From Clostridia bacterium (GTDB lineage Bacteria; Bacillota; Clostridia; Christensenellales; Borkfalkiaceae): a stretch of 64,000 nt of DNA. The DNA lies in the NCBI GenBank assembly GCA_017465865.1, contig JAFTVF010000012.1:26608-90607 (forward strand). The letters are read 5' to 3'. The position numbers and the translations under genes are program-made. Below the pieces are notes generated by a model, which searched no databases, had not been told where the DNA came from, and saw nothing but the letters and a program-made list of their open reading frames with translations. Of the stretch, positions 1 to 64,000 are shown in pieces. Every line of letters starts with the position of its first letter. Positions within the stretch are counted from its first letter, which is position 1.

Positions 1-1
1 A

Positions 2-871
2 AATACTTTTAAAGGCTATCGGGATTTTGCCAGCGAAACCCCGTTTGCGTTTTCTCGGCACAGCTCTATCGGTTGCGGCGGCAGCGCAAAAATCGCGTTT
101 TATCCGCGCAGCGTTGCGGAAACGACGGCGCTACTTCAAAAACTCGAAAGGGACGGGATACCCTATTTCGTCGTCGGGAATATGACGAATATCCTGCCCG
201 CCGACGAGGGCACGGACAAGGCGATCGTGTGTATGAAATCGCTAAACGGCGTGGCGGTGGCTGACTCGGCGTTCGTGTACGCAGGCGCGACGAGCGGCGC
301 GTTGTTATCGGCTTGTAAGCGCGCGAATAAGAGCGGCGCGGAGTTTTTGTCGGGCGTACCCTGTACGCTTGGCGGCGCGCTGTATATGAACGCGGGCGCG
401 GGCGGAGCGTATATTTCCGAGATCGTGGAAAGCGTGCTCGTATACGAGGGCGGCGAAACGCGGATACTTTCGGTGAAAGATTGCGCGTACTCGTATAAAA
501 AAAGCGCGTTTATGGAAAACGGCGGGGTGATCCTCGGCGCAAGCCTACGCCTTAAAACCGCGGACGCGGCGACGATAGAAACGCGTGAAGAGTACTATAA
601 AGACCGCAGAAAGCATCTGCCCAAGGGCAGGAGTATGGGCTGCGTGTTCAAAAACCCCGAGGGCGCGTTCGCGGGGGATCTGATCGAGAGGAGCGGTTTG
701 AAAGGACTGCGGCTCGGCGACGCCAAGGTATCGGAGGAGCACGCGAATTTTATCATCAACGACGGAAACGCCACGGCGCGGGATATACGCGCGCTCATTT
801 CTCTGATCAAAAACGCGGTATGGTCGCAATACGGCGTACGGCTGGAAGAAGAGATACGGTATCTGACTTAA
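2..871 (+). CDS. murB: UDP-N-acetylenolpyruvoylglucosamine reductase (MurB), 5' truncated
   Basis: The reading frame is open from base 2, so the N-terminus lies outside the window. MurB reduces enolpyruvyl-UDP-GlcNAc to UDP-MurNAc with NADPH and FAD in the cytosolic part of peptidoglycan synthesis. Visible family marks are the FAD-domain stretch VVGNMTNILPAD, the loop GVPCTLGGALYMNAGA, and the C-terminal SMGCVFKNPEG followed by AGDLIERSGLKGLR and SEEHANFIIN. In the classic enzyme the residue after the SxG of the VFKNP motif is the catalytic Ser; here it is Cys (codon 641-643). A PHP gene follows after 15 bp, preceded by AAAGGAG, suggesting an operon with whiA and dnaE. Family assignment is firm. 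Confidence 0.93.
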   Translation, partial: NTFKGYRDFASETPFAFSRHSSIGCGGSAKIAFYPRSVAETTALLQKLERDGIPYFVVGNMTNILPADEGTDKAIVCMKSLNGVAVADSAFVYAGATSGALLSACKRANKSGAEFLSGVPCTLGGALYMNAGAGGAYISEIVESVLVYEGGETRILSVKDCAYSYKKSAFMENGGVILGASLRLKTADAATIETREEYYKDRRKHLPKGRSMGCVFKNPEGAFAGDLIERSGLKGLRLGDAKVSEEHANFIINDGNATARDIRALISLIKNAVWSQYGVRLEEEIRYLT

Positions 872-886
872 CAAAGGAGCAACAAA

Positions 887-1663
887 GTGATTTTAACGGG
901 CGATTATCATACGCATACGCCGTATTCCCACGGCAAAAACACCGTGGACGAAAACGCGGCGCGGGCGAAAGAGCTGGGTTTGAAACAGATCGGGATATCC
1001 GATCACGGCTTTTCGCACGTGGCGTTCGGCGTACGAAGAAAACAGATCGAGGACTATAAAGCGGATTGCAAAGCGGCGACGGAAAAATACGGCGTGGAAG
1101 TGCTGGTGGGGATCGAAGCGAATATCCGCGGCGTGGACGGCAAAGCCGACTTAAAACTCGCCGATTATGAAAATTTCGATATTTATCTTTGCGGAAAGCA
1201 CGTCTTTATCTGGTACGATAAATTCACCGATTTTATCGGGTACGGTTGCGGAAATCTGTTTTCGGAAAAATTCCGCAAACGCCCCTCGGACAAGCTGATA
1301 AAGCGCAACACAAGAGCGTATATCAACACCATCAAAAACAACCCCATCGACGCGCTGACCCATATCGGCTTTCACTGCCCTGCGGACGTTGTAGAGGTAG
1401 CCAAATGCGCAGCCGATTACGGCACGTATATCGAACTCAATTCCAAGAAAACGCACCTGACGGACGAGGAGCTTTCCGAGATCGTCGCAAAAACGTCGGC
1501 GCGCTTTATCATAAATTCTGACGCGCATTCGGCGGATCGGGTTGGGGATATGCGGCTTGTCGAGGAACAGCTTGCGAGATTGAATTTCCCGAAAGACAGG
1601 ATCGATAATATAGACGGACGGTTTCCCGCATTCCGCTTTGCGGAGTTTAAGAAGCATTTATAA
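887..1663 (+). CDS. PHP-domain metal-dependent phosphatase (histidinol-phosphatase/YcdX-like)
   Basis: A 258-residue protein starting at GTG 887, with AAAGGAG about 10 bp upstream. It is a stand-alone PHP-fold hydrolase with the metal ligands of the family: DYHTHTPYSHG near the N-terminus, GISDHG, GIEANI, a central KHVF, HIGFHCP and the C-terminal NSDAHSADRVGD. Such proteins are phosphoesterases, and some are histidinol-phosphatases, but no his genes are nearby, so the substrate is unknown. It sits between murB and whiA, 10 bp before whiA, where many Clostridia carry rapZ and yvcK. PHP domain is certain; the reaction is not. Confidence 0.85.
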   Translation: MILTGDYHTHTPYSHGKNTVDENAARAKELGLKQIGISDHGFSHVAFGVRRKQIEDYKADCKAATEKYGVEVLVGIEANIRGVDGKADLKLADYENFDIYLCGKHVFIWYDKFTDFIGYGCGNLFSEKFRKRPSDKLIKRNTRAYINTIKNNPIDALTHIGFHCPADVVEVAKCAADYGTYIELNSKKTHLTDEELSEIVAKTSARFIINSDAHSADRVGDMRLVEEQLARLNFPKDRIDNIDGRFPAFRFAEFKKHL

Positions 1664-1673
1664 GAGAACGGAT

Positions 1674-2639
1674 ATGAATTTCACTTCGGATATCAAAAAA
1701 GAGATCATCAGCCGCGGTATCGGCGGCGGAACGGACGGGCTTGCCGAAAAAAAGGCGGGCATTTCCGCTTTTATCCGCACGAGCGGCGCGATGGGAGTGA
1801 AAGACGGTACGCCAACCTTTTTCATCGTCAGCGAAACCGAACCCGTAGCGGAATTTTTCACGACGGCGTTTTCGGAAACCTTCGCGACGGAATTGTTCAT
1901 CACCCACGCGACGATGGACAGAATGAGCGGACGGGACAAGCTGATCCTGCAATGCCCCGCGCAGAAGTCCGAGCAAATACTCAAAGAACTCGGTTTGCTC
2001 AAAAAAACGGGCGGGTTTAAGGACGGCGTTGCTGCCGCGCTCGCGTCCACGGAAAAACGACGGGTCGCGTATATCAAAGGCGCGTTTTTGGGCGGGGGGA
2101 GCTGTACGATCCCCGCGGAGGGCGGAAAATCGGGCTATCATCTCGAAATCGTGTTCTCCGACCGCAAAACCGCGCGGGATTTTTGTGGTCTGCTTGCGGA
2201 ATTCGAGCTGATTGCAAAGCTGACCGAACGCAAGGAAACGCAGGTCGTGTATATCAAGAGCAAGGAACAGATCTCCGATTTTCTTTCGGTGATCGGCGCG
2301 GAGGGCGCGTTGAAAAAATTCTCCGCGCTCGTTGAGAAACGGGACGAGGCAAACCGCAGCAACCGCGCACAAAACTGCATGGCGGGCAATGCGGATAAAA
2401 CGGCGATCGCCGCCGTAAAACAGGTGGTAGCCATTCAAAGGCTTATGGATACGGGCGGGATCGCGGAGCTGAGCGAGGACTTGAAAACGCTCGCGAAAGT
2501 AAGGGTGGAACAGCCGTCGAAGTCGTTACAAGAGCTTGCGGATATGCTGAAAGTGAGCAAGAGTTGCTTAAATCACCGTATGCGGAAGCTGATGGAAGAG
2601 GCGGAAAAGAAAAAGGAAGAAACGGAAGACAGATTATGA
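1674..2639 (+). CDS. whiA: DNA-binding protein WhiA
   Basis: A 321-residue protein starting at ATG 1674 (MNFTSDIKKEI), the usual WhiA N-terminus; a start further upstream would overlap the PHP gene. WhiA combines a degenerate LAGLIDADG homing-endonuclease-like fold with a C-terminal helix-turn-helix and affects division and chromosome segregation in Gram-positive bacteria. Visible are the central AYIKGAFLGGGSCTIP stretch and the C-terminal SLQELADMLKVSKSCLNHR helix-turn-helix. The stop codon overlaps the dnaE start (ATGA), implying translational coupling. Family assignment is firm. Confidence 0.93.
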   Translation: MNFTSDIKKEIISRGIGGGTDGLAEKKAGISAFIRTSGAMGVKDGTPTFFIVSETEPVAEFFTTAFSETFATELFITHATMDRMSGRDKLILQCPAQKSEQILKELGLLKKTGGFKDGVAAALASTEKRRVAYIKGAFLGGGSCTIPAEGGKSGYHLEIVFSDRKTARDFCGLLAEFELIAKLTERKETQVVYIKSKEQISDFLSVIGAEGALKKFSALVEKRDEANRSNRAQNCMAGNADKTAIAAVKQVVAIQRLMDTGGIAELSEDLKTLAKVRVEQPSKSLQELADMLKVSKSCLNHRMRKLMEEAEKKKEETEDRL

Positions 2640-5600
2640 CGGATTTTGTACATTTGCATTTGCATACGGAATACAGCCTTTTGGACGGCGCGGCGAAAGT
2701 GGACGATCTCGTGGATTATCTCGTAAAGAATAATATCAACGCCTGCGCGGTTACCGACCACGGGAATATGTACGCTTCGCTGTATTTCGCGGAAGAATGC
2801 GTAAAGAAAGGCATTAAATACATCATCGGCTGCGAGCTGTACGCAACGGACGACCATTTAGACAAGCGCCCCGGTACGAAAACGGAGCATATCGTTCTGC
2901 TCGCGAAAAACAAGACGGGCTATAAAAACATCGTCAAACTCGATTCCCTGTCCTATATCGACGGGTTTTACGGCAAACCCCGTATCAGCTACGATATGAT
3001 CAAAAAACACAGCGAGGGGGTCATTTGTCTTTCCGCGTGTCTGGCGGGCAGAATTCCCCAGCTCCTCATGCACGGCGATTACGAGGCGGCGAAGGCTTGG
3101 GCGGCGGATATGAAAGCCGTTTTCGGCGAGGATTTCTATATCGAACTGCAAGACCACGGCATCGCCGAGGAAAAACAGGTCATTCCCGACCTTATCAAGA
3201 TCGCAAGGGAGCTGGATATCCAGCTCGTCGCGACAAACGACGTGCATTATATCGAAAAATCGGACTGGGAAGCGCACGACGTATTGCTTTGTATCCAGAC
3301 GAAAAAAACGCTGGCAGAACCCAAGCGTATGAAATTCGAAACGCAGGAATTTTATATGAAATCGGGCGACGAAATGGCGGAGCTTTTCCATTACGCGCCC
3401 GAGGCGATCTCCAACACGCGCGTGATCGCGGATAAGATCGAAGAACCCGTTTTCGACCTCACGCCCAAGGGCGACCCGATCCGCGACACTTCGCTGATCC
3501 CGCTGTACAAGCCCGACGACGGCTCGACTTCGCCCGAATACCTCACCAAGCTCACTTGGGAGGGCTTGCCCAAACGTTACCCTGAAATTACGGACACCAT
3601 TCGTGAACGCGCGGAATACGAGCTGGGCATTATTATCAAAATGGGCTTCGCCGATTATTTCCTGATCGTTTGGGACTATATCAACTGGTCGCGGTTGCAC
3701 GATATCCCCGTAGGCCCCGGGCGCGGCTCGGGCGTGGGCAGTATCGTGGCGTATTCGATCGGGATCACCGACGTAGACCCTTTGAAGTACGACTTGATTT
3801 TCGAGCGTTTCCTCAACCCCGACCGCGTATCGATGCCCGACTTCGACGTGGACTTTTGCACCAAGCGCAGAATAGAAACCATCGAATACGTGCGTGAAAA
3901 ATACCACCCCGAAAACGTGGCGCAGATCGTTACGTTCGGTACGCTCGCTTCGCGCGCGGTTATCAAGGACGTAGGCCGCGTTATGGGCGTGCCGTATTCG
4001 GAAACGGACAAGGTCGCAAAGCTCATGGACGGCAAATCGACGATCGGCGAATTGCTGGGATTGAAGATACCCAAGCTCGAAAAACAGCTCGCCGCGGAAG
4101 AAAACGAAGAAAAACGCGCGGAATTACAGAAAAAGCTCAACGAACAGAAACAGAAAAAGAACCCCGAATTTATCGAGGTGTACGAAACGAACGCCGAACT
4201 CAAACAGGTTATCGACATGGGCTTAAAGCTCGAAGGCATGCCCAAAAACACCTCCGAGCACGCGGCGGGCGTCGTGATCTGTAACAAGGTGCTTTCGGAC
4301 AACGTACCGCTTGCCAGAAACGGCGAGGATATCGTAACGCAGTTCGACATGAAAGAGGTCGAGGCGGTCGGGATGCTGAAAATGGACTTTTTGGCGCTCA
4401 CCACCTTGACGGATATCCAAAACACCCTCGATTATATCAAGATCGGCAAGGGGATAGACGTCGATTTCAATAAGATCGGGTTGGACGTGCCCGAAGCATA
4501 TCAGCTCATCTCGTCGGGGGATACCGACGCGGTGTTCCAGCTCGAACAAGGCGGTATGAAGAAGTTTATGAAAGAGCTTCAACCGAGCTGTTTGGAAGAC
4601 CTGATCGCGGGTATTTCGTTGTATCGTCCAGGACCTATGGATTTCATTCCGACCTATATCCGTAACAAACACAACCCCGATATGATCGTGTACGACACGC
4701 CCTATCTCGAACCGATCCTGAAAAATTCCTACGGCGTTATCGTGTATCAGGAACAGGTAATGCAGATTTTCCAACAGCTCGCGGGCTACACCTACGGTCA
4801 AGCCGACCTCGTTCGCCGCGCCATGGCGAAAAAGAAGAAAAAAGAGCTGATGGAGCAGAAAGACAAATTCATTTACGGCGCGCCCGCAGAGGGGATCACG
4901 GGCTGTGTATCCAAGGGTATTCCCGCGGAGATCGCGGCAAAGATCTTCGGGGATATGGAAAGTTTCGCGTCCTACGCGTTCAACAAATCCCACGCGGCGG
5001 CGTACGCCGTCGTGGCGTACCGCACGGCGTATTTGAAATATTTCTATCCCAAGGAATTTTTGGCGGGTATCCTCAACGACCGTATCGATAAGATTGAAGA
5101 AATTTCCAAGTACATTATGTACATGAAAGAAAAGAACATCGCCGTTCTGCCCCCCGATATCAACAAATCGAAAGATATTTTCTGGGTAGAGGGCAACGGG
5201 CTTCGTATCGGTCTTGGCGCGCTCCGCGGCGTCGGTCAGGACGCGATCGCGGCGGTTATCAAGGAACGCGAGGAAAACGGCTTGTTTCAGGACTTTGCCG
5301 ATTTCGTTGCGCGCTGTTCGAAATACGTCAACAAGCGTATCGTTGAAAGCCTTATCTACGCGGGCGCGTTCGATTGCTTTGGCTATGCCCGCTCGCAGTT
5401 CGCGGCGGTGTACGAAGAAGCGCTGATGCGCGTGAACGCGCGTGATAAACAAAAAGCGGGGGATCAGCTTTCCCTGTTCGGCAGTATTATCGAAGAACAG
5501 GCGATCGATATTCGCTTTCCCGATATCCCCGAATACGAAACGATGGAAAAGCTTTCCAAGGAAAAATCCGTACTCGGCGTATACGTCAGCGGACACCCGT

Positions 5601-6256
5601 TTGAGAAATTCCTGCCCTATTTCAAGGACAGAACCTTTAACTGTTCGATGCTCAATGCCTACGAGGAGAACGAAGAAACGGGCGAAAAGAAATATACGGA
5701 GATCGAAGACGGTCAGCAGATCACCATGGGCGGTATGATCGCGGCGTTCAAGAAGCTGAAAACGCGCAGCGGCTCGTTTATGGCGTTCGTAACCGTTGAG
5801 GATTTGTACGGCTCGATCGAGTGCGTGTGCTTCCCGAAAGTATACGAGCGTATGCGGAATTTCCTCGAAAACGACCGCGTGGTTTCCCTGTCGGGGAAAA
5901 TCAGTATCGAGGAAGAAAAACAGCCCGTCATCATCGTGGACAGGATCTCGGAATTCAACCTCGACGAGCCGACGGATAGACAAGCCGTAGCGCATACCCA
6001 TACCGAAACGGCGCGAAAACCCGCGCCCGTGCAGAAATCGGACGCGGAAAAACGGCTGTGGCTGAACGTTACCGAGCTGGAAGAGGAGGATATCGAAGAG
6101 CTTTTGGAAACCCTTTCTTTCTACGTCGGCGAAACGCCCGTGTATTTCGTGAAAGACGGAAAGAAGATGCTCTGTTCGCAAAAGGTCGCGCTCGGCAAAG
6201 CGCTGATGGCGGAGCTGGCGAGCTTTTTATCGGAAAATTGTATTAAACTTACTTAA
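2636..6256 (+). CDS. dnaE: DNA polymerase III alpha subunit, DnaE type
   Basis: A 1206-residue family C replicative polymerase. The start at ATG 2636 overlaps the whiA stop and gives MTDFVHLHLHTEYSLLDG, the expected N-terminal PHP domain. The palm motif PDFDVDF with two catalytic Asp lies at residues 401-407. The C-terminal part carries the fingers (IVYQEQVMQI), helix-hairpin-helix and an OB-fold (QITMGGMIAAFKKLKTRSG). There is no inserted DnaQ-type exonuclease, and zinc-finger PolC features are absent, so this is the DnaE1/DnaE3-like form; a PolC elsewhere is likely but not visible here. It follows whiA directly, the usual Clostridia order before pfkA. Confidence 0.96.
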   Translation: MTDFVHLHLHTEYSLLDGAAKVDDLVDYLVKNNINACAVTDHGNMYASLYFAEECVKKGIKYIIGCELYATDDHLDKRPGTKTEHIVLLAKNKTGYKNIVKLDSLSYIDGFYGKPRISYDMIKKHSEGVICLSACLAGRIPQLLMHGDYEAAKAWAADMKAVFGEDFYIELQDHGIAEEKQVIPDLIKIARELDIQLVATNDVHYIEKSDWEAHDVLLCIQTKKTLAEPKRMKFETQEFYMKSGDEMAELFHYAPEAISNTRVIADKIEEPVFDLTPKGDPIRDTSLIPLYKPDDGSTSPEYLTKLTWEGLPKRYPEITDTIRERAEYELGIIIKMGFADYFLIVWDYINWSRLHDIPVGPGRGSGVGSIVAYSIGITDVDPLKYDLIFERFLNPDRVSMPDFDVDFCTKRRIETIEYVREKYHPENVAQIVTFGTLASRAVIKDVGRVMGVPYSETDKVAKLMDGKSTIGELLGLKIPKLEKQLAAEENEEKRAELQKKLNEQKQKKNPEFIEVYETNAELKQVIDMGLKLEGMPKNTSEHAAGVVICNKVLSDNVPLARNGEDIVTQFDMKEVEAVGMLKMDFLALTTLTDIQNTLDYIKIGKGIDVDFNKIGLDVPEAYQLISSGDTDAVFQLEQGGMKKFMKELQPSCLEDLIAGISLYRPGPMDFIPTYIRNKHNPDMIVYDTPYLEPILKNSYGVIVYQEQVMQIFQQLAGYTYGQADLVRRAMAKKKKKELMEQKDKFIYGAPAEGITGCVSKGIPAEIAAKIFGDMESFASYAFNKSHAAAYAVVAYRTAYLKYFYPKEFLAGILNDRIDKIEEISKYIMYMKEKNIAVLPPDINKSKDIFWVEGNGLRIGLGALRGVGQDAIAAVIKEREENGLFQDFADFVARCSKYVNKRIVESLIYAGAFDCFGYARSQFAAVYEEALMRVNARDKQKAGDQLSLFGSIIEEQAIDIRFPDIPEYETMEKLSKEKSVLGVYVSGHPFEKFLPYFKDRTFNCSMLNAYEENEETGEKKYTEIEDGQQITMGGMIAAFKKLKTRSGSFMAFVTVEDLYGSIECVCFPKVYERMRNFLENDRVVSLSGKISIEEEKQPVIIVDRISEFNLDEPTDRQAVAHTHTETARKPAPVQKSDAEKRLWLNVTELEEEDIEELLETLSFYVGETPVYFVKDGKKMLCSQKVALGKALMAELASFLSENCIKLT

Positions 6257-6323
6257 AATTATACAAAACTTTCTGTAATTTGTAGAAAACTTACTCTAAA
6301 TTGAAAAAATCGCTTAAAAATAT

Positions 6324-6351
6324 TTGTTTTTTTCGAAAGATTTGCTATAAT
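6324..6351 (+). promoter_or_regulatory. Predicted sigma-A promoter of pfkA
   Basis: TTGTTT at 6324-6329 and TATAAT at 6346-6351, 16 bp apart, with TGC directly before the -10 (extended -10). It lies in the 159-bp gap between dnaE and pfkA; the rest of the gap is AT-rich and shows no gene and no clear dnaE terminator. Confidence 0.7.
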
Positions 6352-6415
6352 ATATTTGTGAGAGAAATTAAGGGCGAAAATCGTTGAAATTTAACGAATG
6401 CAGAGGTAGAAGAGT

Positions 6416-7378
6416 ATGAAACGAATCGGTTTATTGACGAGCGGCGGCGACGCGCCCGGTATGAACGCGGCGATCCGCGCGGTCGTTCGTTCGGGACTTT
6501 ATTTCGGAATGGAAGTTTTCGGGATCGAGCGCGGGTATTCGGGCTTGATGGAAGATAACGTCGTGCCTATGGAAATGCGCAGCGTGTCGAATATCGTACA
6601 GTGCGGCGGTACGAAGCTGCGTACGGCAAGATGCTTGGAAATGCTGACGAAAGAGGGTCAAAAGCAAGCGGTGGCAACCCTTGAAAAGCACGGCATCGAG
6701 GGGCTTGTCGTCATCGGCGGCGACGGTTCGTTCCGCGGCGCGAAAGTGCTCAGCGAGGAATACGGCGTGCCGACGATCGGTATCCCCGGCACGATCGACA
6801 ACGACTTGGAATATACCGATTATACGCTCGGCTTTGATACGGCGGTGAATACCTGTTTGGATATCATCAACAAGCTCCGCGATACGATGACCTCGCACGA
6901 GCGCGTTTCCGTCGTAGAGGTTATGGGCAGACATTGCGGCGACATCGCGCTTTACAGCGGTATCGCTTCGGGCGCGGAAATTATCGTCGTTCCCGAGATC
7001 GCGTTCGATATGGACGAGATCGTTATGCGTATCAACCGTTCCCGCGCCAACGGCAAACACTCGAATATTATCGTCGTAGCGGAGGGCGTTATGGACGCGG
7101 AGCAGTTCGCGCGGCAGTTGCAGTCGGTAACGAAGCACTCCGTTCGTCCTACCTGTATCGGGCACGTACAGCGCGGCGGTTCGCCCTCGATGGCAGACCG
7201 AATGCTGGCGGCACAGTTCGGGAATAAAGCGGTGCGGCTTCTCAACGACGGGCTTGGCAACCGCGTAGTCGGTATCCGCAACAACAAGATTATCGATATG
7301 GATATCATCGAAGCGGTATCTATGAAGAAAACTTTCAACTACGAACTGTATGAAACTTTGCAAATGATCTCTATGTAA
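6416..7378 (+). CDS. pfkA: ATP-dependent 6-phosphofructokinase
   Basis: A 320-residue enzyme phosphorylating fructose 6-phosphate to fructose 1,6-bisphosphate, the committed step of glycolysis. The family signature is complete: GGDAPGMNAAIRAVVR at the N-terminus, VIGGDGSFRGA, the catalytic PGTIDNDL, VEVMGRHCGDIA and GHVQRGGSP. Length matches the bacterial ATP enzyme. The start has AGAGG 8 bp upstream. It has its own promoter and is followed by a hairpin terminator, so it is probably monocistronic; pyk lies at 22-24 kb in the opposite direction instead of directly downstream as in many Firmicutes. Confidence 0.97.
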   Translation: MKRIGLLTSGGDAPGMNAAIRAVVRSGLYFGMEVFGIERGYSGLMEDNVVPMEMRSVSNIVQCGGTKLRTARCLEMLTKEGQKQAVATLEKHGIEGLVVIGGDGSFRGAKVLSEEYGVPTIGIPGTIDNDLEYTDYTLGFDTAVNTCLDIINKLRDTMTSHERVSVVEVMGRHCGDIALYSGIASGAEIIVVPEIAFDMDEIVMRINRSRANGKHSNIIVVAEGVMDAEQFARQLQSVTKHSVRPTCIGHVQRGGSPSMADRMLAAQFGNKAVRLLNDGLGNRVVGIRNNKIIDMDIIEAVSMKKTFNYELYETLQMISM

Positions 7379-7384
7379 CAGAAT

Positions 7385-7415
7385 AGACCGTTTTTTCAAA
7401 GCGGTCTTTCTTTTT
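7385..7415 (+). terminator. Intrinsic terminator after pfkA
   Basis: AGACCG (7385-7390) pairs with CGGTCT (7402-7407) across an 11-nt loop and is followed by TTCTTTTT. Confidence 0.7.
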
Positions 7416-7479
7416 GCGCGGTTTGGGTGAACGCTTAGAGAAAATTTTGTAAAAATAGGAAAAATTTTTCGTTTTGGTA

Positions 7480-7508
7480 TTGAAAAACGGAAAAAAGTGG
7501 TTTATAAT
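7480..7508 (+). promoter_or_regulatory. Predicted sigma-A promoter of the PfkB-family kinase
   Basis: TTGAAA at 7480-7485 and TATAAT at 7503-7508, separated by 17 bp, about 50 bp upstream of the start codon at 7561. Confidence 0.78.
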
Positions 7509-7560
7509 ATATTGTGTCAGAATAAAATGATTTGATAAGGCGGAAAAGGAGCACAGGCAA

Positions 7561-8484
7561 ATGGTATTGACGGTATGTATGAGTCCTTCCACGGACGTAA
7601 CGATCGAGCTTGACGCGTTGAACGTAGGGAAAACGAATATAGTCAAAAGCAAAACGATCACTTTCGGCGGAAAGGCTTTGAACGTTGCGATCGGGGTAAA
7701 AAGGCTGGGCGCGGATGCGTATACGACGGGCTTAATGTATAACGAAAACGGGTACACGTTCGAAAACGCGCTCGATAAAGAGGGCGTACCGTTTACTTTC
7801 GTTTGGAACAAAGGCCGCGTTCGCGAAAACTATAAATTCATCGACAACCGTTCGATGCTGACGGAAGTCAACGACGTAGGCGAAGAGGTCGGCAAGGAAA
7901 AGACGGAAGAAGTCCTCGGTATGGTCCGCATGCTCTCGGCGCGCAGCGGCGTTACCGTGTTATCGGGCGGCTTGCCCCGCGGCGTGGACGAAAACTATTA
8001 CGGCAAGCTCGCGCGGGCTGTGGATAAGCGATCGTTAAAAATCGTAGACGCGTCGGGGCAGCGTATGTTCTCCGCCTTAAACGAGGGGGTGGATCTTGTC
8101 AAACCCAACCTCGACGAGCTGGAAAATACCCTCGGCAGGCGCATTGCCGACAAAGAGGATATGCTGACGGCGTGTTACGAGCTTTTGGACCGCGGCGCAA
8201 AGCGGGTACTACTCTCGCTTGGAAAGCAAGGCGCGGTGATCACCGACGGCACGCAGAGCTATTACTGTAAGAGCCTCAACGTCGCGGTGAACTCGACGGT
8301 CGGCGCGGGCGACGGTATGGTCGCGGCGGCGGCGATCAAGCTGGAACAAGGCGCGCCTCTGCAAGAAATTTTGCGCGCGGGCGTTGCGGCGGGCACGGCA
8401 ACGGTGATGACGGTAGGAAAGCTGTCTTTTACCAAAGAAAAATATAACGAGGTGTGGAATAACCTGCACGTCAGTCAAATATAA
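7561..8484 (+). CDS. PfkB-family sugar-phosphate kinase, probably 1-phosphofructokinase
   Basis: A 307-residue ribokinase-fold kinase starting at ATG 7561 with AAAAGGAG upstream. It shows the glycine-rich substrate motif FGGKALNVAIGVKRLG and the C-terminal anion-hole/catalytic-base motif STVGAGDGMVA. Length and layout resemble FruK (1-phosphofructokinase) and LacC (tagatose-6-phosphate kinase). In those enzymes the first motif usually reads GGKGINV, here GGKALNV. No PTS fructose transporter or FruR-like regulator is next to it, so the substrate cannot be fixed. It is bracketed by its own promoter and a strong terminator. Confidence 0.85.
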   Translation: MVLTVCMSPSTDVTIELDALNVGKTNIVKSKTITFGGKALNVAIGVKRLGADAYTTGLMYNENGYTFENALDKEGVPFTFVWNKGRVRENYKFIDNRSMLTEVNDVGEEVGKEKTEEVLGMVRMLSARSGVTVLSGGLPRGVDENYYGKLARAVDKRSLKIVDASGQRMFSALNEGVDLVKPNLDELENTLGRRIADKEDMLTACYELLDRGAKRVLLSLGKQGAVITDGTQSYYCKSLNVAVNSTVGAGDGMVAAAAIKLEQGAPLQEILRAGVAAGTATVMTVGKLSFTKEKYNEVWNNLHVSQI

Positions 8485-8494
8485 AAAAAGAAAG

Positions 8495-8533
8495 AAAAAG
8501 TCCGAAAAACGAGTACTGTTTTACGGACTTTTT
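8495..8533. terminator. Strong terminator after the PfkB kinase (works both ways)
   Basis: AAAAAGTCCG (8495-8504) is perfectly complementary to CGGACTTTTT (8524-8533) with a 19-nt loop; the T and A tracts allow termination in both directions. Confidence 0.8.
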
Positions 8534-8536
8534 GCG

Positions 8537-8547
8537 TATAATATAAT
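8537..8547 (+). promoter_or_regulatory. Overlapping -10 elements before a structured RNA
   Basis: Two overlapping TATAAT boxes (8537-8542 and 8542-8547) lie just past the terminator. For the second, TTTACG at 8520-8525 could serve as a weak -35 at 16 bp. This would start a transcript near base 8554. Confidence 0.5.
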
Positions 8548-8549
8548 AT

Positions 8550-8778
8550 GCTTAACGAAAAGAACCTTTTTTCTTTCTTCGGGGAAAGGAACGGGGAAAA
8601 CCGACTTTTAACGATGGGCTATCGTGCGGTTGGCAATAATCGCGGAAGACGAAGAAAAAAGGAAAGCTACGAAAGCAAAAACGGTTAGGGGCGCTTTGCA
8701 ACTTTCAGGTTGCAAAGCCGCACGACTGCGAGAAACGGATTTCGTATAATACGACCGCGGCGAAAGTCGCGGTTTTTC
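8550..8778 (+). ncRNA. Candidate structured RNA or leader ending in a terminator
   Basis: About 230 bases without a convincing ORF but with nested helices. CCTTTTTT plus CTTCG at 8565-8581 pair with CGAAG and AAAAAAGG at 8650-8662. Inside lie AACCG/CGGTT (8599-8603, 8627-8631) and ACGAT/ATCGT (8611-8615, 8621-8625). A 10-bp perfect hairpin follows at 8693-8718, then ACCGCGGC-GAAA-GTCGCGGT plus TTTTT (8754-8777), a textbook terminator. It ends 21 bp before the DUF308-like gene, so it could be a free small RNA or a riboswitch-like leader of that gene. I do not recognise the family. Confidence 0.5.
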
Positions 8779-8798
8779 AGATAACGGGTGAGGTGGCT

Positions 8799-9278
8799 AT
8801 GAAAAAATCGGAAAAAATTATCGCCGCGGTGCTTACGATGGCGCTCGGGATATTGCTCGTGATCATGCGCGGCAATTTTATCGGTATTCTAATGACGGTG
8901 GCAGGGCTTAGCCTTATCGTGCTCGGGATTGCGGATATCATTCACCGCGCCGTACCGCCCGCGGTGGTGAAAATCATCGTCGGCGTGTTCGTCATCGTCT
9001 GCGGTTGGACGGCGGTGAACGCGGTATTATATATCGTATCCGCGGTGTTGCTCATCTTCGGCATACTGCTCTTGTACGATAAGATCAAACGCGGAATTCG
9101 CTGCCGTACCTTGCTCAATACCGTGTTTGAGTACGCCGTGCCCGCCTTATGTATCGCAATCGGTCTTTTGCTCCTGTTCCATAAAGCGGCTATCGTGAAA
9201 ACGGTCTTCATTTGTACGGGTGTGCTTACGCTCATAGCAGGCGGAATTTTGCTCTTTAACGCACTTTCCGACGATTGA
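8799..9278 (+). CDS. Small membrane protein, DUF308/HdeD-like
   Basis: A 159-residue, very hydrophobic protein. ATG 8799 is preferred over GTG 8793 because GTGAGG sits just upstream of it. Six hydrophobic segments arranged as hairpins (for example the IIAAVLTMALGILLVIM and IIVGVFVIVCGWTAVNAVLY stretches) separated by short basic loops (DIIHR, YDKIKRGIR) fit the HdeD/DUF308 type of integral membrane protein, whose function is poorly known. It sits alone between a hairpin/T-tract and its own terminator. Confidence 0.65.
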   Translation: MKKSEKIIAAVLTMALGILLVIMRGNFIGILMTVAGLSLIVLGIADIIHRAVPPAVVKIIVGVFVIVCGWTAVNAVLYIVSAVLLIFGILLLYDKIKRGIRCRTLLNTVFEYAVPALCIAIGLLLLFHKAAIVKTVFICTGVLTLIAGGILLFNALSDD

Positions 9279-9300
9279 TATCTTACAATATATATATTAT

Positions 9301-9330
9301 ACGCTCCGTAGCTAAAACGGGGCGTTTTTC
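9301..9330 (+). terminator. Intrinsic terminator after the DUF308-like gene
   Basis: ACGCTCCGT (9301-9309) pairs with ACGGGGCGT (9317-9325, one G-T pair), 7-nt loop, then TTTTC. Confidence 0.8.
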
Positions 9331-9413
9331 TTTGCATAATTTCCCAAACCGCGAAAAAGATAAAAATTTATCGATTTAGCGATTAGAAATTTATTTTCGG
9401 GCGGTTTAAGCGT

Positions 9414-9442
9414 TTGAGATTAGGAAAAAAGTATGATATAAT
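9414..9442 (+). promoter_or_regulatory. Predicted promoter of the 12-gene fumarate/Hdr operon
   Basis: TTGAGA at 9414-9419, TATAAT at 9437-9442, 17-bp spacing, TGA before the -10. It is the only good promoter seen before the gene run 9516-22034. A second one inside the operon cannot be excluded by eye. Confidence 0.75.
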
Positions 9443-9515
9443 AATATGCGTATGAATGCGTAAAAAAGGCGCGTATTGAAAGAATAAATAATTTACAGAC
9501 GGAGATATAAACATT

Positions 9516-10466
9516 ATGAACAACAAAGTTACTATCATCGGCGCGGGTTCGGTAGGTGCTACCGTTGCTTACACCCTGGTTGCAACGGGTTCGGTTGCGG
9601 AGATCGTACTCATCGACGTAAACGTGGACAAAGCGAAAGGGGAGGCGCTCGACATTCGTCAGGCGACGCCCTATCTTTCCCCTGCAAAAATTTATTGCGG
9701 TACGTACGAAGACGCGGTGGGGTCGGATATCGTTATCGTTACTTCGGGCGTGGGCAGAAAGCCTGGTCAGTCCCGTATCGATCTTACGCAGACGAACGTG
9801 AATATTTTGAAGAGCATTGCGCCTGAAATCGTAAAATACGCGCCCGACGCGCTGTATATTTTCGTTGCAAATCCCGTAGACGTGCTTACCTACGTATTCT
9901 GTAAGATCACGGGCGTACCCAAAAACCGCGTGATCGGCACGGGTACTACGCTGGACAGTATCCGACTTCGCACGCGGCTTTCCGAACTGTATTCGGTCAA
10001 TCAAAAACAAGTCCACGCGTACGTGCTCGGCGAACACGGCGACAGCTCGTTCGTGGCTTGGTCCACGGCGGACATTTCGGGTATCCCGCTCAAAGAATAT
10101 GAAAGCACCTTGACGGATAAGAGTGTTTTGACCGTTTCTCCCTACACCCACGAGGAAGTGGAGGAATACGTGAAGAAATCGGGCGGTCAGATCATCGCGG
10201 GCAAGGGCGCGACCTTCTACGGTATCGCGGCTTGCGTAACGCAGATCGTCAACAGTATTTATTCGAGCGCGTATACGATTTTGCCCGTATCCACCGTTCT
10301 CGACGGCGAATACGGCATTTCCGACGTAGCATTGTCTACGCTCTGCGCGATCGGTAACGACGGCGTGGTAACGACCCTTACGCCCAAGCTTTCCGACGAG
10401 GAAGTGAAAAAAATGAAACACAGTGCGGAAGTCCTCAAAGGGGTTATCGCACAGATCGATATTTAA
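9516..10466 (+). CDS. LDH/MDH-family NAD-dependent dehydrogenase, possibly malate dehydrogenase
   Basis: A 316-residue Rossmann dehydrogenase of the L-lactate/malate dehydrogenase superfamily: IIGAGSVGATVAYTL for NAD, catalytic LDSIR and GEHGDS. Overall it resembles L-lactate dehydrogenase. The substrate-discriminating position (Gln102 in LDH, Arg in malate dehydrogenases) is Arg81 here, in SGVGRKPGQSRIDL (codon 9756-9758). That, plus fumarase 18 bp downstream and fumarate reductase in the same operon, favours oxaloacetate-to-malate reduction. Against this, the rest of the sequence is LDH-like, and some LDH-annotated proteins also carry Arg there. First gene of the operon. Confidence 0.8.
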   Translation: MNNKVTIIGAGSVGATVAYTLVATGSVAEIVLIDVNVDKAKGEALDIRQATPYLSPAKIYCGTYEDAVGSDIVIVTSGVGRKPGQSRIDLTQTNVNILKSIAPEIVKYAPDALYIFVANPVDVLTYVFCKITGVPKNRVIGTGTTLDSIRLRTRLSELYSVNQKQVHAYVLGEHGDSSFVAWSTADISGIPLKEYESTLTDKSVLTVSPYTHEEVEEYVKKSGGQIIAGKGATFYGIAACVTQIVNSIYSSAYTILPVSTVLDGEYGISDVALSTLCAIGNDGVVTTLTPKLSDEEVKKMKHSAEVLKGVIAQIDI

Positions 10467-10484
10467 GAAAACGGAGAAAAGAAC

Positions 10485-11861
10485 ATGGAATACCGTATTG
10501 AAAAAGACACAATGGGCGAAATGCAAGTCCCTGCCGACAGATACTGGGCGGCGCAAACGCAGAGAAGTTATCAAAACTTCCGTATCGGCAACGAGATCAT
10601 GCCCCGCGAGATCACGCACGCGTTCGGGATCTTGAAAAAAGCGGCGGCGCTTGCCAACTGCAAACTCGGCAAACTCTCCGAAGCCAAGAAAAACGCCATC
10701 GCGGCGGCTTGCGACGAGGTGATCTCGGGCGAGCTGAACGGGCATTTCCCGCTCGTCGTATGGCAGACGGGCAGCGGTACGCAGTCGAATATGAACGCAA
10801 ACGAAGTCATTGCAAACCGCGGCAACGAGATCGCGGGCGAAAAGCTCCTGCATCCCAACGACGATATCAACAAGAGCCAAAGCTCCAACGATACTTTCCC
10901 GACGGCAATGCACATTGCGGCGGTGATCGCGATCGAGGATAACCTTTTCCCCGCAATGGATACGCTGATTGCGACCCTCAAACGCCTTGAAAAAGAAAAC
11001 GAGGGGATCGTCAAGAGTGGCAGAACGCATTTACAGGACGCAGTGCCTATTGCGTTCTCGCAGGAGATCAGCGGCTGGACGAATATGATTGAAAAGACGA
11101 AAGCCCAGCTTACGCTTACCCTTTCGGGACTGAAAGAGCTTGCGCTCGGCGGCACGGCGGTCGGCACGGGCTTGAACGCGCCCAAGGGCTTTGCGGAAGA
11201 GGTCGCGGCGCAGGTCAGCGCGCTTACGGGCAAGACGTTCGTAACCGCGGAAAACAAATACCACGCGTTGACCTCGAAAGACGAACTCGTCTTCGCGCAC
11301 GGCGCGTTGAAAGCGTTGGCTTGTAACCTGATGAAGATCGCAAACGACGTACGTTGGCTGGCAAGCGGGCCTCGCGACGGGCTTGGCGAGATCTTTATTC
11401 CCGAAAACGAACCGGGGTCTTCGATTATGCCGGGCAAGGTCAATCCCACGCAATGCGAATCGATGACGATGGTCGCCGTACAGGTCATGGCGAACGACGT
11501 CGCGGTGGGTATGGGCGCTTCGCAGGGCAATTTCGAGCTGAACGTATTTATGCCCGTGATTATTTATAATTTCCTGCAATCGGTGCGGTTGCTTGCCGAC
11601 GGTATCCGTTCGTTTGAACAAAATTGCGTAACGGGGATCAAGGCGAACAAGGAAAAAATGCACCATAACCTGTACAATTCCTTGATGCTGGTTACCGCGC
11701 TCAACCCGTATATCGGTTACGAGAACGCGGCGAAAACGGCGAAGAAAGCGTATAAAGAAAACATCTCTTTGAAAGAGGCTTGCGTTGCGCTGGGATTTTT
11801 GACGGCGGAAAAATTCGACGAAGTATTCCGTCCCGAAGAAATGGCGTATCCGCAGAAATAA
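10485..11861 (+). CDS. fumC: Class II fumarate hydratase
   Basis: A 458-residue member of the fumarase/aspartase superfamily, interconverting malate and fumarate without an Fe-S cluster. Visible are the N-terminal [13 protein letters not shown], the substrate-site [31 protein letters not shown], the [11 protein letters not shown] region and the signature [17 protein letters not shown] that holds the catalytic Ser loop. Aspartase has the same fold, but length, [10 protein letters not shown] and the neighbours (dehydrogenase upstream, fumarate reductase in the same operon) favour fumarase. It lies 18 bp after the dehydrogenase and 22 bp before the HdrB gene. Confidence 0.92.
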
Positions 11862-11883
11862 TGCAAAGGTAGCGAATAGTACT

Positions 11884-12663
11884 ATGAAAATCAGTTATTA
11901 TCCCGGCTGTACGCTGAGAACGAAAGCCAAGGACTTGGACGACACCGCCCGTCTTTGTGCAAAAGCGCTCGGCGTAGAAATGGAGGAAATCGAAAATTGG
12001 CAGTGCTGCGGCGCGGTATATCCGATGGCGACGGACGAGATCGCGACCAAGCTCTCGGCGGTTCGCGCGCTCGATTATGCAAAGCATAACGGCGGGAAAC
12101 TTTTAACGCTGTGCTCGGCTTGCCACAACGTGATCAAACGCACCAACGAGGATATGAAAACGAACGCGGATATCTGTTCCCGCGCGAATAATTATCTGAA
12201 ACTCGACGAGCCGTACAAAGGGGAAACGGAAGTGCTCCATTACCTCGAAATGCTGAAAACCGTCGTCGGCTTCGATACGATCAAAAAAGCGGTGGTCAAT
12301 CCCGTAAACCGCAAGATCGGCGCGTACTACGGTTGTTTATTGCTCCGCCCGAGCGGCGTTATGGCGTTCGATAACCCCGAAAACCCGACGATCATCGAGG
12401 ACTTTATCCGCGCGATTGGCGGTACGCCCGTCGTGTACCCGTTCCGAAACGAGTGTTGCGGCGCGTACGTGGCTTTGAAAAACAGCGAACTGCCCAAAGC
12501 AAAGAGTAAAAAAGTACTGACAAGCGCAAAGGAAAAAGGCGCGGAAGAAGTGATTACCGCCTGTCCGCTTTGCCTGTATAATTTACAGGTAAACGGCGAA
12601 AATATCCTGCCCGTGAGATACTTCACCGAGCTTCTTGCCGAGGCGTTGGGGGTGAAAGCATGA
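11884..12663 (+). CDS. hdrB: Heterodisulfide reductase subunit B-like (HdrB)
   Basis: A 259-residue protein with two complete CCG domains, each binding a noncubane 4Fe-4S cluster in HdrB: Cys9, Cys41-Cys42, Cys77, Cys80 and Cys151, Cys191-Cys192, Cys227, Cys230. In methanogens HdrB carries the disulfide-reducing site; in bacteria HdrB homologues sit in Hdr/Flx and other complexes with varied acceptors. Its last codons overlap hdrC (ATGA-type), so the two are translationally coupled. A nonmethanogen would not have CoM-S-S-CoB, so the partner here is open; the downstream fumarate reductase is the obvious candidate. Confidence 0.9.
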   Translation: MKISYYPGCTLRTKAKDLDDTARLCAKALGVEMEEIENWQCCGAVYPMATDEIATKLSAVRALDYAKHNGGKLLTLCSACHNVIKRTNEDMKTNADICSRANNYLKLDEPYKGETEVLHYLEMLKTVVGFDTIKKAVVNPVNRKIGAYYGCLLLRPSGVMAFDNPENPTIIEDFIRAIGGTPVVYPFRNECCGAYVALKNSELPKAKSKKVLTSAKEKGAEEVITACPLCLYNLQVNGENILPVRYFTELLAEALGVKA

Positions 12664-13046
12664 CGAAAGAAGAACGCATTGAAAATTTGAAAACGCTCAG
12701 CGGCACGGACGTAAGAAAGTGTATGAAATGCGGCAAATGCTCGGGGCGCTGTCCCGCTTTCAAGGACATGGATATCAAGCCCCACCAGTTCGTTTCCATG
12801 CTCGAAAAAGGCAAAATCGAAGAACTGCTCGAATGTAAAGCGATCTGGAACTGCCTTTCGTGTATGGCTTGCGTAGAGCGTTGCCCGCGCGGCGTTGCGC
12901 CTGCGGCGGTCGTGGAAGCGGTGCGCAGCACGGTGGTACGGGCGCAGGGTAAAAACGGGCTGAAAGCAGAGGATATCCCGCCGATCGTAGACGAGCTTAT
13001 TCCTCAGCAGCTCCTTGTCAGCGCGTACAGAAAGTATAACAAATAA
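12660..13046 (+). CDS. hdrC: Heterodisulfide reductase subunit C-like (HdrC)
   Basis: A 128-residue ferredoxin-like subunit with two classical 4Fe-4S motifs, CMKCGKCSGRCP and CLSCMACVERCP, in the helical arrangement of HdrC. It passes electrons between HdrA and HdrB. ATG 12660 overlaps the end of hdrB and hdrA starts 31 bp downstream, giving the order hdrB-hdrC-hdrA. No membrane segment is present, so the complex should be soluble. Confidence 0.9.
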   Translation: MTKEERIENLKTLSGTDVRKCMKCGKCSGRCPAFKDMDIKPHQFVSMLEKGKIEELLECKAIWNCLSCMACVERCPRGVAPAAVVEAVRSTVVRAQGKNGLKAEDIPPIVDELIPQQLLVSAYRKYNK

Positions 13047-13077
13047 TCGAAAAAATTAAAAAAAGAGAGTAGATAAA

Positions 13078-15069
13078 ATGCAAAGAATAGGTGTTTTTAT
13101 TTGTTGGTGCGGAAGTAATATTTCGGCGACGGTAGACGTAGTCAAGGTGGCGGAGGTCATCAAGAACGAGCCGGGCGTGGTGTATTCCGCAAACTATCAG
13201 TATATGTGCTCGGAAAACGGTCAACAGCTCATCAAGCAGGCGATCAAAGAGCATAACCTGACGGGCGTTGTCATCGGCTCGTGTTCGCCCAGAATGCACG
13301 AAGCGACGTTCCGCAAAGCGGCGGAAGAGGCAGGGCTGAACCCCTATATGGTAGAGGTTGCAAACATTCGCGAGCATTGCTCGTGGATTCATAAGGACAT
13401 GGACGAAGCGACGGAAAAAGCGTTGATCCTCGTCCGTACGGCGATCGCGAAAGTCAAGCTCAACGCACCGCTTACGGCGGGCGAAAGCCCCGTTATCAAG
13501 CGCGCGCTGGTCATCGGCGGCGGTATCGCGGGTATTCAGGCGGCTTTGGATATCGCGGACGCGGGCTTTGAAGTGGATATCGTGGAAAAGAACGCGACGA
13601 TCGGCGGGAGAATGGCACAGCTCGATAAGACCTTCCCCACGCTCGACTGCTCGGCTTGTATCCTCACGCCGAAAATGGTAGACTGCGCGCAGCATGAAAA
13701 GATCGACATTCTTTCCTATTCCGAAGTGGAAGAGGTGAAAGGCTTCGTCGGCAATTTCAGCGTAAAGATCCGCCGTAAGGCAAGATACGTAGACGAAACG
13801 AAATGCACGGGCTGTAAGGTTTGTATGGATAAATGCCCGTCTAAAAAAGGCTTGAACACCTTTAATATGGGCTTGAACACCCGTCCCGCGATCCATATCC
13901 CGTTCGCACAGGCGATCCCCAACGTAGCGGTGATCGACCCCGAACAGTGTATCAAGCTGAAAACGGGCAAGTGCGGTATCTGTCAGAAATTCTGCGGCGT
14001 GGGCGCGATCGATTACGAACAGAAAGACAGCTTTATCGAACGTCAATACGGCGCGATCGTCGTTGCGACGGGCTTTAAGCCGATCGAGCTTGACGCGTTC
14101 AACGAATACGGCTATAACGATAATAAAGACGTTATCACCTCGTTAGAGCTCGAAAGACTGATGAACGCGGCAGGACCTACGAACGGCGTTCTGCTCCGTC
14201 CCTCGGACGGCGAGCATCCGAAAGTCATCACGTTCATTCAATGCGTCGGCTCGCGCGATACCAGCGGTTGCGGCAAACCCTATTGCTCGAAGATCTGCTG
14301 TATGTATACGGCGAAGCACGCAATGCTCATTCGTGAAAAATACCCCGATACGGAAGTACACGTATTCTATATCGACGTGCGTACGCCGGGTAAAAACTAC
14401 GACGAATTTTTCCGCCGCGCGGTGGAACAGTACGGCGTGGACTATATCAAGGGTATGGTCGGCAAGGTCTATAACGAAAACGGCAAGCTGATGGTCCAAG
14501 GCTCGAACCTTATCGATAACGAACAGGTAACGATCGAGTCCGATCTCGTCGTGCTTGCGGCGGCGATCGAGCCCGAACCCTCGGTAAGAAAGGTAGCGAC
14601 CTTGCTGACGGCAAGCATCGACACCAACAACTTCCTCACCGAGAGCCACGCCAAGCTCCGTCCCGTGGAAAGCCCCACGGCGGGCGTGTACCTTGCGGGC
14701 GTATGCCAAGGCCCGAAAGATATCCCCGAAACGGTATCGCAGGCTTCGGCTTGCGCGGCAAAGGTTATCGGTCTGCTGGTAAAGGATAAATTGAAAACGA
14801 ACCCGTGCGTGGCAACGCCCGACGAGAGTATGTGTAACGGTTGCAGTCAGTGTGCGAACGTTTGCGCGTACGGCGCGATCACGTACGTGGATAAGGAATT
14901 CCGCCTCGGCGGCGGGAAGACGGAGATCCGTCGCGTAGCGAGCGTGAACCCTGCGGTATGTCAGGGCTGCGGCGCTTGTACGGTAACCTGTCCTTCGGGG
15001 GCTATGGACCTGAAAGGTTTCAGCTCCAAGCAAATCATGTCGGAGGTAGAAGCGATATGCAAGAAGTAA
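13078..15069 (+). CDS. hdrA: Heterodisulfide reductase subunit A-like (HdrA), bifurcating flavoprotein
   Basis: A 663-residue Fe-S flavoprotein. The N-terminal HdrA domain (residues 1-130) contains ICWCGSN and GSCSPRMHE; the thioredoxin-reductase-like FAD domain starts at VIGGGIAGIQAALD; TFPTLDCSACILTPKM is the HdrA-specific cluster region. Ferredoxin motifs appear internally (CTGCKVCMDKCP, CGICQKFCGVGA) and at the C-terminus (CNGCSQCANVCA, CQGCGACTVTCP). In characterised complexes the HdrA FAD splits electron pairs between a high-potential acceptor at HdrB and low-potential ferredoxin. The next gene starts inside its last 13 bases. Confidence 0.93.
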   Translation: MQRIGVFICWCGSNISATVDVVKVAEVIKNEPGVVYSANYQYMCSENGQQLIKQAIKEHNLTGVVIGSCSPRMHEATFRKAAEEAGLNPYMVEVANIREHCSWIHKDMDEATEKALILVRTAIAKVKLNAPLTAGESPVIKRALVIGGGIAGIQAALDIADAGFEVDIVEKNATIGGRMAQLDKTFPTLDCSACILTPKMVDCAQHEKIDILSYSEVEEVKGFVGNFSVKIRRKARYVDETKCTGCKVCMDKCPSKKGLNTFNMGLNTRPAIHIPFAQAIPNVAVIDPEQCIKLKTGKCGICQKFCGVGAIDYEQKDSFIERQYGAIVVATGFKPIELDAFNEYGYNDNKDVITSLELERLMNAAGPTNGVLLRPSDGEHPKVITFIQCVGSRDTSGCGKPYCSKICCMYTAKHAMLIREKYPDTEVHVFYIDVRTPGKNYDEFFRRAVEQYGVDYIKGMVGKVYNENGKLMVQGSNLIDNEQVTIESDLVVLAAAIEPEPSVRKVATLLTASIDTNNFLTESHAKLRPVESPTAGVYLAGVCQGPKDIPETVSQASACAAKVIGLLVKDKLKTNPCVATPDESMCNGCSQCANVCAYGAITYVDKEFRLGGGKTEIRRVASVNPAVCQGCGACTVTCPSGAMDLKGFSSKQIMSEVEAICKK

Positions 15070-15512
15070 CCACGGAAAAGAAAGAATTTACCCCGAACAT
15101 CGTGGCGTTTTGCTGTAACTGGTGTTCGTACGCGGGCGCGGACCTTGCGGGATCGAGCCGTTTGACCTATCCCGCGAACGTCAAGATCATTCGCGTACCC
15201 TGTTCCTGCCGCGTCAATCCCTCGTTCGTGCTCAAAGCGTTCCAGCAAGGCGCGGACGGCGTGATCCTTTGCGGTTGTCATCCCGGGGATTGCCATTACG
15301 TAACGGGCAACTACTATACGAGAAGAAGAATGTCTTTGCTGTTCAGCTTTTTGAACTATATGGGTATCGAAAAAGAACGTACCCGCGTGGAATGGGTATC
15401 CGCAGCGGAAGGTCAGCGTTTCTCCGCCGTTATGAACGATTTCGTGAAAACGGTTACGGAGCTTGGCGAAAACAAACGCCTTACCGACCTTCGCGTAAAG
15501 GAGGGCGAATAA
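15057..15512 (+). CDS. MvhD/FlxD-like 2Fe-2S electron transfer subunit
   Basis: A 151-residue protein starting at ATG 15057 inside the hdrA end, with GGAGG just upstream. It is an MvhD-type subunit (delta subunit of methyl-viologen hydrogenase, FlxD in bacterial Flx-Hdr complexes). Conserved marks are FCCNWCSYAGADLAG, RVPCSCRVNP and DGVILCGCHPGDCHY, whose Cys bind a 2Fe-2S cluster. It is the docking subunit that feeds electrons into HdrA from a hydrogenase, formate dehydrogenase or NADH module. No hydrogenase follows, but Flx-like genes do, pointing to NADH input. Confidence 0.9.
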   Translation: MQEVTTEKKEFTPNIVAFCCNWCSYAGADLAGSSRLTYPANVKIIRVPCSCRVNPSFVLKAFQQGADGVILCGCHPGDCHYVTGNYYTRRRMSLLFSFLNYMGIEKERTRVEWVSAAEGQRFSAVMNDFVKTVTELGENKRLTDLRVKEGE

Positions 15513-15513
15513 G

Positions 15514-16491
15514 ATGAAAGACGTTGAATTGAAAATGTTAGAGCGAGCGAAAGCGCTGCTTGAAAGCGGTGAAGTTGCGCGCGTGATCGGCTGGAAGAAA
15601 GGGGATTTCTGTTACGATCCCTCGCCCGCGAGCTTTGAAACGGTAGAGGAGTTGAACGGCTTCGTTTACGACTGGTTCTGCGGCGCGAATCTTTCCAAAT
15701 ACCTGATCGAAATGAGCAAGAAAGAGGGCAAAACGGCGGTATTTTTGAAGCCCTGCGACACGTACAGCTTTAATCAGCTCGTCAAAGAACACCGTATCAA
15801 GCGTGAAAACGTACACGTGATCGCCGTGGAATGTCTGGCGAAGCTGGATATCGAAAAGATCAAAGCCAAAGGCGTTTCCATGGTAACGGGCGTAGAGGTA
15901 ATCGGCAAAGAAGTCAAGGTTACGACGGCTTACGGCGAAGAAACGCTGAAAAAGCCCGAAGTGATCCTTACCAAATGCGAAACCTGTCAAAAGACCCATC
16001 AGGTAAAGGACGAGGAGATCATTCTCCACGACCGTCCCGAGCGCGACGTGGACCGCTTTGCGGAAGTTGCGAAACTCGAAGCGATGACGGCGGACGAACG
16101 GTTTGCGTTCTGGCGCGAACAGCTTTCGAAGTGTATCCGTTGCAACGCTTGCCGTAACGTATGCCCCGCGTGTTCCTGCGTGAAATGCGTATTCGACAAC
16201 CCCGCTTCGGGCATTGCGGCGAAAGCCAACGACGACAAGTTCGAAGAACAGCTTTTCCATATTATTCGCGCGTTCCACGTAGCGGGTCGTTGCACGGACT
16301 GCGGCGAGTGTTCGAGAGTATGCCCGCAGAACATTCCTCTGCACCTTCTCAACAGAAAATTCATTAAGGACATCGACGGACTGTACGGCGAGTATCAAGC
16401 GGGCGAGACCGCGGACGGTAAAACGCCGCTCACCTCGTATGCGGAAGCCGACGCAGAACCCAACGACGTCATGAAAGGGGAGGCGAAATAA
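15514..16491 (+). CDS. Flx-like Fe-S subunit with two C-terminal 4Fe-4S motifs
   Basis: A 325-residue protein 1 bp after the MvhD-like gene. The N-terminal half resembles the FrhB/FdhB-type fold (stretch VFLKPCDTYSFNQLVKEH and isolated Cys in AVECLAKL and TKCETCQKTHQ). The C-terminal half has CIRCNACRNVCPACSCVKC and CTDCGECSRVCP, two 4Fe-4S sites. Position and composition match one of the FlxB/FlxC subunits that link the NADH-oxidising FlxA to FlxD-HdrA. Which letter it should carry cannot be decided by eye. Stop and next start overlap (TAATG). Confidence 0.78.
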   Translation: MKDVELKMLERAKALLESGEVARVIGWKKGDFCYDPSPASFETVEELNGFVYDWFCGANLSKYLIEMSKKEGKTAVFLKPCDTYSFNQLVKEHRIKRENVHVIAVECLAKLDIEKIKAKGVSMVTGVEVIGKEVKVTTAYGEETLKKPEVILTKCETCQKTHQVKDEEIILHDRPERDVDRFAEVAKLEAMTADERFAFWREQLSKCIRCNACRNVCPACSCVKCVFDNPASGIAAKANDDKFEEQLFHIIRAFHVAGRCTDCGECSRVCPQNIPLHLLNRKFIKDIDGLYGEYQAGETADGKTPLTSYAEADAEPNDVMKGEAK

Positions 16492-17519
16492 TGTTCAAGA
16501 TTGCAAAAGAAAGATTAAACGAACTCTATGCCAAGATCAACGGACAAATGGGGCTTTTTATCCCCGTAAAAAAAGCGGGCGAAGTCAATTACGAGGTTTG
16601 GAGAGAGGGCAAAGAAGTATCTTTGGAAACGCTCAAAACGGTAAAATCCCCCAAGAATATGTTCTTCCCGCAAACGGAGAACATGATGAAGTTCAAAACC
16701 GAGGGCAAAAACCTCGAAATTATCGACGTACGCGGCGAAAAAAGACCGTTCGTGTTATTCGGCGTAAAAGCCTGCGATTATAAAGCGATTGAGGTTTTGG
16801 ATAAGGTATTCCTTGCCGATCCCGTAGACACCTATTATCAGTCGAGAAGAAACGCGACGACGATCGTAACGCTCGCATGCTCCAAGCCCGAAGAAAGCTG
16901 TTTTTGCAGCGTGTTCGGTATCGACGCGACCGCGCCTCAGGGCGACGTTACCACGTGGCTCGACGGTGAAAATCTGTACTGGCAGGCAAACACCGAGAAA
17001 GGCGAAACGCTTACCGCGCTCGTAAAAGACCTGTTTGCGGAGGGCGGAGAAGCGGAAGTAGAGGCGCAACAGACGGCTACCAAAACGATTATCGACAGCT
17101 TGCCGTTTGCTAATCTCGATCTCAGTAAGTTTAAGCCTGAAAATCTCAACGAATTGTTCAATGCGGCGGAGTGGCAGGAAATGAGCGAAGCGTGCCTTGG
17201 CTGCGGTACTTGTACGTTCGTCTGCCCGACCTGTCAGTGCTTTGATATTCGGGATTTCAAAACCAACGAGGGCGTTATCCGTTACCGTTGCTGGGATTCC
17301 TGTATGTATTCCGACTTCACGCTGATGGCGCACGGCAACAGCCGTACGACGCAGATGCAGCGTTTCCGTCAGAGATTTATGCACAAGCTCGTTTACTATC
17401 CCTCGCAGAACGACGGACTGTATTCGTGCGTGGGCTGCGGGCGTTGCGTGAATAAGTGTCCTCAGCGCCTGAATATCGTAAAAGTAATCAAAACGTTGGG
17501 AGGAAAAGACAATGACTAA
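16491..17519 (+). CDS. Flx-like 4Fe-4S dicluster subunit (AsrA/FlxB-like)
   Basis: A 342-residue protein similar in layout to AsrA (anaerobic sulfite reductase A) and FlxB. The N-terminal domain contains VLFGVKACDYKAIEVLDKVF and CSKPEESCFCSVFG; the C-terminal domain has CLGCGTCTFVCPTCQCF and CVGCGRCVNKCP for two 4Fe-4S clusters. AsrA-AsrB-like pairs accept electrons from NADH; here the AsrB/FlxA-like partner follows with an 8-bp overlap. No sulfite reductase catalytic subunit (AsrC) is present, so a sulfite role is unlikely. Confidence 0.82.
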   Translation: MFKIAKERLNELYAKINGQMGLFIPVKKAGEVNYEVWREGKEVSLETLKTVKSPKNMFFPQTENMMKFKTEGKNLEIIDVRGEKRPFVLFGVKACDYKAIEVLDKVFLADPVDTYYQSRRNATTIVTLACSKPEESCFCSVFGIDATAPQGDVTTWLDGENLYWQANTEKGETLTALVKDLFAEGGEAEVEAQQTATKTIIDSLPFANLDLSKFKPENLNELFNAAEWQEMSEACLGCGTCTFVCPTCQCFDIRDFKTNEGVIRYRCWDSCMYSDFTLMAHGNSRTTQMQRFRQRFMHKLVYYPSQNDGLYSCVGCGRCVNKCPQRLNIVKVIKTLGGKDND

Positions 17520-18339
17520 AGAAACTCTCATTCCCAAAATCGGCGTCGTTACGGATATCCGCAAGGATACCCCCGACGTAAAAACTTTCCGCGTCGTGGG
17601 TACGGACGGCAAAAAGCTCTTTCAGCACATGCCCGGTCAGTGCGCGATGGTTTCCATTCCCGGCGTCGGCGAGTGTATGTTCTCGATCACTTCTTCGCCT
17701 ACGAACGAAGAATATATGGAATTTTCCATTAAAAAATGCGGTTGCGTAACGGAAGTTATCCACGCGCTTGAAGTCGGCGCGCAGATCACCGTCCGCGGAC
17801 CTTACGGTAAAAACTTCCCCGTGGAAGAGGATTTCAAGGGCAAAGATCTGCTCTTTATTGCAGGCGGTATCGGGCTTGCGCCTTTGCGCAGCGTTATCAA
17901 TTACGTACGGCATTACCGCAGCAATTACGGCAAAGTCGTCATCGTATACGGCGCGAGAAGTAAAGATGACCTCGTAGATATCGAAGAAATCCAAACGGAA
18001 TGGATGAACGAGCCGAATATGGAGGTCTACCTCACGATCGACCGCCCGCAGGAGGGCTGGGACGGACACGTCGGGTTCGTGCCCGCGTACGTCAAGGAAT
18101 TAGGGCTTGATCCCAACATGACGGCGGTGCTTTGCGGACCTCCGATCATGATCAAGTTCACGCTTGCGGGGCTTTTGGAGCTTGGCTTTGAGAAATCCCG
18201 CGTGTACACGACGTTAGAGCTGCGTATGAAATGCGGCGTCGGCAAATGCGGCAGATGCAACGTCGGGGATAAGTTCGTATGCAAGGACGGCCCCGTATTC
18301 CGTATGACGGAGCTTGACGAGCTTCCCGATGAATATTAA
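17512..18339 (+). CDS. FlxA/AsrB-like FAD- and NAD-binding oxidoreductase
   Basis: A 275-residue ferredoxin-NADP reductase-fold protein. The flavin domain includes GECMFSITSSP, the nucleotide domain IAGGIGLAPLRSVINYV and VLCGPPIMIKFTL, and the C-terminus holds a 2Fe-2S motif, CGVGKCGRCNVGDKFVC. This matches FlxA of Flx-Hdr complexes and AsrB. Expected role: oxidise NAD(P)H with FAD and send electrons through the Flx Fe-S subunits to HdrA. NADH versus NADPH preference is not readable. It overlaps the upstream gene and is 12 bp from the next. Confidence 0.85.
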   Translation: MTKETLIPKIGVVTDIRKDTPDVKTFRVVGTDGKKLFQHMPGQCAMVSIPGVGECMFSITSSPTNEEYMEFSIKKCGCVTEVIHALEVGAQITVRGPYGKNFPVEEDFKGKDLLFIAGGIGLAPLRSVINYVRHYRSNYGKVVIVYGARSKDDLVDIEEIQTEWMNEPNMEVYLTIDRPQEGWDGHVGFVPAYVKELGLDPNMTAVLCGPPIMIKFTLAGLLELGFEKSRVYTTLELRMKCGVGKCGRCNVGDKFVCKDGPVFRMTELDELPDEY

Positions 18340-18351
18340 GGAGAAACCACA

Positions 18352-19026
18352 ATGGAAAAAATGGTAAACGTATATCTTTTCGGTAAACGCTATCAAGTAC
18401 CGGAAAGTCTGACGATTATGAAAGCGATGGAGTACGCGGGGTATCAGCTCGTACGCGGCTGCGGTTGCAGAAACGGTTTCTGCGGCGCATGCGCTACGAT
18501 CTACCGTATCCACGGCCAGCAAGAGCTGAAAAGCTGTCTTGCATGCCAACAGCAGGTAGAGGAGGGCATGTACGTAGCGACGTTGCCTTTCTTCCCGCTC
18601 GTAAAGAAAGTGTACGACATCAACGAGATCAAACCCACGCAACAGATCATGATGCAGCTGTATCCCGAGATCTATTCCTGTATCGGCTGTAACGCTTGCA
18701 CCAAGAGCTGTACGCAAGAGCTGAACGTTATGCAATATATCGCTTACGCGCAGCGCGGCGAATACGAAAAGTGCGCGGAAGAGAGCTTCGACTGCGTAAT
18801 GTGCGGCGTATGTTCTTCGCGTTGTCCTGCGGGCATTTCTCATCCGCAGGTAGCGGTGCTGGCAAGACGGCTTACGGGTAAATACCTTGCGCCGAAAACC
18901 GAGCATTTGATCAACCGTGTGGCGGAGATCGACGCAGGGGATTGCAAGGCGGCGTTGGAGGCGATTATGAACACGCCTTTGGAAGAACAAAAAAATCTCT
19001 ATAACCATAGAGAGATCGAGAAATAA
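18352..19026 (+). CDS. Iron-sulfur subunit of fumarate reductase (SdhB/FrdB-like)
   Basis: A 224-residue protein with an N-terminal 2Fe-2S ferredoxin-like domain (CGCRNGFCGAC then CLAC) and a C-terminal helical domain with CIGCNACTKSC and CVMCGVCSSRCPAG. This is the order of domains in SdhB/FrdB and in the N-terminal part of TfrB (thiol:fumarate reductase). TfrB additionally carries an HdrB-like CCG domain; here that domain is the separate HdrB gene of the same operon. It lies 11 bp before the flavoprotein. Likely role: carry electrons from the Hdr/Flx complex to the fumarate site. Confidence 0.82.
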   Translation: MEKMVNVYLFGKRYQVPESLTIMKAMEYAGYQLVRGCGCRNGFCGACATIYRIHGQQELKSCLACQQQVEEGMYVATLPFFPLVKKVYDINEIKPTQQIMMQLYPEIYSCIGCNACTKSCTQELNVMQYIAYAQRGEYEKCAEESFDCVMCGVCSSRCPAGISHPQVAVLARRLTGKYLAPKTEHLINRVAEIDAGDCKAALEAIMNTPLEEQKNLYNHREIEK

Positions 19027-19037
19027 GGAGGCGGCGT

Positions 19038-20642
19038 ATGTATCATTATACCGATGAACAACTTGAATCGATGAAAAAGGTAGAGGCTACCCGCGCTGCC
19101 CGTATCGAAAAACTCCACGCGCGTATGACTGCGGAAGAAAAAGACGCGGTTTTGGCAGAATTCCACCCCGATTATATCACTTCTGCGTATGAAGAACTCA
19201 AAGTCGGGAAAAATAAAGGCGGTAAGGTCTTGCACGAGCTTGCCGATCTGCTCCAAGGCCATTCCCGTATCAAGGATATGCAGATCGATCTTACGAAAAT
19301 CGACTACGACGTAGACGTGCTGGTTATCGGCGGCGGCGGCGCAGGCTCGTCTGCGGCGATCGAAGCGCACGAACGCGGCGCAAACGTCATGATCGCGACC
19401 AAGCTCCGTTTGGGCGACGCGAACACGGCGATGGCGGAAGGGGGTATTCAGGCGGCGGATAAGCCCAACGACAGCCCCGCAACGCATTATCTCGACGCGC
19501 TCGGCGGCGGACATTTCAAGAACAAGCCCGAGCTGTTGTATAAGCTCGTCAACGAAGCGCCCGAGGCGATTTTGTGGCTGAATAACCTTGGCGTTATGTT
19601 CGATAAAGAACCCGACGGCACGATGGTAACGACGCACGGCGGCGGTACTTCGAGAAAGCGTATGCACGCTTGCCGCGACTATTCGGGTTCGGAGATCATG
19701 CGTACGCTCCGCGACGAAGTATTCAACCGCGGTATCACCGTCGTGGATTTCACGGCGGCGATCGAGCTGATTAAAGATACCGACGGCAAGATCGCGGGCG
19801 CGGTGCTGATGAATATGGAAACGAAAGAGATCCTGATCGCGCGCGCGAAAACGGTCGTTATCGCAACGGGCGGCGCGGGCAGATTGCATTATCAGGGCTT
19901 CCCCACGTCCAACCACTACGGCGCGACGGCGGACGGGCTTGTGCTCGGCTACCGCGCAGGCGCGAAACTTTTGTATCCCGAAACCTTGCAGTATCATCCC
20001 ACGGGCGCGGCAGAACCTACCCAGATCTACGGCGCGCTCGTAACCGAAAAGGTGCGTTCGCTCGGCGCGCAGCTTGTCAATAAAGACGGCGAAGCGTTCG
20101 TGTATTCGTTGGAAACGCGCGACGTTACCGCTTCGTCGATTATCCGTGAATGCAGAGCAAACGGCAACGGTATCAAGACGACGGACGGCGAGGGCGTTTG
20201 GCTGGATACGCCGCTGATCGACATTTTGAACGGCGAGGGCACGATCGAAAAACGTATTCCCGCAATGCTTCGTATGTTCGGTAAATACGGCATCGATATC
20301 CGTAAAGAGCCTATCTTGATCTATCCCACGCTGCATTATCAAAACGGCGGTCTGGACATCGGCGCAAACGGTATGACGTGCGTGGAAAACCTCTACGTAG
20401 CGGGTGAAGCCGTCGGCGGTATTCACGGCACGAACCGTCTTATGGGCAATTCGCTTTTGGATATCATCGTATTCGGCAGAAACGCAGGTCAGCAGGCTGG
20501 CGAGAAATGCAAGAGCGTAGAACTCAAAGAACTCACGCTTTCGCACGTGGACGCGTTTGAGAAAGAGCTGGAAGAAGCGGGGATCGCTTCGGAGGTCTGC
20601 TCGCCTAAGCTCCTGCCCGATTACAGACGGCAGGCGAATTGA
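19038..20642 (+). CDS. Fumarate reductase/succinate dehydrogenase-family flavoprotein, soluble
   Basis: A 534-residue FAD protein with an unusual ~90-residue helical N-terminal extension before the dinucleotide motif VLVIGGGGAGSSAAIE. Active-site marks of FrdA/SdhA are present: YHPTGAAEPTQIYG, the KVRSLGAQLVNKDG Arg loop, PTLHYQNGGLDIG, and GGIHGTNRLMGNSLLD. The His that normally binds FAD covalently (in SHT-AA-GG) is Asn here (DANTAMAEGGIQ), so FAD should be noncovalent, as in L-aspartate oxidase. No membrane anchor subunit follows. With the Fe-S gene and fumC in the operon, fumarate reduction is the best call; aspartate oxidase is less likely. Confidence 0.87.
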   Translation: MYHYTDEQLESMKKVEATRAARIEKLHARMTAEEKDAVLAEFHPDYITSAYEELKVGKNKGGKVLHELADLLQGHSRIKDMQIDLTKIDYDVDVLVIGGGGAGSSAAIEAHERGANVMIATKLRLGDANTAMAEGGIQAADKPNDSPATHYLDALGGGHFKNKPELLYKLVNEAPEAILWLNNLGVMFDKEPDGTMVTTHGGGTSRKRMHACRDYSGSEIMRTLRDEVFNRGITVVDFTAAIELIKDTDGKIAGAVLMNMETKEILIARAKTVVIATGGAGRLHYQGFPTSNHYGATADGLVLGYRAGAKLLYPETLQYHPTGAAEPTQIYGALVTEKVRSLGAQLVNKDGEAFVYSLETRDVTASSIIRECRANGNGIKTTDGEGVWLDTPLIDILNGEGTIEKRIPAMLRMFGKYGIDIRKEPILIYPTLHYQNGGLDIGANGMTCVENLYVAGEAVGGIHGTNRLMGNSLLDIIVFGRNAGQQAGEKCKSVELKELTLSHVDAFEKELEEAGIASEVCSPKLLPDYRRQAN

Positions 20643-20678
20643 TAAGGCAAGATTGATGAAATATAGGAGAAATGTATT

Positions 20679-22034
20679 ATGGAGAATGAAAACAAAAAAA
20701 GCCGTAAATGGCTTTGGCTTACGATCGCTTTGGTCGTAGTCGCCGCAGTTGCCGTTTGGTGTGCGGTAAGCGCAAACAAGGCGAAAGGCGTAGAGGGAGT
20801 ATTCAAATTCAGTTCTACGTTCGTAATGTTTACGCTTGCTTTCGTGATACTTGCCCTCGGGTATCTGTTGGGCGGTATCAACATTAAAGGCGTATCGCTT
20901 GGTACGGCGGGCGTGTTTCTGGTTGCAATATTGCTCGGTTGGCTGTGTACGCTGGATTTTGCAAAAGTGCCTTTGCTTAGCAGTTTCCATATGACGAGCA
21001 CGGGCGACGCTGTCGTAAAGAATTTGAAAGGTCCTATCCAAAATTTAGGCTTAATTTTGTTCGTAGGTGCAGTCGGCTTTATCGCAGGTCCGAACTTTTT
21101 CAAAAATTTGGTGAAAAACTTTAAGACGTATATTTTGTTGGGCGCGATTATCATTTTAGCGGGTACGCTGGTCGCCGTACTTTGTATCCTTTTGACGGAC
21201 TACGGTTCGGAATATTGGGCAGGTATTTTGTCGGGTGCGCTTACGTCTACGCCAGGTTTCTCCGCGGCACAGGACGCGGCAACGGAAAATCTCGCGTTAA
21301 TCACGCTTGGGCATGCGATCGCATATCCGTTTGGCGTGGTCGGCGTCGTATTGTTCGTACAGTTAATGCCGAAGTTCTTAAAATCGGATATGGAGAAAGA
21401 ACGCGCGTTGTTGAAGATCGGCGCAGCGGAGGAAAAACGCGATTATTCGAAATATTTCCAATGCGAAAGTTTCGGTTTATTGCCGTTTTCTCTTGCCGTC
21501 GTTGCGGGTTTGCTTCTTGGTTCGATCAATATCCCTCTTACGGGAAAAGGCTATAACGGCGCTTGTTTCTCGCTTGGTACGACGGGCGGCGTATTGATTA
21601 TGTGTCTTGTATTCGGGCATTTCGGGCATATCGGCAAGCTCTCCTTAGAGGTGAACGAGCATACGTTAAAGGTGCTTCGTGAATTTGGTCTGGCTTTGTT
21701 CTTGCTCGGCGCAGGCTTTGAAGGCGGCGTTGCGCTCGTACAGGAAATCAAGAACGCGGGCGGCGCAGGAATCGTCGTATGGGGCTTCCTCGGCGGTGCG
21801 GTAATGACAGTATTCCCGATGATCGTTGGCTACGTATTCGGTCGGTATTTGTTAAAGCTGCCGCTTTTGAACAACTTGGGCTCGATCACGGGCGGTATGA
21901 CGAGTACGCCTGCGCTCGGAACGCTCATTTCGACGGCAAAGACGGACGACGTAGCCTCGGCATACGCTTCCACGTATCCGATCGCGCTGATTTTGATCGT
22001 ACTTGCTTCGCAGCTTTTAATTACGTTAATGTAA
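20679..22034 (+). CDS. AspT/SucE-family dicarboxylate exchanger-like membrane protein
   Basis: A 451-residue polytopic membrane protein with about ten hydrophobic segments in two repeated halves. Each half has a small-residue re-entrant stretch: ILSGALTSTPGFSAAQDAA and NLGSITGGMTSTPALGTL. The TSTP duplication is typical of the aspartate:alanine exchanger family, which contains AspT and the succinate exporter SucE. As last gene of a malate-fumarate-succinate operon, succinate export or dicarboxylate exchange is the natural guess. RBS AGGAG lies 10 bp upstream. The usual cytosolic TrkA_C domains between the halves are missing; a short charged loop (near residues 230-260) replaces them. Confidence 0.75.
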   Translation: MENENKKSRKWLWLTIALVVVAAVAVWCAVSANKAKGVEGVFKFSSTFVMFTLAFVILALGYLLGGINIKGVSLGTAGVFLVAILLGWLCTLDFAKVPLLSSFHMTSTGDAVVKNLKGPIQNLGLILFVGAVGFIAGPNFFKNLVKNFKTYILLGAIIILAGTLVAVLCILLTDYGSEYWAGILSGALTSTPGFSAAQDAATENLALITLGHAIAYPFGVVGVVLFVQLMPKFLKSDMEKERALLKIGAAEEKRDYSKYFQCESFGLLPFSLAVVAGLLLGSINIPLTGKGYNGACFSLGTTGGVLIMCLVFGHFGHIGKLSLEVNEHTLKVLREFGLALFLLGAGFEGGVALVQEIKNAGGAGIVVWGFLGGAVMTVFPMIVGYVFGRYLLKLPLLNNLGSITGGMTSTPALGTLISTAKTDDVASAYASTYPIALILIVLASQLLITLM

Positions 22035-22040
22035 AGGCAA

Positions 22041-22081
22041 TCCCCGTCGTATTTTAACGGATACGACGGGGAAATTTTTTT
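22041..22081 (+). terminator. Strong terminator ending the fumarate/Hdr operon
   Basis: CCCCGTCGTAT (22042-22052) pairs perfectly with ATACGACGGGG (22061-22071), loop TTTAACGG, followed by AAA and a run of seven T. Confidence 0.9.
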
Positions 22082-22100
22082 GAAAACAAGGCAAAAACAG

Positions 22101-22129
22101 TTGCATTTTCAAGGAGAATGGTATATAAT
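22101..22129 (+). promoter_or_regulatory. Predicted promoter of tRNA-Ser
   Basis: TTGCAT at 22101-22106 and TATAAT at 22124-22129, 17-bp spacing, 13 bp before the tRNA 5' end. Confidence 0.75.
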
Positions 22130-22142
22130 AAATAAGCTGTTT

Positions 22143-22232
22143 GCAGAGATGGCGGAGCGGTTGAACGCGCACGATTCGAAATCGTGTTATGCAGGAATGT
22201 ATACAAGGGTTCAAATCCCTTTCTCTGCGCCA
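22143..22232 (+). tRNA. tRNA-Ser, anticodon CGA
   Basis: Ninety bases, class II tRNA. Acceptor GCAGAGA pairs with TCTCTGC, discriminator G, CCA encoded. The anticodon stem CACGA/TCGTG encloses loop TTCGAAA (anticodon CGA, reads UCG). A long variable arm and T-arm GGGTTCAAATCCC follow. Own promoter and downstream hairpin suggest single-gene transcription. Confidence 0.95.
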
Positions 22233-22274
22233 AACCTGTGAGGAATGATAAACGCATTCCTCACAGGTTTCTTG
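22233..22274 (+). terminator. Hairpin terminator after tRNA-Ser
   Basis: AACCTGTGAGGAATG (22233-22247) pairs with CATTCCTCACAGGTT (22255-22269) and is followed by TCTTGT; long perfect stem but a short T-tract. Confidence 0.75.
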
Positions 22275-22433
22275 TATAGAATTTAGAGAGGGATTTGAGG
22301 GTGGGAGCCGTTTTGCGAGAGCAAAACGCTTTGCCTCAGAAAGAGGGGGTGCGTAGAACTTAACGGCAAAGACCGCCATTGATAATGGCGGGGCGGGGCG
22401 CGCCGCTAAAGGCGCAAATCCCTATTTTTTATG
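22275..22433. other. Gene-free spacer with several inverted repeats
   Basis: No credible ORF or promoter. It contains small palindromic hairpins: CGTTTTGC/GCAAAACG near 22313-22331, CCGCCATT/AATGGCGG near 22373-22390, and GCGCCGC/GGCGC-type pairing near 22398-22414. This G-rich, hairpin-dense character differs from ordinary spacers here and could be a repetitive extragenic element; no second copy was seen in the window. Confidence 0.35.
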
Positions 22434-22469
22434 AAAAAAGCAGGCGAAGTTGTTTTTCGTCTGCTTTTT
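22434..22469. terminator. Terminator of pyk (minus strand; also plausible on plus)
   Basis: GCAGGCGAA (22440-22448) pairs with TTCGTCTGC (22456-22464, one G-T pair), flanked by an A6 tract on the left and T5 on the right, so it can act in both directions; pyk ends a few bases away. Confidence 0.8.
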
Positions 22470-22476
22470 CGTTTTG

Positions 22477-23883
22477 TTATATCGTTTCAACGTTGATAAG
22501 ATTAGAATTTCCGCTCTTGCCGTTCGGTGTACCGCCCGTGATGACGATGGTATCGCCTTTCTTTACCAAACCGCTCTTTTTTGCGATCTCTTTTGCGAAA
22601 TAGAACAGAATATCAATCGAAGTATATTCGTCTGCCATTGCGGGCAAAACGCCCCAACTCAGCGCAAGCTGCCGATAAGCGTGGATGTCCGTCGTGATCC
22701 CGATGATGGGGATATTCGGACGGAAACGGGAAACTTTCCGCGCCGTACCACCCGTCCGCGTGCATACGACGATCGCGCTCGCATTCAGATCCTTTGCAAG
22801 GGTCGCCGCGGAATGGGAAAGGGCTTCCGAGGTCGTTTCGATTTCGAAATTATCGATCGGTTGGATATATTCAATATGCTTTTCGGCGTTTTCGACGATC
22901 TTTGCCATCGCATTGACCGATTGAACGGGATATTCGCCCGCAGCGGTCTCGCCCGAAAGCATAACGGCGGACGTACCGTCGTATACGGCGTTTGCAACGT
23001 CGGAAATTTCCGCACGCGTCGGGCGGGGGTTGTGAATCATCGATTCCAACATTTCCGTTGCGGTAATCACTCGTTTTCCGTGGATACGGCACTGATCGAT
23101 GATATATTTTTGCACGTCAGGCAATTCCTCGTACGGTATTTCCACGCCTAAATCGCCTCGCGCGACCATAATCCCGTCGGAAACCTGCATAATGTCCAAC
23201 AAATTGTTTACGCCCGCACGGTTTTCAATCTTCGCGATCACGTCAATATGACTTCCGCCGTTCGCCTTTAAGAACTCTTTCGCGTCGATCACGTCCTGTG
23301 CTTTGGAAACGAAAGAAAGCGCAACAAAGTCCACTTCGTGCTCAATGCCGAATAACAGATCGGACTTGTCCTGCTCCGAAAGGAATTCGAGATGCAGCTC
23401 CTTGTCAGGGAAAAACATAGATTTACGGCTGGACAGCTCGCCGCCGATCTCGGTAATACAGTGCACGTTCGGCGCTTTCACTTCGGTTACGCGGAATACC
23501 ACAAGCCCGTTGTTCAGCAAAATCTTGTCGTTGGGCACGAGATCCTCGCAAATTCCTGCGTACGACACGCCAACGCGGGTGTTATCGCCCTCGATCTCTT
23601 CTGTCGTGAAAGTGAACGCGTCGCCTTTATTCAAACGGATTTTGCCGTCTTTGAAAGTCTTAATGCGAAACTCAGGACCTTTCGTATCCAAAAGAATGGG
23701 CAGGGGAAGCTGCTTTTCATCGCGCACTTCTTTAATCATCTTGATCTTCTTTGCATGGTCTTCGTGCGTGCCGTGGGAAAAGTTCAGGCGAACGACGTTC
23801 ATACCCGCTTCCGCCATCTCCGAAAACACTTCTTTGTTTTCGCTGGCAGGGCCGATCGTGCAAATGATTTTCGTTTTTTTCAT
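22477..23883 (-). CDS. pyk: Pyruvate kinase
   Basis: A 468-residue enzyme converting PEP and ADP to pyruvate and ATP. Motifs: TKIICTIGPAS and NVVRLNFSHG at the N-terminus, ILLDTKGPEFR, IAKIENRAGV with the catalytic Lys, MVARGDLGVEIP, and TATEMLESM. The C-terminal allosteric domain ends with ITGGTPNGKSGNSN. It lacks the extra PEP-utiliser domain that Bacillus and many Clostridia pyruvate kinases carry (about 585 residues), so it is the short form. RBS GAGGAG precedes the start. It is divergent from rnpB and bracketed by its own promoter and terminator. Confidence 0.96.
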   Translation of the reverse strand: MKKTKIICTIGPASENKEVFSEMAEAGMNVVRLNFSHGTHEDHAKKIKMIKEVRDEKQLPLPILLDTKGPEFRIKTFKDGKIRLNKGDAFTFTTEEIEGDNTRVGVSYAGICEDLVPNDKILLNNGLVVFRVTEVKAPNVHCITEIGGELSSRKSMFFPDKELHLEFLSEQDKSDLLFGIEHEVDFVALSFVSKAQDVIDAKEFLKANGGSHIDVIAKIENRAGVNNLLDIMQVSDGIMVARGDLGVEIPYEELPDVQKYIIDQCRIHGKRVITATEMLESMIHNPRPTRAEISDVANAVYDGTSAVMLSGETAAGEYPVQSVNAMAKIVENAEKHIEYIQPIDNFEIETTSEALSHSAATLAKDLNASAIVVCTRTGGTARKVSRFRPNIPIIGITTDIHAYRQLALSWGVLPAMADEYTSIDILFYFAKEIAKKSGLVKKGDTIVITGGTPNGKSGNSNLINVETI

Positions 23884-23957
23884 ATTTGCTCCTCAGGTAA
23901 AAACCGATAAAAAGAGCCGATTCTCACCCATTATTAAAAATTTCAAAATTCCTCTCT

Positions 23958-23986
23958 ATTTTACTATTTTTTATTGAAAAAAGCAA
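23958..23986 (-). promoter_or_regulatory. Predicted promoter of pyk
   Basis: On the minus strand TTGCTT (complement of 23981-23986) and TAAAAT (complement of 23958-23963) are 17 bp apart, about 75 bp upstream of the pyk start. Confidence 0.6.
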
Positions 23987-24015
23987 GGAAAATAAGTGCT
24001 TTTTTTTCTGAAAAG

Positions 24016-24024
24016 TGCTATAAT
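24016..24024 (+). promoter_or_regulatory. Extended -10 promoter element of rnpB
   Basis: TGCTATAAT at 24016-24024, 8 bp before the RNA 5' end; no clear -35 box is visible. Confidence 0.65.
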
Positions 24025-24031
24025 AATAAAA

Positions 24032-24382
24032 GATTTGAGTTTGTTATACGGTCGCGGTACTCGAAAGGGTAATGAGGAAAGTCCGAGCAGCACAGGACAG
24101 GGTGCCTGATAACGTCAGGTGGAGGCGACTTCGAGGATAGTGCAACAGAAATAAACCGCAGGGCTTCGCCCTGTAAGGATGGAAAGGCGAGGTAAGAGCT
24201 CACCGATACCGCGGTAACGCGGTATGCCATGTAAACCCCACCCGCTGCAAGATTGGGTTTCCGTCATATAGGGCTGTCCGTCCGACGGAATACCGTTAAT
24301 ATCGCTTGAGCTTGTCGGCGACGGCAAGCCTAGATAAATGACCGTACACGACAGAACTCGGCTTACAGACAAACTCAAATCC
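24032..24382 (+). ncRNA. rnpB: RNase P RNA (class A-like)
   Basis: Catalytic RNA of RNase P, about 350 nt. Ends GATTTGAGTTTGT and ACAAACTCAAATC pair as helix P1. Conserved core blocks are present: GAGGAAAGTCCGAGC (P4/J region), ACAGAAATAAACCGC, GGTAAGAGCTCACCG, GACGGCAAGCCTAGATAAATGACCGT-type region near 24320, and ACAGAACTCGGCTTA at the 3' side. A terminator follows. Ends are set from the P1 pairing, so they may be off by a few bases. Confidence 0.95.
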
Positions 24383-24409
24383 TTTTATTTTCCCCATAAA
24401 AGGGGGCAG

Positions 24410-24434
24410 AACAGGCAAAACGCCTGTTTTTTTC
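24410..24434 (+). terminator. Terminator of rnpB
   Basis: AACAGGC (24410-24416) and GCCTGTT (24422-24428), loop AAAAC, then six T. Confidence 0.85.
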
Positions 24435-24460
24435 TTTATCTTGTGCTCAAAACCAACCGA

Positions 24461-24559
24461 TTATGTCTGACATAGGTATTATGACACACATAATACACCT
24501 CAAAACCCCTTATAAACAAAGGATTATGCCACGCATAATACCTATGTATGACATACTAA
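24461..24559. repeat. Two tandem pairs of an 18-bp palindromic repeat upstream of sigK
   Basis: Units of 18 bp: TTATGTCTGACATAGGTA (24461), TTATGACACACATAATAC (24479), TTATGCCACGCATAATAC (24524) and CTATGTATGACATACTAA (24542). Each contains a TATG-N5-CATA palindrome; members of a pair are exactly 18 bp apart, joined by ATACC or its complement GGTAT. The first pair is inverted relative to the second, so 24461-24559 is also a large imperfect inverted repeat around a 26-bp centre. A weaker unit, GACATAGTAC, ends at 24603. Related units occur at 31555-31589, 51344-51397 and 57159-57194. Confidence 0.8.
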
Positions 24560-24568
24560 TAATAAAAA

Positions 24569-24624
24569 GGACAAGGGGATGGCAAAGTTTTTTGACATAG
24601 TACAAACCGTATAAAACATACCAT
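24569..24624 (+). promoter_or_regulatory. Candidate sigma-E promoter with SpoIIID box before sigK
   Basis: GGACAAG at 24569-24575 equals the Bacillus SpoIIID core site. ACATAGT (24595-24601) and CATACCAT (24617-24624), 15 bp apart, resemble the sigma-E -35 and -10 (CATACAAT). In Bacillus subtilis sigK is transcribed by sigma-E with SpoIIID, so the arrangement fits the gene it precedes. TTGACA at 24592-24597 lacks a properly spaced sigma-A -10. Confidence 0.55.
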
Positions 24625-24642
24625 ATCACAGCGAGGTGAAGT

Positions 24643-25344
24643 ATGTTTTTAGATTTTCTGTGGTCGATACTCGGACGGATCGTATTTTTTACAGGCGCAA
24701 TCGGAACGAAAAATTCTTTTCCGAAGCCGCTTTCCAAGGAGGAGGAGGAAAAGTATCTTGCGCTTGTGGCGCAAGGGGATAAAGACGCGAAAGATATTTT
24801 GGTAAAGCACAATATGCGGTTGGTGGCGCATATCGTCAAAAAATACACGGGCGCAGCGGAAACGGACGATCTGATCTCCGTGGGAAGCATAGGGCTTATC
24901 AAGGCGATCAATACGTATAAATCGGGACACGGAACGGCGCTTGCAACGTATACGGCGCGTTGTATTGAAAACGAAATTTTAATGTTGATCCGCGCGAATA
25001 AAAAGCACAAGAATACGCTTTCGCTGTCTGATCCTGTGGGCACGGATAAAGACGGGAACGAGTTGACTTTAATGGATTTGCTTTTTGAAAAAGAGGATTG
25101 CGTATTCGAGCAGGTAGAACGCTCCGTGCAAAGGGAGAAACTGCTTGAACAGATCCGTTCGATTTTAAGCGATCGGGAATATACGATCATTTGCCTCAGA
25201 TATGCGTTGAAAGGCGGGATACCGTTACCGCAAAGGGAAGTAGCGCAGGTATTAAAAATTTCCCGTTCGTACATATCTCGTATAGAAAAGCGGGCGGTGG
25301 AACGGCTTCGGGCGAAATTACACGCGGAAGATTTTTTGGATTGA
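24643..25344 (+). CDS. sigK: Sporulation sigma factor K precursor (pro-sigma-K)
   Basis: A 233-residue sigma-70-family protein. The N-terminal 25 residues are hydrophobic (FLDFLWSILGRIVFF), as in the membrane-associated pro-sequence of sigma-K that is removed by SpoIVFB. Then NSFPKPLSKEEEEKYL, HNMRLVAHIVKKYTG (region 2.1), DDLISVGSIGLIKAIN, TYTARCIENEILM (2.4), and the region 4 helix-turn-helix REVAQVLKISRSYISRIEKRA. The gene is intact, not split by a skin element. Sigma-K drives late mother-cell sporulation genes. It is preceded by sporulation-type sites and followed by a terminator. Confidence 0.92.
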   Translation: MFLDFLWSILGRIVFFTGAIGTKNSFPKPLSKEEEEKYLALVAQGDKDAKDILVKHNMRLVAHIVKKYTGAAETDDLISVGSIGLIKAINTYKSGHGTALATYTARCIENEILMLIRANKKHKNTLSLSDPVGTDKDGNELTLMDLLFEKEDCVFEQVERSVQREKLLEQIRSILSDREYTIICLRYALKGGIPLPQREVAQVLKISRSYISRIEKRAVERLRAKLHAEDFLD

Positions 25345-25353
25345 ACGCATACG

Positions 25354-25379
25354 GGTACGCAAATCAGCGTACCTTTTTT
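25354..25379 (+). terminator. Terminator of sigK
   Basis: GGTACGC (25354-25360) and GCGTACC (25367-25373), loop AAATCA, followed by six T. Confidence 0.85.
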
Positions 25380-25440
25380 GTTATGATAGAAGAAAAACGC
25401 AAATTTTTTACAAAAATGCAAAAAAATGCGCTTCCCGAAC

Positions 25441-25469
25441 TTGAAATTTTCAAAAAGATATGATATACT
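25441..25469 (+). promoter_or_regulatory. Predicted promoter of the scaffold/GGGtGRT pair
   Basis: TTGAAA at 25441-25446, TATACT at 25464-25469, 17-bp spacing, TGA before the -10; about 70 bp upstream of the start. Confidence 0.7.
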
Positions 25470-25539
25470 ATTATTTGGTAGTAAGCGTATAGAGGTTTAT
25501 TGCCCGAAAAAATGCAAAAAAATCTTGGAGGAATTTATA

Positions 25540-26250
25540 ATGACAATTTCGTCAGAAGTTCAACAGATGTACTGCGTTGCGAAAGGCGCAGGCGTCGCTC
25601 GTCATGAAAACGCGGCTATTCCCGAAGAGGGCAAGTGGATTCATGCGAAAGAAATCAAAGACATCAGCGGCTTTACCCACGGTATCGGCTGGTGTGCTCC
25701 CCAGCAGGGTGCTTGTAAGCTCAGCTTGAATATCAAGCAGGGTATCATTCAGGAAGCGCTCGTAGAAACGATCGGTTGTTCGGGTATGACCCACTCCGCG
25801 GCTATGGCGGCTGAGATACTTCCCGGCAAAACCCCCCTCGAAGCGTTGAATACCGACCTCGTTTGCGACGCGATTAACACGGCTATGAGAGAGCTGTTCT
25901 TGCAGATCGTATACGGCAGATCGCAGTCCGCGTTCTCCGACGACGGTCTTTCGATCGGCGCGGGTCTTGAAGACCTCGGTAAGGGCCACCGTTCGCAGGT
26001 CGGCACGATGTATTCCACCCTTCAAAAGGGCGTGAGATACCTCGAAATGGCAGAGGGTTACGTAACCCGTCTTGCGCTCGACGCAAACAACGAAGTTATC
26101 GGCTACGAATTCGTTTCCCTCGGCAAAATGACCGACTTCATCAAGAAAGGCATGGAGCCCAACGAAGCGTACAAGAAAGCGATGGGGCACTACGGCAGAT
26201 TCTCTGCGGAACAGGGCGCGGTGAAGTTCATCGACCCTCGTAAAGAGTAA
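25540..26250 (+). CDS. IscU/NifU-N-like iron-sulfur scaffold-type protein paired with GGGtGRT protein
   Basis: A 236-residue protein; start supported by TTGGAGGAATTTATAATG. It resembles the U-type Fe-S scaffold fold: candidate cluster Cys occur in GIGWCAPQQGACKL and ETIGCSGMTHSAAMAAE, with a third in TDLVCDAIN. In many anaerobes this family is found directly upstream of a GGGtGRT-family gene, as here (15 bp spacing). The function of the pair is unknown; a dedicated cluster assembly or redox role is inference. No suf or isc genes are adjacent. Confidence 0.75.
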   Translation: MTISSEVQQMYCVAKGAGVARHENAAIPEEGKWIHAKEIKDISGFTHGIGWCAPQQGACKLSLNIKQGIIQEALVETIGCSGMTHSAAMAAEILPGKTPLEALNTDLVCDAINTAMRELFLQIVYGRSQSAFSDDGLSIGAGLEDLGKGHRSQVGTMYSTLQKGVRYLEMAEGYVTRLALDANNEVIGYEFVSLGKMTDFIKKGMEPNEAYKKAMGHYGRFSAEQGAVKFIDPRKE

Positions 26251-26265
26251 TAGGAGGACAAGCTC

Positions 26266-27267
26266 ATGGCATTATTTGAAGGTTATGAAAGAAGAATTGA
26301 GAAGATCAACGCGGTATTGAAAGAATACGGTATCAGCTCCGTAGAAGAATGTAGAGATATCTGCCTTGCAAAAGGCGTAGACTGCGACAAGATCGTTCGC
26401 GCGGGTCAGCCTATCTGCTTTGAAAACGCGGTTTGGGCATACACCGTAGGTTCGGCGATCGCGATCAAAAAAGGTTGTGTAAAGGCTTCCGATGCGGCGG
26501 CTGCTATCGGTATCGGCTTGCAGGCGTTCTGTATCCCCGGCTCGGTTGCACAGAACCGTCAGGTAGGTCTTGGCCACGGCAACCTCGGCGCAATGCTGTT
26601 GTCCGACGAAACGGAATGCTTCTGCTTCCTCGCTGGACACGAATCCTTTGCGGCGGCAGAGGGCGCGATCTCCATTGCGCTGAATGCGAATAAGGTAAGA
26701 AAACAGCCCCTGCGCGTTGTTTTGAACGGTCTTGGTAAAGACGCGGCGTATATCATTTCAAGAATCAACGGGTTCACGTTCGTAGAAACGAAATTCGATC
26801 CCGCAACCGAAACGGTAGAAGTCGTTTATGAAAAAGCGTTCTCCGACGGCGACAGAGCGAAAGTTAAATGCTACGGCGCGGACTCCGTATCCGAAGGCGT
26901 TGCGATTATGAAACTCGAAAACGTAGGCGTGTCTATCACGGGCAACTCCACGAACCCTACGCGTTTCCAGCACCCCGTTGCAGGCACGTATAAGAAATGG
27001 TGCAACGAAAACGGCGTGAAATACTTCTCCGTTGCAAGCGGTGGCGGTACGGGCAGAACGTTGCATCCCGACAATATGGCGGCAGGTCCTGCTTCCTACG
27101 GTATGACCGATACGATGGGCAGAATGCACTCCGACGCGCAGTTCGCAGGTTCGAGCTCCGTTCCCGCGCACGTGGAAATGATGGGCTTGATCGGTTCAGG
27201 TAACAACCCCATGGTAGGTATGACGGTTGCTTGTGCGGTTGCGATCGAAGAAGCAATGAAAGCGTAA
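26266..27267 (+). CDS. GGGtGRT family protein
   Basis: A 333-residue protein carrying the name-giving motif in VASGGGTGRTLHPDNMAAGP near residue 265. Other conserved stretches are FCIPGSVAQNRQVGLGHGNLGAML, CFLAGHESFAAAEGA and SSSVPAHVEMMGLIGSGNNPMVGMTV. RBS AGGAGG lies 9 bp upstream. The family occurs mainly in strict anaerobes next to a scaffold-type protein; its reaction is not established. Conserved Gly/His/Asn clusters suggest an enzyme or cofactor-binding protein. Confidence 0.88.
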   Translation: MALFEGYERRIEKINAVLKEYGISSVEECRDICLAKGVDCDKIVRAGQPICFENAVWAYTVGSAIAIKKGCVKASDAAAAIGIGLQAFCIPGSVAQNRQVGLGHGNLGAMLLSDETECFCFLAGHESFAAAEGAISIALNANKVRKQPLRVVLNGLGKDAAYIISRINGFTFVETKFDPATETVEVVYEKAFSDGDRAKVKCYGADSVSEGVAIMKLENVGVSITGNSTNPTRFQHPVAGTYKKWCNENGVKYFSVASGGGTGRTLHPDNMAAGPASYGMTDTMGRMHSDAQFAGSSSVPAHVEMMGLIGSGNNPMVGMTVACAVAIEEAMKA

Positions 27268-27287
27268 AAAATTGCAAACAAAATAAT

Positions 27288-27322
27288 ATACGCCCCAAAA
27301 GTTTTTGACTTTTGGGGCGTAT
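27288..27322. terminator. Hairpin between convergent genes
   Basis: ATACGCCCCAAAAG (27288-27301) pairs with CTTTTGGGGCGTAT (27309-27322), loop TTTTTGA. The 14-bp stem is perfect, but neither side has a strong T-tract; the position between convergent genes supports a terminator. Confidence 0.65.
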
Positions 27323-27356
27323 TGCATAGTAATATTTTAGAAAATATAATGCTTGC

Positions 27357-28319
27357 TTACGTTCGTATCCAATCAAAATTGCAATAATCGGTCGTTAGAT
27401 AGGTTGCGGCGGTAGATGGATCGCTAAGTTCAGTATTAGAAATAGGGAACTGACTGATTGTTGGGTTTAGCGTGTATTGCCAATTGTTCGGATTTGTAAA
27501 TATAACGCTCGATAAATTATCACACTGGAAAAATGCAGAGCGACCAATAGAAACAACGTTTTTTGGAATGGTTATTTGGGTTAAACCAAAGCAGTTGGCG
27601 AATACGTAACCACCAATAGAGGTAATGCTTTCGGGCAGGGTTATTTCGGTTAGGTTGGGACAATAGAAGAAAGCGGACGAACCAATAAATTTACAATTTT
27701 CATTGATGGTAGTAGTTGTTATATCTGTGGAAGTCGTACCGACTAAAAATAAATACTTATTTTCTGAATTTCCTAAATATTTTAAGCCGTTTTCTTCGTT
27801 ATATTGTAAGCTATAACATCCGTCGAAGGCATTATTCCCAATATGGACAACGCTGTTGGGTATGCTTATAGTTGTTAAACTATTACAACCGATAAAAGCC
27901 GAATCGTCGATAGAGGTTATACTATCGGGAATAGTTACGCTTGTTAGATAACGACCGCCTTCTCCGCCGAATGCTTGTGTACCGATTTCTGTAACGGGAA
28001 ATTCGTTATATGTTGCGGGAATGACAATATCCAAAGAGGAAACCGTGCCTAAACCGATTACGCGATATTCATCTTTCCCTGCAATTTTTTGATATTGAAG
28101 AGTTTCCGTTGATTGCTCGTCGTTATTATCTATATTGCTTTTCAAACTGTCAAGCCATTCTTCCAATGTGCCTGTATAGTCAGGATAGGCTTCGCAGTAT
28201 AATTCGTATGCGTTTTTGTATTCGATCTCATTTTTACCGTTTGAGCAAGAAATAAAAGTGAAGCTGTTTGTCAGTAGGCAGGCAAGGGAAAGTAATGTAA
28301 TAATTTTTTTGTTTTTCAT
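27357..28319 (-). CDS. BspA-like leucine-rich-repeat lipoprotein
   Basis: A 320-residue predicted lipoprotein: basic MKNKK, hydrophobic core, then FISC with lipid-acceptor Cys25. From about residue 85 it has BspA/LRR_5-type repeats such as VTIPDSITSIDDSAFIGCNSL, SIPNSVVHIGNNAFDGC, TLPESITSIGGYVFANC and TIPKNVVSIGRSAFFQC. Such surface proteins bind host or matrix components in some gut and oral bacteria; here binding is only inferred. Its base composition is clearly more AT-rich than the neighbours, suggesting a later acquisition. It lies beside tRNA-Val and tRNA-like fragments. Confidence 0.85.
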   Translation of the reverse strand: MKNKKIITLLSLACLLTNSFTFISCSNGKNEIEYKNAYELYCEAYPDYTGTLEEWLDSLKSNIDNNDEQSTETLQYQKIAGKDEYRVIGLGTVSSLDIVIPATYNEFPVTEIGTQAFGGEGGRYLTSVTIPDSITSIDDSAFIGCNSLTTISIPNSVVHIGNNAFDGCYSLQYNEENGLKYLGNSENKYLFLVGTTSTDITTTTINENCKFIGSSAFFYCPNLTEITLPESITSIGGYVFANCFGLTQITIPKNVVSIGRSAFFQCDNLSSVIFTNPNNWQYTLNPTISQFPISNTELSDPSTAATYLTTDYCNFDWIRT

Positions 28320-28358
28320 AAAAATCCTATAAAAAATATGAGAATGAGCTGTATTTCC

Positions 28359-28387
28359 ATTATATCATTTTTGCGCGTTTGACGCAA
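28359..28387 (-). promoter_or_regulatory. Predicted promoter of the BspA-like gene
   Basis: Minus strand TTGCGT (complement of 28382-28387) and TATAAT (complement of 28359-28364), 17 bp apart, TGA before the -10. Confidence 0.75.
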
Positions 28388-28469
28388 CTAAAAAAGGAAA
28401 AGAAAAGCTAATAAGCTAAAAAGGTATCTTTAAGTGTTAAGCGAGAGGGGGGGGCTTTTTCGCTTTTCA

Positions 28470-28520
28470 TCCACCAAAACAGGCGACATCCCATAAAAGG
28501 ATGTCGCCTGTTTTGGTGGA
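28470..28520. terminator. 22-bp perfect inverted repeat, terminator-like
   Basis: Bases 28470-28491 are perfectly complementary to 28499-28520 with a 7-nt loop. The inner part (CAGGCGACATCC / GGATGTCGCCTG followed by TTTT on the minus strand) is terminator-like. Its outer TCCACCA/TGGTGGA belongs to a tRNA-like 3' end, so it probably once ended a minus-strand tRNA-like transcript. Confidence 0.6.
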
Positions 28521-28657
28521 CGCGCAGAGTGATTTCGCTTTGCGAAAGCGTCGTCGCTTACCGATAGGGGCGTTACATAAAAATAGTATCGATTTTCGCT
28601 CCTCGCGCGAACCTCCGATAATACGGAGCTTCTTCGTATCTCTCGCGTCCACCACAA
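28514..28657 (-). pseudogene. Degenerate tRNA-Val-like fragment cluster
   Basis: On the minus strand this stretch begins with TGGTGGACGCGAGAG-like sequence, contains ATCGGAGGTTCGCGCGAG (a T-arm-like block also present at 28833-28850) and ends CTCTGCGCGTCCACCA, like the 3' end of the intact tRNA-Val. No cloverleaf can be drawn; the middle is filled with unrelated hairpins. It appears to be a rearranged duplicate of tRNA-Val. Confidence 0.5.
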
Positions 28658-28683
28658 CAAAAAAAAGCACCCGTGTGGGTGCT
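28658..28683 (-). terminator. Terminator of tRNA-Val
   Basis: Minus strand AGCACCC-ACAC-GGGTGCT (28666-28683) followed by a run of seven or more T (complement of 28659-28665), 4 bp after the tRNA CCA end. Confidence 0.85.
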
Positions 28684-28687
28684 GTTG

Positions 28688-28764
28688 TGGTGGACGCGAG
28701 AGGGCTCGAACCTCCGACCTCTACCATGTCAAGGTAGTGCTCTAACCAACTGAGCTACGCCTCC
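28688..28764 (-). tRNA. tRNA-Val, anticodon GAC
   Basis: Seventy-seven bases, CCA encoded. Anticodon stem CTACC/GGTAG with loop TTGACAT gives anticodon GAC. T-arm GGAGGTTCGAGCCCTC is normal. The acceptor is GGAGGCG against CGCGTCC, leaving a G-G mismatch at pair 4:69, where GGACGCG would pair fully. TATAAT lies 5 bp upstream on the minus strand, with no recognisable -35. Confidence 0.88.
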
Positions 28765-28777
28765 ATATATTATATTG

Positions 28778-28878
28778 TGGTGGACGCGAGAGCGTTTTGA
28801 TGCTTCGCATCAAGGCTTCGCGGGGCTCGCGCGAACCTCCGATCTAATGTTCGCTCTATCGGGCTGAGCTACGCCTCC
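28778..28878 (-). pseudogene. Degenerate tRNA-Val copy with inserted hairpin
   Basis: The minus strand starts GGAGGCGTAGCTCAG and ends CTCTCGCGTCCACCA, as in the adjacent tRNA-Val, but the anticodon arm is lost and the T-arm region (ATCGGAGGTTCGCGCGAG) is followed by an extra hairpin, TTGATGC-GAA-GCATCAA (28799-28815). It sits directly upstream of the intact gene and is probably a decayed tandem copy. Confidence 0.7.
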
Positions 28879-28961
28879 AAAGATTACTTTGATATTATAA
28901 CAGATAAAACCGTTCCCGTCAACCGTTTTTTAAGAGAAAATACAGATAAAAAAAGTTTTTT

Positions 28962-28977
28962 GATTTCACGTGAAACA
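28962..28977. promoter_or_regulatory. parS-like ParB binding site
   Basis: GATTTCACGTGAAACA matches the conserved parS sequence TGTTTCACGTGAAACA at 14 of 16 positions, with the central TTTCACGTGAAA intact. In Firmicutes such sites cluster around the origin. A weaker CACGTG palindrome lies at 31619-31632. Confidence 0.55.
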
Positions 28978-28986
28978 AATAGGCGT

Positions 28987-29023
28987 AAAACAAGACCTCT
29001 CCGCGCTCAGCGGAGAGGTCTTG
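28987..29023 (-). terminator. Terminator of the PadR-coiled-coil gene
   Basis: A 14-bp perfect stem (28991-29004 with 29010-29023, 5-nt loop); on the minus strand it is followed by TTTT. It begins within 7 bp of the gene's stop codon. Confidence 0.8.
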
Positions 29024-29029
29024 CAAATG

Positions 29030-31534
29030 TTAACGTTTGTTCGAACGGCTGAAAATATAATAGAAAGTCGTAAAGATAAGAATGTTAGCGAAATATCCCA
29101 CGGGGATCAGGACAAAAGCCAAAAGCTCTGCGGGCTGAGAAATTTGCGCTTTGCAGTACACGGCAACCATCGTGATCGCGATGACGGCGATGACGAAAAG
29201 CACAGCCGAGGTTAATAGATACGAGGGGTGTTTCTTCCGTCTGTTATGCGCTTTATAGCCGCAAGCGTAAAGGACGGAACAAGTGATAAACAGGACAAAT
29301 CCTGCGGTGAAGCCGAGTACGGGGTACAGCGCGGATACGCCGAGATATCTTCTTACGAAATAAACCGCAAGGCTTTCAAAGGCAATGATACAGAACACGA
29401 TAAACGCCGATTTGAAAAGGGTAAGCCCGACGTTGTAATAGCTATTTCCCGATACGGGTCTTGCCGTTGCAACGGGGATCGGGTTTGCGTTTTGCTCTTG
29501 CGTTTTCGCGGTAACGCCGCGCATATTTCCCGCGGTATTCAGCCGTATTCCGTCCGTCTGCGCACGGTCGCGCAGGTTATCGTTTTCATACGGCGAAACG
29601 GGCTGAGAGGGGTATTGCGCGGACTGCTGATATCCGTAGTTTTGCGCGTTGCTATAATTTCCGTAAGCGTATTCGTTTGTATAAGGATTGACGGGACGGG
29701 AATGGAAATCGCGGATCTGTTCGTTCAGGCTGTTCTCCCGTTGGATCAGATTGCGTTCGCGTTCCTGCAACTCGCTCATACGCGTTTGCAGCCCCGAAGC
29801 GTCCTCTAAAGCGCGTTTTTGCGCTTCCATGCGTTCTTTGGTCAAAAGTTCTTTTTCGTTTTCGAATTTTTCCTTTTCCAGCTCGAATTCCGACTTTTTC
29901 TTTTCAAATTCCTTAGACTGTTCGTCGTAGCGGGTGCGGTCCGTTTGCAAAGCAAGCCGTTCCGCTTCCATTTTTTCCAAATTCTCGTTAAAGAGTTTTA
30001 CCTGTGCGTTATAAGAAGAGAGTTTATCCGCAAAATCGAACTGCTGGGAAGCGAGCGCGTTTTTCCGCGCGATGAATTCAAGCTGTTGCTGATTGTATAC
30101 GCCCTGTCTTGCGGCAAGCTCTTTCTGTTGCGCTTGCAGGGTCGTCAGGTCGTCCTGTAACTTGCGGTTGTTCTTTATCAATTCTTCTTCGCGCGTTTGC
30201 AAATCGTGCATTTGCCGTTCGATCTCTTCGGAAGAAGCGCTCGTTTCCGATTGACGGGTGTCGAGATGCCGTTGCTTTTCCTCGATCGCGTATTCCTGTT
30301 GCGTGATCTCGTAGGTCTTTTTATCCAGCTGTTCCCGTTCGGCAAGCAGCGAGGCGCGGAGGGTATCGAGATTTTCTTTTTCTTCTTCCAACGCGGCTTT
30401 GGCTTTTTCCAACGCTTCGTTGTCGCTGCGGAGCGTATCGCGCTCGACTTCCAAGGTCGCAAGCTGATTTTTAAGCTCCGCGCGTTCTTCCTCCAAAGAG
30501 GACTGTTCCGCCTGCGCGGTTTCCTGTTCTTCCAAACGCTGTTGTAAGGCTTGCGTTTTGCTCTCGTAATCGGTTTTGAGGATTTGCAGGGTGTTTTCTT
30601 GATTGGCAAGGGCTGCGTTCAAAGAGGAAATCACCGATTTTTTCTCTTCAAGCTCGGTTTTCAGTCCGTCAATTTCAGCGTTTGCCAGCGCGAGCTCTTC
30701 ACCGCTTGCTTGCTGTGCCGTCAGCTCGCGTTCCTTTTCCTCGAAAATTGCTTGTTGCGTTTCCAAACGGACTTTCAGCTCCCGAATTTCGGCGCTTTGC
30801 TGGTCTAACAGTGTTTTCGCGTTGAGTATTTCCCGTTCTTTTTCTTGCAGGGCTAGTTCTTTTGCCTCGATCTCGCCTTGCTTTTCGCTGAGCGCGCGTT
30901 GCTTTTCTTCCAGCTCCCGCGTTTGCGCTTCTACTTTTTCGCGCAGCTCGTTAAAATCGGACTTTTGCGAAGAGAGAGAGGAGCTTTGCGCCGAAAGCAA
31001 CGACCGTTCGCGTTGCAGCTCGTTTTTCAGGCTGTTGAGCGCGATCTTTTCTTCTTCGAGCGCCTGTTCGCGTGCGGAAAGGGCGCGTTTTAATTCGGTC
31101 AATTCCGTTTGCTTGTCCGTAATAAACGAAAAATCGTAATGCGCGTTGCCGTCGGAGATCAGGCTGTCGATGATCGTACGGGAATATTCCCATTCGGAAA
31201 GATTTTGCTCGGTAACCTGTCTGCCAAGGTCGGTCAAGGTGAAATATTTTCTTCTACCGCCGTTGGAGAAATCCCCGTAATAGGATTTTACGTATTCGAG
31301 GGATTCGAGGCGCTTCAACGCACTGTAAAGGGTGGGCTGTTTGATGGTGTACATACCGCCGCTCTTTTTCTCGATCTCGTCGATGATCTCATAACCGTAT
31401 TTATCGCCGTCGTAAAGGCTTCGAAGAATAATGGTATTGATGTGTCCGCGGATAAGATCGGAGCTGATGCCGAAATTCTGTTCCTCGCCGCCCGTCAAAG
31501 TATCGTTTTCCAAAACGCTTTCCTTTTCGCTCAT
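29030..31534 (-). CDS. PadR-like winged-helix protein with long coiled coil and four C-terminal membrane segments
   Basis: About 834 residues. ATG 31534 is chosen because GGAGG lies 5-6 bp upstream; a TTG start 33 bp earlier is possible. Residues 23-100 are a PadR-type winged helix (LIRGHINTIILRSLYDG, KYGYEIIDEI, QPTLYSALKRLE, GGRRKYFTLTDLGR). Residues 135-620 form an almost unbroken coiled coil rich in Glu, Gln, Leu and Lys. A Tyr/Gln/Pro-rich linker (625-697) leads to four hydrophobic segments (about 708-726, 737-758, 773-793, 805-828). PadR proteins are usually 110-180-residue soluble repressors, so this looks like a membrane-tethered DNA-binding protein. Its 5' region has repeat-type operators. 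Function unknown. Confidence 0.85.
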   Translation of the reverse strand: MSEKESVLENDTLTGGEEQNFGISSDLIRGHINTIILRSLYDGDKYGYEIIDEIEKKSGGMYTIKQPTLYSALKRLESLEYVKSYYGDFSNGGRRKYFTLTDLGRQVTEQNLSEWEYSRTIIDSLISDGNAHYDFSFITDKQTELTELKRALSAREQALEEEKIALNSLKNELQRERSLLSAQSSSLSSQKSDFNELREKVEAQTRELEEKQRALSEKQGEIEAKELALQEKEREILNAKTLLDQQSAEIRELKVRLETQQAIFEEKERELTAQQASGEELALANAEIDGLKTELEEKKSVISSLNAALANQENTLQILKTDYESKTQALQQRLEEQETAQAEQSSLEEERAELKNQLATLEVERDTLRSDNEALEKAKAALEEEKENLDTLRASLLAEREQLDKKTYEITQQEYAIEEKQRHLDTRQSETSASSEEIERQMHDLQTREEELIKNNRKLQDDLTTLQAQQKELAARQGVYNQQQLEFIARKNALASQQFDFADKLSSYNAQVKLFNENLEKMEAERLALQTDRTRYDEQSKEFEKKKSEFELEKEKFENEKELLTKERMEAQKRALEDASGLQTRMSELQERERNLIQRENSLNEQIRDFHSRPVNPYTNEYAYGNYSNAQNYGYQQSAQYPSQPVSPYENDNLRDRAQTDGIRLNTAGNMRGVTAKTQEQNANPIPVATARPVSGNSYYNVGLTLFKSAFIVFCIIAFESLAVYFVRRYLGVSALYPVLGFTAGFVLFITCSVLYACGYKAHNRRKKHPSYLLTSAVLFVIAVIAITMVAVYCKAQISQPAELLAFVLIPVGYFANILIFTTFYYIFSRSNKR

Positions 31535-31554
31535 AAGTTCCTCCATAGTATGTT

Positions 31555-31589
31555 TTCTGTCTGACAAAGTAGTACTATGTCAGATGTAA
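31555..31589. promoter_or_regulatory. Inverted pair of 18-bp repeat units before the PadR-like gene
   Basis: TTCTGTCTGACAAAGTAG (31555-31572, plus) and TTACATCTGACATAGTAC (31572-31589, minus) meet tail to tail, giving an inverted repeat TCTGACA...TGTCAGA. A TTGACA (-35-like, complement of 31594-31599) lies just outside it on the minus strand. The position between that box and the start codon suits an autoregulatory operator. Confidence 0.6.
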
Positions 31590-31618
31590 ACCGTGTCAAA
31601 ATCCCTTGAAAATAAAAG

Positions 31619-31651
31619 AATTCACGTGAATTTATACTTTACGTAAAGTAT
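31619..31651. promoter_or_regulatory. Two perfect palindromes in the padR-thioesterase spacer
   Basis: AATTCACGTGAATT (31619-31632) and ATACTTTACGTAAAGTAT (31634-31651) are adjacent perfect palindromes in the divergent spacer. The first has the CACGTG core of parS; the second resembles an operator for a dimeric regulator. Which gene they control is unclear. Confidence 0.5.
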
Positions 31652-31741
31652 TATATCACAAGCAAATAAAATTGTCAATATATTCAAGGATATAAAATGG
31701 CTTTATCGCAATATTTTTTCAGATTTTTCACCTTTCTTGCA

Positions 31742-31770
31742 TTGACTTTTTTTGCGAAAAAGAGTATACT
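31742..31770 (+). promoter_or_regulatory. Predicted promoter of the thioesterase gene
   Basis: TTGACT at 31742-31747 and TATACT at 31765-31770, 17-bp spacing. Transcription would start near 31777, at the ATG at 31778. Confidence 0.6.
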
Positions 31771-31777
31771 TAAAACT

Positions 31778-32524
31778 ATGAAACCTTACGAACATATTCA
31801 AGAATTTTCAATCAAATACTGCGACGCGGATTTCAAGGACGAAATCAAACCTTCCGTGGTGCTTTCGCTGATGGAAGAAGTCGCTTGTGCAAGCGCGGAC
31901 GAGTTGGGTTTTGGCTACGCGTTCATAAAACCCCGTGGCTACGCTTTTATGGTATCGAATATTTACTGCGAGTTTTTGCGCCCCGTTAGGCTTGGGGAGA
32001 GGGTAAAGGTCAAAACTTGGCCCTTACCGCCCTCGCACGTTATTTTCGGCAGGGAATACCGATTTGTGTCCCAAGAGGACGAAACGCTGATCAACGCTTC
32101 TTCGCGCTGGTGTCTTGTGGATATGGCTTCGGGAAAGCTGGTGCAATCGAAAGTCATTGAAAATCAGGATTATTCGACGTATAACACGGCAAGAGCGATC
32201 GAGGACGTAAAATGGAAGATCCCCGCGTTTAAGCCTCAGGAAGCCGAATTGAAATTCCAAATGACGGTCGCGAACTCTGAATACGACCACAATATGCATG
32301 TCAACAACACCCGTTACGCGGATTATTGTTTCAACTGTTTTTCTATTGCGGAACTGTCCGAAAAGAAGTTAAAATCGTTCGGGATCTCTTACGTAAAACA
32401 GTGCCGAGAGGGGGGAATCTTGCGCTTTTACCGCAAACCCGATGAGAACGGCGGGTATCTCGTTCACGGTTTTAACGAAAACGGCGAAACCGTCGTGCAG
32501 TCGCGGATATGTTTCGAGGAATAA
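31778..32524 (+). CDS. Acyl-ACP thioesterase
   Basis: A 248-residue double hot-dog protein of the FatA/bacterial acyl-ACP thioesterase type, releasing fatty acids from acyl carrier protein. Visible are YCDADFKDEIKPSVVLSLMEEVA, GYAFMVSNIYCEFLRPVRLGERV, SSRWCLVDMASGKL and the second-domain NSEYDHNMHVNNTRYADYCFNCF, which holds the Asn/His active-site region. ATG 31778 gives the expected N-terminus but has no ribosome site and abuts the promoter (leaderless). An upstream ATG at 31697 with AAGGA is an alternative; it would add 27 odd residues. argJ follows after 3 bp. Confidence 0.85.
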   Translation: MKPYEHIQEFSIKYCDADFKDEIKPSVVLSLMEEVACASADELGFGYAFIKPRGYAFMVSNIYCEFLRPVRLGERVKVKTWPLPPSHVIFGREYRFVSQEDETLINASSRWCLVDMASGKLVQSKVIENQDYSTYNTARAIEDVKWKIPAFKPQEAELKFQMTVANSEYDHNMHVNNTRYADYCFNCFSIAELSEKKLKSFGISYVKQCREGGILRFYRKPDENGGYLVHGFNENGETVVQSRICFEE

Positions 32525-32527
32525 AAA

Positions 32528-33736
32528 ATGAGAAAGAACGGCGTCAACAGACAACTCCGTCCCGTAGAGGGCGGCGTTTGCGCGGTAACGGGTTTTAAGG
32601 CAAACGGAATATCCTGCGGTATTAAAGAAAACGGCAGGGAAGACCTTGCTTTGATCGTCGCGGAAAAACGCTGTCCCACGGCTTGCGTATATTCGACCTG
32701 CGAGCGGCAGGGCGCGCCCGTCGTTATTACCAAAAAGCATTTGAAAAACGGGCACGCGCAAGCCGTGCTCGTCAACGGCGGGGTTGCGAACGTCTATTCT
32801 AAGGACGGGGAACGGCTTGCGGAAACCGCCTGTCGGTTGGTTGAAAAATACGTCGGTGTGTCCAAGGAAGATACCGTAATCGCCTCCACGGGCAAAATCG
32901 GTAAAAAATTAGATATATCCTGCTTTGAGAAAGGCATAAAATCCCTTGGCAACGCATTATCAGCAACGCAAGAGGGAAGTATGGCGGTCGTTTCCGCGAT
33001 AAAAGGCGAGGACGGCACGGCAAAGCATTGCGCGTATGCGTTTTCGCTCGGGGATTTCACGGGCAGGATCGGCGGGGTGTTCAAGGGCAGCTTGCACGGC
33101 AGTCCGAATATGGCGACGACGCTCGTGTTTTTGACGACGGACGTGAATATTTCCTCTGAAATGCTCTCGCGTGCGCTGTGCTCCGAAGTGAAAGAAACGC
33201 TGAATATGCTGCAAATGGGCGATACGCAGTCCCCCAACGATACCGTTTGTATTATGGCAAACGGGGCTTTGGGAAATTGCCGTATCGACCGTGCGGATAC
33301 CGAATATAAAAAATTCACTCTTGCGCTTCGCGGCGTGCTTACCGAAATTTGCAAAGAGATCGTAAAAGCGGACGGCGAAAAAACGCTCTGCTGCAAAGTA
33401 ACGGGCGCGAGATCTAAACAGACCGCCCGAACGATCGCAAAAACGGTAGTCGGCTTACAAGGTCTGAAAACCGCGGTGGAACAAGGCGAAACGGGCGTGG
33501 AAAGCATCGTTTACGCGGTAACGGACTGTGCGGGCGGTGCGGATATTGCAAAATTACGCGTTGCGTTCTCGTCTGCGGGCGGAGAAGTAACGGTGTTTGA
33601 CGAGGGGATCGCGCTAAATTGCGCAAAAGACACGCTAAAACGGGTTTTTTCGGCGGAAGAGCTGGAAGTTCGTATCGACGCGGGCGAGGGGAATTACGCC
33701 TCGGTCGGGTTCGGGCGCGCGGGGCGCGGTGGATAA
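32528..33736 (+). CDS. argJ: Glutamate N-acetyltransferase/ornithine acetyltransferase (ArgJ)
   Basis: A 402-residue ArgJ-family protein. ArgJ transfers acetyl from acetylornithine to glutamate in arginine synthesis and self-cleaves before a Thr. The cleavage/active-site region reads GSPNMATTLVFLTTDVNIS (usual form HPNMATMLAF-TTD), keeping the nucleophilic Thr. Also seen: GFKANGISCGIKENGREDLAL, VNGGVANVYS, ASTGKIGKKLD, and MGDTQSPNDTVCIMANG. The C-terminus (GEGNYASVGFGRAGRGG) lacks the usual DYV-INADYRT ending. No other arg genes adjoin, but carA is the next gene; carbamoyl phosphate also feeds arginine. Confidence 0.88.
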   Translation: MRKNGVNRQLRPVEGGVCAVTGFKANGISCGIKENGREDLALIVAEKRCPTACVYSTCERQGAPVVITKKHLKNGHAQAVLVNGGVANVYSKDGERLAETACRLVEKYVGVSKEDTVIASTGKIGKKLDISCFEKGIKSLGNALSATQEGSMAVVSAIKGEDGTAKHCAYAFSLGDFTGRIGGVFKGSLHGSPNMATTLVFLTTDVNISSEMLSRALCSEVKETLNMLQMGDTQSPNDTVCIMANGALGNCRIDRADTEYKKFTLALRGVLTEICKEIVKADGEKTLCCKVTGARSKQTARTIAKTVVGLQGLKTAVEQGETGVESIVYAVTDCAGGADIAKLRVAFSSAGGEVTVFDEGIALNCAKDTLKRVFSAEELEVRIDAGEGNYASVGFGRAGRGG

Positions 33737-33789
33737 CCGATAACTTATAAAAAATTTTAATTTTCCTTAGCAAACGACCGCGAGAAGAG

Positions 33790-33818
33790 TTGACAAACGC
33801 AAACGCGGGTGCTATAAT
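33790..33818 (+). promoter_or_regulatory. Consensus sigma-A promoter of the carA leader
   Basis: TTGACA at 33790-33795 and TATAAT at 33813-33818 with 17-bp spacing and TGC before the -10: the strongest promoter in the window. Confidence 0.88.
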
Positions 33819-33841
33819 ATATAGAAATAAACGGGTGTACT

Positions 33842-33973
33842 ATGTTTCTAATGAATACGATCGAAAATATGAAAAAGACAGGCGCAGACCGCGACGAGAT
33901 GTCCGAGGGCATGGTTGGCGGTGCTATTCGTCTTTCCCATTTTCCAAACCGTTTGATTGATAAAAGAGGCTGA
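33842..33973 (+). CDS. Small leader ORF before carA (43 residues)
   Basis: ATG 33842 opens a 43-codon frame beginning MFLMNTIENMKKTGADRDEM and ending in TGA at 33971-33973. GGGTG sits 7-8 bp upstream as a weak ribosome site. The stop codon lies inside the left arm of the following terminator. I do not recognise the peptide; its six Arg/His-rich positions are scattered, not a run. It may be a real attenuator peptide or chance; spacing from the promoter (about 17 nt of leader) is compatible with translation. Confidence 0.4.
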   Translation: MFLMNTIENMKKTGADRDEMSEGMVGGAIRLSHFPNRLIDKRG

Positions 33974-33997
33974 TTTTTGAAATCAGCCTCATTTTTT
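33966..33997 (+). terminator. Terminator in the carA leader (possible attenuator)
   Basis: GAGGCTGATTT (33966-33976) pairs with AAATCAGCCTC (33980-33990), 3-nt loop, then ATTTTTT. It lies between the consensus promoter and carA, so carA must depend on read-through or on an unseen promoter. Confidence 0.85.
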
Positions 33998-34038
33998 GAA
34001 AATGACAAGATAAAAACTATCATAAATAGAGGATGCTT

Positions 34039-35121
34039 ATGAAAAAGAAAAAGGTTTATTTGACGTTACAAAACGGCAAGGTGTTCCAAGGCTATGCCTT
34101 TGGCGCAGACGGCGAAATCACGGGCGAGCTCGTGTTTTCGACGGGTATGGTCGGGTACGTGGAAACGCTCACCGATCCGTCTAATTACGGTCAGATCGTC
34201 GTACAGACGTTCCCGCTTATCGGTAATTACGGCGTTGTCCGTTCGGACGCGGAGAGCGAAAAAGCATGGGTTTCCGCGTACGTCGTACGCGAGGTGTGCG
34301 AAGCTCCGTCTAATTTCCGCGCGGAGACCGATTTGGATACCTACCTCAAAGAACAAAACGTGATCGGTATCTACGGCGTGGACACCCGCGAGCTTACGAA
34401 AATCCTGCGCGAGGAAGGCGCAATGAACGCGCGGATCAGCGTTAAACCCTTGAAAGACGAGGAAATCAAAGCGATTGCCGCTTACGAGATCAAAGACGCG
34501 GTAAAAGCCGTCGCAACCGAAAAGAAAGGCTATTTTGCCGCGGAAAACGCGGAATATACCGTTGCGCTTTGGAGTTTCGGCGCAAAGAACAGCACGGTAG
34601 CAAGTCTGCTTGCAAGGGGCTGTAACGTAATCGATATGCCGTATACGGCTACCGCGGAAGAAATCCTTGCAACGGGCGCGGACGGCGTTATCATCTCGGA
34701 CGGACCTGGTAATCCTAATGAAAATCAAGCGGCGGTTGAAGAAGTGAAAAAGCTGCTTGGTAAAATCCCCGTGCTCGGCGTGGGTCTTGGGCATCAACTG
34801 GTTGCGCTTGCAATGGGCGCGGAAGTGAAAAAACAAAAATACGGTCATCGCGGCGGAAATCAGCCCGTCAAATGCCTGAAATGCGGTAAGGTATATATTT
34901 CGTCGCAGAACCACGGCTACGAAGTCCTTTCCGATACGGTGAAACAAGGCGAGGTCCGTTTCGTCAACGTCAACGATAATTCCTGCGAGGGGATCGTATA
35001 CGAGGAACTGAACGCGTTCACGACCCAGTTCGCGCCCGAATCCTGCGACGCGGGGAATACGGAAAACCCCTTGTACAAGAAATTCTTTACGCTTATGAAA
35101 AAGGAGAACGAAAATGCCTAA
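34039..35121 (+). CDS. carA: Carbamoyl-phosphate synthase small subunit, glutaminase residues missing
   Basis: A 360-residue CarA. ATG 34039 is preferred over ATG 34033 because AGAGG then has proper spacing. The N-terminal domain is typical (LVFSTGMVGYVETLTDPSNYGQIVV, GVDTRELTKILRE). In the class I glutamine amidotransferase domain the nucleophile motif normally GxCLGHQ reads GVGLGHQL (Gly249, codon 34783-34785), and the catalytic His of QFHPEA is Ala (QFAPES, Ala332, codon 35032-35034); the Glu is kept. By analogy with animal CPS I, which lost its Cys, the synthase may use free ammonia. The frame is intact and overlaps carB by 8 bp. Confidence 0.92.
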   Translation: MKKKKVYLTLQNGKVFQGYAFGADGEITGELVFSTGMVGYVETLTDPSNYGQIVVQTFPLIGNYGVVRSDAESEKAWVSAYVVREVCEAPSNFRAETDLDTYLKEQNVIGIYGVDTRELTKILREEGAMNARISVKPLKDEEIKAIAAYEIKDAVKAVATEKKGYFAAENAEYTVALWSFGAKNSTVASLLARGCNVIDMPYTATAEEILATGADGVIISDGPGNPNENQAAVEEVKKLLGKIPVLGVGLGHQLVALAMGAEVKKQKYGHRGGNQPVKCLKCGKVYISSQNHGYEVLSDTVKQGEVRFVNVNDNSCEGIVYEELNAFTTQFAPESCDAGNTENPLYKKFFTLMKKENENA

Positions 35122-38100
35122 AAGAAGTGATATTAAGAAAGTTTTGGTGATCGGCTCCGGTCCTATCGTGATCGGACAAGCCGCGGAGTTCGACTACGCG
35201 GGCGCGCAGGCTTGCCGTGTTATGAAGAGCGAGGGGGTCAACGTAGTGCTTTGCAACTCCAACCCCGCGACGATCATGACGGACAGCGCGCTTGCCGACG
35301 AGATCTATCTCGAACCGCTCACGGAAGAGAGCTTAAAGCGTATCATTATCAAAGAAAAGCCTGACAGCTTGCTGGCTTCGCTCGGCGGACAAACGGGTCT
35401 TACGATGGGCTGTAAGCTCGCGAAATCGGGTTTCCTCGATAAGCACGGCGTAAAACTCATCGGTACGAAGCTCGACGCGATCGACCGTTCGGAGGACCGC
35501 GAACTGTTCAAGGAAACGATGGAAAAGATCAACCAGCCTTGCGTGCCCTCGGACATCGCGTATACGGTAGAGGAATGCGTTTCCATCGCAAACCGTCTCG
35601 GTTATCCCGTGATCATTCGTCCCGCGTACACCCTCGGCGGCGCGGGCGGCGGCGTTGCGTATAACGAAGAGGAGCTGCGCCTGATTTCCCATAACGGCTT
35701 GATGCTTTCTCCTATTACGCAGGTTCTCATCGAGAAATATATCGCGGGTTGGAAAGAGATCGAATTCGAAGTCATCCGCGACCGCAACGGGAATTGTCTT
35801 ACCGTCTGCTCGATGGAAAACGTAGACCCCGTCGGTATCCACACGGGCGACTCTATCGTCGTCGCGCCTGCGGTTACTCTTTCCACCAAAGAATACAATA
35901 TGCTCCGCTCGGCGGCGCTTGCGATTATTACGGAGCTGGGTATCGAGGGCGGCTGTAACGTACAGTTTGCGCTCAACCCCGATTCGTTTGAATATTCGGT
36001 AATCGAAGTAAACCCGCGCGTCAGCCGTTCTTCGGCGCTCGCCTCCAAGGCAACGGGCTTCCCGATCGCAAAAGTAACCTCGAAGATCGCGCTCGGCTAT
36101 ACGCTGGACGAGATCGTCAACGACGTTACGGGCAACACCTACGCTTGTTTCGAGCCGACGATCGACTATCTCGTCGTCAAAATGCCGAAATGGCCGTTTG
36201 ATAAATTCCTGTACGCAAAGCGTGAGCTGGGTACGAGAATGAAAGCGACGGGCGAGGTTATGTCCATCGGCACGTCCTTTGAAATGGCGATGATGAAAGC
36301 GGTGCGCGGCGCGGAAATTTCCACGAGTACCTTTAATTATAAGAAGTTTCTCCATTCCACGAAAGAGGAGCTTTTGGCGAAACTTCCCGAAAAGACGGAC
36401 GAACGTATCTTCGTCGTATACGCGGCGCTTAAAAAAGGCGTTTCGGTAGACGAGGTATTTAATATCACCAAGATCGACCGTTGGTTCTTGAACAAGTTCA
36501 TGAACCTGATCCGTTACGAAGAACGTCTTGCAAGCGGTGAAAAGCTCACGCGCGAGCTGTACGAGGAGGGGAAACGCCTCGGGTATCTGGATAAGGATAT
36601 TGCGGCGTTTAGCGGTCAGAAGATCCCGTACCGCAAAAAGGTCGCCTATAAAATGGTAGACACCTGCGCGGCGGAATTCCCTGCAAAGACCCCGTATTTC
36701 TACTCGACGTTCGACCCGCACGAACACGACGAAGCGAAGCCGTTCGTGGACAAGAGCGAGAAAAAGCGTATCGTCGTTATCGGTTCGGGGCCTATCCGTA
36801 TCGGTCAGGGTATCGAATTCGACTATTCTTCCGTACACTGCGTATGGACGTTGAAAGAACTCGGCTATGAAGTCGTCATCATCAACAACAACCCCGAAAC
36901 GGTATCCACCGACTTCGATACGGCGGACAGACTGTATTTCGAGCCTTTAACGCCCGAGGACGTACAGCACGTACTCGACGTGGAAAAGCCTTACGGCGTT
37001 ATCATCACGTTCGGCGGTCAAACGGCAATCCATCTTTGCTCGTATTTCGCAACGCACGGTATCCGAATTTTGGGTACTTCGGCGGACAGCGTAGACGCGG
37101 CGGAGGACAGAGAGCGTTTTGAGGCGTTGCTTGAAAAATACTCGATCCCCCGTCCGAAAGCGATTACGGTTATGACGAAAGACGAAGCGCTGGCGGCGGC
37201 GGAGAAACTCGAATATCCCGTACTGCTTAGACCCTCGTACGTTATCGGCGGTCAGAACATGACGATCGCGTTCACACAGGAAGACGTTTGCAGATATATG
37301 GACGTCATTTTGGCGCAGGGCATCGAAAACCCCGTGCTTTGCGATAAATACCTTATGGGTACGGAGCTGGAAGTAGACGCGATTTCCGACGGAAAGGACG
37401 TGCTCATTCCCGGTATCATGCAGCATATCGAGCGTACGGGTATCCACTCGGGCGACTCGATCGCGGTATACCCCCCGTACAACCTCGACGACGTAATGTT
37501 AGAGCGTATCATCGAGGTTTCCACGCAGCTCGCTTTGGAATTGAAAACGAAAGGTCTGATCAATATCCAGTACCTGATCTATCGCGGACAGCTGTACGTT
37601 ATCGAGGTGAATCCCCGTGCGTCGCGTACCGTGCCGTATATCTCCAAGGTAACGGGCGTGCCGATGGTAGAGCTTGCAACCAAGATTATCGTGGGCGCGA
37701 AACTGAAAAAACTCGGCTACGGCACGGGCTTGTACCCGTCCTCGCCGTACGTTGCGGTCAAAGTTCCCGTGTTCAGCTTTGAAAAGCTCAACGACGTCAA
37801 CTCCCAGCTCGGTCCGCAAATGAAATCGACGGGCGAAGTTCTGGGTATCGGCAAGACGATGGAAGAAGCGATGTTCAAAGGGCTTGTTTCCGCGGGCTTT
37901 AAGATGTGCCACCCGTCCGAGCGCAGACCTGTCGGCGTATATATGACGGTAAACGATCAGGACAAGCTCGACGTGCTTACGATCGCGAAGAAGTTCGGGG
38001 ATCTGGGCTGTACGATGTACGCGACGAAAGGCACGGCGAAAGTTATCGAGGATCTCGGCTTCGATTGTACGGTCGTGGAAAGACTGTCGGCGACGGATAC

Positions 38101-39172
38101 CGTCATTAAGCTGATGGACGAGGGAAAAATCGATTACGTCGTATACACGGGCAAGACGGATATGGAATCCATCAACGACTTCATTCGTCTGCACCATCAC
38201 GCGATTTTGCTCGGTATCACGGTGCTCACCGCGCTGGACACGGCAAACGCGCTTGCGGATATTATCGCTAGCCGTTTCACCGAGGACAATACCGAACTCG
38301 TCGATATCAACGCGTTGAGAAACGAAAAGCTCAAACTCAATTTTACGAAAATGCAGTCTTGCGGTAACGACTATATCGTATTCGACAACCGCGACGGCAA
38401 GATCACCTGCCCCGAATCGATCGCGGTAAACTACGTTCTGCCGCACTACGGTATCGGCGGCGACGGGATCGTGCTCATTGAAAATTCCGAGGTCGCGGAC
38501 GCGAAAATGCGTATTTTCAACAAGGACGGCAAAGAGGCGTCTACGGGCGGTAACGCGATTCGTTGTATCGGCAAATATCTCTATGAAAAGGGGATTATTT
38601 GCAAAAAAGACATGCTGATCGAAACGGCAACGGGCGTTTGCCCCGTCAAGGTGTTCTCCTTTGGCGGTAAGGTGAATTCCGCAAGCGTAAATCTCGGCAA
38701 AGCCGAGCTTGCGGGCGCGAAGATTCCTTGCGTATGGGACGAAGAGCAGATCGTCGGCAAAACGGTAAATATCGGCGGTTTGGAATATAAGATTACCCTC
38801 GTCAACGTTGGAAATCCTCACTGTATCGTATTCAGCGATAAGGTAGACGCGATCAACGTTTCGGCGATTGGACCTGAATTTGAAAACTGCGAATATTTCC
38901 CCGAGGGCATTAACACGGAATTTATCCGTATCGTCAACAAAGTAACAATCAAGATGCGCGTTTGGGAACGCGGCAGCGGTGAAACGTGGGCTTGCGGTAC
39001 GGGCGCTTGCGCGGCGGTCGTTGCGGCAGTGCTCGCGGGGTATTGCGAAAAGGATACCAACGTAACGGTCAAGCTCCGCGGCGGCGATCTGACGGTAAAC
39101 TATCATTCGGACGGAACAGTGGAATTGATGGGCAACGTCAAGACGGTATACGAAGGCACGTTGGAGATTTAA
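35114..39172 (+). CDS. carB-dapF: Fusion of carbamoyl-phosphate synthase large subunit and diaminopimelate epimerase-like domain
   Basis: A 1352-residue single ORF. Residues 1-1070 are a full CarB: two ATP-grasp halves starting at KKVLVIGSGPIVIGQAAEFDY and KRIVVIGSGPIRIGQGIEFDYS, then an MGS-like allosteric domain (VGVYMTVNDQDK, ATKGTAKVIEDLG). From residue 1075 a complete DapF follows without stop: NFTKMQSCGNDYIVFD, GIGGDGIVLIENS, MRIFNKDGKEASTGGNAIRC, NVGNPHCIVF, ERGSGETWACGTGACA. The first catalytic Cys (MCGN in DapF) is Gly1145 (codon 38546-38548); the second, Cys1294, is present. DapF makes meso-diaminopimelate for lysine and cell wall; whether this domain is active is doubtful. Confidence 0.93.
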   Translation: MPKRSDIKKVLVIGSGPIVIGQAAEFDYAGAQACRVMKSEGVNVVLCNSNPATIMTDSALADEIYLEPLTEESLKRIIIKEKPDSLLASLGGQTGLTMGCKLAKSGFLDKHGVKLIGTKLDAIDRSEDRELFKETMEKINQPCVPSDIAYTVEECVSIANRLGYPVIIRPAYTLGGAGGGVAYNEEELRLISHNGLMLSPITQVLIEKYIAGWKEIEFEVIRDRNGNCLTVCSMENVDPVGIHTGDSIVVAPAVTLSTKEYNMLRSAALAIITELGIEGGCNVQFALNPDSFEYSVIEVNPRVSRSSALASKATGFPIAKVTSKIALGYTLDEIVNDVTGNTYACFEPTIDYLVVKMPKWPFDKFLYAKRELGTRMKATGEVMSIGTSFEMAMMKAVRGAEISTSTFNYKKFLHSTKEELLAKLPEKTDERIFVVYAALKKGVSVDEVFNITKIDRWFLNKFMNLIRYEERLASGEKLTRELYEEGKRLGYLDKDIAAFSGQKIPYRKKVAYKMVDTCAAEFPAKTPYFYSTFDPHEHDEAKPFVDKSEKKRIVVIGSGPIRIGQGIEFDYSSVHCVWTLKELGYEVVIINNNPETVSTDFDTADRLYFEPLTPEDVQHVLDVEKPYGVIITFGGQTAIHLCSYFATHGIRILGTSADSVDAAEDRERFEALLEKYSIPRPKAITVMTKDEALAAAEKLEYPVLLRPSYVIGGQNMTIAFTQEDVCRYMDVILAQGIENPVLCDKYLMGTELEVDAISDGKDVLIPGIMQHIERTGIHSGDSIAVYPPYNLDDVMLERIIEVSTQLALELKTKGLINIQYLIYRGQLYVIEVNPRASRTVPYISKVTGVPMVELATKIIVGAKLKKLGYGTGLYPSSPYVAVKVPVFSFEKLNDVNSQLGPQMKSTGEVLGIGKTMEEAMFKGLVSAGFKMCHPSERRPVGVYMTVNDQDKLDVLTIAKKFGDLGCTMYATKGTAKVIEDLGFDCTVVERLSATDTVIKLMDEGKIDYVVYTGKTDMESINDFIRLHHHAILLGITVLTALDTANALADIIASRFTEDNTELVDINALRNEKLKLNFTKMQSCGNDYIVFDNRDGKITCPESIAVNYVLPHYGIGGDGIVLIENSEVADAKMRIFNKDGKEASTGGNAIRCIGKYLYEKGIICKKDMLIETATGVCPVKVFSFGGKVNSASVNLGKAELAGAKIPCVWDEEQIVGKTVNIGGLEYKITLVNVGNPHCIVFSDKVDAINVSAIGPEFENCEYFPEGINTEFIRIVNKVTIKMRVWERGSGETWACGTGACAAVVAAVLAGYCEKDTNVTVKLRGGDLTVNYHSDGTVELMGNVKTVYEGTLEI

Positions 39173-39177
39173 CGATT

Positions 39178-39762
39178 ATGGACATTTTTTACGAGGAAAG
39201 CTCCATAGCGCAAAACGCGGCTTCGGGCGCGAGAAAATATCAAATTTTGAATATTTTATCGCAAGTATTTTTATGGATCGGGATATTGATGATCTTTATC
39301 GCGTTCATGTTGCCGTTTAACGTATTGATATTCTGGTTTATCAACGTAGCGATGTTTTTTGCGATTTGGTTTGTGCTCAGAAGATGGAAAATGAATTTCA
39401 ACGTCAGTTACGACTACTGTTTCGTGTCGGGTGAATTGCGTATTTCCAAAGTCGTCAATATTAACCGCAGAAAGCTGGTGGCTCGGTTTACGACGGAGGA
39501 AATGATCCAAATCGGGGATATCGACAATCCCTCGTTCGAGCGTTTCCGCTCCGACCCGACCTCGAAAACGGTCATTTGCACCTCGAACGTAGAAGCGACG
39601 GACGGGAAATTCTTTATGTATATTCTTGCGGAGTACAACGGTAAAAAGCTGTTCGTTTTGGAATGCCGTGAAGAGCTTTTGATGCACATTTTGAAATTTG
39701 CAAAACGCGGCACGCTGGAAAGCGACTACGTCATGCAAGAGAAAAAGAAGAACAGAGTATGA
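39178..39762 (+). CDS. Small membrane protein of unknown function
   Basis: A 194-residue protein starting 5 bp after carB-dapF. The N-terminal half has two hydrophobic segments (ILSQVFLWIGILMIFIAFM and VLIFWFINVAMFFAIWFVL) ending in basic RRWKMN; the C-terminal ~110 residues are soluble and strand-rich (YDYCFVSGELRISKVVNINRR, TVICTSNVEATDGKFFMYI), as in PH-like or DUF membrane proteins of Clostridia. I cannot name a function. It overlaps the cysteine desulfurase start by 4 bp (ATGA), which suggests co-expression with it and thiI. Confidence 0.7.
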   Translation: MDIFYEESSIAQNAASGARKYQILNILSQVFLWIGILMIFIAFMLPFNVLIFWFINVAMFFAIWFVLRRWKMNFNVSYDYCFVSGELRISKVVNINRRKLVARFTTEEMIQIGDIDNPSFERFRSDPTSKTVICTSNVEATDGKFFMYILAEYNGKKLFVLECREELLMHILKFAKRGTLESDYVMQEKKKNRV

Positions 39763-40889
39763 TTTATCTCGATAACGCGGCGACAACGAAACCCGACGTG
39801 CGGGCGTTCGAGCTTGCAGGGGTCTACGCGACGGAAAAATTTTATAACCCTTCCGCATTGTATAAAGAGGGGTTTGCCTTGCAGAGCGAGCTTAAAAAAG
39901 CGCGCTCCGCTTTGCTTTCCAAGGTCGCGGACGAAACCGCGTTCGAGCTTGTGTTTACTTCCTGCGGTACGGAATCGGATAATCAAGCGATCTTCTCGTT
40001 TGCCCGCCGCGGGAACGCGGTAACGACGGAGGGCGAACATTCCGCGGTGTTATCGCCGTTTGCGGAGCTGAAAAATCGCGGTATCGCGCAACCGCGCTAC
40101 GCGCCTCTTCAAAAAGACGGGCGGGTAGACGTGGAAAAACTGCTCGCGCTTGTGGACGATAAAACGAGCTTCGTTTCCGTCATGCACGTAAACAACGAGG
40201 TGGGCGCGATCAACGATATCAACGCGATCGCAAAGCTCGTCAAGCAGAAAAATCCGCGCGTGATTTTCCACAGCGACGGCGTGCAGGCGTACGGAAAAAT
40301 TCCGTTCAGGCTCGGTAAGGAGATCGATCTGTATTCGATCAGCGCGCATAAGATCGGCGGGCTGAAAGGCGTAGGCGCGTTGATAAAGCGCAAAGCCTTG
40401 ACTTTGCCCGCGTATTTGATCGGCGGCGGGCAGGAAGCGGGTCGGCGCAGCGGTACGGAGAATACGTTCGGGATTATGCAATTCGTATACGCGGCGGAAA
40501 ATAAATTCGCGAGCTTGAAAGAGGACGCTACGCGGCTGACGGCGTATCGGGAAAAGTTGTGGAGTTTGCTCGACAAAGAGGTATATACAAGGCTGTCCTC
40601 GGAGGACGGCACGCCGTATATCCTCAGCGTTTCGGCTGTGGGGCTTCGGGGGGAGATCTTATTGCATATGGCGAACGATCAAGGCTTGATCGTAGGCACG
40701 GGCTCGGCGTGTTCGTCGAACGCGAAAACCCGTTTTAGCCGCGTGATCCTCGCTTGCGGTTACGACGAAAAGACCGCGGACGGAACGCTTCGGTTGAGCT
40801 TTTCTCCCGAAACGACGGAAGAGGAAATCGAAAACGCCGCATGTATTCTCAATGCGATCGGTCGCGATTTGAAAAAGCGAATGAAATAA
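39759..40889 (+). CDS. Cysteine desulfurase (NifS/IscS family)
   Basis: A 376-residue PLP enzyme removing sulfur from cysteine. Signature features: YLDNAATTKP at the N-terminus, FTSCGTESDNQAIF, HVNNEVGAIND, SAHKIGGLKGVGALI with the PLP Lys, GGGQEAGRRSGTEN, and the persulfide Cys in GTGSACSSNAKTR. It is immediately followed (10 bp) by thiI; in Bacillus a dedicated desulfurase (NifZ) next to thiI provides sulfur for tRNA 4-thiouridine, and the arrangement here argues for the same. Confidence 0.93.
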   Translation: MIYLDNAATTKPDVRAFELAGVYATEKFYNPSALYKEGFALQSELKKARSALLSKVADETAFELVFTSCGTESDNQAIFSFARRGNAVTTEGEHSAVLSPFAELKNRGIAQPRYAPLQKDGRVDVEKLLALVDDKTSFVSVMHVNNEVGAINDINAIAKLVKQKNPRVIFHSDGVQAYGKIPFRLGKEIDLYSISAHKIGGLKGVGALIKRKALTLPAYLIGGGQEAGRRSGTENTFGIMQFVYAAENKFASLKEDATRLTAYREKLWSLLDKEVYTRLSSEDGTPYILSVSAVGLRGEILLHMANDQGLIVGTGSACSSNAKTRFSRVILACGYDEKTADGTLRLSFSPETTEEEIENAACILNAIGRDLKKRMK

Positions 40890-40899
40890 AGGAAAAACC

Positions 40900-42057
40900 A
40901 TGAAAAAAGTAATCATTATCCGTTATGCGGAATTGTTTTTGAAAGGAAAAAACAGAGGGTATTTCGAGCGTGCGTTTGAAAACAACCTGCAAAGCGCGTT
41001 GAAAACCTTTGAACACGAATTTATCAAACAAAGCGGTCGGTATATCGTTCGGGATTTTTCCGAGGAGGAAACGGAAACGATCATTGAAAAGCTGAAAAAG
41101 GTATTCGGGGTACATACGCTCAGCGTAGCGTATGAAACCACGTCCGATTTAGAGGCGATTTTCGAGGCGGCGAAAGTCCTTGCGCGCCCCGAGGGTACGT
41201 TTAAGGTAGAATCTCATCGCGGGGATAAAAAATACCCGCTGACTTCGATAGAACTCAGCCGCGAGATCGGCGCACGGCTTTTGGATCACGCCAAAGGCAA
41301 ATTAAAGGTGGACGTGCACGCGCCGTCGTTTACCATTCGCGTAGATATCCGCGAACACGGTCAAGCGCTTGTGTTCGGGGAATTTATCGAGGGCGCAAAC
41401 GGTATGCCCGTAGGCACGGCAGGCAGAGGTCTTCTGTTGCTTTCGGGCGGTATAGACAGTCCCGTAGCGGGGCATATGCTTGCAAAGCGCGGTATGACGA
41501 TCGACTGCTTGCATTTCCATAGCTATCCGTATACGAATATGCAGGCAAAAGAAAAAGTGGTCGATCTTGCGACGATCTTATCCGAATATACGGGCGGCAC
41601 GCGGTTGTATACCGTCAGCGTAACGCATATACAGGAAGCAATCCACGAAAAATGCAAGCCTGAGCTTATGATCACCTTGCTCCGTCGGTTTATGTACCGT
41701 ATTGCAGAACGCCACGCGCTGCATATCAGCGCGCAGTGCCTGATTACGGGCGAGAGCTTGGGACAGGTCGCAAGCCAGACGATCGAGGGGGTAACCTCGT
41801 CCAACTTCGTCGTGGAAAAACTGCCCGTTCTCCGTCCTTTGATCGGGTTTGACAAAAACGAGATCATCGACCGTTCGGTGAAAATGGGCGCGTACGAAAC
41901 TTCGATTTTGCCTTTTGAAGATTGCTGTACGGTATTCTTACCCGACTTCCCTGCGATCCGTCCGAAACTTTCGGAAATTGAACGGGAGGAAGCCAAGCTC
42001 GATATCGAGGGCTTAATCGCGGAAGCGTTTGCCTCTATCGAAAAAATTCAATTATAA
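40900..42057 (+). CDS. thiI: tRNA 4-thiouridine synthase ThiI
   Basis: A 385-residue protein with an N-terminal ferredoxin-like and THUMP domain (GRYIVRDFSEEETETIIEKL), and a PP-loop ATPase domain LLLLSGGIDSPVAGHMLAKRG near residue 180. It ends with CCTVFLPDFPAIRPK and has no C-terminal rhodanese domain, so like the Bacillus form it depends on the neighbouring desulfurase for persulfide. ThiI adenylates and thiolates U8 of tRNA; a thiamin role needs the rhodanese domain. A bidirectional terminator follows. Confidence 0.94.
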   Translation: MKKVIIIRYAELFLKGKNRGYFERAFENNLQSALKTFEHEFIKQSGRYIVRDFSEEETETIIEKLKKVFGVHTLSVAYETTSDLEAIFEAAKVLARPEGTFKVESHRGDKKYPLTSIELSREIGARLLDHAKGKLKVDVHAPSFTIRVDIREHGQALVFGEFIEGANGMPVGTAGRGLLLLSGGIDSPVAGHMLAKRGMTIDCLHFHSYPYTNMQAKEKVVDLATILSEYTGGTRLYTVSVTHIQEAIHEKCKPELMITLLRRFMYRIAERHALHISAQCLITGESLGQVASQTIEGVTSSNFVVEKLPVLRPLIGFDKNEIIDRSVKMGAYETSILPFEDCCTVFLPDFPAIRPKLSEIEREEAKLDIEGLIAEAFASIEKIQL

Positions 42058-42063
42058 CAGTTA

Positions 42064-42090
42064 GCCCGCGGCGAAAGCCGCGGGCGTTTG
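42064..42090. terminator. Bidirectional terminator between thiI and the PBP gene
   Basis: GCCCGCGGC-GAAA-GCCGCGGGC (42064-42085) with a GNRA loop, followed by GTTTGTTT on the plus strand. Confidence 0.8.
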
Positions 42091-42091
42091 T

Positions 42092-44371
42092 TTAATATTC
42101 CCACCATTCTTTTCCGAGTATCGCGTGTTCCTCGTTTTGCGGTTTTTCACCTTTTTTCGTAGATACGGTAGGCAGGGTAACGGGCTTGCCCTCGCGGCTG
42201 CCGTATATCGGCGTTACCGTATAAATATAATTTTTATCCGCTAAAATATCCCCGTCGATAAAACTTTCAAGGTATTCTCCCTGATATACGGTAGTATGCG
42301 TCGCATAATCGTAGCGGTCGATTTTATAGGTGTAATAGGTTGGCGAACGCTTGTCGAAAAGGATCGTAACCTTGTTATCACACAGCCGAATATCGGGCGT
42401 TACGATAGAGGGGTTTGTAAAGCAATCGCTTTTACTTAAAGGGATTGCGCTGTTTTTGAACAGTTCCTTTATCCGATATTCCGTCGGCGCGTTATCGTCT
42501 GCCAGCGTTAAAGTATGCGTGTCATAATAGGCGGTTTTGTCCAGCTCGGCATAGGCGATAGTTTCGGGCTTTGTAAACGGTTCTATACAAACGCCCGTTT
42601 TATCGTATCGATTGTATAAAAATTCATTGATTGTGAGTAAAAGATTGCACGGCAAGCCCCCGCCCGTGTGAGAAATGGGCGCATTGTCGGCGTTGCCCAG
42701 CCAAACGGACACGCAGTCGCGCGTGGTGTAGGAGAGCGCGTACGCGTCGGTGTTGCCGTTCTCCGTTCCCACCGTGCCCGTTTTTGCGGCGATCTCGAAA
42801 GGCAGCGAGCGTAATTTTTTCGCCGTGCCGTTTTTCGCCGTGCTCATCAGCATATCCGTCATTAAATAGGCGCTGTCCTCCGAAAATGCTTTGGTGGGGT
42901 TCGAGCGCTTTTTGTATACGGGCGTTCCGTTGATCTTTACCGCGGAGATAAAACCGCAAGTATCCATAATTCCGCCGTTTTGCAGGGCGGAATACGCCGC
43001 CGTGAGATCGCGCAGCGTATAACCGTTTCGCATACCGCCGAGGGCTAAGGCGAGCGATTTGTCCTCGTCGTCCACGGATAAGCCGAGCTTTTCGAGGTAC
43101 TTTGCGCCTTTCTCTATTCCAAGCGTTTCCAGCGTTTTTACGGCGGGGATATTCAGACTTTTTTCCACACATTCCCGCGCGCTGAGATACCCGTACAGCT
43201 TACCGTTGTAATTGTCGGGGGAATACCCTGCGTAGTTTACCTTTTCGTCGAGAATGGGCGTGGCGGGGGAAAGGATATTTTCTTCGAGCGCGGGCGTGTA
43301 TACGAGCAACGGCTTGATCAGTGAGCCGGGCAGCCGTCGGATATTCCCGACGGTGGAAACGCAGCCCTTAAAACCTCGGGTTTCTTTGTCGAGTACGAAC
43401 ATCGACTTGTCGCAATCGGTATGTTCGTTTCCGATCCGTTCCAGCTCCGCTTGCAGGTCCTGATCGAGATAGGTAAAAATCTCGATATTCCCGCCGACCG
43501 TAAACCCTCGTTCTTCGGCGATCGCGCCCAGTTCGTCGAATACGAAGCTCATATATCCCGCGTTTTGTTCGCGGTATACGGGCAGCGGCAACGGCTCGTT
43601 CATAGCCTCGGTTTTTTCTTCCGCGGTGATATGTCCGTTTTTGAGCATAGCGTTTAACACGCTTTCTTTCCGACGAGCGCAGCGTTCTGGATTTTTGAAC
43701 GGGGAATAGTTGTTGGGCGATTTCACAAGTCCCGCTAAAATCGCGGAATCGGCAAGGCTCAGCTCGGCGGGGGATTTCCCGAAATAGAACTCCGCAGCCG
43801 ATTTGATACCGAAACAGCTGTGCCCGAAATAGATGGTGTTGAGATACTTTTCTAGGATCTCGTCTTTGGAATATTTCTTTTCCAACGCCCGCGTGAGTTT
43901 CCATTCCCTAAGTTTTCGTTTCACAGTCTTTTCCTGACTTAAATGGGTGTTTTTTATGAGCTGTTGCGAAATGGTAGACGCACCCTCTTTGAAGCTCCCC
44001 GCTTTTAAGTTGTTCATCGCCGCGCGGACGATGCGTTTTACGTCAAACCCGCCGTGCTTATAAAACCGTCTGTCCTCGGTATCTACGAACGCTTGTTTTA
44101 CGTGCTGGGGGATATCGCTTGAAAGGGCGGTCTGGTGGGGCGCAAACGCCGCGGTGTTTTGTACGGTTACGCCGTTTTCGTCGTATACGACGATACTTTT
44201 TTCGTTTAAGATCAGTTTTTCGGGTTGCAGAGCTACCTTTTTCGTAACGGCGAGATAGTACCCGAATCCGATCAATACGCAGGCGAGAAAAGCGATGAGT
44301 AAAGCTAATAAAATTTTCCGTATAATTTTCATCGGAAACAGTATTTGCTTTTTACGCCTTTTTATCAGCAA
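42092..44371 (-). CDS. Class A penicillin-binding protein (PBP1A-like)
   Basis: About 759 residues from TTG 44371 (weak GAGG site upstream); ATG 44332 is an alternative 13 codons in. A basic N-terminus and one membrane anchor (IRKILLALLIAFLACVLIGFGYYL) precede a GT51 glycosyltransferase domain (EDRRFYKHGGFD, GASTISQQLIKN, EKYLNTIYFGHSCFGI). The transpeptidase domain has SLIKPLL (SxxK), EKSLNIPA and KTGTVG (KTG). It polymerises and cross-links peptidoglycan outside the membrane. The C-terminal ~110 residues (after SPTYYTYKIDRYD) resemble a fibronectin-like fold. Convergent with thiI, divergent from miaB. Confidence 0.92.
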   Translation of the reverse strand: MLIKRRKKQILFPMKIIRKILLALLIAFLACVLIGFGYYLAVTKKVALQPEKLILNEKSIVVYDENGVTVQNTAAFAPHQTALSSDIPQHVKQAFVDTEDRRFYKHGGFDVKRIVRAAMNNLKAGSFKEGASTISQQLIKNTHLSQEKTVKRKLREWKLTRALEKKYSKDEILEKYLNTIYFGHSCFGIKSAAEFYFGKSPAELSLADSAILAGLVKSPNNYSPFKNPERCARRKESVLNAMLKNGHITAEEKTEAMNEPLPLPVYREQNAGYMSFVFDELGAIAEERGFTVGGNIEIFTYLDQDLQAELERIGNEHTDCDKSMFVLDKETRGFKGCVSTVGNIRRLPGSLIKPLLVYTPALEENILSPATPILDEKVNYAGYSPDNYNGKLYGYLSARECVEKSLNIPAVKTLETLGIEKGAKYLEKLGLSVDDEDKSLALALGGMRNGYTLRDLTAAYSALQNGGIMDTCGFISAVKINGTPVYKKRSNPTKAFSEDSAYLMTDMLMSTAKNGTAKKLRSLPFEIAAKTGTVGTENGNTDAYALSYTTRDCVSVWLGNADNAPISHTGGGLPCNLLLTINEFLYNRYDKTGVCIEPFTKPETIAYAELDKTAYYDTHTLTLADDNAPTEYRIKELFKNSAIPLSKSDCFTNPSIVTPDIRLCDNKVTILFDKRSPTYYTYKIDRYDYATHTTVYQGEYLESFIDGDILADKNYIYTVTPIYGSREGKPVTLPTVSTKKGEKPQNEEHAILGKEWWEY

Positions 44372-44385
44372 AACCCCTCAAAGAC

Positions 44386-44414
44386 TTGATAAAATCAAAA
44401 AAAAAGAGTATAAT
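44386..44414 (+). promoter_or_regulatory. Predicted promoter of the miaB-mutS-mutL-miaA operon
   Basis: TTGATA at 44386-44391 and TATAAT at 44409-44414, 17-bp spacing, 35 bp before miaB. Confidence 0.75.
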
Positions 44415-44449
44415 AGAGAAAATAAAAATATACGGATCAAAAGAAATCT

Positions 44450-45778
44450 ATGTCTGAAAAATACCATATCGTAACGTACGGTTGTCAAATGAACGTACAC
44501 GAGTCCGAAAAAATCGCGGGGATACTGCGGCGCATAGGCTATGAAGATACGCCGAAAATCGAGGACGCGGATATTATCGTGTTCAATACCTGTTGTATTC
44601 GCGAAAACGCCGAAAACCACGCGTTTGGCAATATCGGCGCATTGAAAAAATTAAAAAAACAAAAGCCGAATTTGATCATTGCCGTCGGCGGTTGTATGAC
44701 CCAAGAGAAAGGCAAAACGGAGATCTTAAAAAAGAAATTCCCGTTTATCGATATCATGTTCGGTACGCTGAATTTAGAAGAGTTGGGCGATCTGATTGCA
44801 CGCAAAAAAGCGCAGAAGAAAAAGGTGATCGAGATCCGCGAAAAGGAAGGCGAGATCGTCGAGTTCACCGACGCATACCGCACGAGCTATCCCAACGCAT
44901 GGGTAAATATCATGTACGGCTGTAACAATTTCTGTTCCTATTGCATCGTTCCGTACGTTCGCGGCCGCGAGCGTTCCCGCCGCCCCGAGCATATCGTAAA
45001 CGAAGTGAAAGCGCTCGTTAAAGAGGGGTATAAAGAGATCACGCTGTTGGGGCAAAACGTCAATTCCTACGGCTCGGACGGCACGACGGGCACGACCTTT
45101 GCACAGCTTTTGGAAGAAGTGGCTTCCATTGAGGGAGATTTCCGATTACGGTTTATGACGAGCCACCCCAAGGATTTCAACGAGGACGTCGTGCGGGTTA
45201 TGGAAAAGCACCGCAAAATATGCAGGCTTGTGCATTTGCCCGTGCAGTCTGGTTCGAACGCGGTATTGCAGGCGATGAACCGCAGATACACGCGCGAGAA
45301 GTATTTAGACGAGATCAAAATGCTGAAAACCCGCTTGCCCGAAGCGGAAGTTACGACGGATATCATCGTCGGTTTCCCGGGCGAAACGGAGGAGGATTAT
45401 CTGCAAACGGAAGCGCTTGTAAAGGAAGTGGATTTTGCCTCGGCGTTTACGTTCGTGTACTCAAAGCGACAAGGCACGAAAGCCGCAGAGATGGAAAATC
45501 AGATCCCCGAAGAGATACAAAAAGACCGCATTATGCGGCTTGTCGAGCTTGTCAATTCCCTCACGCGGAAAAAATCCGAAACATACGTCGGAAAAACGGT
45601 GGAGATACTCTGCGAAGACTACGACGGGAAAAAGGATTTGTACTTGGGCAGGGACGAATTCGGCAGAATGGGATATTTCAAGAGCGATAAAAACGTGATC
45701 GGGCAATTCGTTTGGTTGCAGATCACGCGCGCGAACGGTATCTCGCTGTTCGGCGAATTACAGCAAGGAGAAAAGTGA
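44450..45778 (+). CDS. miaB: tRNA-2-methylthio-N6-dimethylallyladenosine synthase MiaB
   Basis: A 442-residue methylthiotransferase. N-terminal MTTase domain with auxiliary-cluster Cys in YGCQMNVHESEK, FNTCCIRENAE and GGCMTQEKG; radical SAM motif CNNFCSYCIVPYVRGRERSR; C-terminal TRAM domain (VEILCEDYDGKKDLYLGR). It adds the 2-methylthio group to i6A37 of tRNAs, the product of MiaA encoded at the end of this operon. mutS starts 1 bp after its stop, so miaB, mutS, mutL and miaA are one tight unit, the usual Clostridia order. Confidence 0.96.
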   Translation: MSEKYHIVTYGCQMNVHESEKIAGILRRIGYEDTPKIEDADIIVFNTCCIRENAENHAFGNIGALKKLKKQKPNLIIAVGGCMTQEKGKTEILKKKFPFIDIMFGTLNLEELGDLIARKKAQKKKVIEIREKEGEIVEFTDAYRTSYPNAWVNIMYGCNNFCSYCIVPYVRGRERSRRPEHIVNEVKALVKEGYKEITLLGQNVNSYGSDGTTGTTFAQLLEEVASIEGDFRLRFMTSHPKDFNEDVVRVMEKHRKICRLVHLPVQSGSNAVLQAMNRRYTREKYLDEIKMLKTRLPEAEVTTDIIVGFPGETEEDYLQTEALVKEVDFASAFTFVYSKRQGTKAAEMENQIPEEIQKDRIMRLVELVNSLTRKKSETYVGKTVEILCEDYDGKKDLYLGRDEFGRMGYFKSDKNVIGQFVWLQITRANGISLFGELQQGEK

Positions 45779-45779
45779 T

Positions 45780-48392
45780 ATGGCGGAAAAGAAAGAAAGA
45801 AAACTTTCGGATATGATGCAGCACTATCTGAGCGTAAAGGAAAAACATAAAGACTGTATCGTATTCTACCGTCTCGGGGATTTCTACGAAATGTTTTTCG
45901 ACGATGCGGTCAAGGTATCGGGAATGCTCGATCTTACGCTTACGGGCAGAGATTGCGGTTTGGAAGACCGCGCGCCCATGTGCGGCGTGCCTTACCACGC
46001 GGCGGATAGCTATATTGCAAAGCTCGTCGCGCTCGGGGAAAAGGTCGCGATCTGCGATCAGCTTTCCGATCCCAAAGCAGGTAAAGGGCTTGTGGAACGC
46101 GACGTCGTCCGTATCGTTTCCGCGGGTACGCTTATCGAAGACGAAATGCTTGAAGAGGGCAAAAACAATTACATTGCCTGCCTTTTCAAATCCATGGACG
46201 GAGTAGCTATTGCGTGGACGGACATTACAACGGGCGAATTCAGCGTAGAGGAATTTTTCGGTGATTCGGCGGTAGAGGAAGCAACGCAGCACTTAGTCAA
46301 GCTCTCCGTTGCCGAGGTCATCTGCAACGAAGAAATGCTGACGGCTTCGAAAAATATCAAAGAAATCAAGCACGGTATGCTGCCCCCGTTCTCTTGCTAT
46401 CTGCCTTGGGCGTTCAACGTCAAACGCGCGGAGAAAACCCTGCTCGACCAGCTCGGCGCGGTTTCCTTATCCGCGTACGGTATCGCGGCGAAAGAAAATC
46501 TCATAGCCGCGGCGGGCGCGCTCGTGGAATATCTCCGCGAAACGCAAAAACGCGCGCTCGTGAATTTGAACTCGATCAAAGTCGTCAACCGCGAAAAATT
46601 TATGACCTTGGACGCGAACGCCGTCCGCAATCTCGAATTAGTCCGCAACAACGCGGAAAATAAAAAATACGGCTCGCTTTTGTGGGTTTTGGACAAAACG
46701 AAAACGGGCATGGGCGCGAGAATGTTAAGCCGCATGGTGCTTTCGCCCTTGAAAGACGTCGGGGAGATCGATTACCGCCTTGACGGCGTGGAAGAGTTGG
46801 TTGCGTCTTCCGTCGTGCGGGTTGGGCTTTCCGAAATCCTTTCCGAAATCAAGGACGTGGAACGCCTTTCGGGCAAGATCTCCAACGGCAATTTAATGCC
46901 TAGGGACTGTATCGCCTTAGCGAAATCCCTCAACGCGTTACCCGCCGTTCGGTTTCAGTTGACGGGCTTTTCCTCGCAAGTGATTCACGATATCGAAACG
47001 GGACTGCCCGATATGAAAGACCTCGCCGACCTGCTCACGGCGGCGATCGCAGAAGACCCGCCCGCGCTTATGAAAGACGGGAAATATATCCGTGAGGGCT
47101 TTAACGCGGAGCTGGACGAATACCGTTCTATCCAACAAAATGCGGTGGAGATCGTACATTCGATAGAGGAGCGCGAACGCGAACGCACGGGGATAAAAAA
47201 CCTGCGTATCAAAAGCAACCGCGTATTCGGGTATTATATCGAGGTCAGCAATTCGTTCAAGGACAAAGTCCCCGAAGACTATATCCGCCGTCAGACCCTG
47301 ACGACGGGCGAGCGGTATATAACCGAGGAATTGAAAGTCCTCGAAGAAAAGATCTTCACGAGCGACGAACGCGCGTTAAAGCTCGAAGAGGCGATTTATA
47401 AACAGCTCCTTAGCGTGCTTTCGGAACGGATCGGGCAGTTACAGGAGATTTCGAAAAACCTTGCCTTGCTTGATTGTCTTGTGTCCTTGGCGACGGTCGC
47501 CAAAGAACGCCGTTACGTTCGCCCGACGATGAAAGAAAGCGGTACGCCGCTAGAAATCAAAGAGGGCAGACACCCCGTCGTGGAAGCGATCTCCAAAGAA
47601 CGGTTCGTGCCCAACGACGCCCTGCTTGATAACGACGAAAACCGTTGCGCGATCATAACCGGTCCGAATATGGCGGGTAAGAGTACTTACATGCGCCAGA
47701 TCGGCTTGATTGCATTGATGGCGCATATCGGCTCGTTCGTGCCTGCAAAGTCTGCGGAAATCCCGCTGATCGACCGTATTTTTACCCGTGTCGGTGCGAG
47801 CGATAATCTCATTTTCGATCAAAGTACCTTTATGGTCGAAATGACGGAGGTCGCGACGATTTTATTACACGCGACGAAAGACAGTCTTTTGATCCTCGAC
47901 GAGGTCGGCAGAGGCACGAGTACCTACGACGGACTTTCCATCGCTTGGTCGGTCATTGAGTTTTTGGCGCAGAACGTTCGGGCGAAAACGTTGTTTTCCA
48001 CCCATTATCACGAGCTTACGGAGCTGGAAAATCAGCTTGACGGGGTGAAGAATTATAAAGTAACGGTAAAGGAATTCAACGGCGCGGTCGTGTTCTTGCG
48101 TAAGATCATGCGCGGCGGGGCAAACCGCAGCTTCGGTATCGAGGTGGCGGCGCTTGCGGGCGTGCCGAAAGAGGTTACGGGGCGCGCAAAGGCGATCTTG
48201 AAAGCGCTGGAAAAGAGCGACATTGCGCGCGGAAAATTGCAGACGGAGTTTGCCGTAGAGGAAGAACCGCAAGAACGGCAGCTGACGGAAGTGGAGAAAA
48301 TCTTGTCGGAAATCGACATCAATACTCTCTCGCCTATGCAGGCGTTTTTATTGCTCGGGGATTTGAAAGATAAATTAGACGCGGAGAATTGA
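45780..48392 (+). CDS. mutS: DNA mismatch repair protein MutS
   Basis: An 870-residue MutS1. The mismatch-reading N-terminal domain carries the conserved Phe-x-Glu region FYRLGDFYEMFFDDA; the ATPase domain has Walker A GPNMAGKSTYMRQ, SQSTFMVEM-like DQSTFMVEMTEVA, LDEVGRGTSTYDG (Walker B) and FSTHYHELTEL. Length is standard. It binds mismatches and recruits MutL, whose gene starts 1 bp downstream of its stop. Confidence 0.97.
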   Translation: MAEKKERKLSDMMQHYLSVKEKHKDCIVFYRLGDFYEMFFDDAVKVSGMLDLTLTGRDCGLEDRAPMCGVPYHAADSYIAKLVALGEKVAICDQLSDPKAGKGLVERDVVRIVSAGTLIEDEMLEEGKNNYIACLFKSMDGVAIAWTDITTGEFSVEEFFGDSAVEEATQHLVKLSVAEVICNEEMLTASKNIKEIKHGMLPPFSCYLPWAFNVKRAEKTLLDQLGAVSLSAYGIAAKENLIAAAGALVEYLRETQKRALVNLNSIKVVNREKFMTLDANAVRNLELVRNNAENKKYGSLLWVLDKTKTGMGARMLSRMVLSPLKDVGEIDYRLDGVEELVASSVVRVGLSEILSEIKDVERLSGKISNGNLMPRDCIALAKSLNALPAVRFQLTGFSSQVIHDIETGLPDMKDLADLLTAAIAEDPPALMKDGKYIREGFNAELDEYRSIQQNAVEIVHSIEERERERTGIKNLRIKSNRVFGYYIEVSNSFKDKVPEDYIRRQTLTTGERYITEELKVLEEKIFTSDERALKLEEAIYKQLLSVLSERIGQLQEISKNLALLDCLVSLATVAKERRYVRPTMKESGTPLEIKEGRHPVVEAISKERFVPNDALLDNDENRCAIITGPNMAGKSTYMRQIGLIALMAHIGSFVPAKSAEIPLIDRIFTRVGASDNLIFDQSTFMVEMTEVATILLHATKDSLLILDEVGRGTSTYDGLSIAWSVIEFLAQNVRAKTLFSTHYHELTELENQLDGVKNYKVTVKEFNGAVVFLRKIMRGGANRSFGIEVAALAGVPKEVTGRAKAILKALEKSDIARGKLQTEFAVEEEPQERQLTEVEKILSEIDINTLSPMQAFLLLGDLKDKLDAEN

Positions 48393-48393
48393 T

Positions 48394-50439
48394 ATGGCAA
48401 AAATCAACATTTTACCCTCCAAAGTATATAACCGTATTGCGGCGGGCGAGGTCGTAGAACGCCCTTGCTCGGTGGTAAAAGAACTCGTGGAGAACGCGAT
48501 CGACGCAGGCGCTACGGAAATAGAGATCCGCATTGAAAAGGGCGGAAAACAGCTCATTCGCGTAATCGACAACGGCTGCGGTATCGAGCGCGACGATCTG
48601 CATTCCGCGTTTTTACCGCACGCGACGAGTAAGATCGCGAAAGCGGAGGACTTGGAAAATATTCTAACGCTCGGGTTTCGCGGCGAGGCGGTGGCGTCTA
48701 TCGCTTCCGTTTCGAAAATGACGATCACGTCCAAAACCAAGGACGGGAAATGCTACCGTTTATCCTCCGACGGCGGGGAGATAGGACAAATTACCGAAGC
48801 GGCGGGCGAGGACGGTACGGACGTTGCCGTGGAGATGCTGTTTTTTAACGCGCCCGTGCGTTTGAATTTCTTAAAAACGGACAAGCACGAGGAAACGGAG
48901 ATCACGAATTTCGTATCTCGGTTTATCCTGAATAGGCAGGATATCGCGTTTACCTACTACGCGGACGGAAAAAAAGTCTTGCAGTCTTTCGGCGGTAGTG
49001 AGGAAGAGGCGATCGTCAGCGTTTACGGCGCGGCGATTTTGTCCGATTGCTATAAAATCGACGCGGAAAAACACGGTATCCGTATCCGCGGTTATATCGG
49101 AAATCAGAACTTCTCCAAACCGAATAAAAGTTATCAAAGCCTGTTCTTAAACGGCAGATATATCCTCAACGCCACCGTTTCGGCGGCGATCTCCAACGCG
49201 TATTCGAGCTATCTGATGAAACGGCAGTATCCCTTTTACGTTCTGCATATCGACGTGCCGACGGAGATCGTGGACGTAAACGTGCACCCGAACAAAGCGG
49301 ACGTGCGTTTTGCCGATAATCAGATCATCTACGGCTGTATATACAGCGTGATTTCTTCCATCCTCGACGGGCAAACCAAGGCGCTTGATTATATCGTCCG
49401 CGATAAAACCGAGCCGATTACGGAAACGCCCGTCAAGCCTGAAAAGACGGTAGAAACTCCGAAAAGACCGACCTCGTTCGGCTTTGCAACGCTGACCTAC
49501 GAAGAGGCGCAAAAGGAGATCGAGGCTTGCGCACCCGCGTTCACGGCGAAAAAACAAGGCGCGATCGAGCTTCCGTTCGAGGACGTAAAAAAAGAGCCGA
49601 GAAAAGGCTTTATTCCCGCGGAACAGATCGCGGATTATCAGTTTCCGACCCCGCAAGAGGTCGCCGAGCAAAAGGAACGCAAACCCCAGAAAAAGGATGC
49701 GGAGCGCTTGCATAAGCAATTCCCCGATCTGTTCTTTGAACGGCACGCTTTGGAATTGAAATCTTCCGAGCAGAAAAAGGAAACCGCTGAAGAGGATGCT
49801 TTTGCCCAGAATAAGCGGTATTTAGAGGAGTTGGAGCGCAAGAGCAAGCAAAACAAAATCGACGTTTCCGCTTGCGTATACGCGGGGAAGCTGTTCAATA
49901 CCTATTTAATGTACGAGCGCGGCGACGAGGTATACATTATCGATCAGCACGCGGCGCACGAACGCTTGATTTTTAACCGTTTGAAAGAGCAAATGCAAAA
50001 CCGCGCAGTGGCGCGCCAGCCTATGCTTTTGCTGTATACGCTGAGATTAAACGCCTTTGAAAGCGCGTTTATCCGCGAACGCTTACAGGAAATCCGTGAG
50101 ATCGGTTTCGATATCGAGGAAAGCGGCGAAACGGCGTTTTCGATCACGGCGATCCCCGTTGATCTGCAATCGATCGATCTTAGCGTGTTTTTTAACGAGA
50201 TACTCGGCGATATCGGCGGATACCGCGCGATCAAGCTCGTGGATATTCTCAAAGACAAGCTCGCGACGGCGGCGTGTAAAGCGGCGGTAAAAGGCGGTAT
50301 GGACTTGACCCGCGAGGAAATCGACGCGCTGTTTACGCTTATGGACGGCGATATGGGCTTGAAATGCCCGCACGGCAGACCCGTCGTGGTGAAATTGACC
50401 CGTACCGAGCTTGAAAAAATGTTCAAGAGGATCGTATAA
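48394..50439 (+). CDS. mutL: DNA mismatch repair protein MutL
   Basis: A 681-residue MutL. The GHKL ATPase domain has NAIDAGATEIEI, DNGCGI, HATSKI and GFRGEAVASIASVSK. The C-terminal part carries the endonuclease-type metal motif of MutL from mutH-less bacteria: DQHAAHE at residues 517-523; the second Glu of DQHA-x2-E-x4-E is Asn528. ACKAAVKGG and CPHGRP are present. The middle linker (residues 330-480) is long and charged. The stop overlaps miaA (TAATG). Nicking ability may be altered by the Asn. Confidence 0.95.
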   Translation: MAKINILPSKVYNRIAAGEVVERPCSVVKELVENAIDAGATEIEIRIEKGGKQLIRVIDNGCGIERDDLHSAFLPHATSKIAKAEDLENILTLGFRGEAVASIASVSKMTITSKTKDGKCYRLSSDGGEIGQITEAAGEDGTDVAVEMLFFNAPVRLNFLKTDKHEETEITNFVSRFILNRQDIAFTYYADGKKVLQSFGGSEEEAIVSVYGAAILSDCYKIDAEKHGIRIRGYIGNQNFSKPNKSYQSLFLNGRYILNATVSAAISNAYSSYLMKRQYPFYVLHIDVPTEIVDVNVHPNKADVRFADNQIIYGCIYSVISSILDGQTKALDYIVRDKTEPITETPVKPEKTVETPKRPTSFGFATLTYEEAQKEIEACAPAFTAKKQGAIELPFEDVKKEPRKGFIPAEQIADYQFPTPQEVAEQKERKPQKKDAERLHKQFPDLFFERHALELKSSEQKKETAEEDAFAQNKRYLEELERKSKQNKIDVSACVYAGKLFNTYLMYERGDEVYIIDQHAAHERLIFNRLKEQMQNRAVARQPMLLLYTLRLNAFESAFIRERLQEIREIGFDIEESGETAFSITAIPVDLQSIDLSVFFNEILGDIGGYRAIKLVDILKDKLATAACKAAVKGGMDLTREEIDALFTLMDGDMGLKCPHGRPVVVKLTRTELEKMFKRIV

Positions 50440-51335
50440 TGCCGAAAGTTTTGGTTATCTGCGGCGCAACGGCTTCGGGAAAGACGGCGTTATCGATCGC
50501 CTGCGCGAAACAATTCAACGGCGAAATTATTTCCGCGGATTCCATGCTCGTCTATCGCGGGCTGGATATCGGTACGGCAAAACCGAGCATAGAAGAACGC
50601 GGCGGCGTACCGCATCATCTGATTGACGTGGTTTCGCCCAAAGAAAACTTCTCCGTCAGCGACTACGAGGCTATGGCGTTGCCGATTGTCGAGCGGTTGC
50701 TGTCCGAGGGGAAAACGCCGATTATTTGCGGGGGTACGGGCTTTTATATCAACGCGATACTGTATAAAAGCCAATTCGGCAATATCGGCGCAAACGAAGC
50801 AATCCGCGCCGAATACGAACGCTTAGCTTTGGAACACGGCAAGGAATACGTGCACGCGATCTTGCGCGAAAAAGACCCCGAAAGCGCGGAAAAACTCCAT
50901 TATAACGATATCAAGCGGGTCATTCGCGCGTTGGAGATTTACGACGTTACGGGCAAAGCGAAATCCTTGCAACAGGACAAACCTGTTCCGAGATTCGATT
51001 TCGTATCCGTTTCCGTCGAATATCCCCGCGAAATCTTATACGAGCGTATCAATTTACGGGTGGATCAAATGTTTTCTTGCGGATTGATCGACGAAGTGCG
51101 AGGGCTTATAAAGGACGGCGTAACGCAGGATATGCAGTGTATGCAAGGCATCGGCTATAAAGAAGTGGCGGAAGGCTTACAAACGGGCGCAACGGAAGAG
51201 GAAATGAAAGAACTCGTGAAAAAGAACACCCGCAACTACGCAAAACGCCAGCAAACCTTCTTCAAACGCGCGCAAAACCACGTATATTTGTCCTCCGACG
51301 AGGCGAACGCCGAACAGGTCGCAAAATTGCTGTAA
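50439..51335 (+). CDS. miaA: tRNA dimethylallyltransferase MiaA
   Basis: A 298-residue enzyme that prenylates A37 of tRNAs reading UNN codons, giving the substrate of MiaB. Walker A GATASGKTALS, ADSMLVYRGLDIGTAKP, VPHHLIDV, GGTGFYINA and GIGYKEVAEGL followed by KNTRNYAKRQQTFFKR are all typical. The start overlaps the mutL stop. It is the last gene of the operon; an 18-bp repeat cluster, not a clear terminator, follows. Confidence 0.96.
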   Translation: MPKVLVICGATASGKTALSIACAKQFNGEIISADSMLVYRGLDIGTAKPSIEERGGVPHHLIDVVSPKENFSVSDYEAMALPIVERLLSEGKTPIICGGTGFYINAILYKSQFGNIGANEAIRAEYERLALEHGKEYVHAILREKDPESAEKLHYNDIKRVIRALEIYDVTGKAKSLQQDKPVPRFDFVSVSVEYPREILYERINLRVDQMFSCGLIDEVRGLIKDGVTQDMQCMQGIGYKEVAEGLQTGATEEEMKELVKKNTRNYAKRQQTFFKRAQNHVYLSSDEANAEQVAKLL

Positions 51336-51343
51336 ACAAGCAA

Positions 51344-51397
51344 CTATGCCACGCATAATACCTATGTTTGGCATAGTAGATATATCAGACATACTAC
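51344..51397 (+). repeat. Three tandem 18-bp palindromic repeat units before the YnbB-like gene
   Basis: CTATGCCACGCATAATAC (51344), CTATGTTTGGCATAGTAG (51362) and ATATATCAGACATACTAC (51380) follow each other with an exact 18-bp pitch. The first 31 bp differ from the copy at 24525-24555 at only two positions, and similarity extends about 10 bp upstream (TAAACAA). They fill the gap between miaA and the start codon at 51414. Confidence 0.8.
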
Positions 51398-51413
51398 ATA
51401 GAGAGAAAGGATC

Positions 51414-52640
51414 ATGACAGTAGAAGAACTTATTAAAAAGAGTGAAGAACAACTTGCAAAGCAGTTTGCTTTGGCGGACGAGATCAGCGAATACAACCAA
51501 GAAAAGGTATTAAAGGCGTTCAGTAAGCACTCGATCGCGCTGCGGCATTTCAATCCCACGACGGGCTACGGCTACGGGGACGAGGGTCGGTTTGTGCTCG
51601 GGGAAGTGTTTGCGGAGGCGCTCGGCGGGGAAACGGGTATCGTTTCGCCTGCGCTGCTTAGCGGTACACACGCTTTGACGGTGGCGCTGTTCGGCGTTTT
51701 GCGTACGGGGGACACGGTGTTGTCCGTGTCGGGTATGCCGTACGATACCATTCGCGGCGTGATTTTTGGCGAGGGAAACGGCTCGCTGAAAGATTTCGGG
51801 ATTTCTTTTGACTGTACGCCGTTGACGGACGAGGGGAAATTCGATAAAGAAAGCATTAAAAATGAAATGGTTCGCCTTGGCGATAGCTTGAAAATGATAT
51901 ATATTCAGCGTTCGCGCGGGTACGAGCTTCGCGACGCGTTCACCGTTCAAGAGATCGGCGAGATTTGCGATTTCGTGCGTTCGCTTGGCTTTGAGGGCTG
52001 TATTTTCGTAGATAATTGCTACGGTGAGTTCGTAGAAAAGCGAGAGCCTTGCGACGTCGGCGCGGACGTTGCCGTGGGGTCGCTTATCAAAAACCCGGGC
52101 GGTGGACTTGCGCCGACGGGCGGGTATATCGTCGGAAAGGAGAAGTATATCGACCTCATCGGCAGGCGTTTGACTGCGCCGTCGATCGGAAACGAGGTAG
52201 GCTCGTACGCCTACGGATACCGTTTGTTCTATCAGGGCTTATTTCTTGCTCCGCACACGGTCAATCAGGCGATCAAAGGCAGTCTGGTCATCGGGAAATG
52301 TATGGAAAATCTCGGCTATGAGAACTTCCCGAAGCTTGACAAAACGCCCGCCGATATCACGCGCGCGATCCGTTTTGATACGGTGGAACAGCTTTGCAGT
52401 TTTATTCAATCGGTGCAAGAGGCTTCGCCTGTCGATAGCTTTGTAACGCTTGAACCTTGGGATATGCCGGGGTACGACAGCAAGGTGATCATGGCGGCCG
52501 GCTGTTTCGTGGAGGGGGCGAGTATTGAGCTTTCGGCGGACGCGCCCGTAAAACCGCCGTATACGGCGTATTTCCAAGGCGGACTTACCTACGAGCATTG
52601 CAAATACGCGTTAAAGAAGATATTGAGTAAGCTGATGTAA
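51414..52640 (+). CDS. PLP enzyme of the YnbB/methionine gamma-lyase-like family
   Basis: A 408-residue protein of the family called aluminium resistance protein or methionine gamma-lyase family, a Cys/Met-metabolism PLP fold. Visible: HFNPTTGYGYGDEGR, PALLSGTHALTVALFG, YIQRSRGY, FVDNCYGEFVE, and the PLP Lys motif GSLIKNPGGGLAPTGGYIVG, then GNEVGSYAYGYRLFYQGLFLAPH. The substrate is not established. RBS GAGAAAGG precedes ATG 51414. In Bacillus the homologue sits near hfq-glnR; in Clostridia it often follows miaA, as here. Confidence 0.87.
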   Translation: MTVEELIKKSEEQLAKQFALADEISEYNQEKVLKAFSKHSIALRHFNPTTGYGYGDEGRFVLGEVFAEALGGETGIVSPALLSGTHALTVALFGVLRTGDTVLSVSGMPYDTIRGVIFGEGNGSLKDFGISFDCTPLTDEGKFDKESIKNEMVRLGDSLKMIYIQRSRGYELRDAFTVQEIGEICDFVRSLGFEGCIFVDNCYGEFVEKREPCDVGADVAVGSLIKNPGGGLAPTGGYIVGKEKYIDLIGRRLTAPSIGNEVGSYAYGYRLFYQGLFLAPHTVNQAIKGSLVIGKCMENLGYENFPKLDKTPADITRAIRFDTVEQLCSFIQSVQEASPVDSFVTLEPWDMPGYDSKVIMAAGCFVEGASIELSADAPVKPPYTAYFQGGLTYEHCKYALKKILSKLM

Positions 52641-52641
52641 G

Positions 52642-53202
52642 ATGCAAAAACTATCTGAAATGTCCTTGGCGGAGCTTTGGGAGCTATTTCCCATATCGTT
52701 GAAAGAAGCAAATGCGGGTTGGGAAAATCAATTTAACGAAGAGAAGGCTGTCCTGGAGACATTATTAAAAGATTTCAAAGTTTGTATTCACCATGTTGGA
52801 AGTACGGCGATCGGCGGTATTAAAGCGAAAGATATCGTGGATATATTGTTGCAAACGGAAACGTTTACGGATATGCTTAAAATTGCTGACGCTTTATCAG
52901 TAAACGGCTATATTGTGATGAGTAAAACGGAAACGCGCATTTCTCTGAATAAGGGGTATACGGAGAATGGATTTGCGGACAAGGTATTTCATTTGCATCT
53001 ACGCCTTCGAGGAGACAACGACGAGCTGTATTTTCGAGATTATCTCCGAGAATATCCGTTGGTTGCCCGAGAATACGAAAGGTTGAAAGTAGGTTTAGCC
53101 GAAAAATATAAGAATGACCGCGACGGATATACGCAAGCCAAAACGGAATTTATACAAAAATATACCGTTTTAGCAAAACAAATATATGAAAAAAGATATT
53201 AA
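52642..53202 (+). CDS. GrpB family protein (UPF0157, nucleotidyltransferase-like)
   Basis: A 186-residue protein with GrpB-family marks: HHVGSTAIGGIKAKDIVDILL (an MNT-type nucleotidyltransferase motif GS-x-A), FHLHLRLRGDNDELYFRDYLREYP and YERLKVGLAEKY. The activity of the family is unknown. The gene starts 1 bp after the YnbB-like stop but is visibly more AT-rich (codons such as aaa, tat, gaa), suggesting recent acquisition. A terminator shared with ung follows. Confidence 0.82.
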   Translation: MQKLSEMSLAELWELFPISLKEANAGWENQFNEEKAVLETLLKDFKVCIHHVGSTAIGGIKAKDIVDILLQTETFTDMLKIADALSVNGYIVMSKTETRISLNKGYTENGFADKVFHLHLRLRGDNDELYFRDYLREYPLVAREYERLKVGLAEKYKNDRDGYTQAKTEFIQKYTVLAKQIYEKRY

Positions 53203-53226
53203 AAAAGGAAGGCGTTTGCCTTCCTT
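53201..53226. terminator. Bidirectional terminator between grpB-like gene and ung
   Basis: AAGGAAGGC (53205-53213) and GCCTTCCTT (53218-53226), 4-nt loop, with an A-run on the left that gives a T-tract on the minus strand for ung. Confidence 0.8.
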
Positions 53227-53229
53227 GAT

Positions 53230-53898
53230 TTATTTCGTCAGATCCCAATCAATCGGGGGCAGACCGTGCTTTGTTAAATACTCGTTCGTTTTCGAGAAAT
53301 GTTTACAACCGAAAAATCCGTTGTACGCCGACAAGGGCGAGGGGTGCGCGCATTCCAAAATCAAGTGCTTGGAAGTATCGATCAAGGGCTTTTTACTGCG
53401 TGCGTTTCCGCCCCAAAGAATGAATACGACGTTTTCTTTTTGGTCGGAAATGAGCTTGATCACGCTGTCCGTAAACCACGCCCAACCGCATTTGGAATGG
53501 GAATTTGCCTGATGCTCGCGTACGGAAAGGGAAGTGTTCATAAGCAGCACGCCCTCATTTGCCCATTTGGTAAGGTTTCCGCATTTGGGCAGGTCGCAGC
53601 CGATATCCGATTTCAATTCCTTGAAAATATTTTCCAAGGACGGTGGATTTTGAACGCCGTCCTGCACGGAAAAGCACAGCCCGTGCGCTTGACCTACGTT
53701 GTGATAGGGGTCTTGCCCCAACAGCACCACGCGCAGTTTCGAAAACGGCGTGTATCGGAAACAGTTATACAGATCGTACATATCGGGATAAACGGTATAA
53801 TTCCGATATTCTTCGATCAAGAATTTACGGATCTTCAAATACCGTTCGTCCGCAAAAAGCGGCGCAAGCCGTTCGTTCCAGTCGCCTAAATCAATCAT
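53230..53898 (-). CDS. ung: Uracil-DNA glycosylase
   Basis: A 222-residue family 1 UDG, excising uracil from DNA. The water-activating loop GQDPYHNVGQAHGLCFSV with catalytic Asp, the uracil-pocket VLLMNTSLSVREHQANSH, and the DNA-intercalating loop HPSPLSAYNGFFGC are all present. Length is standard. It is followed by a shared terminator and lies 32 bp downstream of mtnN on the same strand, so both may be cotranscribed. Confidence 0.96.
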   Translation of the reverse strand: MIDLGDWNERLAPLFADERYLKIRKFLIEEYRNYTVYPDMYDLYNCFRYTPFSKLRVVLLGQDPYHNVGQAHGLCFSVQDGVQNPPSLENIFKELKSDIGCDLPKCGNLTKWANEGVLLMNTSLSVREHQANSHSKCGWAWFTDSVIKLISDQKENVVFILWGGNARSKKPLIDTSKHLILECAHPSPLSAYNGFFGCKHFSKTNEYLTKHGLPPIDWDLTK

Positions 53899-53930
53899 TC
53901 ATCCACCTCGGCGTTATCGTAAAGTAAAAA

Positions 53931-54587
53931 TTATAATTCCTCGAAAATCATCGGCAACGCGGCTTTTAAGTTGGCAAGCGCCTTGTCTTTGTTGATCAAA
54001 AACTGCTCGGTCGTACTGCCGCTACCTGCAACGTCGGAAATCGCTTTTACCGAATATACGGGCAATTCCGCGCTATACGCCGCCTGTACGATCGCCGCGC
54101 CCTCCATATCCCGAATATCCGCGTCCAATTCCGCCGTCAACAATTTATAATCGGCGGGGGAGTCGTTGAAACGGTCGGAAGTTCCCAGCTTTTTCTGCTC
54201 GAAAGGGATATCAAGAAGATTTAAGTCGAGATAATTTTCCGTATACTCGTCCAAAGTCCCGATCTTCGTGCCGTTGAGCTGGGTGAGATCGAAGTCAAAC
54301 TGTACCGCTTCCGCGATCTGATACACCCCGCAAAGCTCTACGTCTTTGTTCAAACCGCCCGCTACGCCGAAGTTGAGCAGCTTTTCCGCGTCGAACTTAC
54401 TGACGAGAAGCTGCGCGCCGAGCGCCGCGTTCACCTTGCCTACGCCGCATACGCAAACGGCAACGTCTTTGCCGTACGCTCTGCCGACGTAAATTTTTTT
54501 GCCGCTCACGACGAGGGAACGGACGATCTGCATTTCGTCGAGGAGGATATCCGCCTCGCTTTGCATTGCAATTACTGCACCAATCAT
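53931..54587 (-). CDS. mtnN: 5'-methylthioadenosine/S-adenosylhomocysteine nucleosidase
   Basis: A 218-residue purine nucleosidase cleaving SAH and MTA, products of SAM use (relevant to MiaB and polyamine or quorum-signal chemistry). Motifs: GAVIAMQSEADIL with the catalytic Glu, CGVGKVNAALGAQLL, FGVAGGLNKDVELC, RDMEGAAIVQAAY (substrate Glu/Met) and KAISDVAGSGST (catalytic Asp). RBS AGGAGAAAAGAGA lies upstream of ATG 54587. Confidence 0.93.
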   Translation of the reverse strand: MIGAVIAMQSEADILLDEMQIVRSLVVSGKKIYVGRAYGKDVAVCVCGVGKVNAALGAQLLVSKFDAEKLLNFGVAGGLNKDVELCGVYQIAEAVQFDFDLTQLNGTKIGTLDEYTENYLDLNLLDIPFEQKKLGTSDRFNDSPADYKLLTAELDADIRDMEGAAIVQAAYSAELPVYSVKAISDVAGSGSTTEQFLINKDKALANLKAALPMIFEEL

Positions 54588-54617
54588 ATTCTCTTTTCTC
54601 CTATGTATAAATTCTTG

Positions 54618-54646
54618 TTGAAATTTTTCTTCGTATATGTTATAAT
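54618..54646 (+). promoter_or_regulatory. Promoter-like sequence antisense to the phosphopantetheinyl transferase gene
   Basis: On the plus strand TTGAAA (54618-54623) and TATAAT (54641-54646) are 17 bp apart with TGT before the -10. It points into the 3' end of the minus-strand gene, and no plus-strand gene follows for 550 bp. A small hairpin GCCGA-TAAAT-TCGGC (54655-54669) with TTTTC lies just downstream. Confidence 0.5.
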
Positions 54647-55170
54647 GTTCCTATGCCGATAAATTCGGCGTTTTCAAAATCCCGTTTCCCGCATACGGCT
54701 ACGATATGCCCGCGGAAAGTCTTTACCGTCAACGCTACGGGCATTTCCGCGCCCTTTCTCAGCAATTTTCCTTGTGAAAAACAAAGCGTTTTCAGTTCTT
54801 TGGCGAGCGTGCTCCCTAAATACTTCACGGCGCTTTCTTTCACGACCCAACGTTCGAGAAATTGCCTTGCCGAGCTTATTTCTTCGCGCTCTGCCACAGG
54901 GAATTTTTTTACGATCGATAGATAATCCACGGCGCGATCCAGCCGTTCTGCGTCTATGCCGACCTCCGTATCGGAAAAGGCAACGAACAACAGCTCGTCC
55001 GTGTGTGCTACGGAAAAAAACAAGCCGAGATGATCCGCAAGATAGGGCTTTCCCGTTTCCGTGCGGGCGATCACGGCGTTTTCCGCGCCGAAAACGTCTC
55101 GTAATATTTTTTCAATCGCCCGTTCGGACGACGGATAAGCGGAGCGTTCCGCATAAAATATTTTTTCCAT
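54640..55170 (-). CDS. Sfp-type 4'-phosphopantetheinyl transferase
   Basis: A 176-residue member of the PPTase superfamily that attaches the phosphopantetheine arm to carrier proteins. Visible are GKPYLADHLGLFFSVAHTD, the Mg-binding VGIDAERL and the WVVKESAVKYLG signature. It is shorter than Sfp (about 225), lacking part of the N-terminal half, but the core is intact. Whether it serves acyl carrier protein (no acpS is visible here) or another carrier is open. It reads toward mtnN. Confidence 0.85.
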   Translation of the reverse strand: MEKIFYAERSAYPSSERAIEKILRDVFGAENAVIARTETGKPYLADHLGLFFSVAHTDELLFVAFSDTEVGIDAERLDRAVDYLSIVKKFPVAEREEISSARQFLERWVVKESAVKYLGSTLAKELKTLCFSQGKLLRKGAEMPVALTVKTFRGHIVAVCGKRDFENAEFIGIGTL

Positions 55171-55203
55171 AAGACAACAACATTATAACAGGAGAGAAAA
55201 AAA

Positions 55204-55662
55204 ATGTCAAGAGCAGAAAGAGCAAAAGAATATTTTCTTCAAGGATATGCGTGTTCGCAGGCGGTCGCGTTGGCGTTTTCCGATCTAACGGGCGTTGACG
55301 AACGGCTGATTTCCAAGATCATGCTCCCGTTTGGGGGCGGGGTCGGCAGACTTCGTTTGACCTGCGGCGCGGTGAGCGGTATGGCGGCGGTGATCGGTAT
55401 GCTCTTTGCGAGTCCCGAAAACACGCCCGAAAATAAAAAGCAAACGTATGCGATCGTACAAGAACTGTGCGGAAAATTCAAAGAACAAACGGGCAGTTTG
55501 ATTTGCGCCGAGCTTTTAAGCGGAATGAAAGTGCCCGTGGAAGTCGGCGGAAACGCCGAGGCGAGAACGGCGGAATATTACCGCAAACGCTCGTGCGCCG
55601 ATATGGTGGCGTTGGCGGCGCAGATGATAGAGGAGTATCTCCAAGAAAAAGGGAATATATAA
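55204..55662 (+). CDS. C_GCAxxG_C_C family redox protein
   Basis: A 152-residue protein with the Cys pattern of this family: GYACSQAVALAF, GGVGRLRLTCGAVSGMAAVIGM, ICAELL and RSCADMV. Members occur in anaerobes and are thought to bind a metal or heme/Fe-S cofactor; the function is not known. The start has AGGAGAG 8-13 bp upstream. It is divergent from the PPTase and convergent with ychF, and a bidirectional terminator follows. Confidence 0.87.
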   Translation: MSRAERAKEYFLQGYACSQAVALAFSDLTGVDERLISKIMLPFGGGVGRLRLTCGAVSGMAAVIGMLFASPENTPENKKQTYAIVQELCGKFKEQTGSLICAELLSGMKVPVEVGGNAEARTAEYYRKRSCADMVALAAQMIEEYLQEKGNI

Positions 55663-55663
55663 G

Positions 55664-55695
55664 AAAACCGCGAGGGCATCAGTTCTCGCGGTTTT
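55664..55695. terminator. Bidirectional terminator between the C_GCAxxG protein gene and ychF
   Basis: AAAACCGCGAG (55664-55674) and CTCGCGGTTTT (55685-55695), 10-nt loop; A and T tracts flank the stem on both sides. Confidence 0.85.
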
Positions 55696-55706
55696 ATCTT
55701 TCATGC

Positions 55707-56822
55707 TTATTTGTTGCTTTTGGAAACGTTGAAATAGTATTCTACGACGTCGCCGTCCTGCATTACGTATTCCTTGCCTTCCGAGCGCACCTTGCCTTTT
55801 TCTTTCGCGGCGGCGATCGAGCCGAGCGTTACGAGGATTTCCCAATTTACCACGTCCGCGCGGATAAAGCCTTTTTCGAAATCGCTGTGGATCTTACCTG
55901 CGGCTTGCGGTGCTTTCGTGCCTTTTGTAATCGTCCAAGCCCGCGTTTCCTTTTCGCCTGCCGTGAGATAGGAGATAAGCCCGAGGAGGGCGTAGGATTT
56001 TTTAATCAGTCGGTCAAGCCCGCTTTCCCCAAGCCCAAATTCTTCCATGAACATCGCTCTGTCCTCGTCGTCCATTTGGGAAAGCTCTTCTTCCGTTTTT
56101 GCGCAGATGACAAGCACTTCCGCGCCTTCCGTCTTTGCATAGTCCTTTACATGTACGACGTAAGGGAGAGTATCCTCGTCCTTGCCCATATCGTCTTCCT
56201 TGATATTCGCCGCGTAAATAACAGGCTTTGTGGTCAAAAGGAAACAATTTTTCAAAAATTCTTCTTCGCCGTCCGCAAGCTCGAAATTCCGCGCAGGCTT
56301 TTCGCTTTCGAGATACGAGTACAACCTTTCAAGGAATGCGTATTCCTCGGCGGCTTTTTTATCCGCACCGCCGCGCGCCTGTACTTTTACTTTATTCATA
56401 CGGTTTTGCACTGCTTCCATATCCGACATAATCAGCTCTAAATTGATCGTTTCGATATCGCTTACGGGATCAACGCGGTCGTCAACGTGCGTGATATTCG
56501 CATCCTCGAAGCAGCGTACGACGTGTACGATAGCGTCCACCTCGCGGATATGCGAGAGGAATTTATTCCCAAGCCCCTCGCCCTTGGACGCGCCTTTTAC
56601 AAGCCCTGCAATGTCTACGAATTCGATCACGGCAGGGGTAACCTTTTTACTTGCGTAAAGCGCCGAAAGCTTGTCCAAGCGTTCGTCGGGTACGGCAACG
56701 ACACCGACGTTCGGTTCGATGGTGCAGAAAGGATAGTTTGCGCATTCCGCGCCTGCGTGTGTGATTGCGTTAAAGAGAGTGGATTTACCAACGTTGGGGA
56801 GCCCAACGACGCCGAGTTTCAT
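55707..56822 (-). CDS. ychF: Ribosome-binding ATPase YchF
   Basis: A 371-residue Obg-family NTPase, starting at ATG 56822 (MKLGVVGLPNVGKSTLFNAIT). An in-frame extension to 56921 adds unlikely residues. YchF prefers ATP: the G4 motif is NIKEDD-type rather than NKxD (YAANIKEDDM). Also present are FVDIAGLVKGASKGEGLGNKFLSHIR and the C-terminal TGS domain (GKIHSDFEKGFIRADVV, GKEYVMQDGDVVEYYFN). It interacts with the ribosome and stress response. Convergent with the preceding gene. Confidence 0.96.
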   Translation of the reverse strand: MKLGVVGLPNVGKSTLFNAITHAGAECANYPFCTIEPNVGVVAVPDERLDKLSALYASKKVTPAVIEFVDIAGLVKGASKGEGLGNKFLSHIREVDAIVHVVRCFEDANITHVDDRVDPVSDIETINLELIMSDMEAVQNRMNKVKVQARGGADKKAAEEYAFLERLYSYLESEKPARNFELADGEEEFLKNCFLLTTKPVIYAANIKEDDMGKDEDTLPYVVHVKDYAKTEGAEVLVICAKTEEELSQMDDEDRAMFMEEFGLGESGLDRLIKKSYALLGLISYLTAGEKETRAWTITKGTKAPQAAGKIHSDFEKGFIRADVVNWEILVTLGSIAAAKEKGKVRSEGKEYVMQDGDVVEYYFNVSKSNK

Positions 56823-56913
56823 AGAAATTCCGTCCTTTTGTCTGTTTTTCTGCTCTATTATAATACAAAATTCAAATTTTGGCAAATTAAACGCGCCCGA
56901 TTTGAAAAAATAC

Positions 56914-56942
56914 TTGCCCAAATTAAAAAAATGTGTTATATT
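56914..56942 (+). promoter_or_regulatory. Predicted promoter of argS
   Basis: TTGCCC at 56914-56919 and TATATT at 56937-56942, 17 bp apart. The leader is only about 25 nt, so there is no room for a T-box. Confidence 0.55.
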
Positions 56943-56974
56943 AGTAAGGATAAAAACAACGGAAAGGTATAATT

Positions 56975-58678
56975 ATGGACTACAAGAAATATATCGTTGA
57001 AAAATTAAACGTAGAGGGTATGAGCAAAGAGGAACTGTACGATCTGATCGCGTTGCCTCCCAATACCGAAATGGGCGATTACGCTCTGCCTTGCTTCAAA
57101 TTAGCGAAACTGCTGCGCAAAAGCCCCGTAATGATCGCAGAGGATCTGAAAAACAGTATTATGTCTGACACAACAATTACGTCTGACAAAGTACTTGCGG
57201 AAGTGTCCGCGGTGAACGGGTATTTGAATTTCAAGATCAACAAAGACGGGTTCGTACGCGCAACGCTCGATAAGATCCTTAACGAAAAAGAGAAATTCGG
57301 GGCTTCTAACGCGGGTGAGGGAAAGACGATCTGTATCGATTATTCGTCGATCAATATCGCAAAGCCGTTCCATATCGGGCATTTGTCTACGACGGTGCTT
57401 GGTGGGGCGTTGTACCGTATTTTTAATTATCTGGGCTATAAAGCGGTGGGGATCAACCACCTCGGCGATTACGGTACGCAGTTTGGGAAGCTGATTTCCG
57501 CCTACAAGCGTTGGGGGGATAAGGAAACGATCGAAAAGGGCGGTATCCGCGCTTTGAACGAGTTGTACGTAAAATTCCATCAGGAAGCGGAGGTTCACCC
57601 CGAATACGACGACGAAGCGCGCGCGTATTTCAAGAAGATCGAGCAGGGCGACGAGGAATGTCTTGCGCTTTTCCATTGGTTTAAGGAATTGACCTTAAAA
57701 GACGTGCAAAAGATCTACGATATGCTGGATATCCGTTTCGATTCGTACGCGGGCGAGAGCTTTTATTCGGACAAAATGCAGCCCATCGTAGACGAACTCA
57801 AAGAAAAGGGCTTGCTTATCGAAAGCCGCGGCGCGCAGGTCGTAGACCTGGAAGAATACGGCATGTCGCCTTGTATTATTTTGAAATCGGACGGCAGTTC
57901 GCTGTATGCAACGCGGGATATGGCGGCTGCGACCTACCGTAAAAACACCTACGATTTCGACAAATGCCTGTACGTCGTGGCGTATCAGCAAAATTTGCAT
58001 TTCAAGCAGTTTTTCAAGGTGCTTGAACTCATGGGCAAGGACTGGGCGAAAGACCTCGTGCACGTCGCTTACGGTATGGTGTCGTTGGAAGAGGGCACGA
58101 TGTCCACGCGGAAAGGCAACGTGGTGTTCTTGGAAGACGTTATCAATAAGTGTATCGAAAAAGCGTATAAAATCATCGACGAAAAGAACCCCGATTTAGA
58201 GAATAAGCGGGACGTGGCGCAAAAGGTCGGCGTGGGCGCGGTCATTTTCGGCGCGTTGTATAATAATAAGATTAAGGATATCGTATTCTCCTACGACAAG
58301 GTGCTCAATTTCGACGGCGAAACGAGCGTTTACGTGCAATATACCTGCGCGAGAGCAAATTCCGTTCTGCAAAAGGGCGGGGTTGTAACGGCGTACGAAA
58401 TTCCCGAATTGACGGCGGAAGAGATCGAGCTTGTCAAAGCGCTTGCGACCTTCCCTGAAACGGTTTCGGCTGCGGCGGAGAAATACGAGCCGTCGTACGT
58501 CGCGCGGTTTGCGGTGGACGTAGCGCAGAAATTCAATAAATTCTATTTCAACTGCAAGATCCTTGCGGCGGAGGACGAAAAGACGAAGAACTTCCGTTTG
58601 GCGCTCACGAACGCGACCCTGCAAGCACTGAAAAACGCGTTTGCGCTGCTCGGTATCGGCGTGCCCGATAAAATGTAA
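56975..58678 (+). CDS. argS: Arginyl-tRNA synthetase
   Basis: A 567-residue class I synthetase. The N-terminal Add1 domain (residues 1-100), IAKPFHIGHLSTTVLGG with the HIGH motif, NHLGDYGTQFGKL, and GTMSTRKGNVVFLEDV in place of KMSKS are typical, as is the C-terminal anticodon domain ending FALLGIGVPDKM. Inside the N-terminal domain, codons 62-73 (57159-57194) consist of two 18-bp repeat units like those upstream of sigK. The frame is maintained (6 codons per unit). The AEC transporter follows after 18 bp. Confidence 0.96.
   Translation: MDYKKYIVEKLNVEGMSKEELYDLIALPPNTEMGDYALPCFKLAKLLRKSPVMIAEDLKNSIMSDTTITSDKVLAEVSAVNGYLNFKINKDGFVRATLDKILNEKEKFGASNAGEGKTICIDYSSINIAKPFHIGHLSTTVLGGALYRIFNYLGYKAVGINHLGDYGTQFGKLISAYKRWGDKETIEKGGIRALNELYVKFHQEAEVHPEYDDEARAYFKKIEQGDEECLALFHWFKELTLKDVQKIYDMLDIRFDSYAGESFYSDKMQPIVDELKEKGLLIESRGAQVVDLEEYGMSPCIILKSDGSSLYATRDMAAATYRKNTYDFDKCLYVVAYQQNLHFKQFFKVLELMGKDWAKDLVHVAYGMVSLEEGTMSTRKGNVVFLEDVINKCIEKAYKIIDEKNPDLENKRDVAQKVGVGAVIFGALYNNKIKDIVFSYDKVLNFDGETSVYVQYTCARANSVLQKGGVVTAYEIPELTAEEIELVKALATFPETVSAAAEKYEPSYVARFAVDVAQKFNKFYFNCKILAAEDEKTKNFRLALTNATLQALKNAFALLGIGVPDKM
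57159..57194 (+). repeat. Two in-frame 18-bp repeat units inside argS
   Basis: TTATGTCTGACACAACAA (57159-57176) and TTACGTCTGACAAAGTAC (57177-57194) match the consensus TTATGTCTGACATAGTAC; the second shares the 13-mer GTCTGACAAAGTA with the unit at 31555. Translated they give MSDTTITSDKV. Confidence 0.6.
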
Positions 58679-58696
58679 CGGATACGAGGCGAAATC

Positions 58697-59653
58697 ATGG
58701 ATTTGTTCGTACCTATACTCAATCAAATGATTTTTCTCTTTGCGTTTATCCTAATCGGATTTGTACTCAGCAAAGGGAAATTTATTCCCGACAATTCCGC
58801 TTCGGTATTGTCGAGGCTCGAAAATATCCTGTTCGTGCCCGCACTCGTTATGGGTACGTTTATCACCAACTGTACGCCCGAAACCCTGTCCGCGCAATGG
58901 AAAGTACTGCTTGGCGGCGCGGTGCTCGTGCTGGTCATGATCCTGATTTCTTTGCCTCTGGCAAAAGTATGTTTTAAGGAAAAATACCTGCAAAAAATCA
59001 GTACGTACGGTTTGGCGTTTGCAAATTTCGGGTTTATGGGCAACGCGATCATGAAAGGGATTTTCCCCGAACTGTTCTTCAATTACCTCGTATTTACGTT
59101 ACCGTTCTGGTTTATGATCTACGTTTGGGGCGTGCCTACGCTGCTTATCGGCACGGACGAGGGAAAAAGAGGCTTGAAAGCACGGGCAAAGGCTTTTGTC
59201 AACCCGATGTTTATCGGTATGCTTATCGGTATCGTCATCGGGCTTAGCGGTTTGAAATTGCCGAGCGCCGTTTCTTCCGTAATCACGGTATCGGGGGATT
59301 GTATGTCGCCCGTTGCCATGCTGTTGACGGGTATGACGATCGCGAAGATCAATCTTCTGACCCTTCTTAAAAAATGGCGTATCTATCTCGTTACGGCGGT
59401 GAAATTGCTGTTGTTTCCGCTTTTATATATCGGTATCGTCGCGTTTATCCCGTTACATTCGGAAATTATGAAAACAGTTTTGATCTGCGGAATGAACGTC
59501 GCCTGTATGCCGATGGGGCTTAATTCCATCGTCGTTCCCGCGGGCTACGGCAAGGACACGACGGACGCGGCGGGTATGGCGCTCGTTTCGCATACGCTGT
59601 CGGTGGTTACGATACCGCTGATGTATCTGTTGTTCCAAGCCGTGGTGCTGTAA
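58697..59653 (+). CDS. AEC (auxin efflux carrier) family transporter
   Basis: A 318-residue membrane protein with ten hydrophobic segments in two five-helix halves, as in AEC/bile-acid-type permeases. Typical stretches: ILIGFVLSKGKFI at the N-terminus, LENILFVPALVMGTF, FANFGFMGNAIM in the first half crossover and GMNVACMPMGLNSIVVPAGYGKD in the second. Bacterial members include malate and malonate permeases, but the substrate cannot be read from sequence. It is 18 bp after argS; a terminator follows. Confidence 0.87.
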   Translation: MDLFVPILNQMIFLFAFILIGFVLSKGKFIPDNSASVLSRLENILFVPALVMGTFITNCTPETLSAQWKVLLGGAVLVLVMILISLPLAKVCFKEKYLQKISTYGLAFANFGFMGNAIMKGIFPELFFNYLVFTLPFWFMIYVWGVPTLLIGTDEGKRGLKARAKAFVNPMFIGMLIGIVIGLSGLKLPSAVSSVITVSGDCMSPVAMLLTGMTIAKINLLTLLKKWRIYLVTAVKLLLFPLLYIGIVAFIPLHSEIMKTVLICGMNVACMPMGLNSIVVPAGYGKDTTDAAGMALVSHTLSVVTIPLMYLLFQAVVL

Positions 59654-59673
59654 AATATCTTTCCGTTTTCATT

Positions 59674-59701
59674 CCGTCCGCTCTTCGCAGCGGGCGGTTT
59701 T
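59674..59701 (+). terminator. Terminator after the AEC transporter
   Basis: CCGTCCGCT (59674-59682) pairs with AGCGGGCGG (59689-59697, one T-G pair), 6-nt loop, then TTTTC. Confidence 0.8.
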
Positions 59702-59810
59702 CTTATGCGAAAAAGGTCGAAAAATTTCTTTGAAAACTTTCTTTCAAACGGTGGACTTTTTTTACGGAAATATGTTATGATTAAAGATAAGTACGACAGG
59801 AGACGGGGCT

Positions 59811-62201
59811 ATGGCTGAAAAAATCCCTTACGAAAAATTGCTCGCATTACTCGATTCCAAAAAATCGGGCGATCACGACTGGTTTTTATCGCTGTTAGAC
59901 GACGAGAAACAGCGCGCGTATGAAGACGGGCATATGGAAGCGGTGCTGCAAATGCTGCGTATCGCCCGTATCCGTCCGCACAAACGAGCGATCAAGGACG
60001 CCAAAACCGAGATCGAAACGCTGGAACGGGAAGGGAATACGGCGGAAAACTACCGCAAGATCCGAAATCTACTTGCGGAAATTATTGCGGAAGAAGAAAA
60101 AATGCAGGCGTACCGTCCGTTTTTCGACGAGCCGTATTTTGCGCGTATGGACCTGATCGACAACAAAGAGGGCTATAACAGCTATTATATCGGCAAAAAA
60201 GGGGACGTGAAGCTGGAAATCCTCGACTGGCGTACCCCCGTTGCAAGGCGGTATTATCAAAAAAGCTGTTCGACGTTTACGTTTAACGAGTACGAATACA
60301 AAACGGTCCTGCGCCGAGCAATCCGCACGAAAAGCGGTAAAGTCCTCGATTTCAAAAACGAATATCTGTCCTTAAAGGACTATTTATCCGCGGAGGAGAT
60401 CGCCGACCGCGACGAAGAAAATATGCTCGATCCCTATCTTCGGGAGATCATCAAAAACCGCAAGGAAGAACCTGCGGTCAAAGACATTATCGAAACGATA
60501 CAGGAAAAGCAATACGAGATCATTACCCGTCCCGAAAAGGATAATTTCGTGTTACAGGGCTGTGCGGGCAGCGGGAAAACGATGGTCATGCTCCACCGCC
60601 TCAGCTATCTCATGTACAACAACGAGGATATCCGTCCGCGCGACGTGCTGATTATCACGCCCAGCAATTCCTTTAACGCGTTCATAGACGAGCTTTCGGA
60701 AATCCTCGAACTCGAACGGGTGCGTACGCTCACGGCTTACGAATATTTCTTGCAGGTACTCAAAAACGAAAAGATTGACCTGAGCGATAAAATAGACCTT
60801 ACGCAAAAAGAGGACGAAGACTATCTCGCGTACGTGTATTCTCCGAAATTCGTTGCAGACGTTCAGAAAAAACTCGACAAGGTATACGACAATCTCTACG
60901 GACTGTTTACGGGCGAGGAATGTAAAGACTTCATTTCGGACATTATAAAAGAAAGCAACAAACAGATTTTAGCCTACGAAAGCATTAAAAATGCGTCTAT
61001 GCGCGTCCGCCGCGCCGTGCTCGGCGAGATCAAGGAACGCAAAGAGGGCGGTTTGTATTACACGAAGCCGTTCCGTGAACTCATGAACTGTATTTTGGAT
61101 ATCGAGGACTTCTTTAACGGCACGCTCAAAAGCGAGCGCGCGAAATCGCCTGAATATTTCTACCGCCAGATGCTGTCTTTTTACAAGAGTGCGTCGTTCG
61201 CCGTGCGGAGCGCGGAGCGGATCGTTGCCGAGGCGGAAAACTCGCTTGCCGAATTGCGCGTGGCGATCGAAAAGGAAATGCAGGATTTTATGCGGTTCAA
61301 GCAACGCGTCGGCGAAGTAGAAGTATATATCTACGCCGATCGGATCGCCCGCAGAAAAGAACTTCTTGACGAGATCGATAAAATCACGGAAAAAGTCCGC
61401 TGCATCGGCGAAAGCAACACCTCGTTTGCCGAATTTTACCGCTATTTGCGCGGGGAAAAGACCTTTTCGGAGATCGGCGGCGGGGCAAATCTCGTAGATA
61501 TTATTCGGTATTTCTACCGTGAAACGGTGAAGAAATACAAAGCGAAATACGGCATGACTTCGAAAAAAATGTACCGCTCGGACGCGTACGCGCTCTGTAC
61601 GATCTGCGCGGGCGTGTGCGAAAACCTTTCCCCCGTATTTTCTTACGTATTCGTGGACGAGGGGCAGGATATCTCGCCTTGCGAATACCGTTTGCTGCGT
61701 AAGATCAACAAAAAAGCGGCGTTTAATATCTTCGGGGATATCGCGCAAAATATCACGCCTTGGCGGGACGTAAAGGCTTGGCAGGAAACTTTTCCCGATT
61801 TCGGGGTTTTCAGCCTCAACCAAAACTACCGCAACACCAACCAGATCGTGGAGTTCGTATCCTCGTCGCTGGCAGTGGATATGCAATCCATCGGCTACGA
61901 TGGACCGCAGGTAACCAAGATCGCGCCGCGCGGTATCAACGCGTTTTTCAAGGACAAAAAAGGCTTGAAAGCGGTGATTTGTTCGGAGAAAACGAAAGCG
62001 GAATACCTGCGGAAATCGTATAACGATTTGGGAGCAAAGGGGAAAGTTTCCCGTTCCAAGATCAACGTGATGACGGTGTACGAAAGCAAGGGCTTGGAAT
62101 TTACCTCCGTCGCGGTCGTTACGGAAGCGATGACGGACGGAGAAAAATATATCGCTTACACGCGCGCGCTGAACGAGCTTGCGGTAATTGAAAAGAAATA
62201 A
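59811..62201 (+). CDS. helD: UvrD/Rep-like helicase of the HelD type
   Basis: A 796-residue superfamily 1 ATPase. N-terminal ~110 residues are an antiparallel helical arm (residues 60-105), followed by YYIGKKGDVKLEILDWRTPVARRYY, the HelD-specific domain. Helicase motifs: CAGSGKTMVMLHRLS (Walker A), VDEGQDISPCEY, LNQNYRNTNQIVEF, and the C-terminal TVYESKGLEFTSVAVV and AYTRALNEL. HelD removes RNA polymerase from DNA and recycles stalled enzyme in Gram-positive bacteria. A middle region (residues 320-560) is the variable channel-entering arm. RBS AGGAGACGG precedes ATG 59811. Confidence 0.88.
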   Translation: MAEKIPYEKLLALLDSKKSGDHDWFLSLLDDEKQRAYEDGHMEAVLQMLRIARIRPHKRAIKDAKTEIETLEREGNTAENYRKIRNLLAEIIAEEEKMQAYRPFFDEPYFARMDLIDNKEGYNSYYIGKKGDVKLEILDWRTPVARRYYQKSCSTFTFNEYEYKTVLRRAIRTKSGKVLDFKNEYLSLKDYLSAEEIADRDEENMLDPYLREIIKNRKEEPAVKDIIETIQEKQYEIITRPEKDNFVLQGCAGSGKTMVMLHRLSYLMYNNEDIRPRDVLIITPSNSFNAFIDELSEILELERVRTLTAYEYFLQVLKNEKIDLSDKIDLTQKEDEDYLAYVYSPKFVADVQKKLDKVYDNLYGLFTGEECKDFISDIIKESNKQILAYESIKNASMRVRRAVLGEIKERKEGGLYYTKPFRELMNCILDIEDFFNGTLKSERAKSPEYFYRQMLSFYKSASFAVRSAERIVAEAENSLAELRVAIEKEMQDFMRFKQRVGEVEVYIYADRIARRKELLDEIDKITEKVRCIGESNTSFAEFYRYLRGEKTFSEIGGGANLVDIIRYFYRETVKKYKAKYGMTSKKMYRSDAYALCTICAGVCENLSPVFSYVFVDEGQDISPCEYRLLRKINKKAAFNIFGDIAQNITPWRDVKAWQETFPDFGVFSLNQNYRNTNQIVEFVSSSLAVDMQSIGYDGPQVTKIAPRGINAFFKDKKGLKAVICSEKTKAEYLRKSYNDLGAKGKVSRSKINVMTVYESKGLEFTSVAVVTEAMTDGEKYIAYTRALNELAVIEKK

Positions 62202-62228
62202 TTGACGGAAATTTTTCCGTTAAAACGT

Positions 62229-62257
62229 TTGAAAAATTTAGAAAAAAGTGTTATAAT
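62229..62257 (+). promoter_or_regulatory. Predicted promoter of the gyrB/parE-type gene
   Basis: TTGAAA at 62229-62234 and TATAAT at 62252-62257, 17-bp spacing, TGT before the -10; about 80 bp upstream of the start. Confidence 0.78.
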
Positions 62258-62336
62258 AAACTAAAATGGCATATAATGGCATAATTTTTACCTAAAAAGT
62301 CGAAGATTTTACAAAATTCAAGCAGTTGAGGAAAAG

Positions 62337-64000
62337 ATGGCAACGAAAGGCGAAACGAAAATGACAAACGAGGGTTACAGCGCCAAAAATTTAGAGGTGC
62401 TCGAAGGTCTTGACGCGGTGCGTATGCGCCCCGGTATGTATATCGGTTCTACGGGCGTGAAAGGCTTGCACCATATCCTTTGGGAGATCGTAGACAACGC
62501 GATCGACGAGGCGGCGAACGGCCACGCAAACAAAGTAAAAGTAACGCTGCACGCAGACGGCAGCGCTTCCGTTGAAGACAACGGGAGAGGTATCCCCACC
62601 GACATACACCCGAAAGAGAAAGTTTCGGGTGTTCAACTTGTTTTCACGAAATTACACGCAGGCGGTAAGTTCGGTCAGGGCAACTACGAATATTCAGGCG
62701 GTCTGCACGGCGTGGGCGCGTCCGTAACCAACGCGCTTTCCGAATGGCTCTCGGTAGAGGTCTATCGCAACAAGCGTATTTATAAAATGAGCTTCCGTTC
62801 CCATCCGGGTACGGGCAAAAACAAGAACAAGATCATTTCGGGCGACCCCGACGGTCCTTTGGAAGATACGGGTATCCGCACCAACCGTCAAGGCACGTTT
62901 ATCCGTTTCAAGCCGGATACGAGAGTGTTTTCGGAAACGGATTTCGATCTCGAAACGGTAGAAGAACGCTTGAAACAGCTCGCGTTTTTGAATCGCGGCG
63001 TAGAAATCACGATCATCGACGAGCGTATCTCCATGGCGGAAGTGCGCCGCAGCCGCGCCGCGTTCGGAGAAGAAAACGATAACGAAGAGGGCGCGGAGGA
63101 AACGACCGAACAAGCAACCGAACAAGTCGGTATGTTCGGCGACGAACCGCAACAGTCTTTGTTTAGTGCCGTGGACGAGCTGGCGCTGGAAAGCGAGCCG
63201 TATCGCGCGGTATTCAAATTCGACGGCGGTATTTCCGACTACGTAAAGAGTTTGAGCGAGGGCGAGAAAAAGCTCTATCCCCAGCCCATTTATTATTCCA
63301 CGGAGAAAAACGGCGTACAGGTGGAGTTTGCAATCCAGCACACCACCGATTATCGGCAGAAAATCTTCTCGTTCGTAAACAATATCCCCACGCCCGACGG
63401 CGGTTACCACGAAGTGGGCTTTAAGATGGGCTTGACGAGGGTATTAAACGATTACGCGCGAAGCAACGGCTTCCTCAAAGATAAGGACTCGAATTTCCAA
63501 GGCGACGATTTCGGCGAGGGGCTTATGGCTGTATTGTCCGTAAAGCTCGCCGTCGTACAGTTCGAGGGGCAGACGAAGACCAAGCTCGGCAACACCGAAG
63601 CCCGTTCGGCTGTCGAGGGCGCGGTCGTCGAGGGCTTTAACGCGTTCAAGGATATCCGCGGTTATAAAAAGACCATGGAAGAGATCATCAAAAAGGCGCA
63701 GGGCGCGGCAAAAACCCGTATCGCGTCTAAGGAAGCCATCGAAAATATCCGTAAGACGAAAAAGCTCGACGGACTGACCTTGATCGGCAAGCTCGCAGGC
63801 TGTTCGGGCAGAAAACCCGAGCTGAACGAAATGTTTATCGTAGAGGGCGACTCGGCAGGCGGTACGGCGAAACAGGCGCGCGTTCGGCAAACGCAGTCGA
63901 TTTTACCCTTGCGCGGTAAGCCTCTGAACGTAGAGAAAAAGAAGCTGTCGCAGATCCTCGAAAACGAAGAGATCCGTACGATGATCAGCGCGATCGGCGC
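62337..64000 (+). CDS. Type IIA DNA topoisomerase subunit B (GyrB/ParE), 3' truncated
   Basis: An open frame from ATG 62337 (GAGG upstream) to the window edge, 554 codons visible. GHKL ATPase: LEGLDAVRMRPGMYIGST, EIVDNAIDEA, EDNGRGIPTD, GGKFGQGNYEYSGGLHGVGASV. The TOPRIM start FIVEGDSAGGTAKQAR and LPLRGKPLNVEK are present. About 45 residues (243-290), rich in Glu, Gln and Asp, interrupt the transducer domain after VRRSRAAFG; most GyrB and ParE lack this. GyrB versus ParE cannot be settled without the C-terminus or the partner gene. It has its own promoter. Confidence 0.9.
   Translation, partial: MATKGETKMTNEGYSAKNLEVLEGLDAVRMRPGMYIGSTGVKGLHHILWEIVDNAIDEAANGHANKVKVTLHADGSASVEDNGRGIPTDIHPKEKVSGVQLVFTKLHAGGKFGQGNYEYSGGLHGVGASVTNALSEWLSVEVYRNKRIYKMSFRSHPGTGKNKNKIISGDPDGPLEDTGIRTNRQGTFIRFKPDTRVFSETDFDLETVEERLKQLAFLNRGVEITIIDERISMAEVRRSRAAFGEENDNEEGAEETTEQATEQVGMFGDEPQQSLFSAVDELALESEPYRAVFKFDGGISDYVKSLSEGEKKLYPQPIYYSTEKNGVQVEFAIQHTTDYRQKIFSFVNNIPTPDGGYHEVGFKMGLTRVLNDYARSNGFLKDKDSNFQGDDFGEGLMAVLSVKLAVVQFEGQTKTKLGNTEARSAVEGAVVEGFNAFKDIRGYKKTMEEIIKKAQGAAKTRIASKEAIENIRKTKKLDGLTLIGKLAGCSGRKPELNEMFIVEGDSAGGTAKQARVRQTQSILPLRGKPLNVEKKKLSQILENEEIRTMISAIG

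Follow-up and report, generated by a model that had tools for sequence, protein, structure and literature searches.

Fumarate reduction is usually seen as a membrane respiration that uses quinol. The locus described here raises the question of whether fumarate can be reduced instead by soluble proteins, and where the electrons and the released energy would go. It lies in a window of 64,000 nucleotides from a gut Clostridia bacterium (the whole stretch of DNA analysed), whose ORF list has 12 co-directional ORFs on the + strand, spanning 9516-22034. The twelve-gene set read from the sequence in an initial annotation was recovered in full, with families assigned by profile matches. Taken together, these genes probably encode a soluble fumarate reductase that bifurcates electrons and works without quinone, together with the enzymes that feed it and an exporter. 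The genes and the sites at their edges are, in order:

9414..9442, + strand: promoter-like site, TTGAGA-17-TATAAT, extended -10 (TG before the second hexamer, 11/12 match)
9516..10466, + strand: LDH/MDH-family dehydrogenase, malate-type by Arg81 (family profiles, R81)
10485..11861, + strand: class II fumarase FumC (TIGR00979, 732 bits, cut-off 664.75)
11884..12663, + strand: HdrB, two CCG (non-cubane cluster) cysteine sets, all ten cysteines (profiles, alignment)
12660..13046, + strand: HdrC, two [4Fe-4S] motifs (profiles, alignment)
13078..15069, + strand: HdrA, flavin (bifurcating) subunit, inserted and C-terminal ferredoxin domains (694 bits to 5odc_A)
15057..15512, + strand: FlxD, MvhD/FlpD-like (PF02662, 189.6 bits; ATG at 15057, GGAGG upstream)
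15514..16491, + strand: FlxC-like Fe-S protein (profiles; named from its place in the gene order)
16491..17519, + strand: FlxB-like Fe-S protein, AsrA / sulfhydrogenase beta-like (profile matches)
17512..18339, + strand: FlxA-like FAD/NAD-binding subunit, AsrB / sulfhydrogenase gamma-like (profile matches)
18352..19026, + strand: FrdB-like protein, [2Fe-2S] and two full CxxCxxCxxxC motifs (profiles, alignment)
19038..20642, + strand: FrdA-like flavoprotein, N-terminal extension, short C-terminus (profiles, residue alignment, tree)
20679..22034, + strand: AspT-family transporter (AspT/YidE family match)
22041..22080, + strand: rho-independent-type terminator (14-pair stem and T-run)

The gene junctions range from -19 to +36 bases, and with the FlxD start at 15057 flxD overlaps hdrA by 13 bases. 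A promoter and a terminator had been said to frame the operon, and sites do sit at both edges. The terminator is strong; the scan of the window gave 31 such sites, against a shuffle mean of 19.8. The promoter-like site matches well and is suitably placed, but it falls short of proof, because the promoter scan gave no excess over shuffled sequence (8 sites, shuffle mean 10.9).

Conservation of the set was inspected in 392 genomes of the class. Close orthologues of HdrA and FrdA occurred in one and the same set of 54 genomes, not counting the own one (55/392 with it); the two lay at most 4.2 kb apart in 48 of these, and in the other six they fell on different contigs of a draft assembly. Wherever a named locus had 9.6 kb or more of DNA upstream of frdA, as 54 did, the genes for HdrB, HdrC, HdrA, FlxD, FlxC, FlxB, FlxA and FrdB were found there, so that the co-located HdrBCA-FlxDCBA-FrdBA core is complete in relatives, with FumC in 51 and MDH in 34 of the same loci. 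Across the 80 named loci the core genes kept a single order, within the reach of each contig. The carriers include a named strain, Eubacterium coprostanoligenes ATCC 51222 (L084). Completeness, constant order and co-occurrence place the gene set far beyond chance. A conserved separate partner for HdrB would weaken the idea, put forward earlier, that fumarate is the acceptor; judged by co-occurrence (HdrA with FrdA in 54/54), such a partner finds no support in the class. Three further class genomes have a distant HdrA alone (43-48%), without FrdA.

At 52% identity or more, the FrdA family was present in 40 of 398 genomes of the phylum, own included. HdrB/HdrC adjoin FrdBA in several differing gene orders, and in deeper relatives FrdBA stands beside class I fumarase, malic enzyme, pyruvate carboxylase, succinate-CoA ligase or aspartase. 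Among 27 deeper genomes, four (G718, G514, G794, G511) have an FrdA of the family and no HdrA at E 1e-40, so that FrdBA can draw its electrons from a different donor; in some others FrdBA and Hdr-Flx are unlinked. Those four genomes would suit a plain soluble enzyme, reducing fumarate with NADH and without ferredoxin coupling, and coupling is something that a sequence cannot show. We give this reading little credence, as HdrA aligns nearly end to end with the solved methanogen HdrA (5odc_A) and its ferredoxin-motif cysteines are kept across the aligned relatives.

We take the seven gene families of the Hdr-Flx module to be those of FlxABCD-HdrABC of Desulfovibrio vulgaris, and the sequence features of that complex were found: the HdrA domains, the CCG sets of HdrB, the HdrC motifs, four Flx subunits adjoining hdr, FAD and NAD domains in FlxA and an FlxD of MvhD type. 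The product of 15514..16491 is called FlxC on the assumption that its place in the gene order identifies it. All ten CCG cysteines of HdrB were kept in 57/57 and 27/27 aligned rows (both sets escape a strict spacing pattern and are recovered by a slightly wider one), and the motif cysteines of HdrC were kept in every row. The methanogen-based cut-offs were not reached by HdrB (131.9 versus 345 bits), HdrC (61.9 versus 160) or HdrA (HdrA2 model, 796 versus 1100).

Does the flavoprotein reduce fumarate? The FrdA residues aligned to E. coli H233, T245, E246, R288, H356 and R391 (counted from Met1), the catalytic and substrate residues, were the same in all 50 rows but for a single T-to-S change. 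M244 and S394 differ, and E. coli SdhA differs likewise. The covalent-FAD histidine is replaced by Asn in all 50 rows, and the FAD is expected to be non-covalent. A membrane quinol:fumarate reductase (FrdABCD) was rejected on this replacement and on the absence of an anchor gene from the operon. L-aspartate oxidase, serving NAD synthesis, would be the other candidate function: the general NadB model gave 273 bits, under its cut-off of 452.75. In the tree, however, the FrdA family forms one side of a branch with 100/100 support, apart from NadB, while the NadB-like proteins found in the genus itself (L196-L198) group in the NadB clade. Moreover, the position of NadB Glu121, which we take to be a functional residue of that enzyme, is occupied by Gly in 48 of the 50 rows and by Ala in two. 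An oxidase here is hardly credible, and the original reading of the protein as FrdA-like stood up to a grouping that could have overturned it.

How would electrons reach FrdA? In FrdB, the motif cysteines were kept in all aligned rows, except C37 (36/39 in the second set) and the variable C62; its structure model was too poor for use. Segments 19-99, 125-219 and 262-465 of methanogen TfrB match the window's FrdB, HdrC and HdrB in turn, although HdrC matches through a generic two-cluster pattern, for which FlxC too has a weak match. TfrB thus links FrdB to HdrB in one naturally fused protein. The top NCBIfam match of FrdA was TfrA (348 bits, under the 718 cut-off). TfrAB proper was rejected, with TfrA at 347.8 versus 718 and the TfrB matches partial and on separate proteins.

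Direct transfer from HdrB to FrdB is nevertheless to be weighed against a route through thiols, in which Hdr-Flx would reduce a disulfide (a low-mass thiol or a DsrC-like protein) and FrdAB would reoxidise the dithiol like thiol:fumarate reductase, making HdrB-FrdB contact unneeded. The retention of both CCG sites in HdrB favours it and counts against direct coupling, for which they are not obviously needed. Flx-Hdr is described as delivering electrons to ferredoxin and thiols in the available text of PMC7282089, and that of the Endoriftia paper allows a DsrC-like route. Yet the operon has a single HdrB-type protein and no thiol-partner gene, and profile searches found in FrdB no CCG domain of its own with which to oxidise a thiol. 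We consider the thiol route unlikely.

The first enzyme and the last complete the pathway. The dehydrogenase, whose type had been left open, exceeded two L-LDH cut-offs of NCBIfam (349 and 340.5 bits, cut-offs 339 and 303.55) and also that of a malate dehydrogenase subfamily (290.6 versus 283). Its specificity position is Arg (R81), as in all 49 relatives aligned there (of 120 loci given); we take Arg to mark malate and Gln to mark L-lactate dehydrogenase. The lactate assignment was rejected on this residue despite the L-LDH scores, and the enzyme is likely a malate dehydrogenase. The dicarboxylate exporter of the earlier annotation, whose family had been left open, is of the AspT/YidE family, which takes in SucE1; export of succinate or another dicarboxylate is likely.

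The best-supported reaction couples the reduction of fumarate by NADH to that of ferredoxin. Oxaloacetate, which GTP-dependent PEP carboxykinase probably supplies, would be converted to malate by the first enzyme, malate would be dehydrated to fumarate by FumC, and FrdAB would then reduce it. Hydride from NADH would enter at FlxA, and FlxBCD would pass electrons to the HdrA flavin, which may split each pair, one electron going to ferredoxin and the other through HdrC, HdrB and FrdB to FrdA; FrdAB would dock on HdrBC in the manner of a thiol:fumarate reductase split into separate proteins. The net reaction would be 2 NADH + fumarate + oxidised ferredoxin -> 2 NAD + succinate + reduced ferredoxin, for which about -33 to -49 kJ/mol was computed. 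Succinate would leave through the AspT-type carrier, and a hydrogenase may reoxidise the ferredoxin. The twelve genes thus probably take oxaloacetate to exported succinate, with part of the released energy charging ferredoxin.

The chemistry is reversible, and in some relatives FrdBA stands beside succinate-CoA ligase or CoA-transferase, as it might if reduced ferredoxin drove succinate oxidation with formation of NADH (confurcation). Glycolytic genes flank the operon, however, which itself has FumC, a malate-type dehydrogenase and a carrier from a family with a succinate exporter, and GTP-PEPCK is present in 38 of 41 genomes of the genus; we regard the reverse direction as very improbable. 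An [FeFe]-hydrogenase exceeded the cut-off in 21 of the 41. In the own genome, which is 73% complete, PEPCK was not found and the hydrogenase match stayed below cut-off (168 bits).

If fumarate is reduced in this way, quinone-free fermenters would keep part of the large potential gap between fumarate and NADH as reduced ferredoxin, available for extra hydrogen or other ferredoxin-driven work, and the route would yield succinate, which other gut microbes convert to propionate. Chances seem about even for a broader proposal, that FrdAB sits on HdrBC without intervening thiol as one soluble NADH:fumarate/ferredoxin bifurcating complex, a main succinate route in many gut Clostridia, and that the FrdA family, with its long N-terminal extension, shortened C-terminus and FAD held non-covalently, is a distinct Hdr-docking class of fumarate reductase.

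Among known systems, FlxABCD-HdrABC of D. vulgaris is said to have been tied to ethanol metabolism by Ramos et al. in 2015, a thiol partner reportedly being assumed. The methanogen thiol:fumarate reductase TfrAB, reportedly the subject of Heim et al. in 1998, resembles the window's proteins in the FrdA-TfrA match and in the span of TfrB over FrdB, HdrC and HdrB. Unlike it, the window has the TfrB parts as separate proteins plus NADH and ferredoxin modules, and its FrdA is extended at the N-terminus and is missing most of the C-terminal region. For tubeworm symbionts and Thioflavicoccus (Hdr-Flx, TfrAB, KorABCD), direct transfer from Hdr-Flx to a Tfr-type fumarate reductase has been proposed (PMC6315080, PMC11636981); in the available text those genes, unlike the window's, sit in a reverse TCA cluster of autotrophs and the proteins are named TfrAB homologues. 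The same operon and reaction were already proposed for Pseudoclostridium thermosuccinogenes (PMC7282089, citing for the proposal a 2019 preprint, its reference 15). The literature on this proposal, in print since 2019-2020, yielded no enzyme assay of the coupling in the text available. As published, the "succinate operon" (CDQ83_RS03315-RS03365) likewise unites fumarate hydratase, Flx-Hdr, a two-gene fumarate reductase and a putative succinate transporter, with fumarate reductase-ferredoxin coupling and a GTP-PEPCK route proposed; unlike the window's, its description, in the text available, names no malate dehydrogenase, and the organism is a thermophile. The window's operon extends this published proposal for a thermophilic succinate-making relative, and the genome survey adds breadth to it, since 55 of the 392 genomes of the class carry orthologues of both HdrA and FrdA.

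The initial annotation had described a twelve-gene operon framed by a promoter and a terminator, and this was borne out. Twelve co-directional ORFs occupy window positions 9516-22034, and the junctions between them range from -19 to +36 bases; FlxD is better started at 15057, so that the largest ORF overlap in the operon is 13 bases. The framing signals are:

9414-9442, sigma-70-like promoter site, 11/12 match to consensus
22041-22080, terminator, 14-pair

Glycolytic genes lie on either side (6416-8484 and 22477-23883), encoding 6-phosphofructokinase, a hexose kinase resembling 1-phosphofructokinase and, from the opposite strand, pyruvate kinase. The source genome is a draft of 1.42 Mb, 73% complete, from an uncultured Clostridia lineage; the named records closest to it are genomes assembled from ruminant and chicken gut metagenomes. 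Elsewhere in the window, in a 1352-aa frame without internal stop (35114-39172, + strand), domains of the carbamoyl-phosphate synthase large chain precede those of diaminopimelate epimerase, an apparent CarB-DapF fusion. An 845-aa protein (29030-31567, - strand) has a DNA-binding domain of the PadR type close to its N-terminus, then a Glu/Ser/Leu-rich stretch that looks coiled-coil in the part inspected.

Scanning named genomes yielded 403 relatives, and 80 loci were kept. HdrB, HdrC, HdrA, FlxD, FlxC, FlxB, FlxA and FrdB were present in all 54 loci with at least 9.6 kb upstream, FumC in 51 of them and the malate-type dehydrogenase (MDH) in 34. A class survey of 392 genomes, source genome included, gave FrdA matches (E 1e-60) in 56: the source genome, 54 at no less than 63% identity, and G278 at 37%, whose protein is an L-aspartate oxidase (NadB). 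HdrA matches (E 1e-100) were found in 58: the source genome, those 54 again, and three others, at 43-48% identity, that have no FrdA. In 48 of the 54, hdrA and frdA are no more than 4.2 kb apart; in the other six they are on different contigs. The association is near-perfect in the class, but the counts come from related species and are not independent, so the hypergeometric value computed for it should not be read as a probability. NadB identity was excluded for the window FrdA itself.

In the electron module, the solved methanogen HdrA aligns with nearly the whole length of the window HdrA. The ten cysteines of HdrB (both CCG sets) and both cluster motifs of HdrC are kept in every row aligned, and the window Hdr proteins fall below the curated cut-offs of methanogen Hdr models. 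FlxD, FlxB and FlxA each match their families clearly; FlxC is named from its place in the gene order. Because FrdB, HdrC and HdrB match successive segments of TfrB, the fused protein of methanogen thiol:fumarate reductase (E 2e-9, 1.5e-6 and 4.2e-10, respectively), and because the gene neighbourhood recurs, electrons would pass from HdrB to FrdB.

At the phylum level, FrdA gave matches at E 1e-60 in 59 of 398 genomes: the source genome, 39 others at 52-64% identity and 19 at 35-43%. In twenty stretches from 19 of these 39, the adjacent frdB and frdA genes (FrdBA) are found in several arrangements with neighbouring Hdr genes, or stand without them. Ten FrdBA neighbours were compared with family models; two had no match and eight matched (two subunits of class I fumarase, malic enzyme, pyruvate carboxylase, succinate-CoA ligase, two CoA-transferases and aspartase), some of them below cut-off. 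HdrA, searched in 26 of the 39 and in G303 of the class, was present in 23 of the 27 genomes. FlxD and FlxC adjoin it in all 20 loci kept, HdrB and HdrC in 19, the remaining locus beginning at a contig end. In several deeper relatives (L248, L250, L251, L254) HdrA has one in-frame TGA, possibly selenocysteine. No HdrA was found at E 1e-40 in G718, G514, G794 and G511 (loci L161, L144, L164 and L177), where FrdA of the window family is present, so that another electron donor must serve there. These exceptions show that FrdBA can exist in the absence of HdrA. A 1144-aa frame beside frdB is common to L161 and L164; in L161 this frame is pyruvate carboxylase. G533 carries two FrdA copies of the window family about 90 kb apart (L171, L172), the second with no recognised FrdB beside it.

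In the carbon branch, the first enzyme scores above the cut-offs of two LDH models and of one model for a malate dehydrogenase subfamily. It has Arg at its specificity position (R81, motif GRKPG), as do all 49 relatives aligned there (120 loci given); we take this site to set malate versus lactate, LDHs having Gln. FumC exceeds the class II fumarase cut-off. GTP-PEPCK was found in 38 of 41 genus genomes but not in the source genome, an incomplete draft; ATP-PEPCK was found in none of the 41. By family models the last gene encodes an AspT-family carrier, a family to which the succinate exporter SucE1 of C. glutamicum belongs, according to passages of PMC9527358. Two carrier types occur among near-identical operons (window 20679-22034 and relatives' loci L013-L038): in 26 loci with FrdA at least 93% identical, the carrier is 43-49% identical to that of the window in 14 and 70-84% in 12, and seems to have been swapped.

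The net reaction would be 2 NADH + fumarate + oxidised ferredoxin to 2 NAD + succinate + reduced ferredoxin. Its computed energy is -49 kJ/mol at a ferredoxin potential of -420 mV, and -33 kJ/mol at the potential of -500 mV given in a published abstract. With fumarate/succinate at +33 mV and NAD at -320 mV (excerpt of PMC5861303), there is room for ferredoxin reduction. Given these genes, the reading of the initial annotation, NADH oxidation with fumarate as acceptor and ferredoxin reduced, is probably right. A literature search that reached few subscription papers found no enzymatic proof of coupling.

The idea of coupling fumarate reductase to ferredoxin is already published. P. thermosuccinogenes has the same kind of operon as the window; in the portion of PMC7282089 consulted, its fumarate reductase is assumed to be linked to ferredoxin, and operon expression rose about 4-fold under CO2 limitation, not significantly for all subunits. 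Hdr-Flx feeding TfrAB has likewise been proposed (parts of PMC6315080 and PMC11636981). To these proposals the present analysis adds the breadth of the gene set, its class-wide association, the distinction from NadB, an unusual FrdA architecture, a malate-type dehydrogenase inside the operon, and the FrdBA exceptions lacking HdrA.
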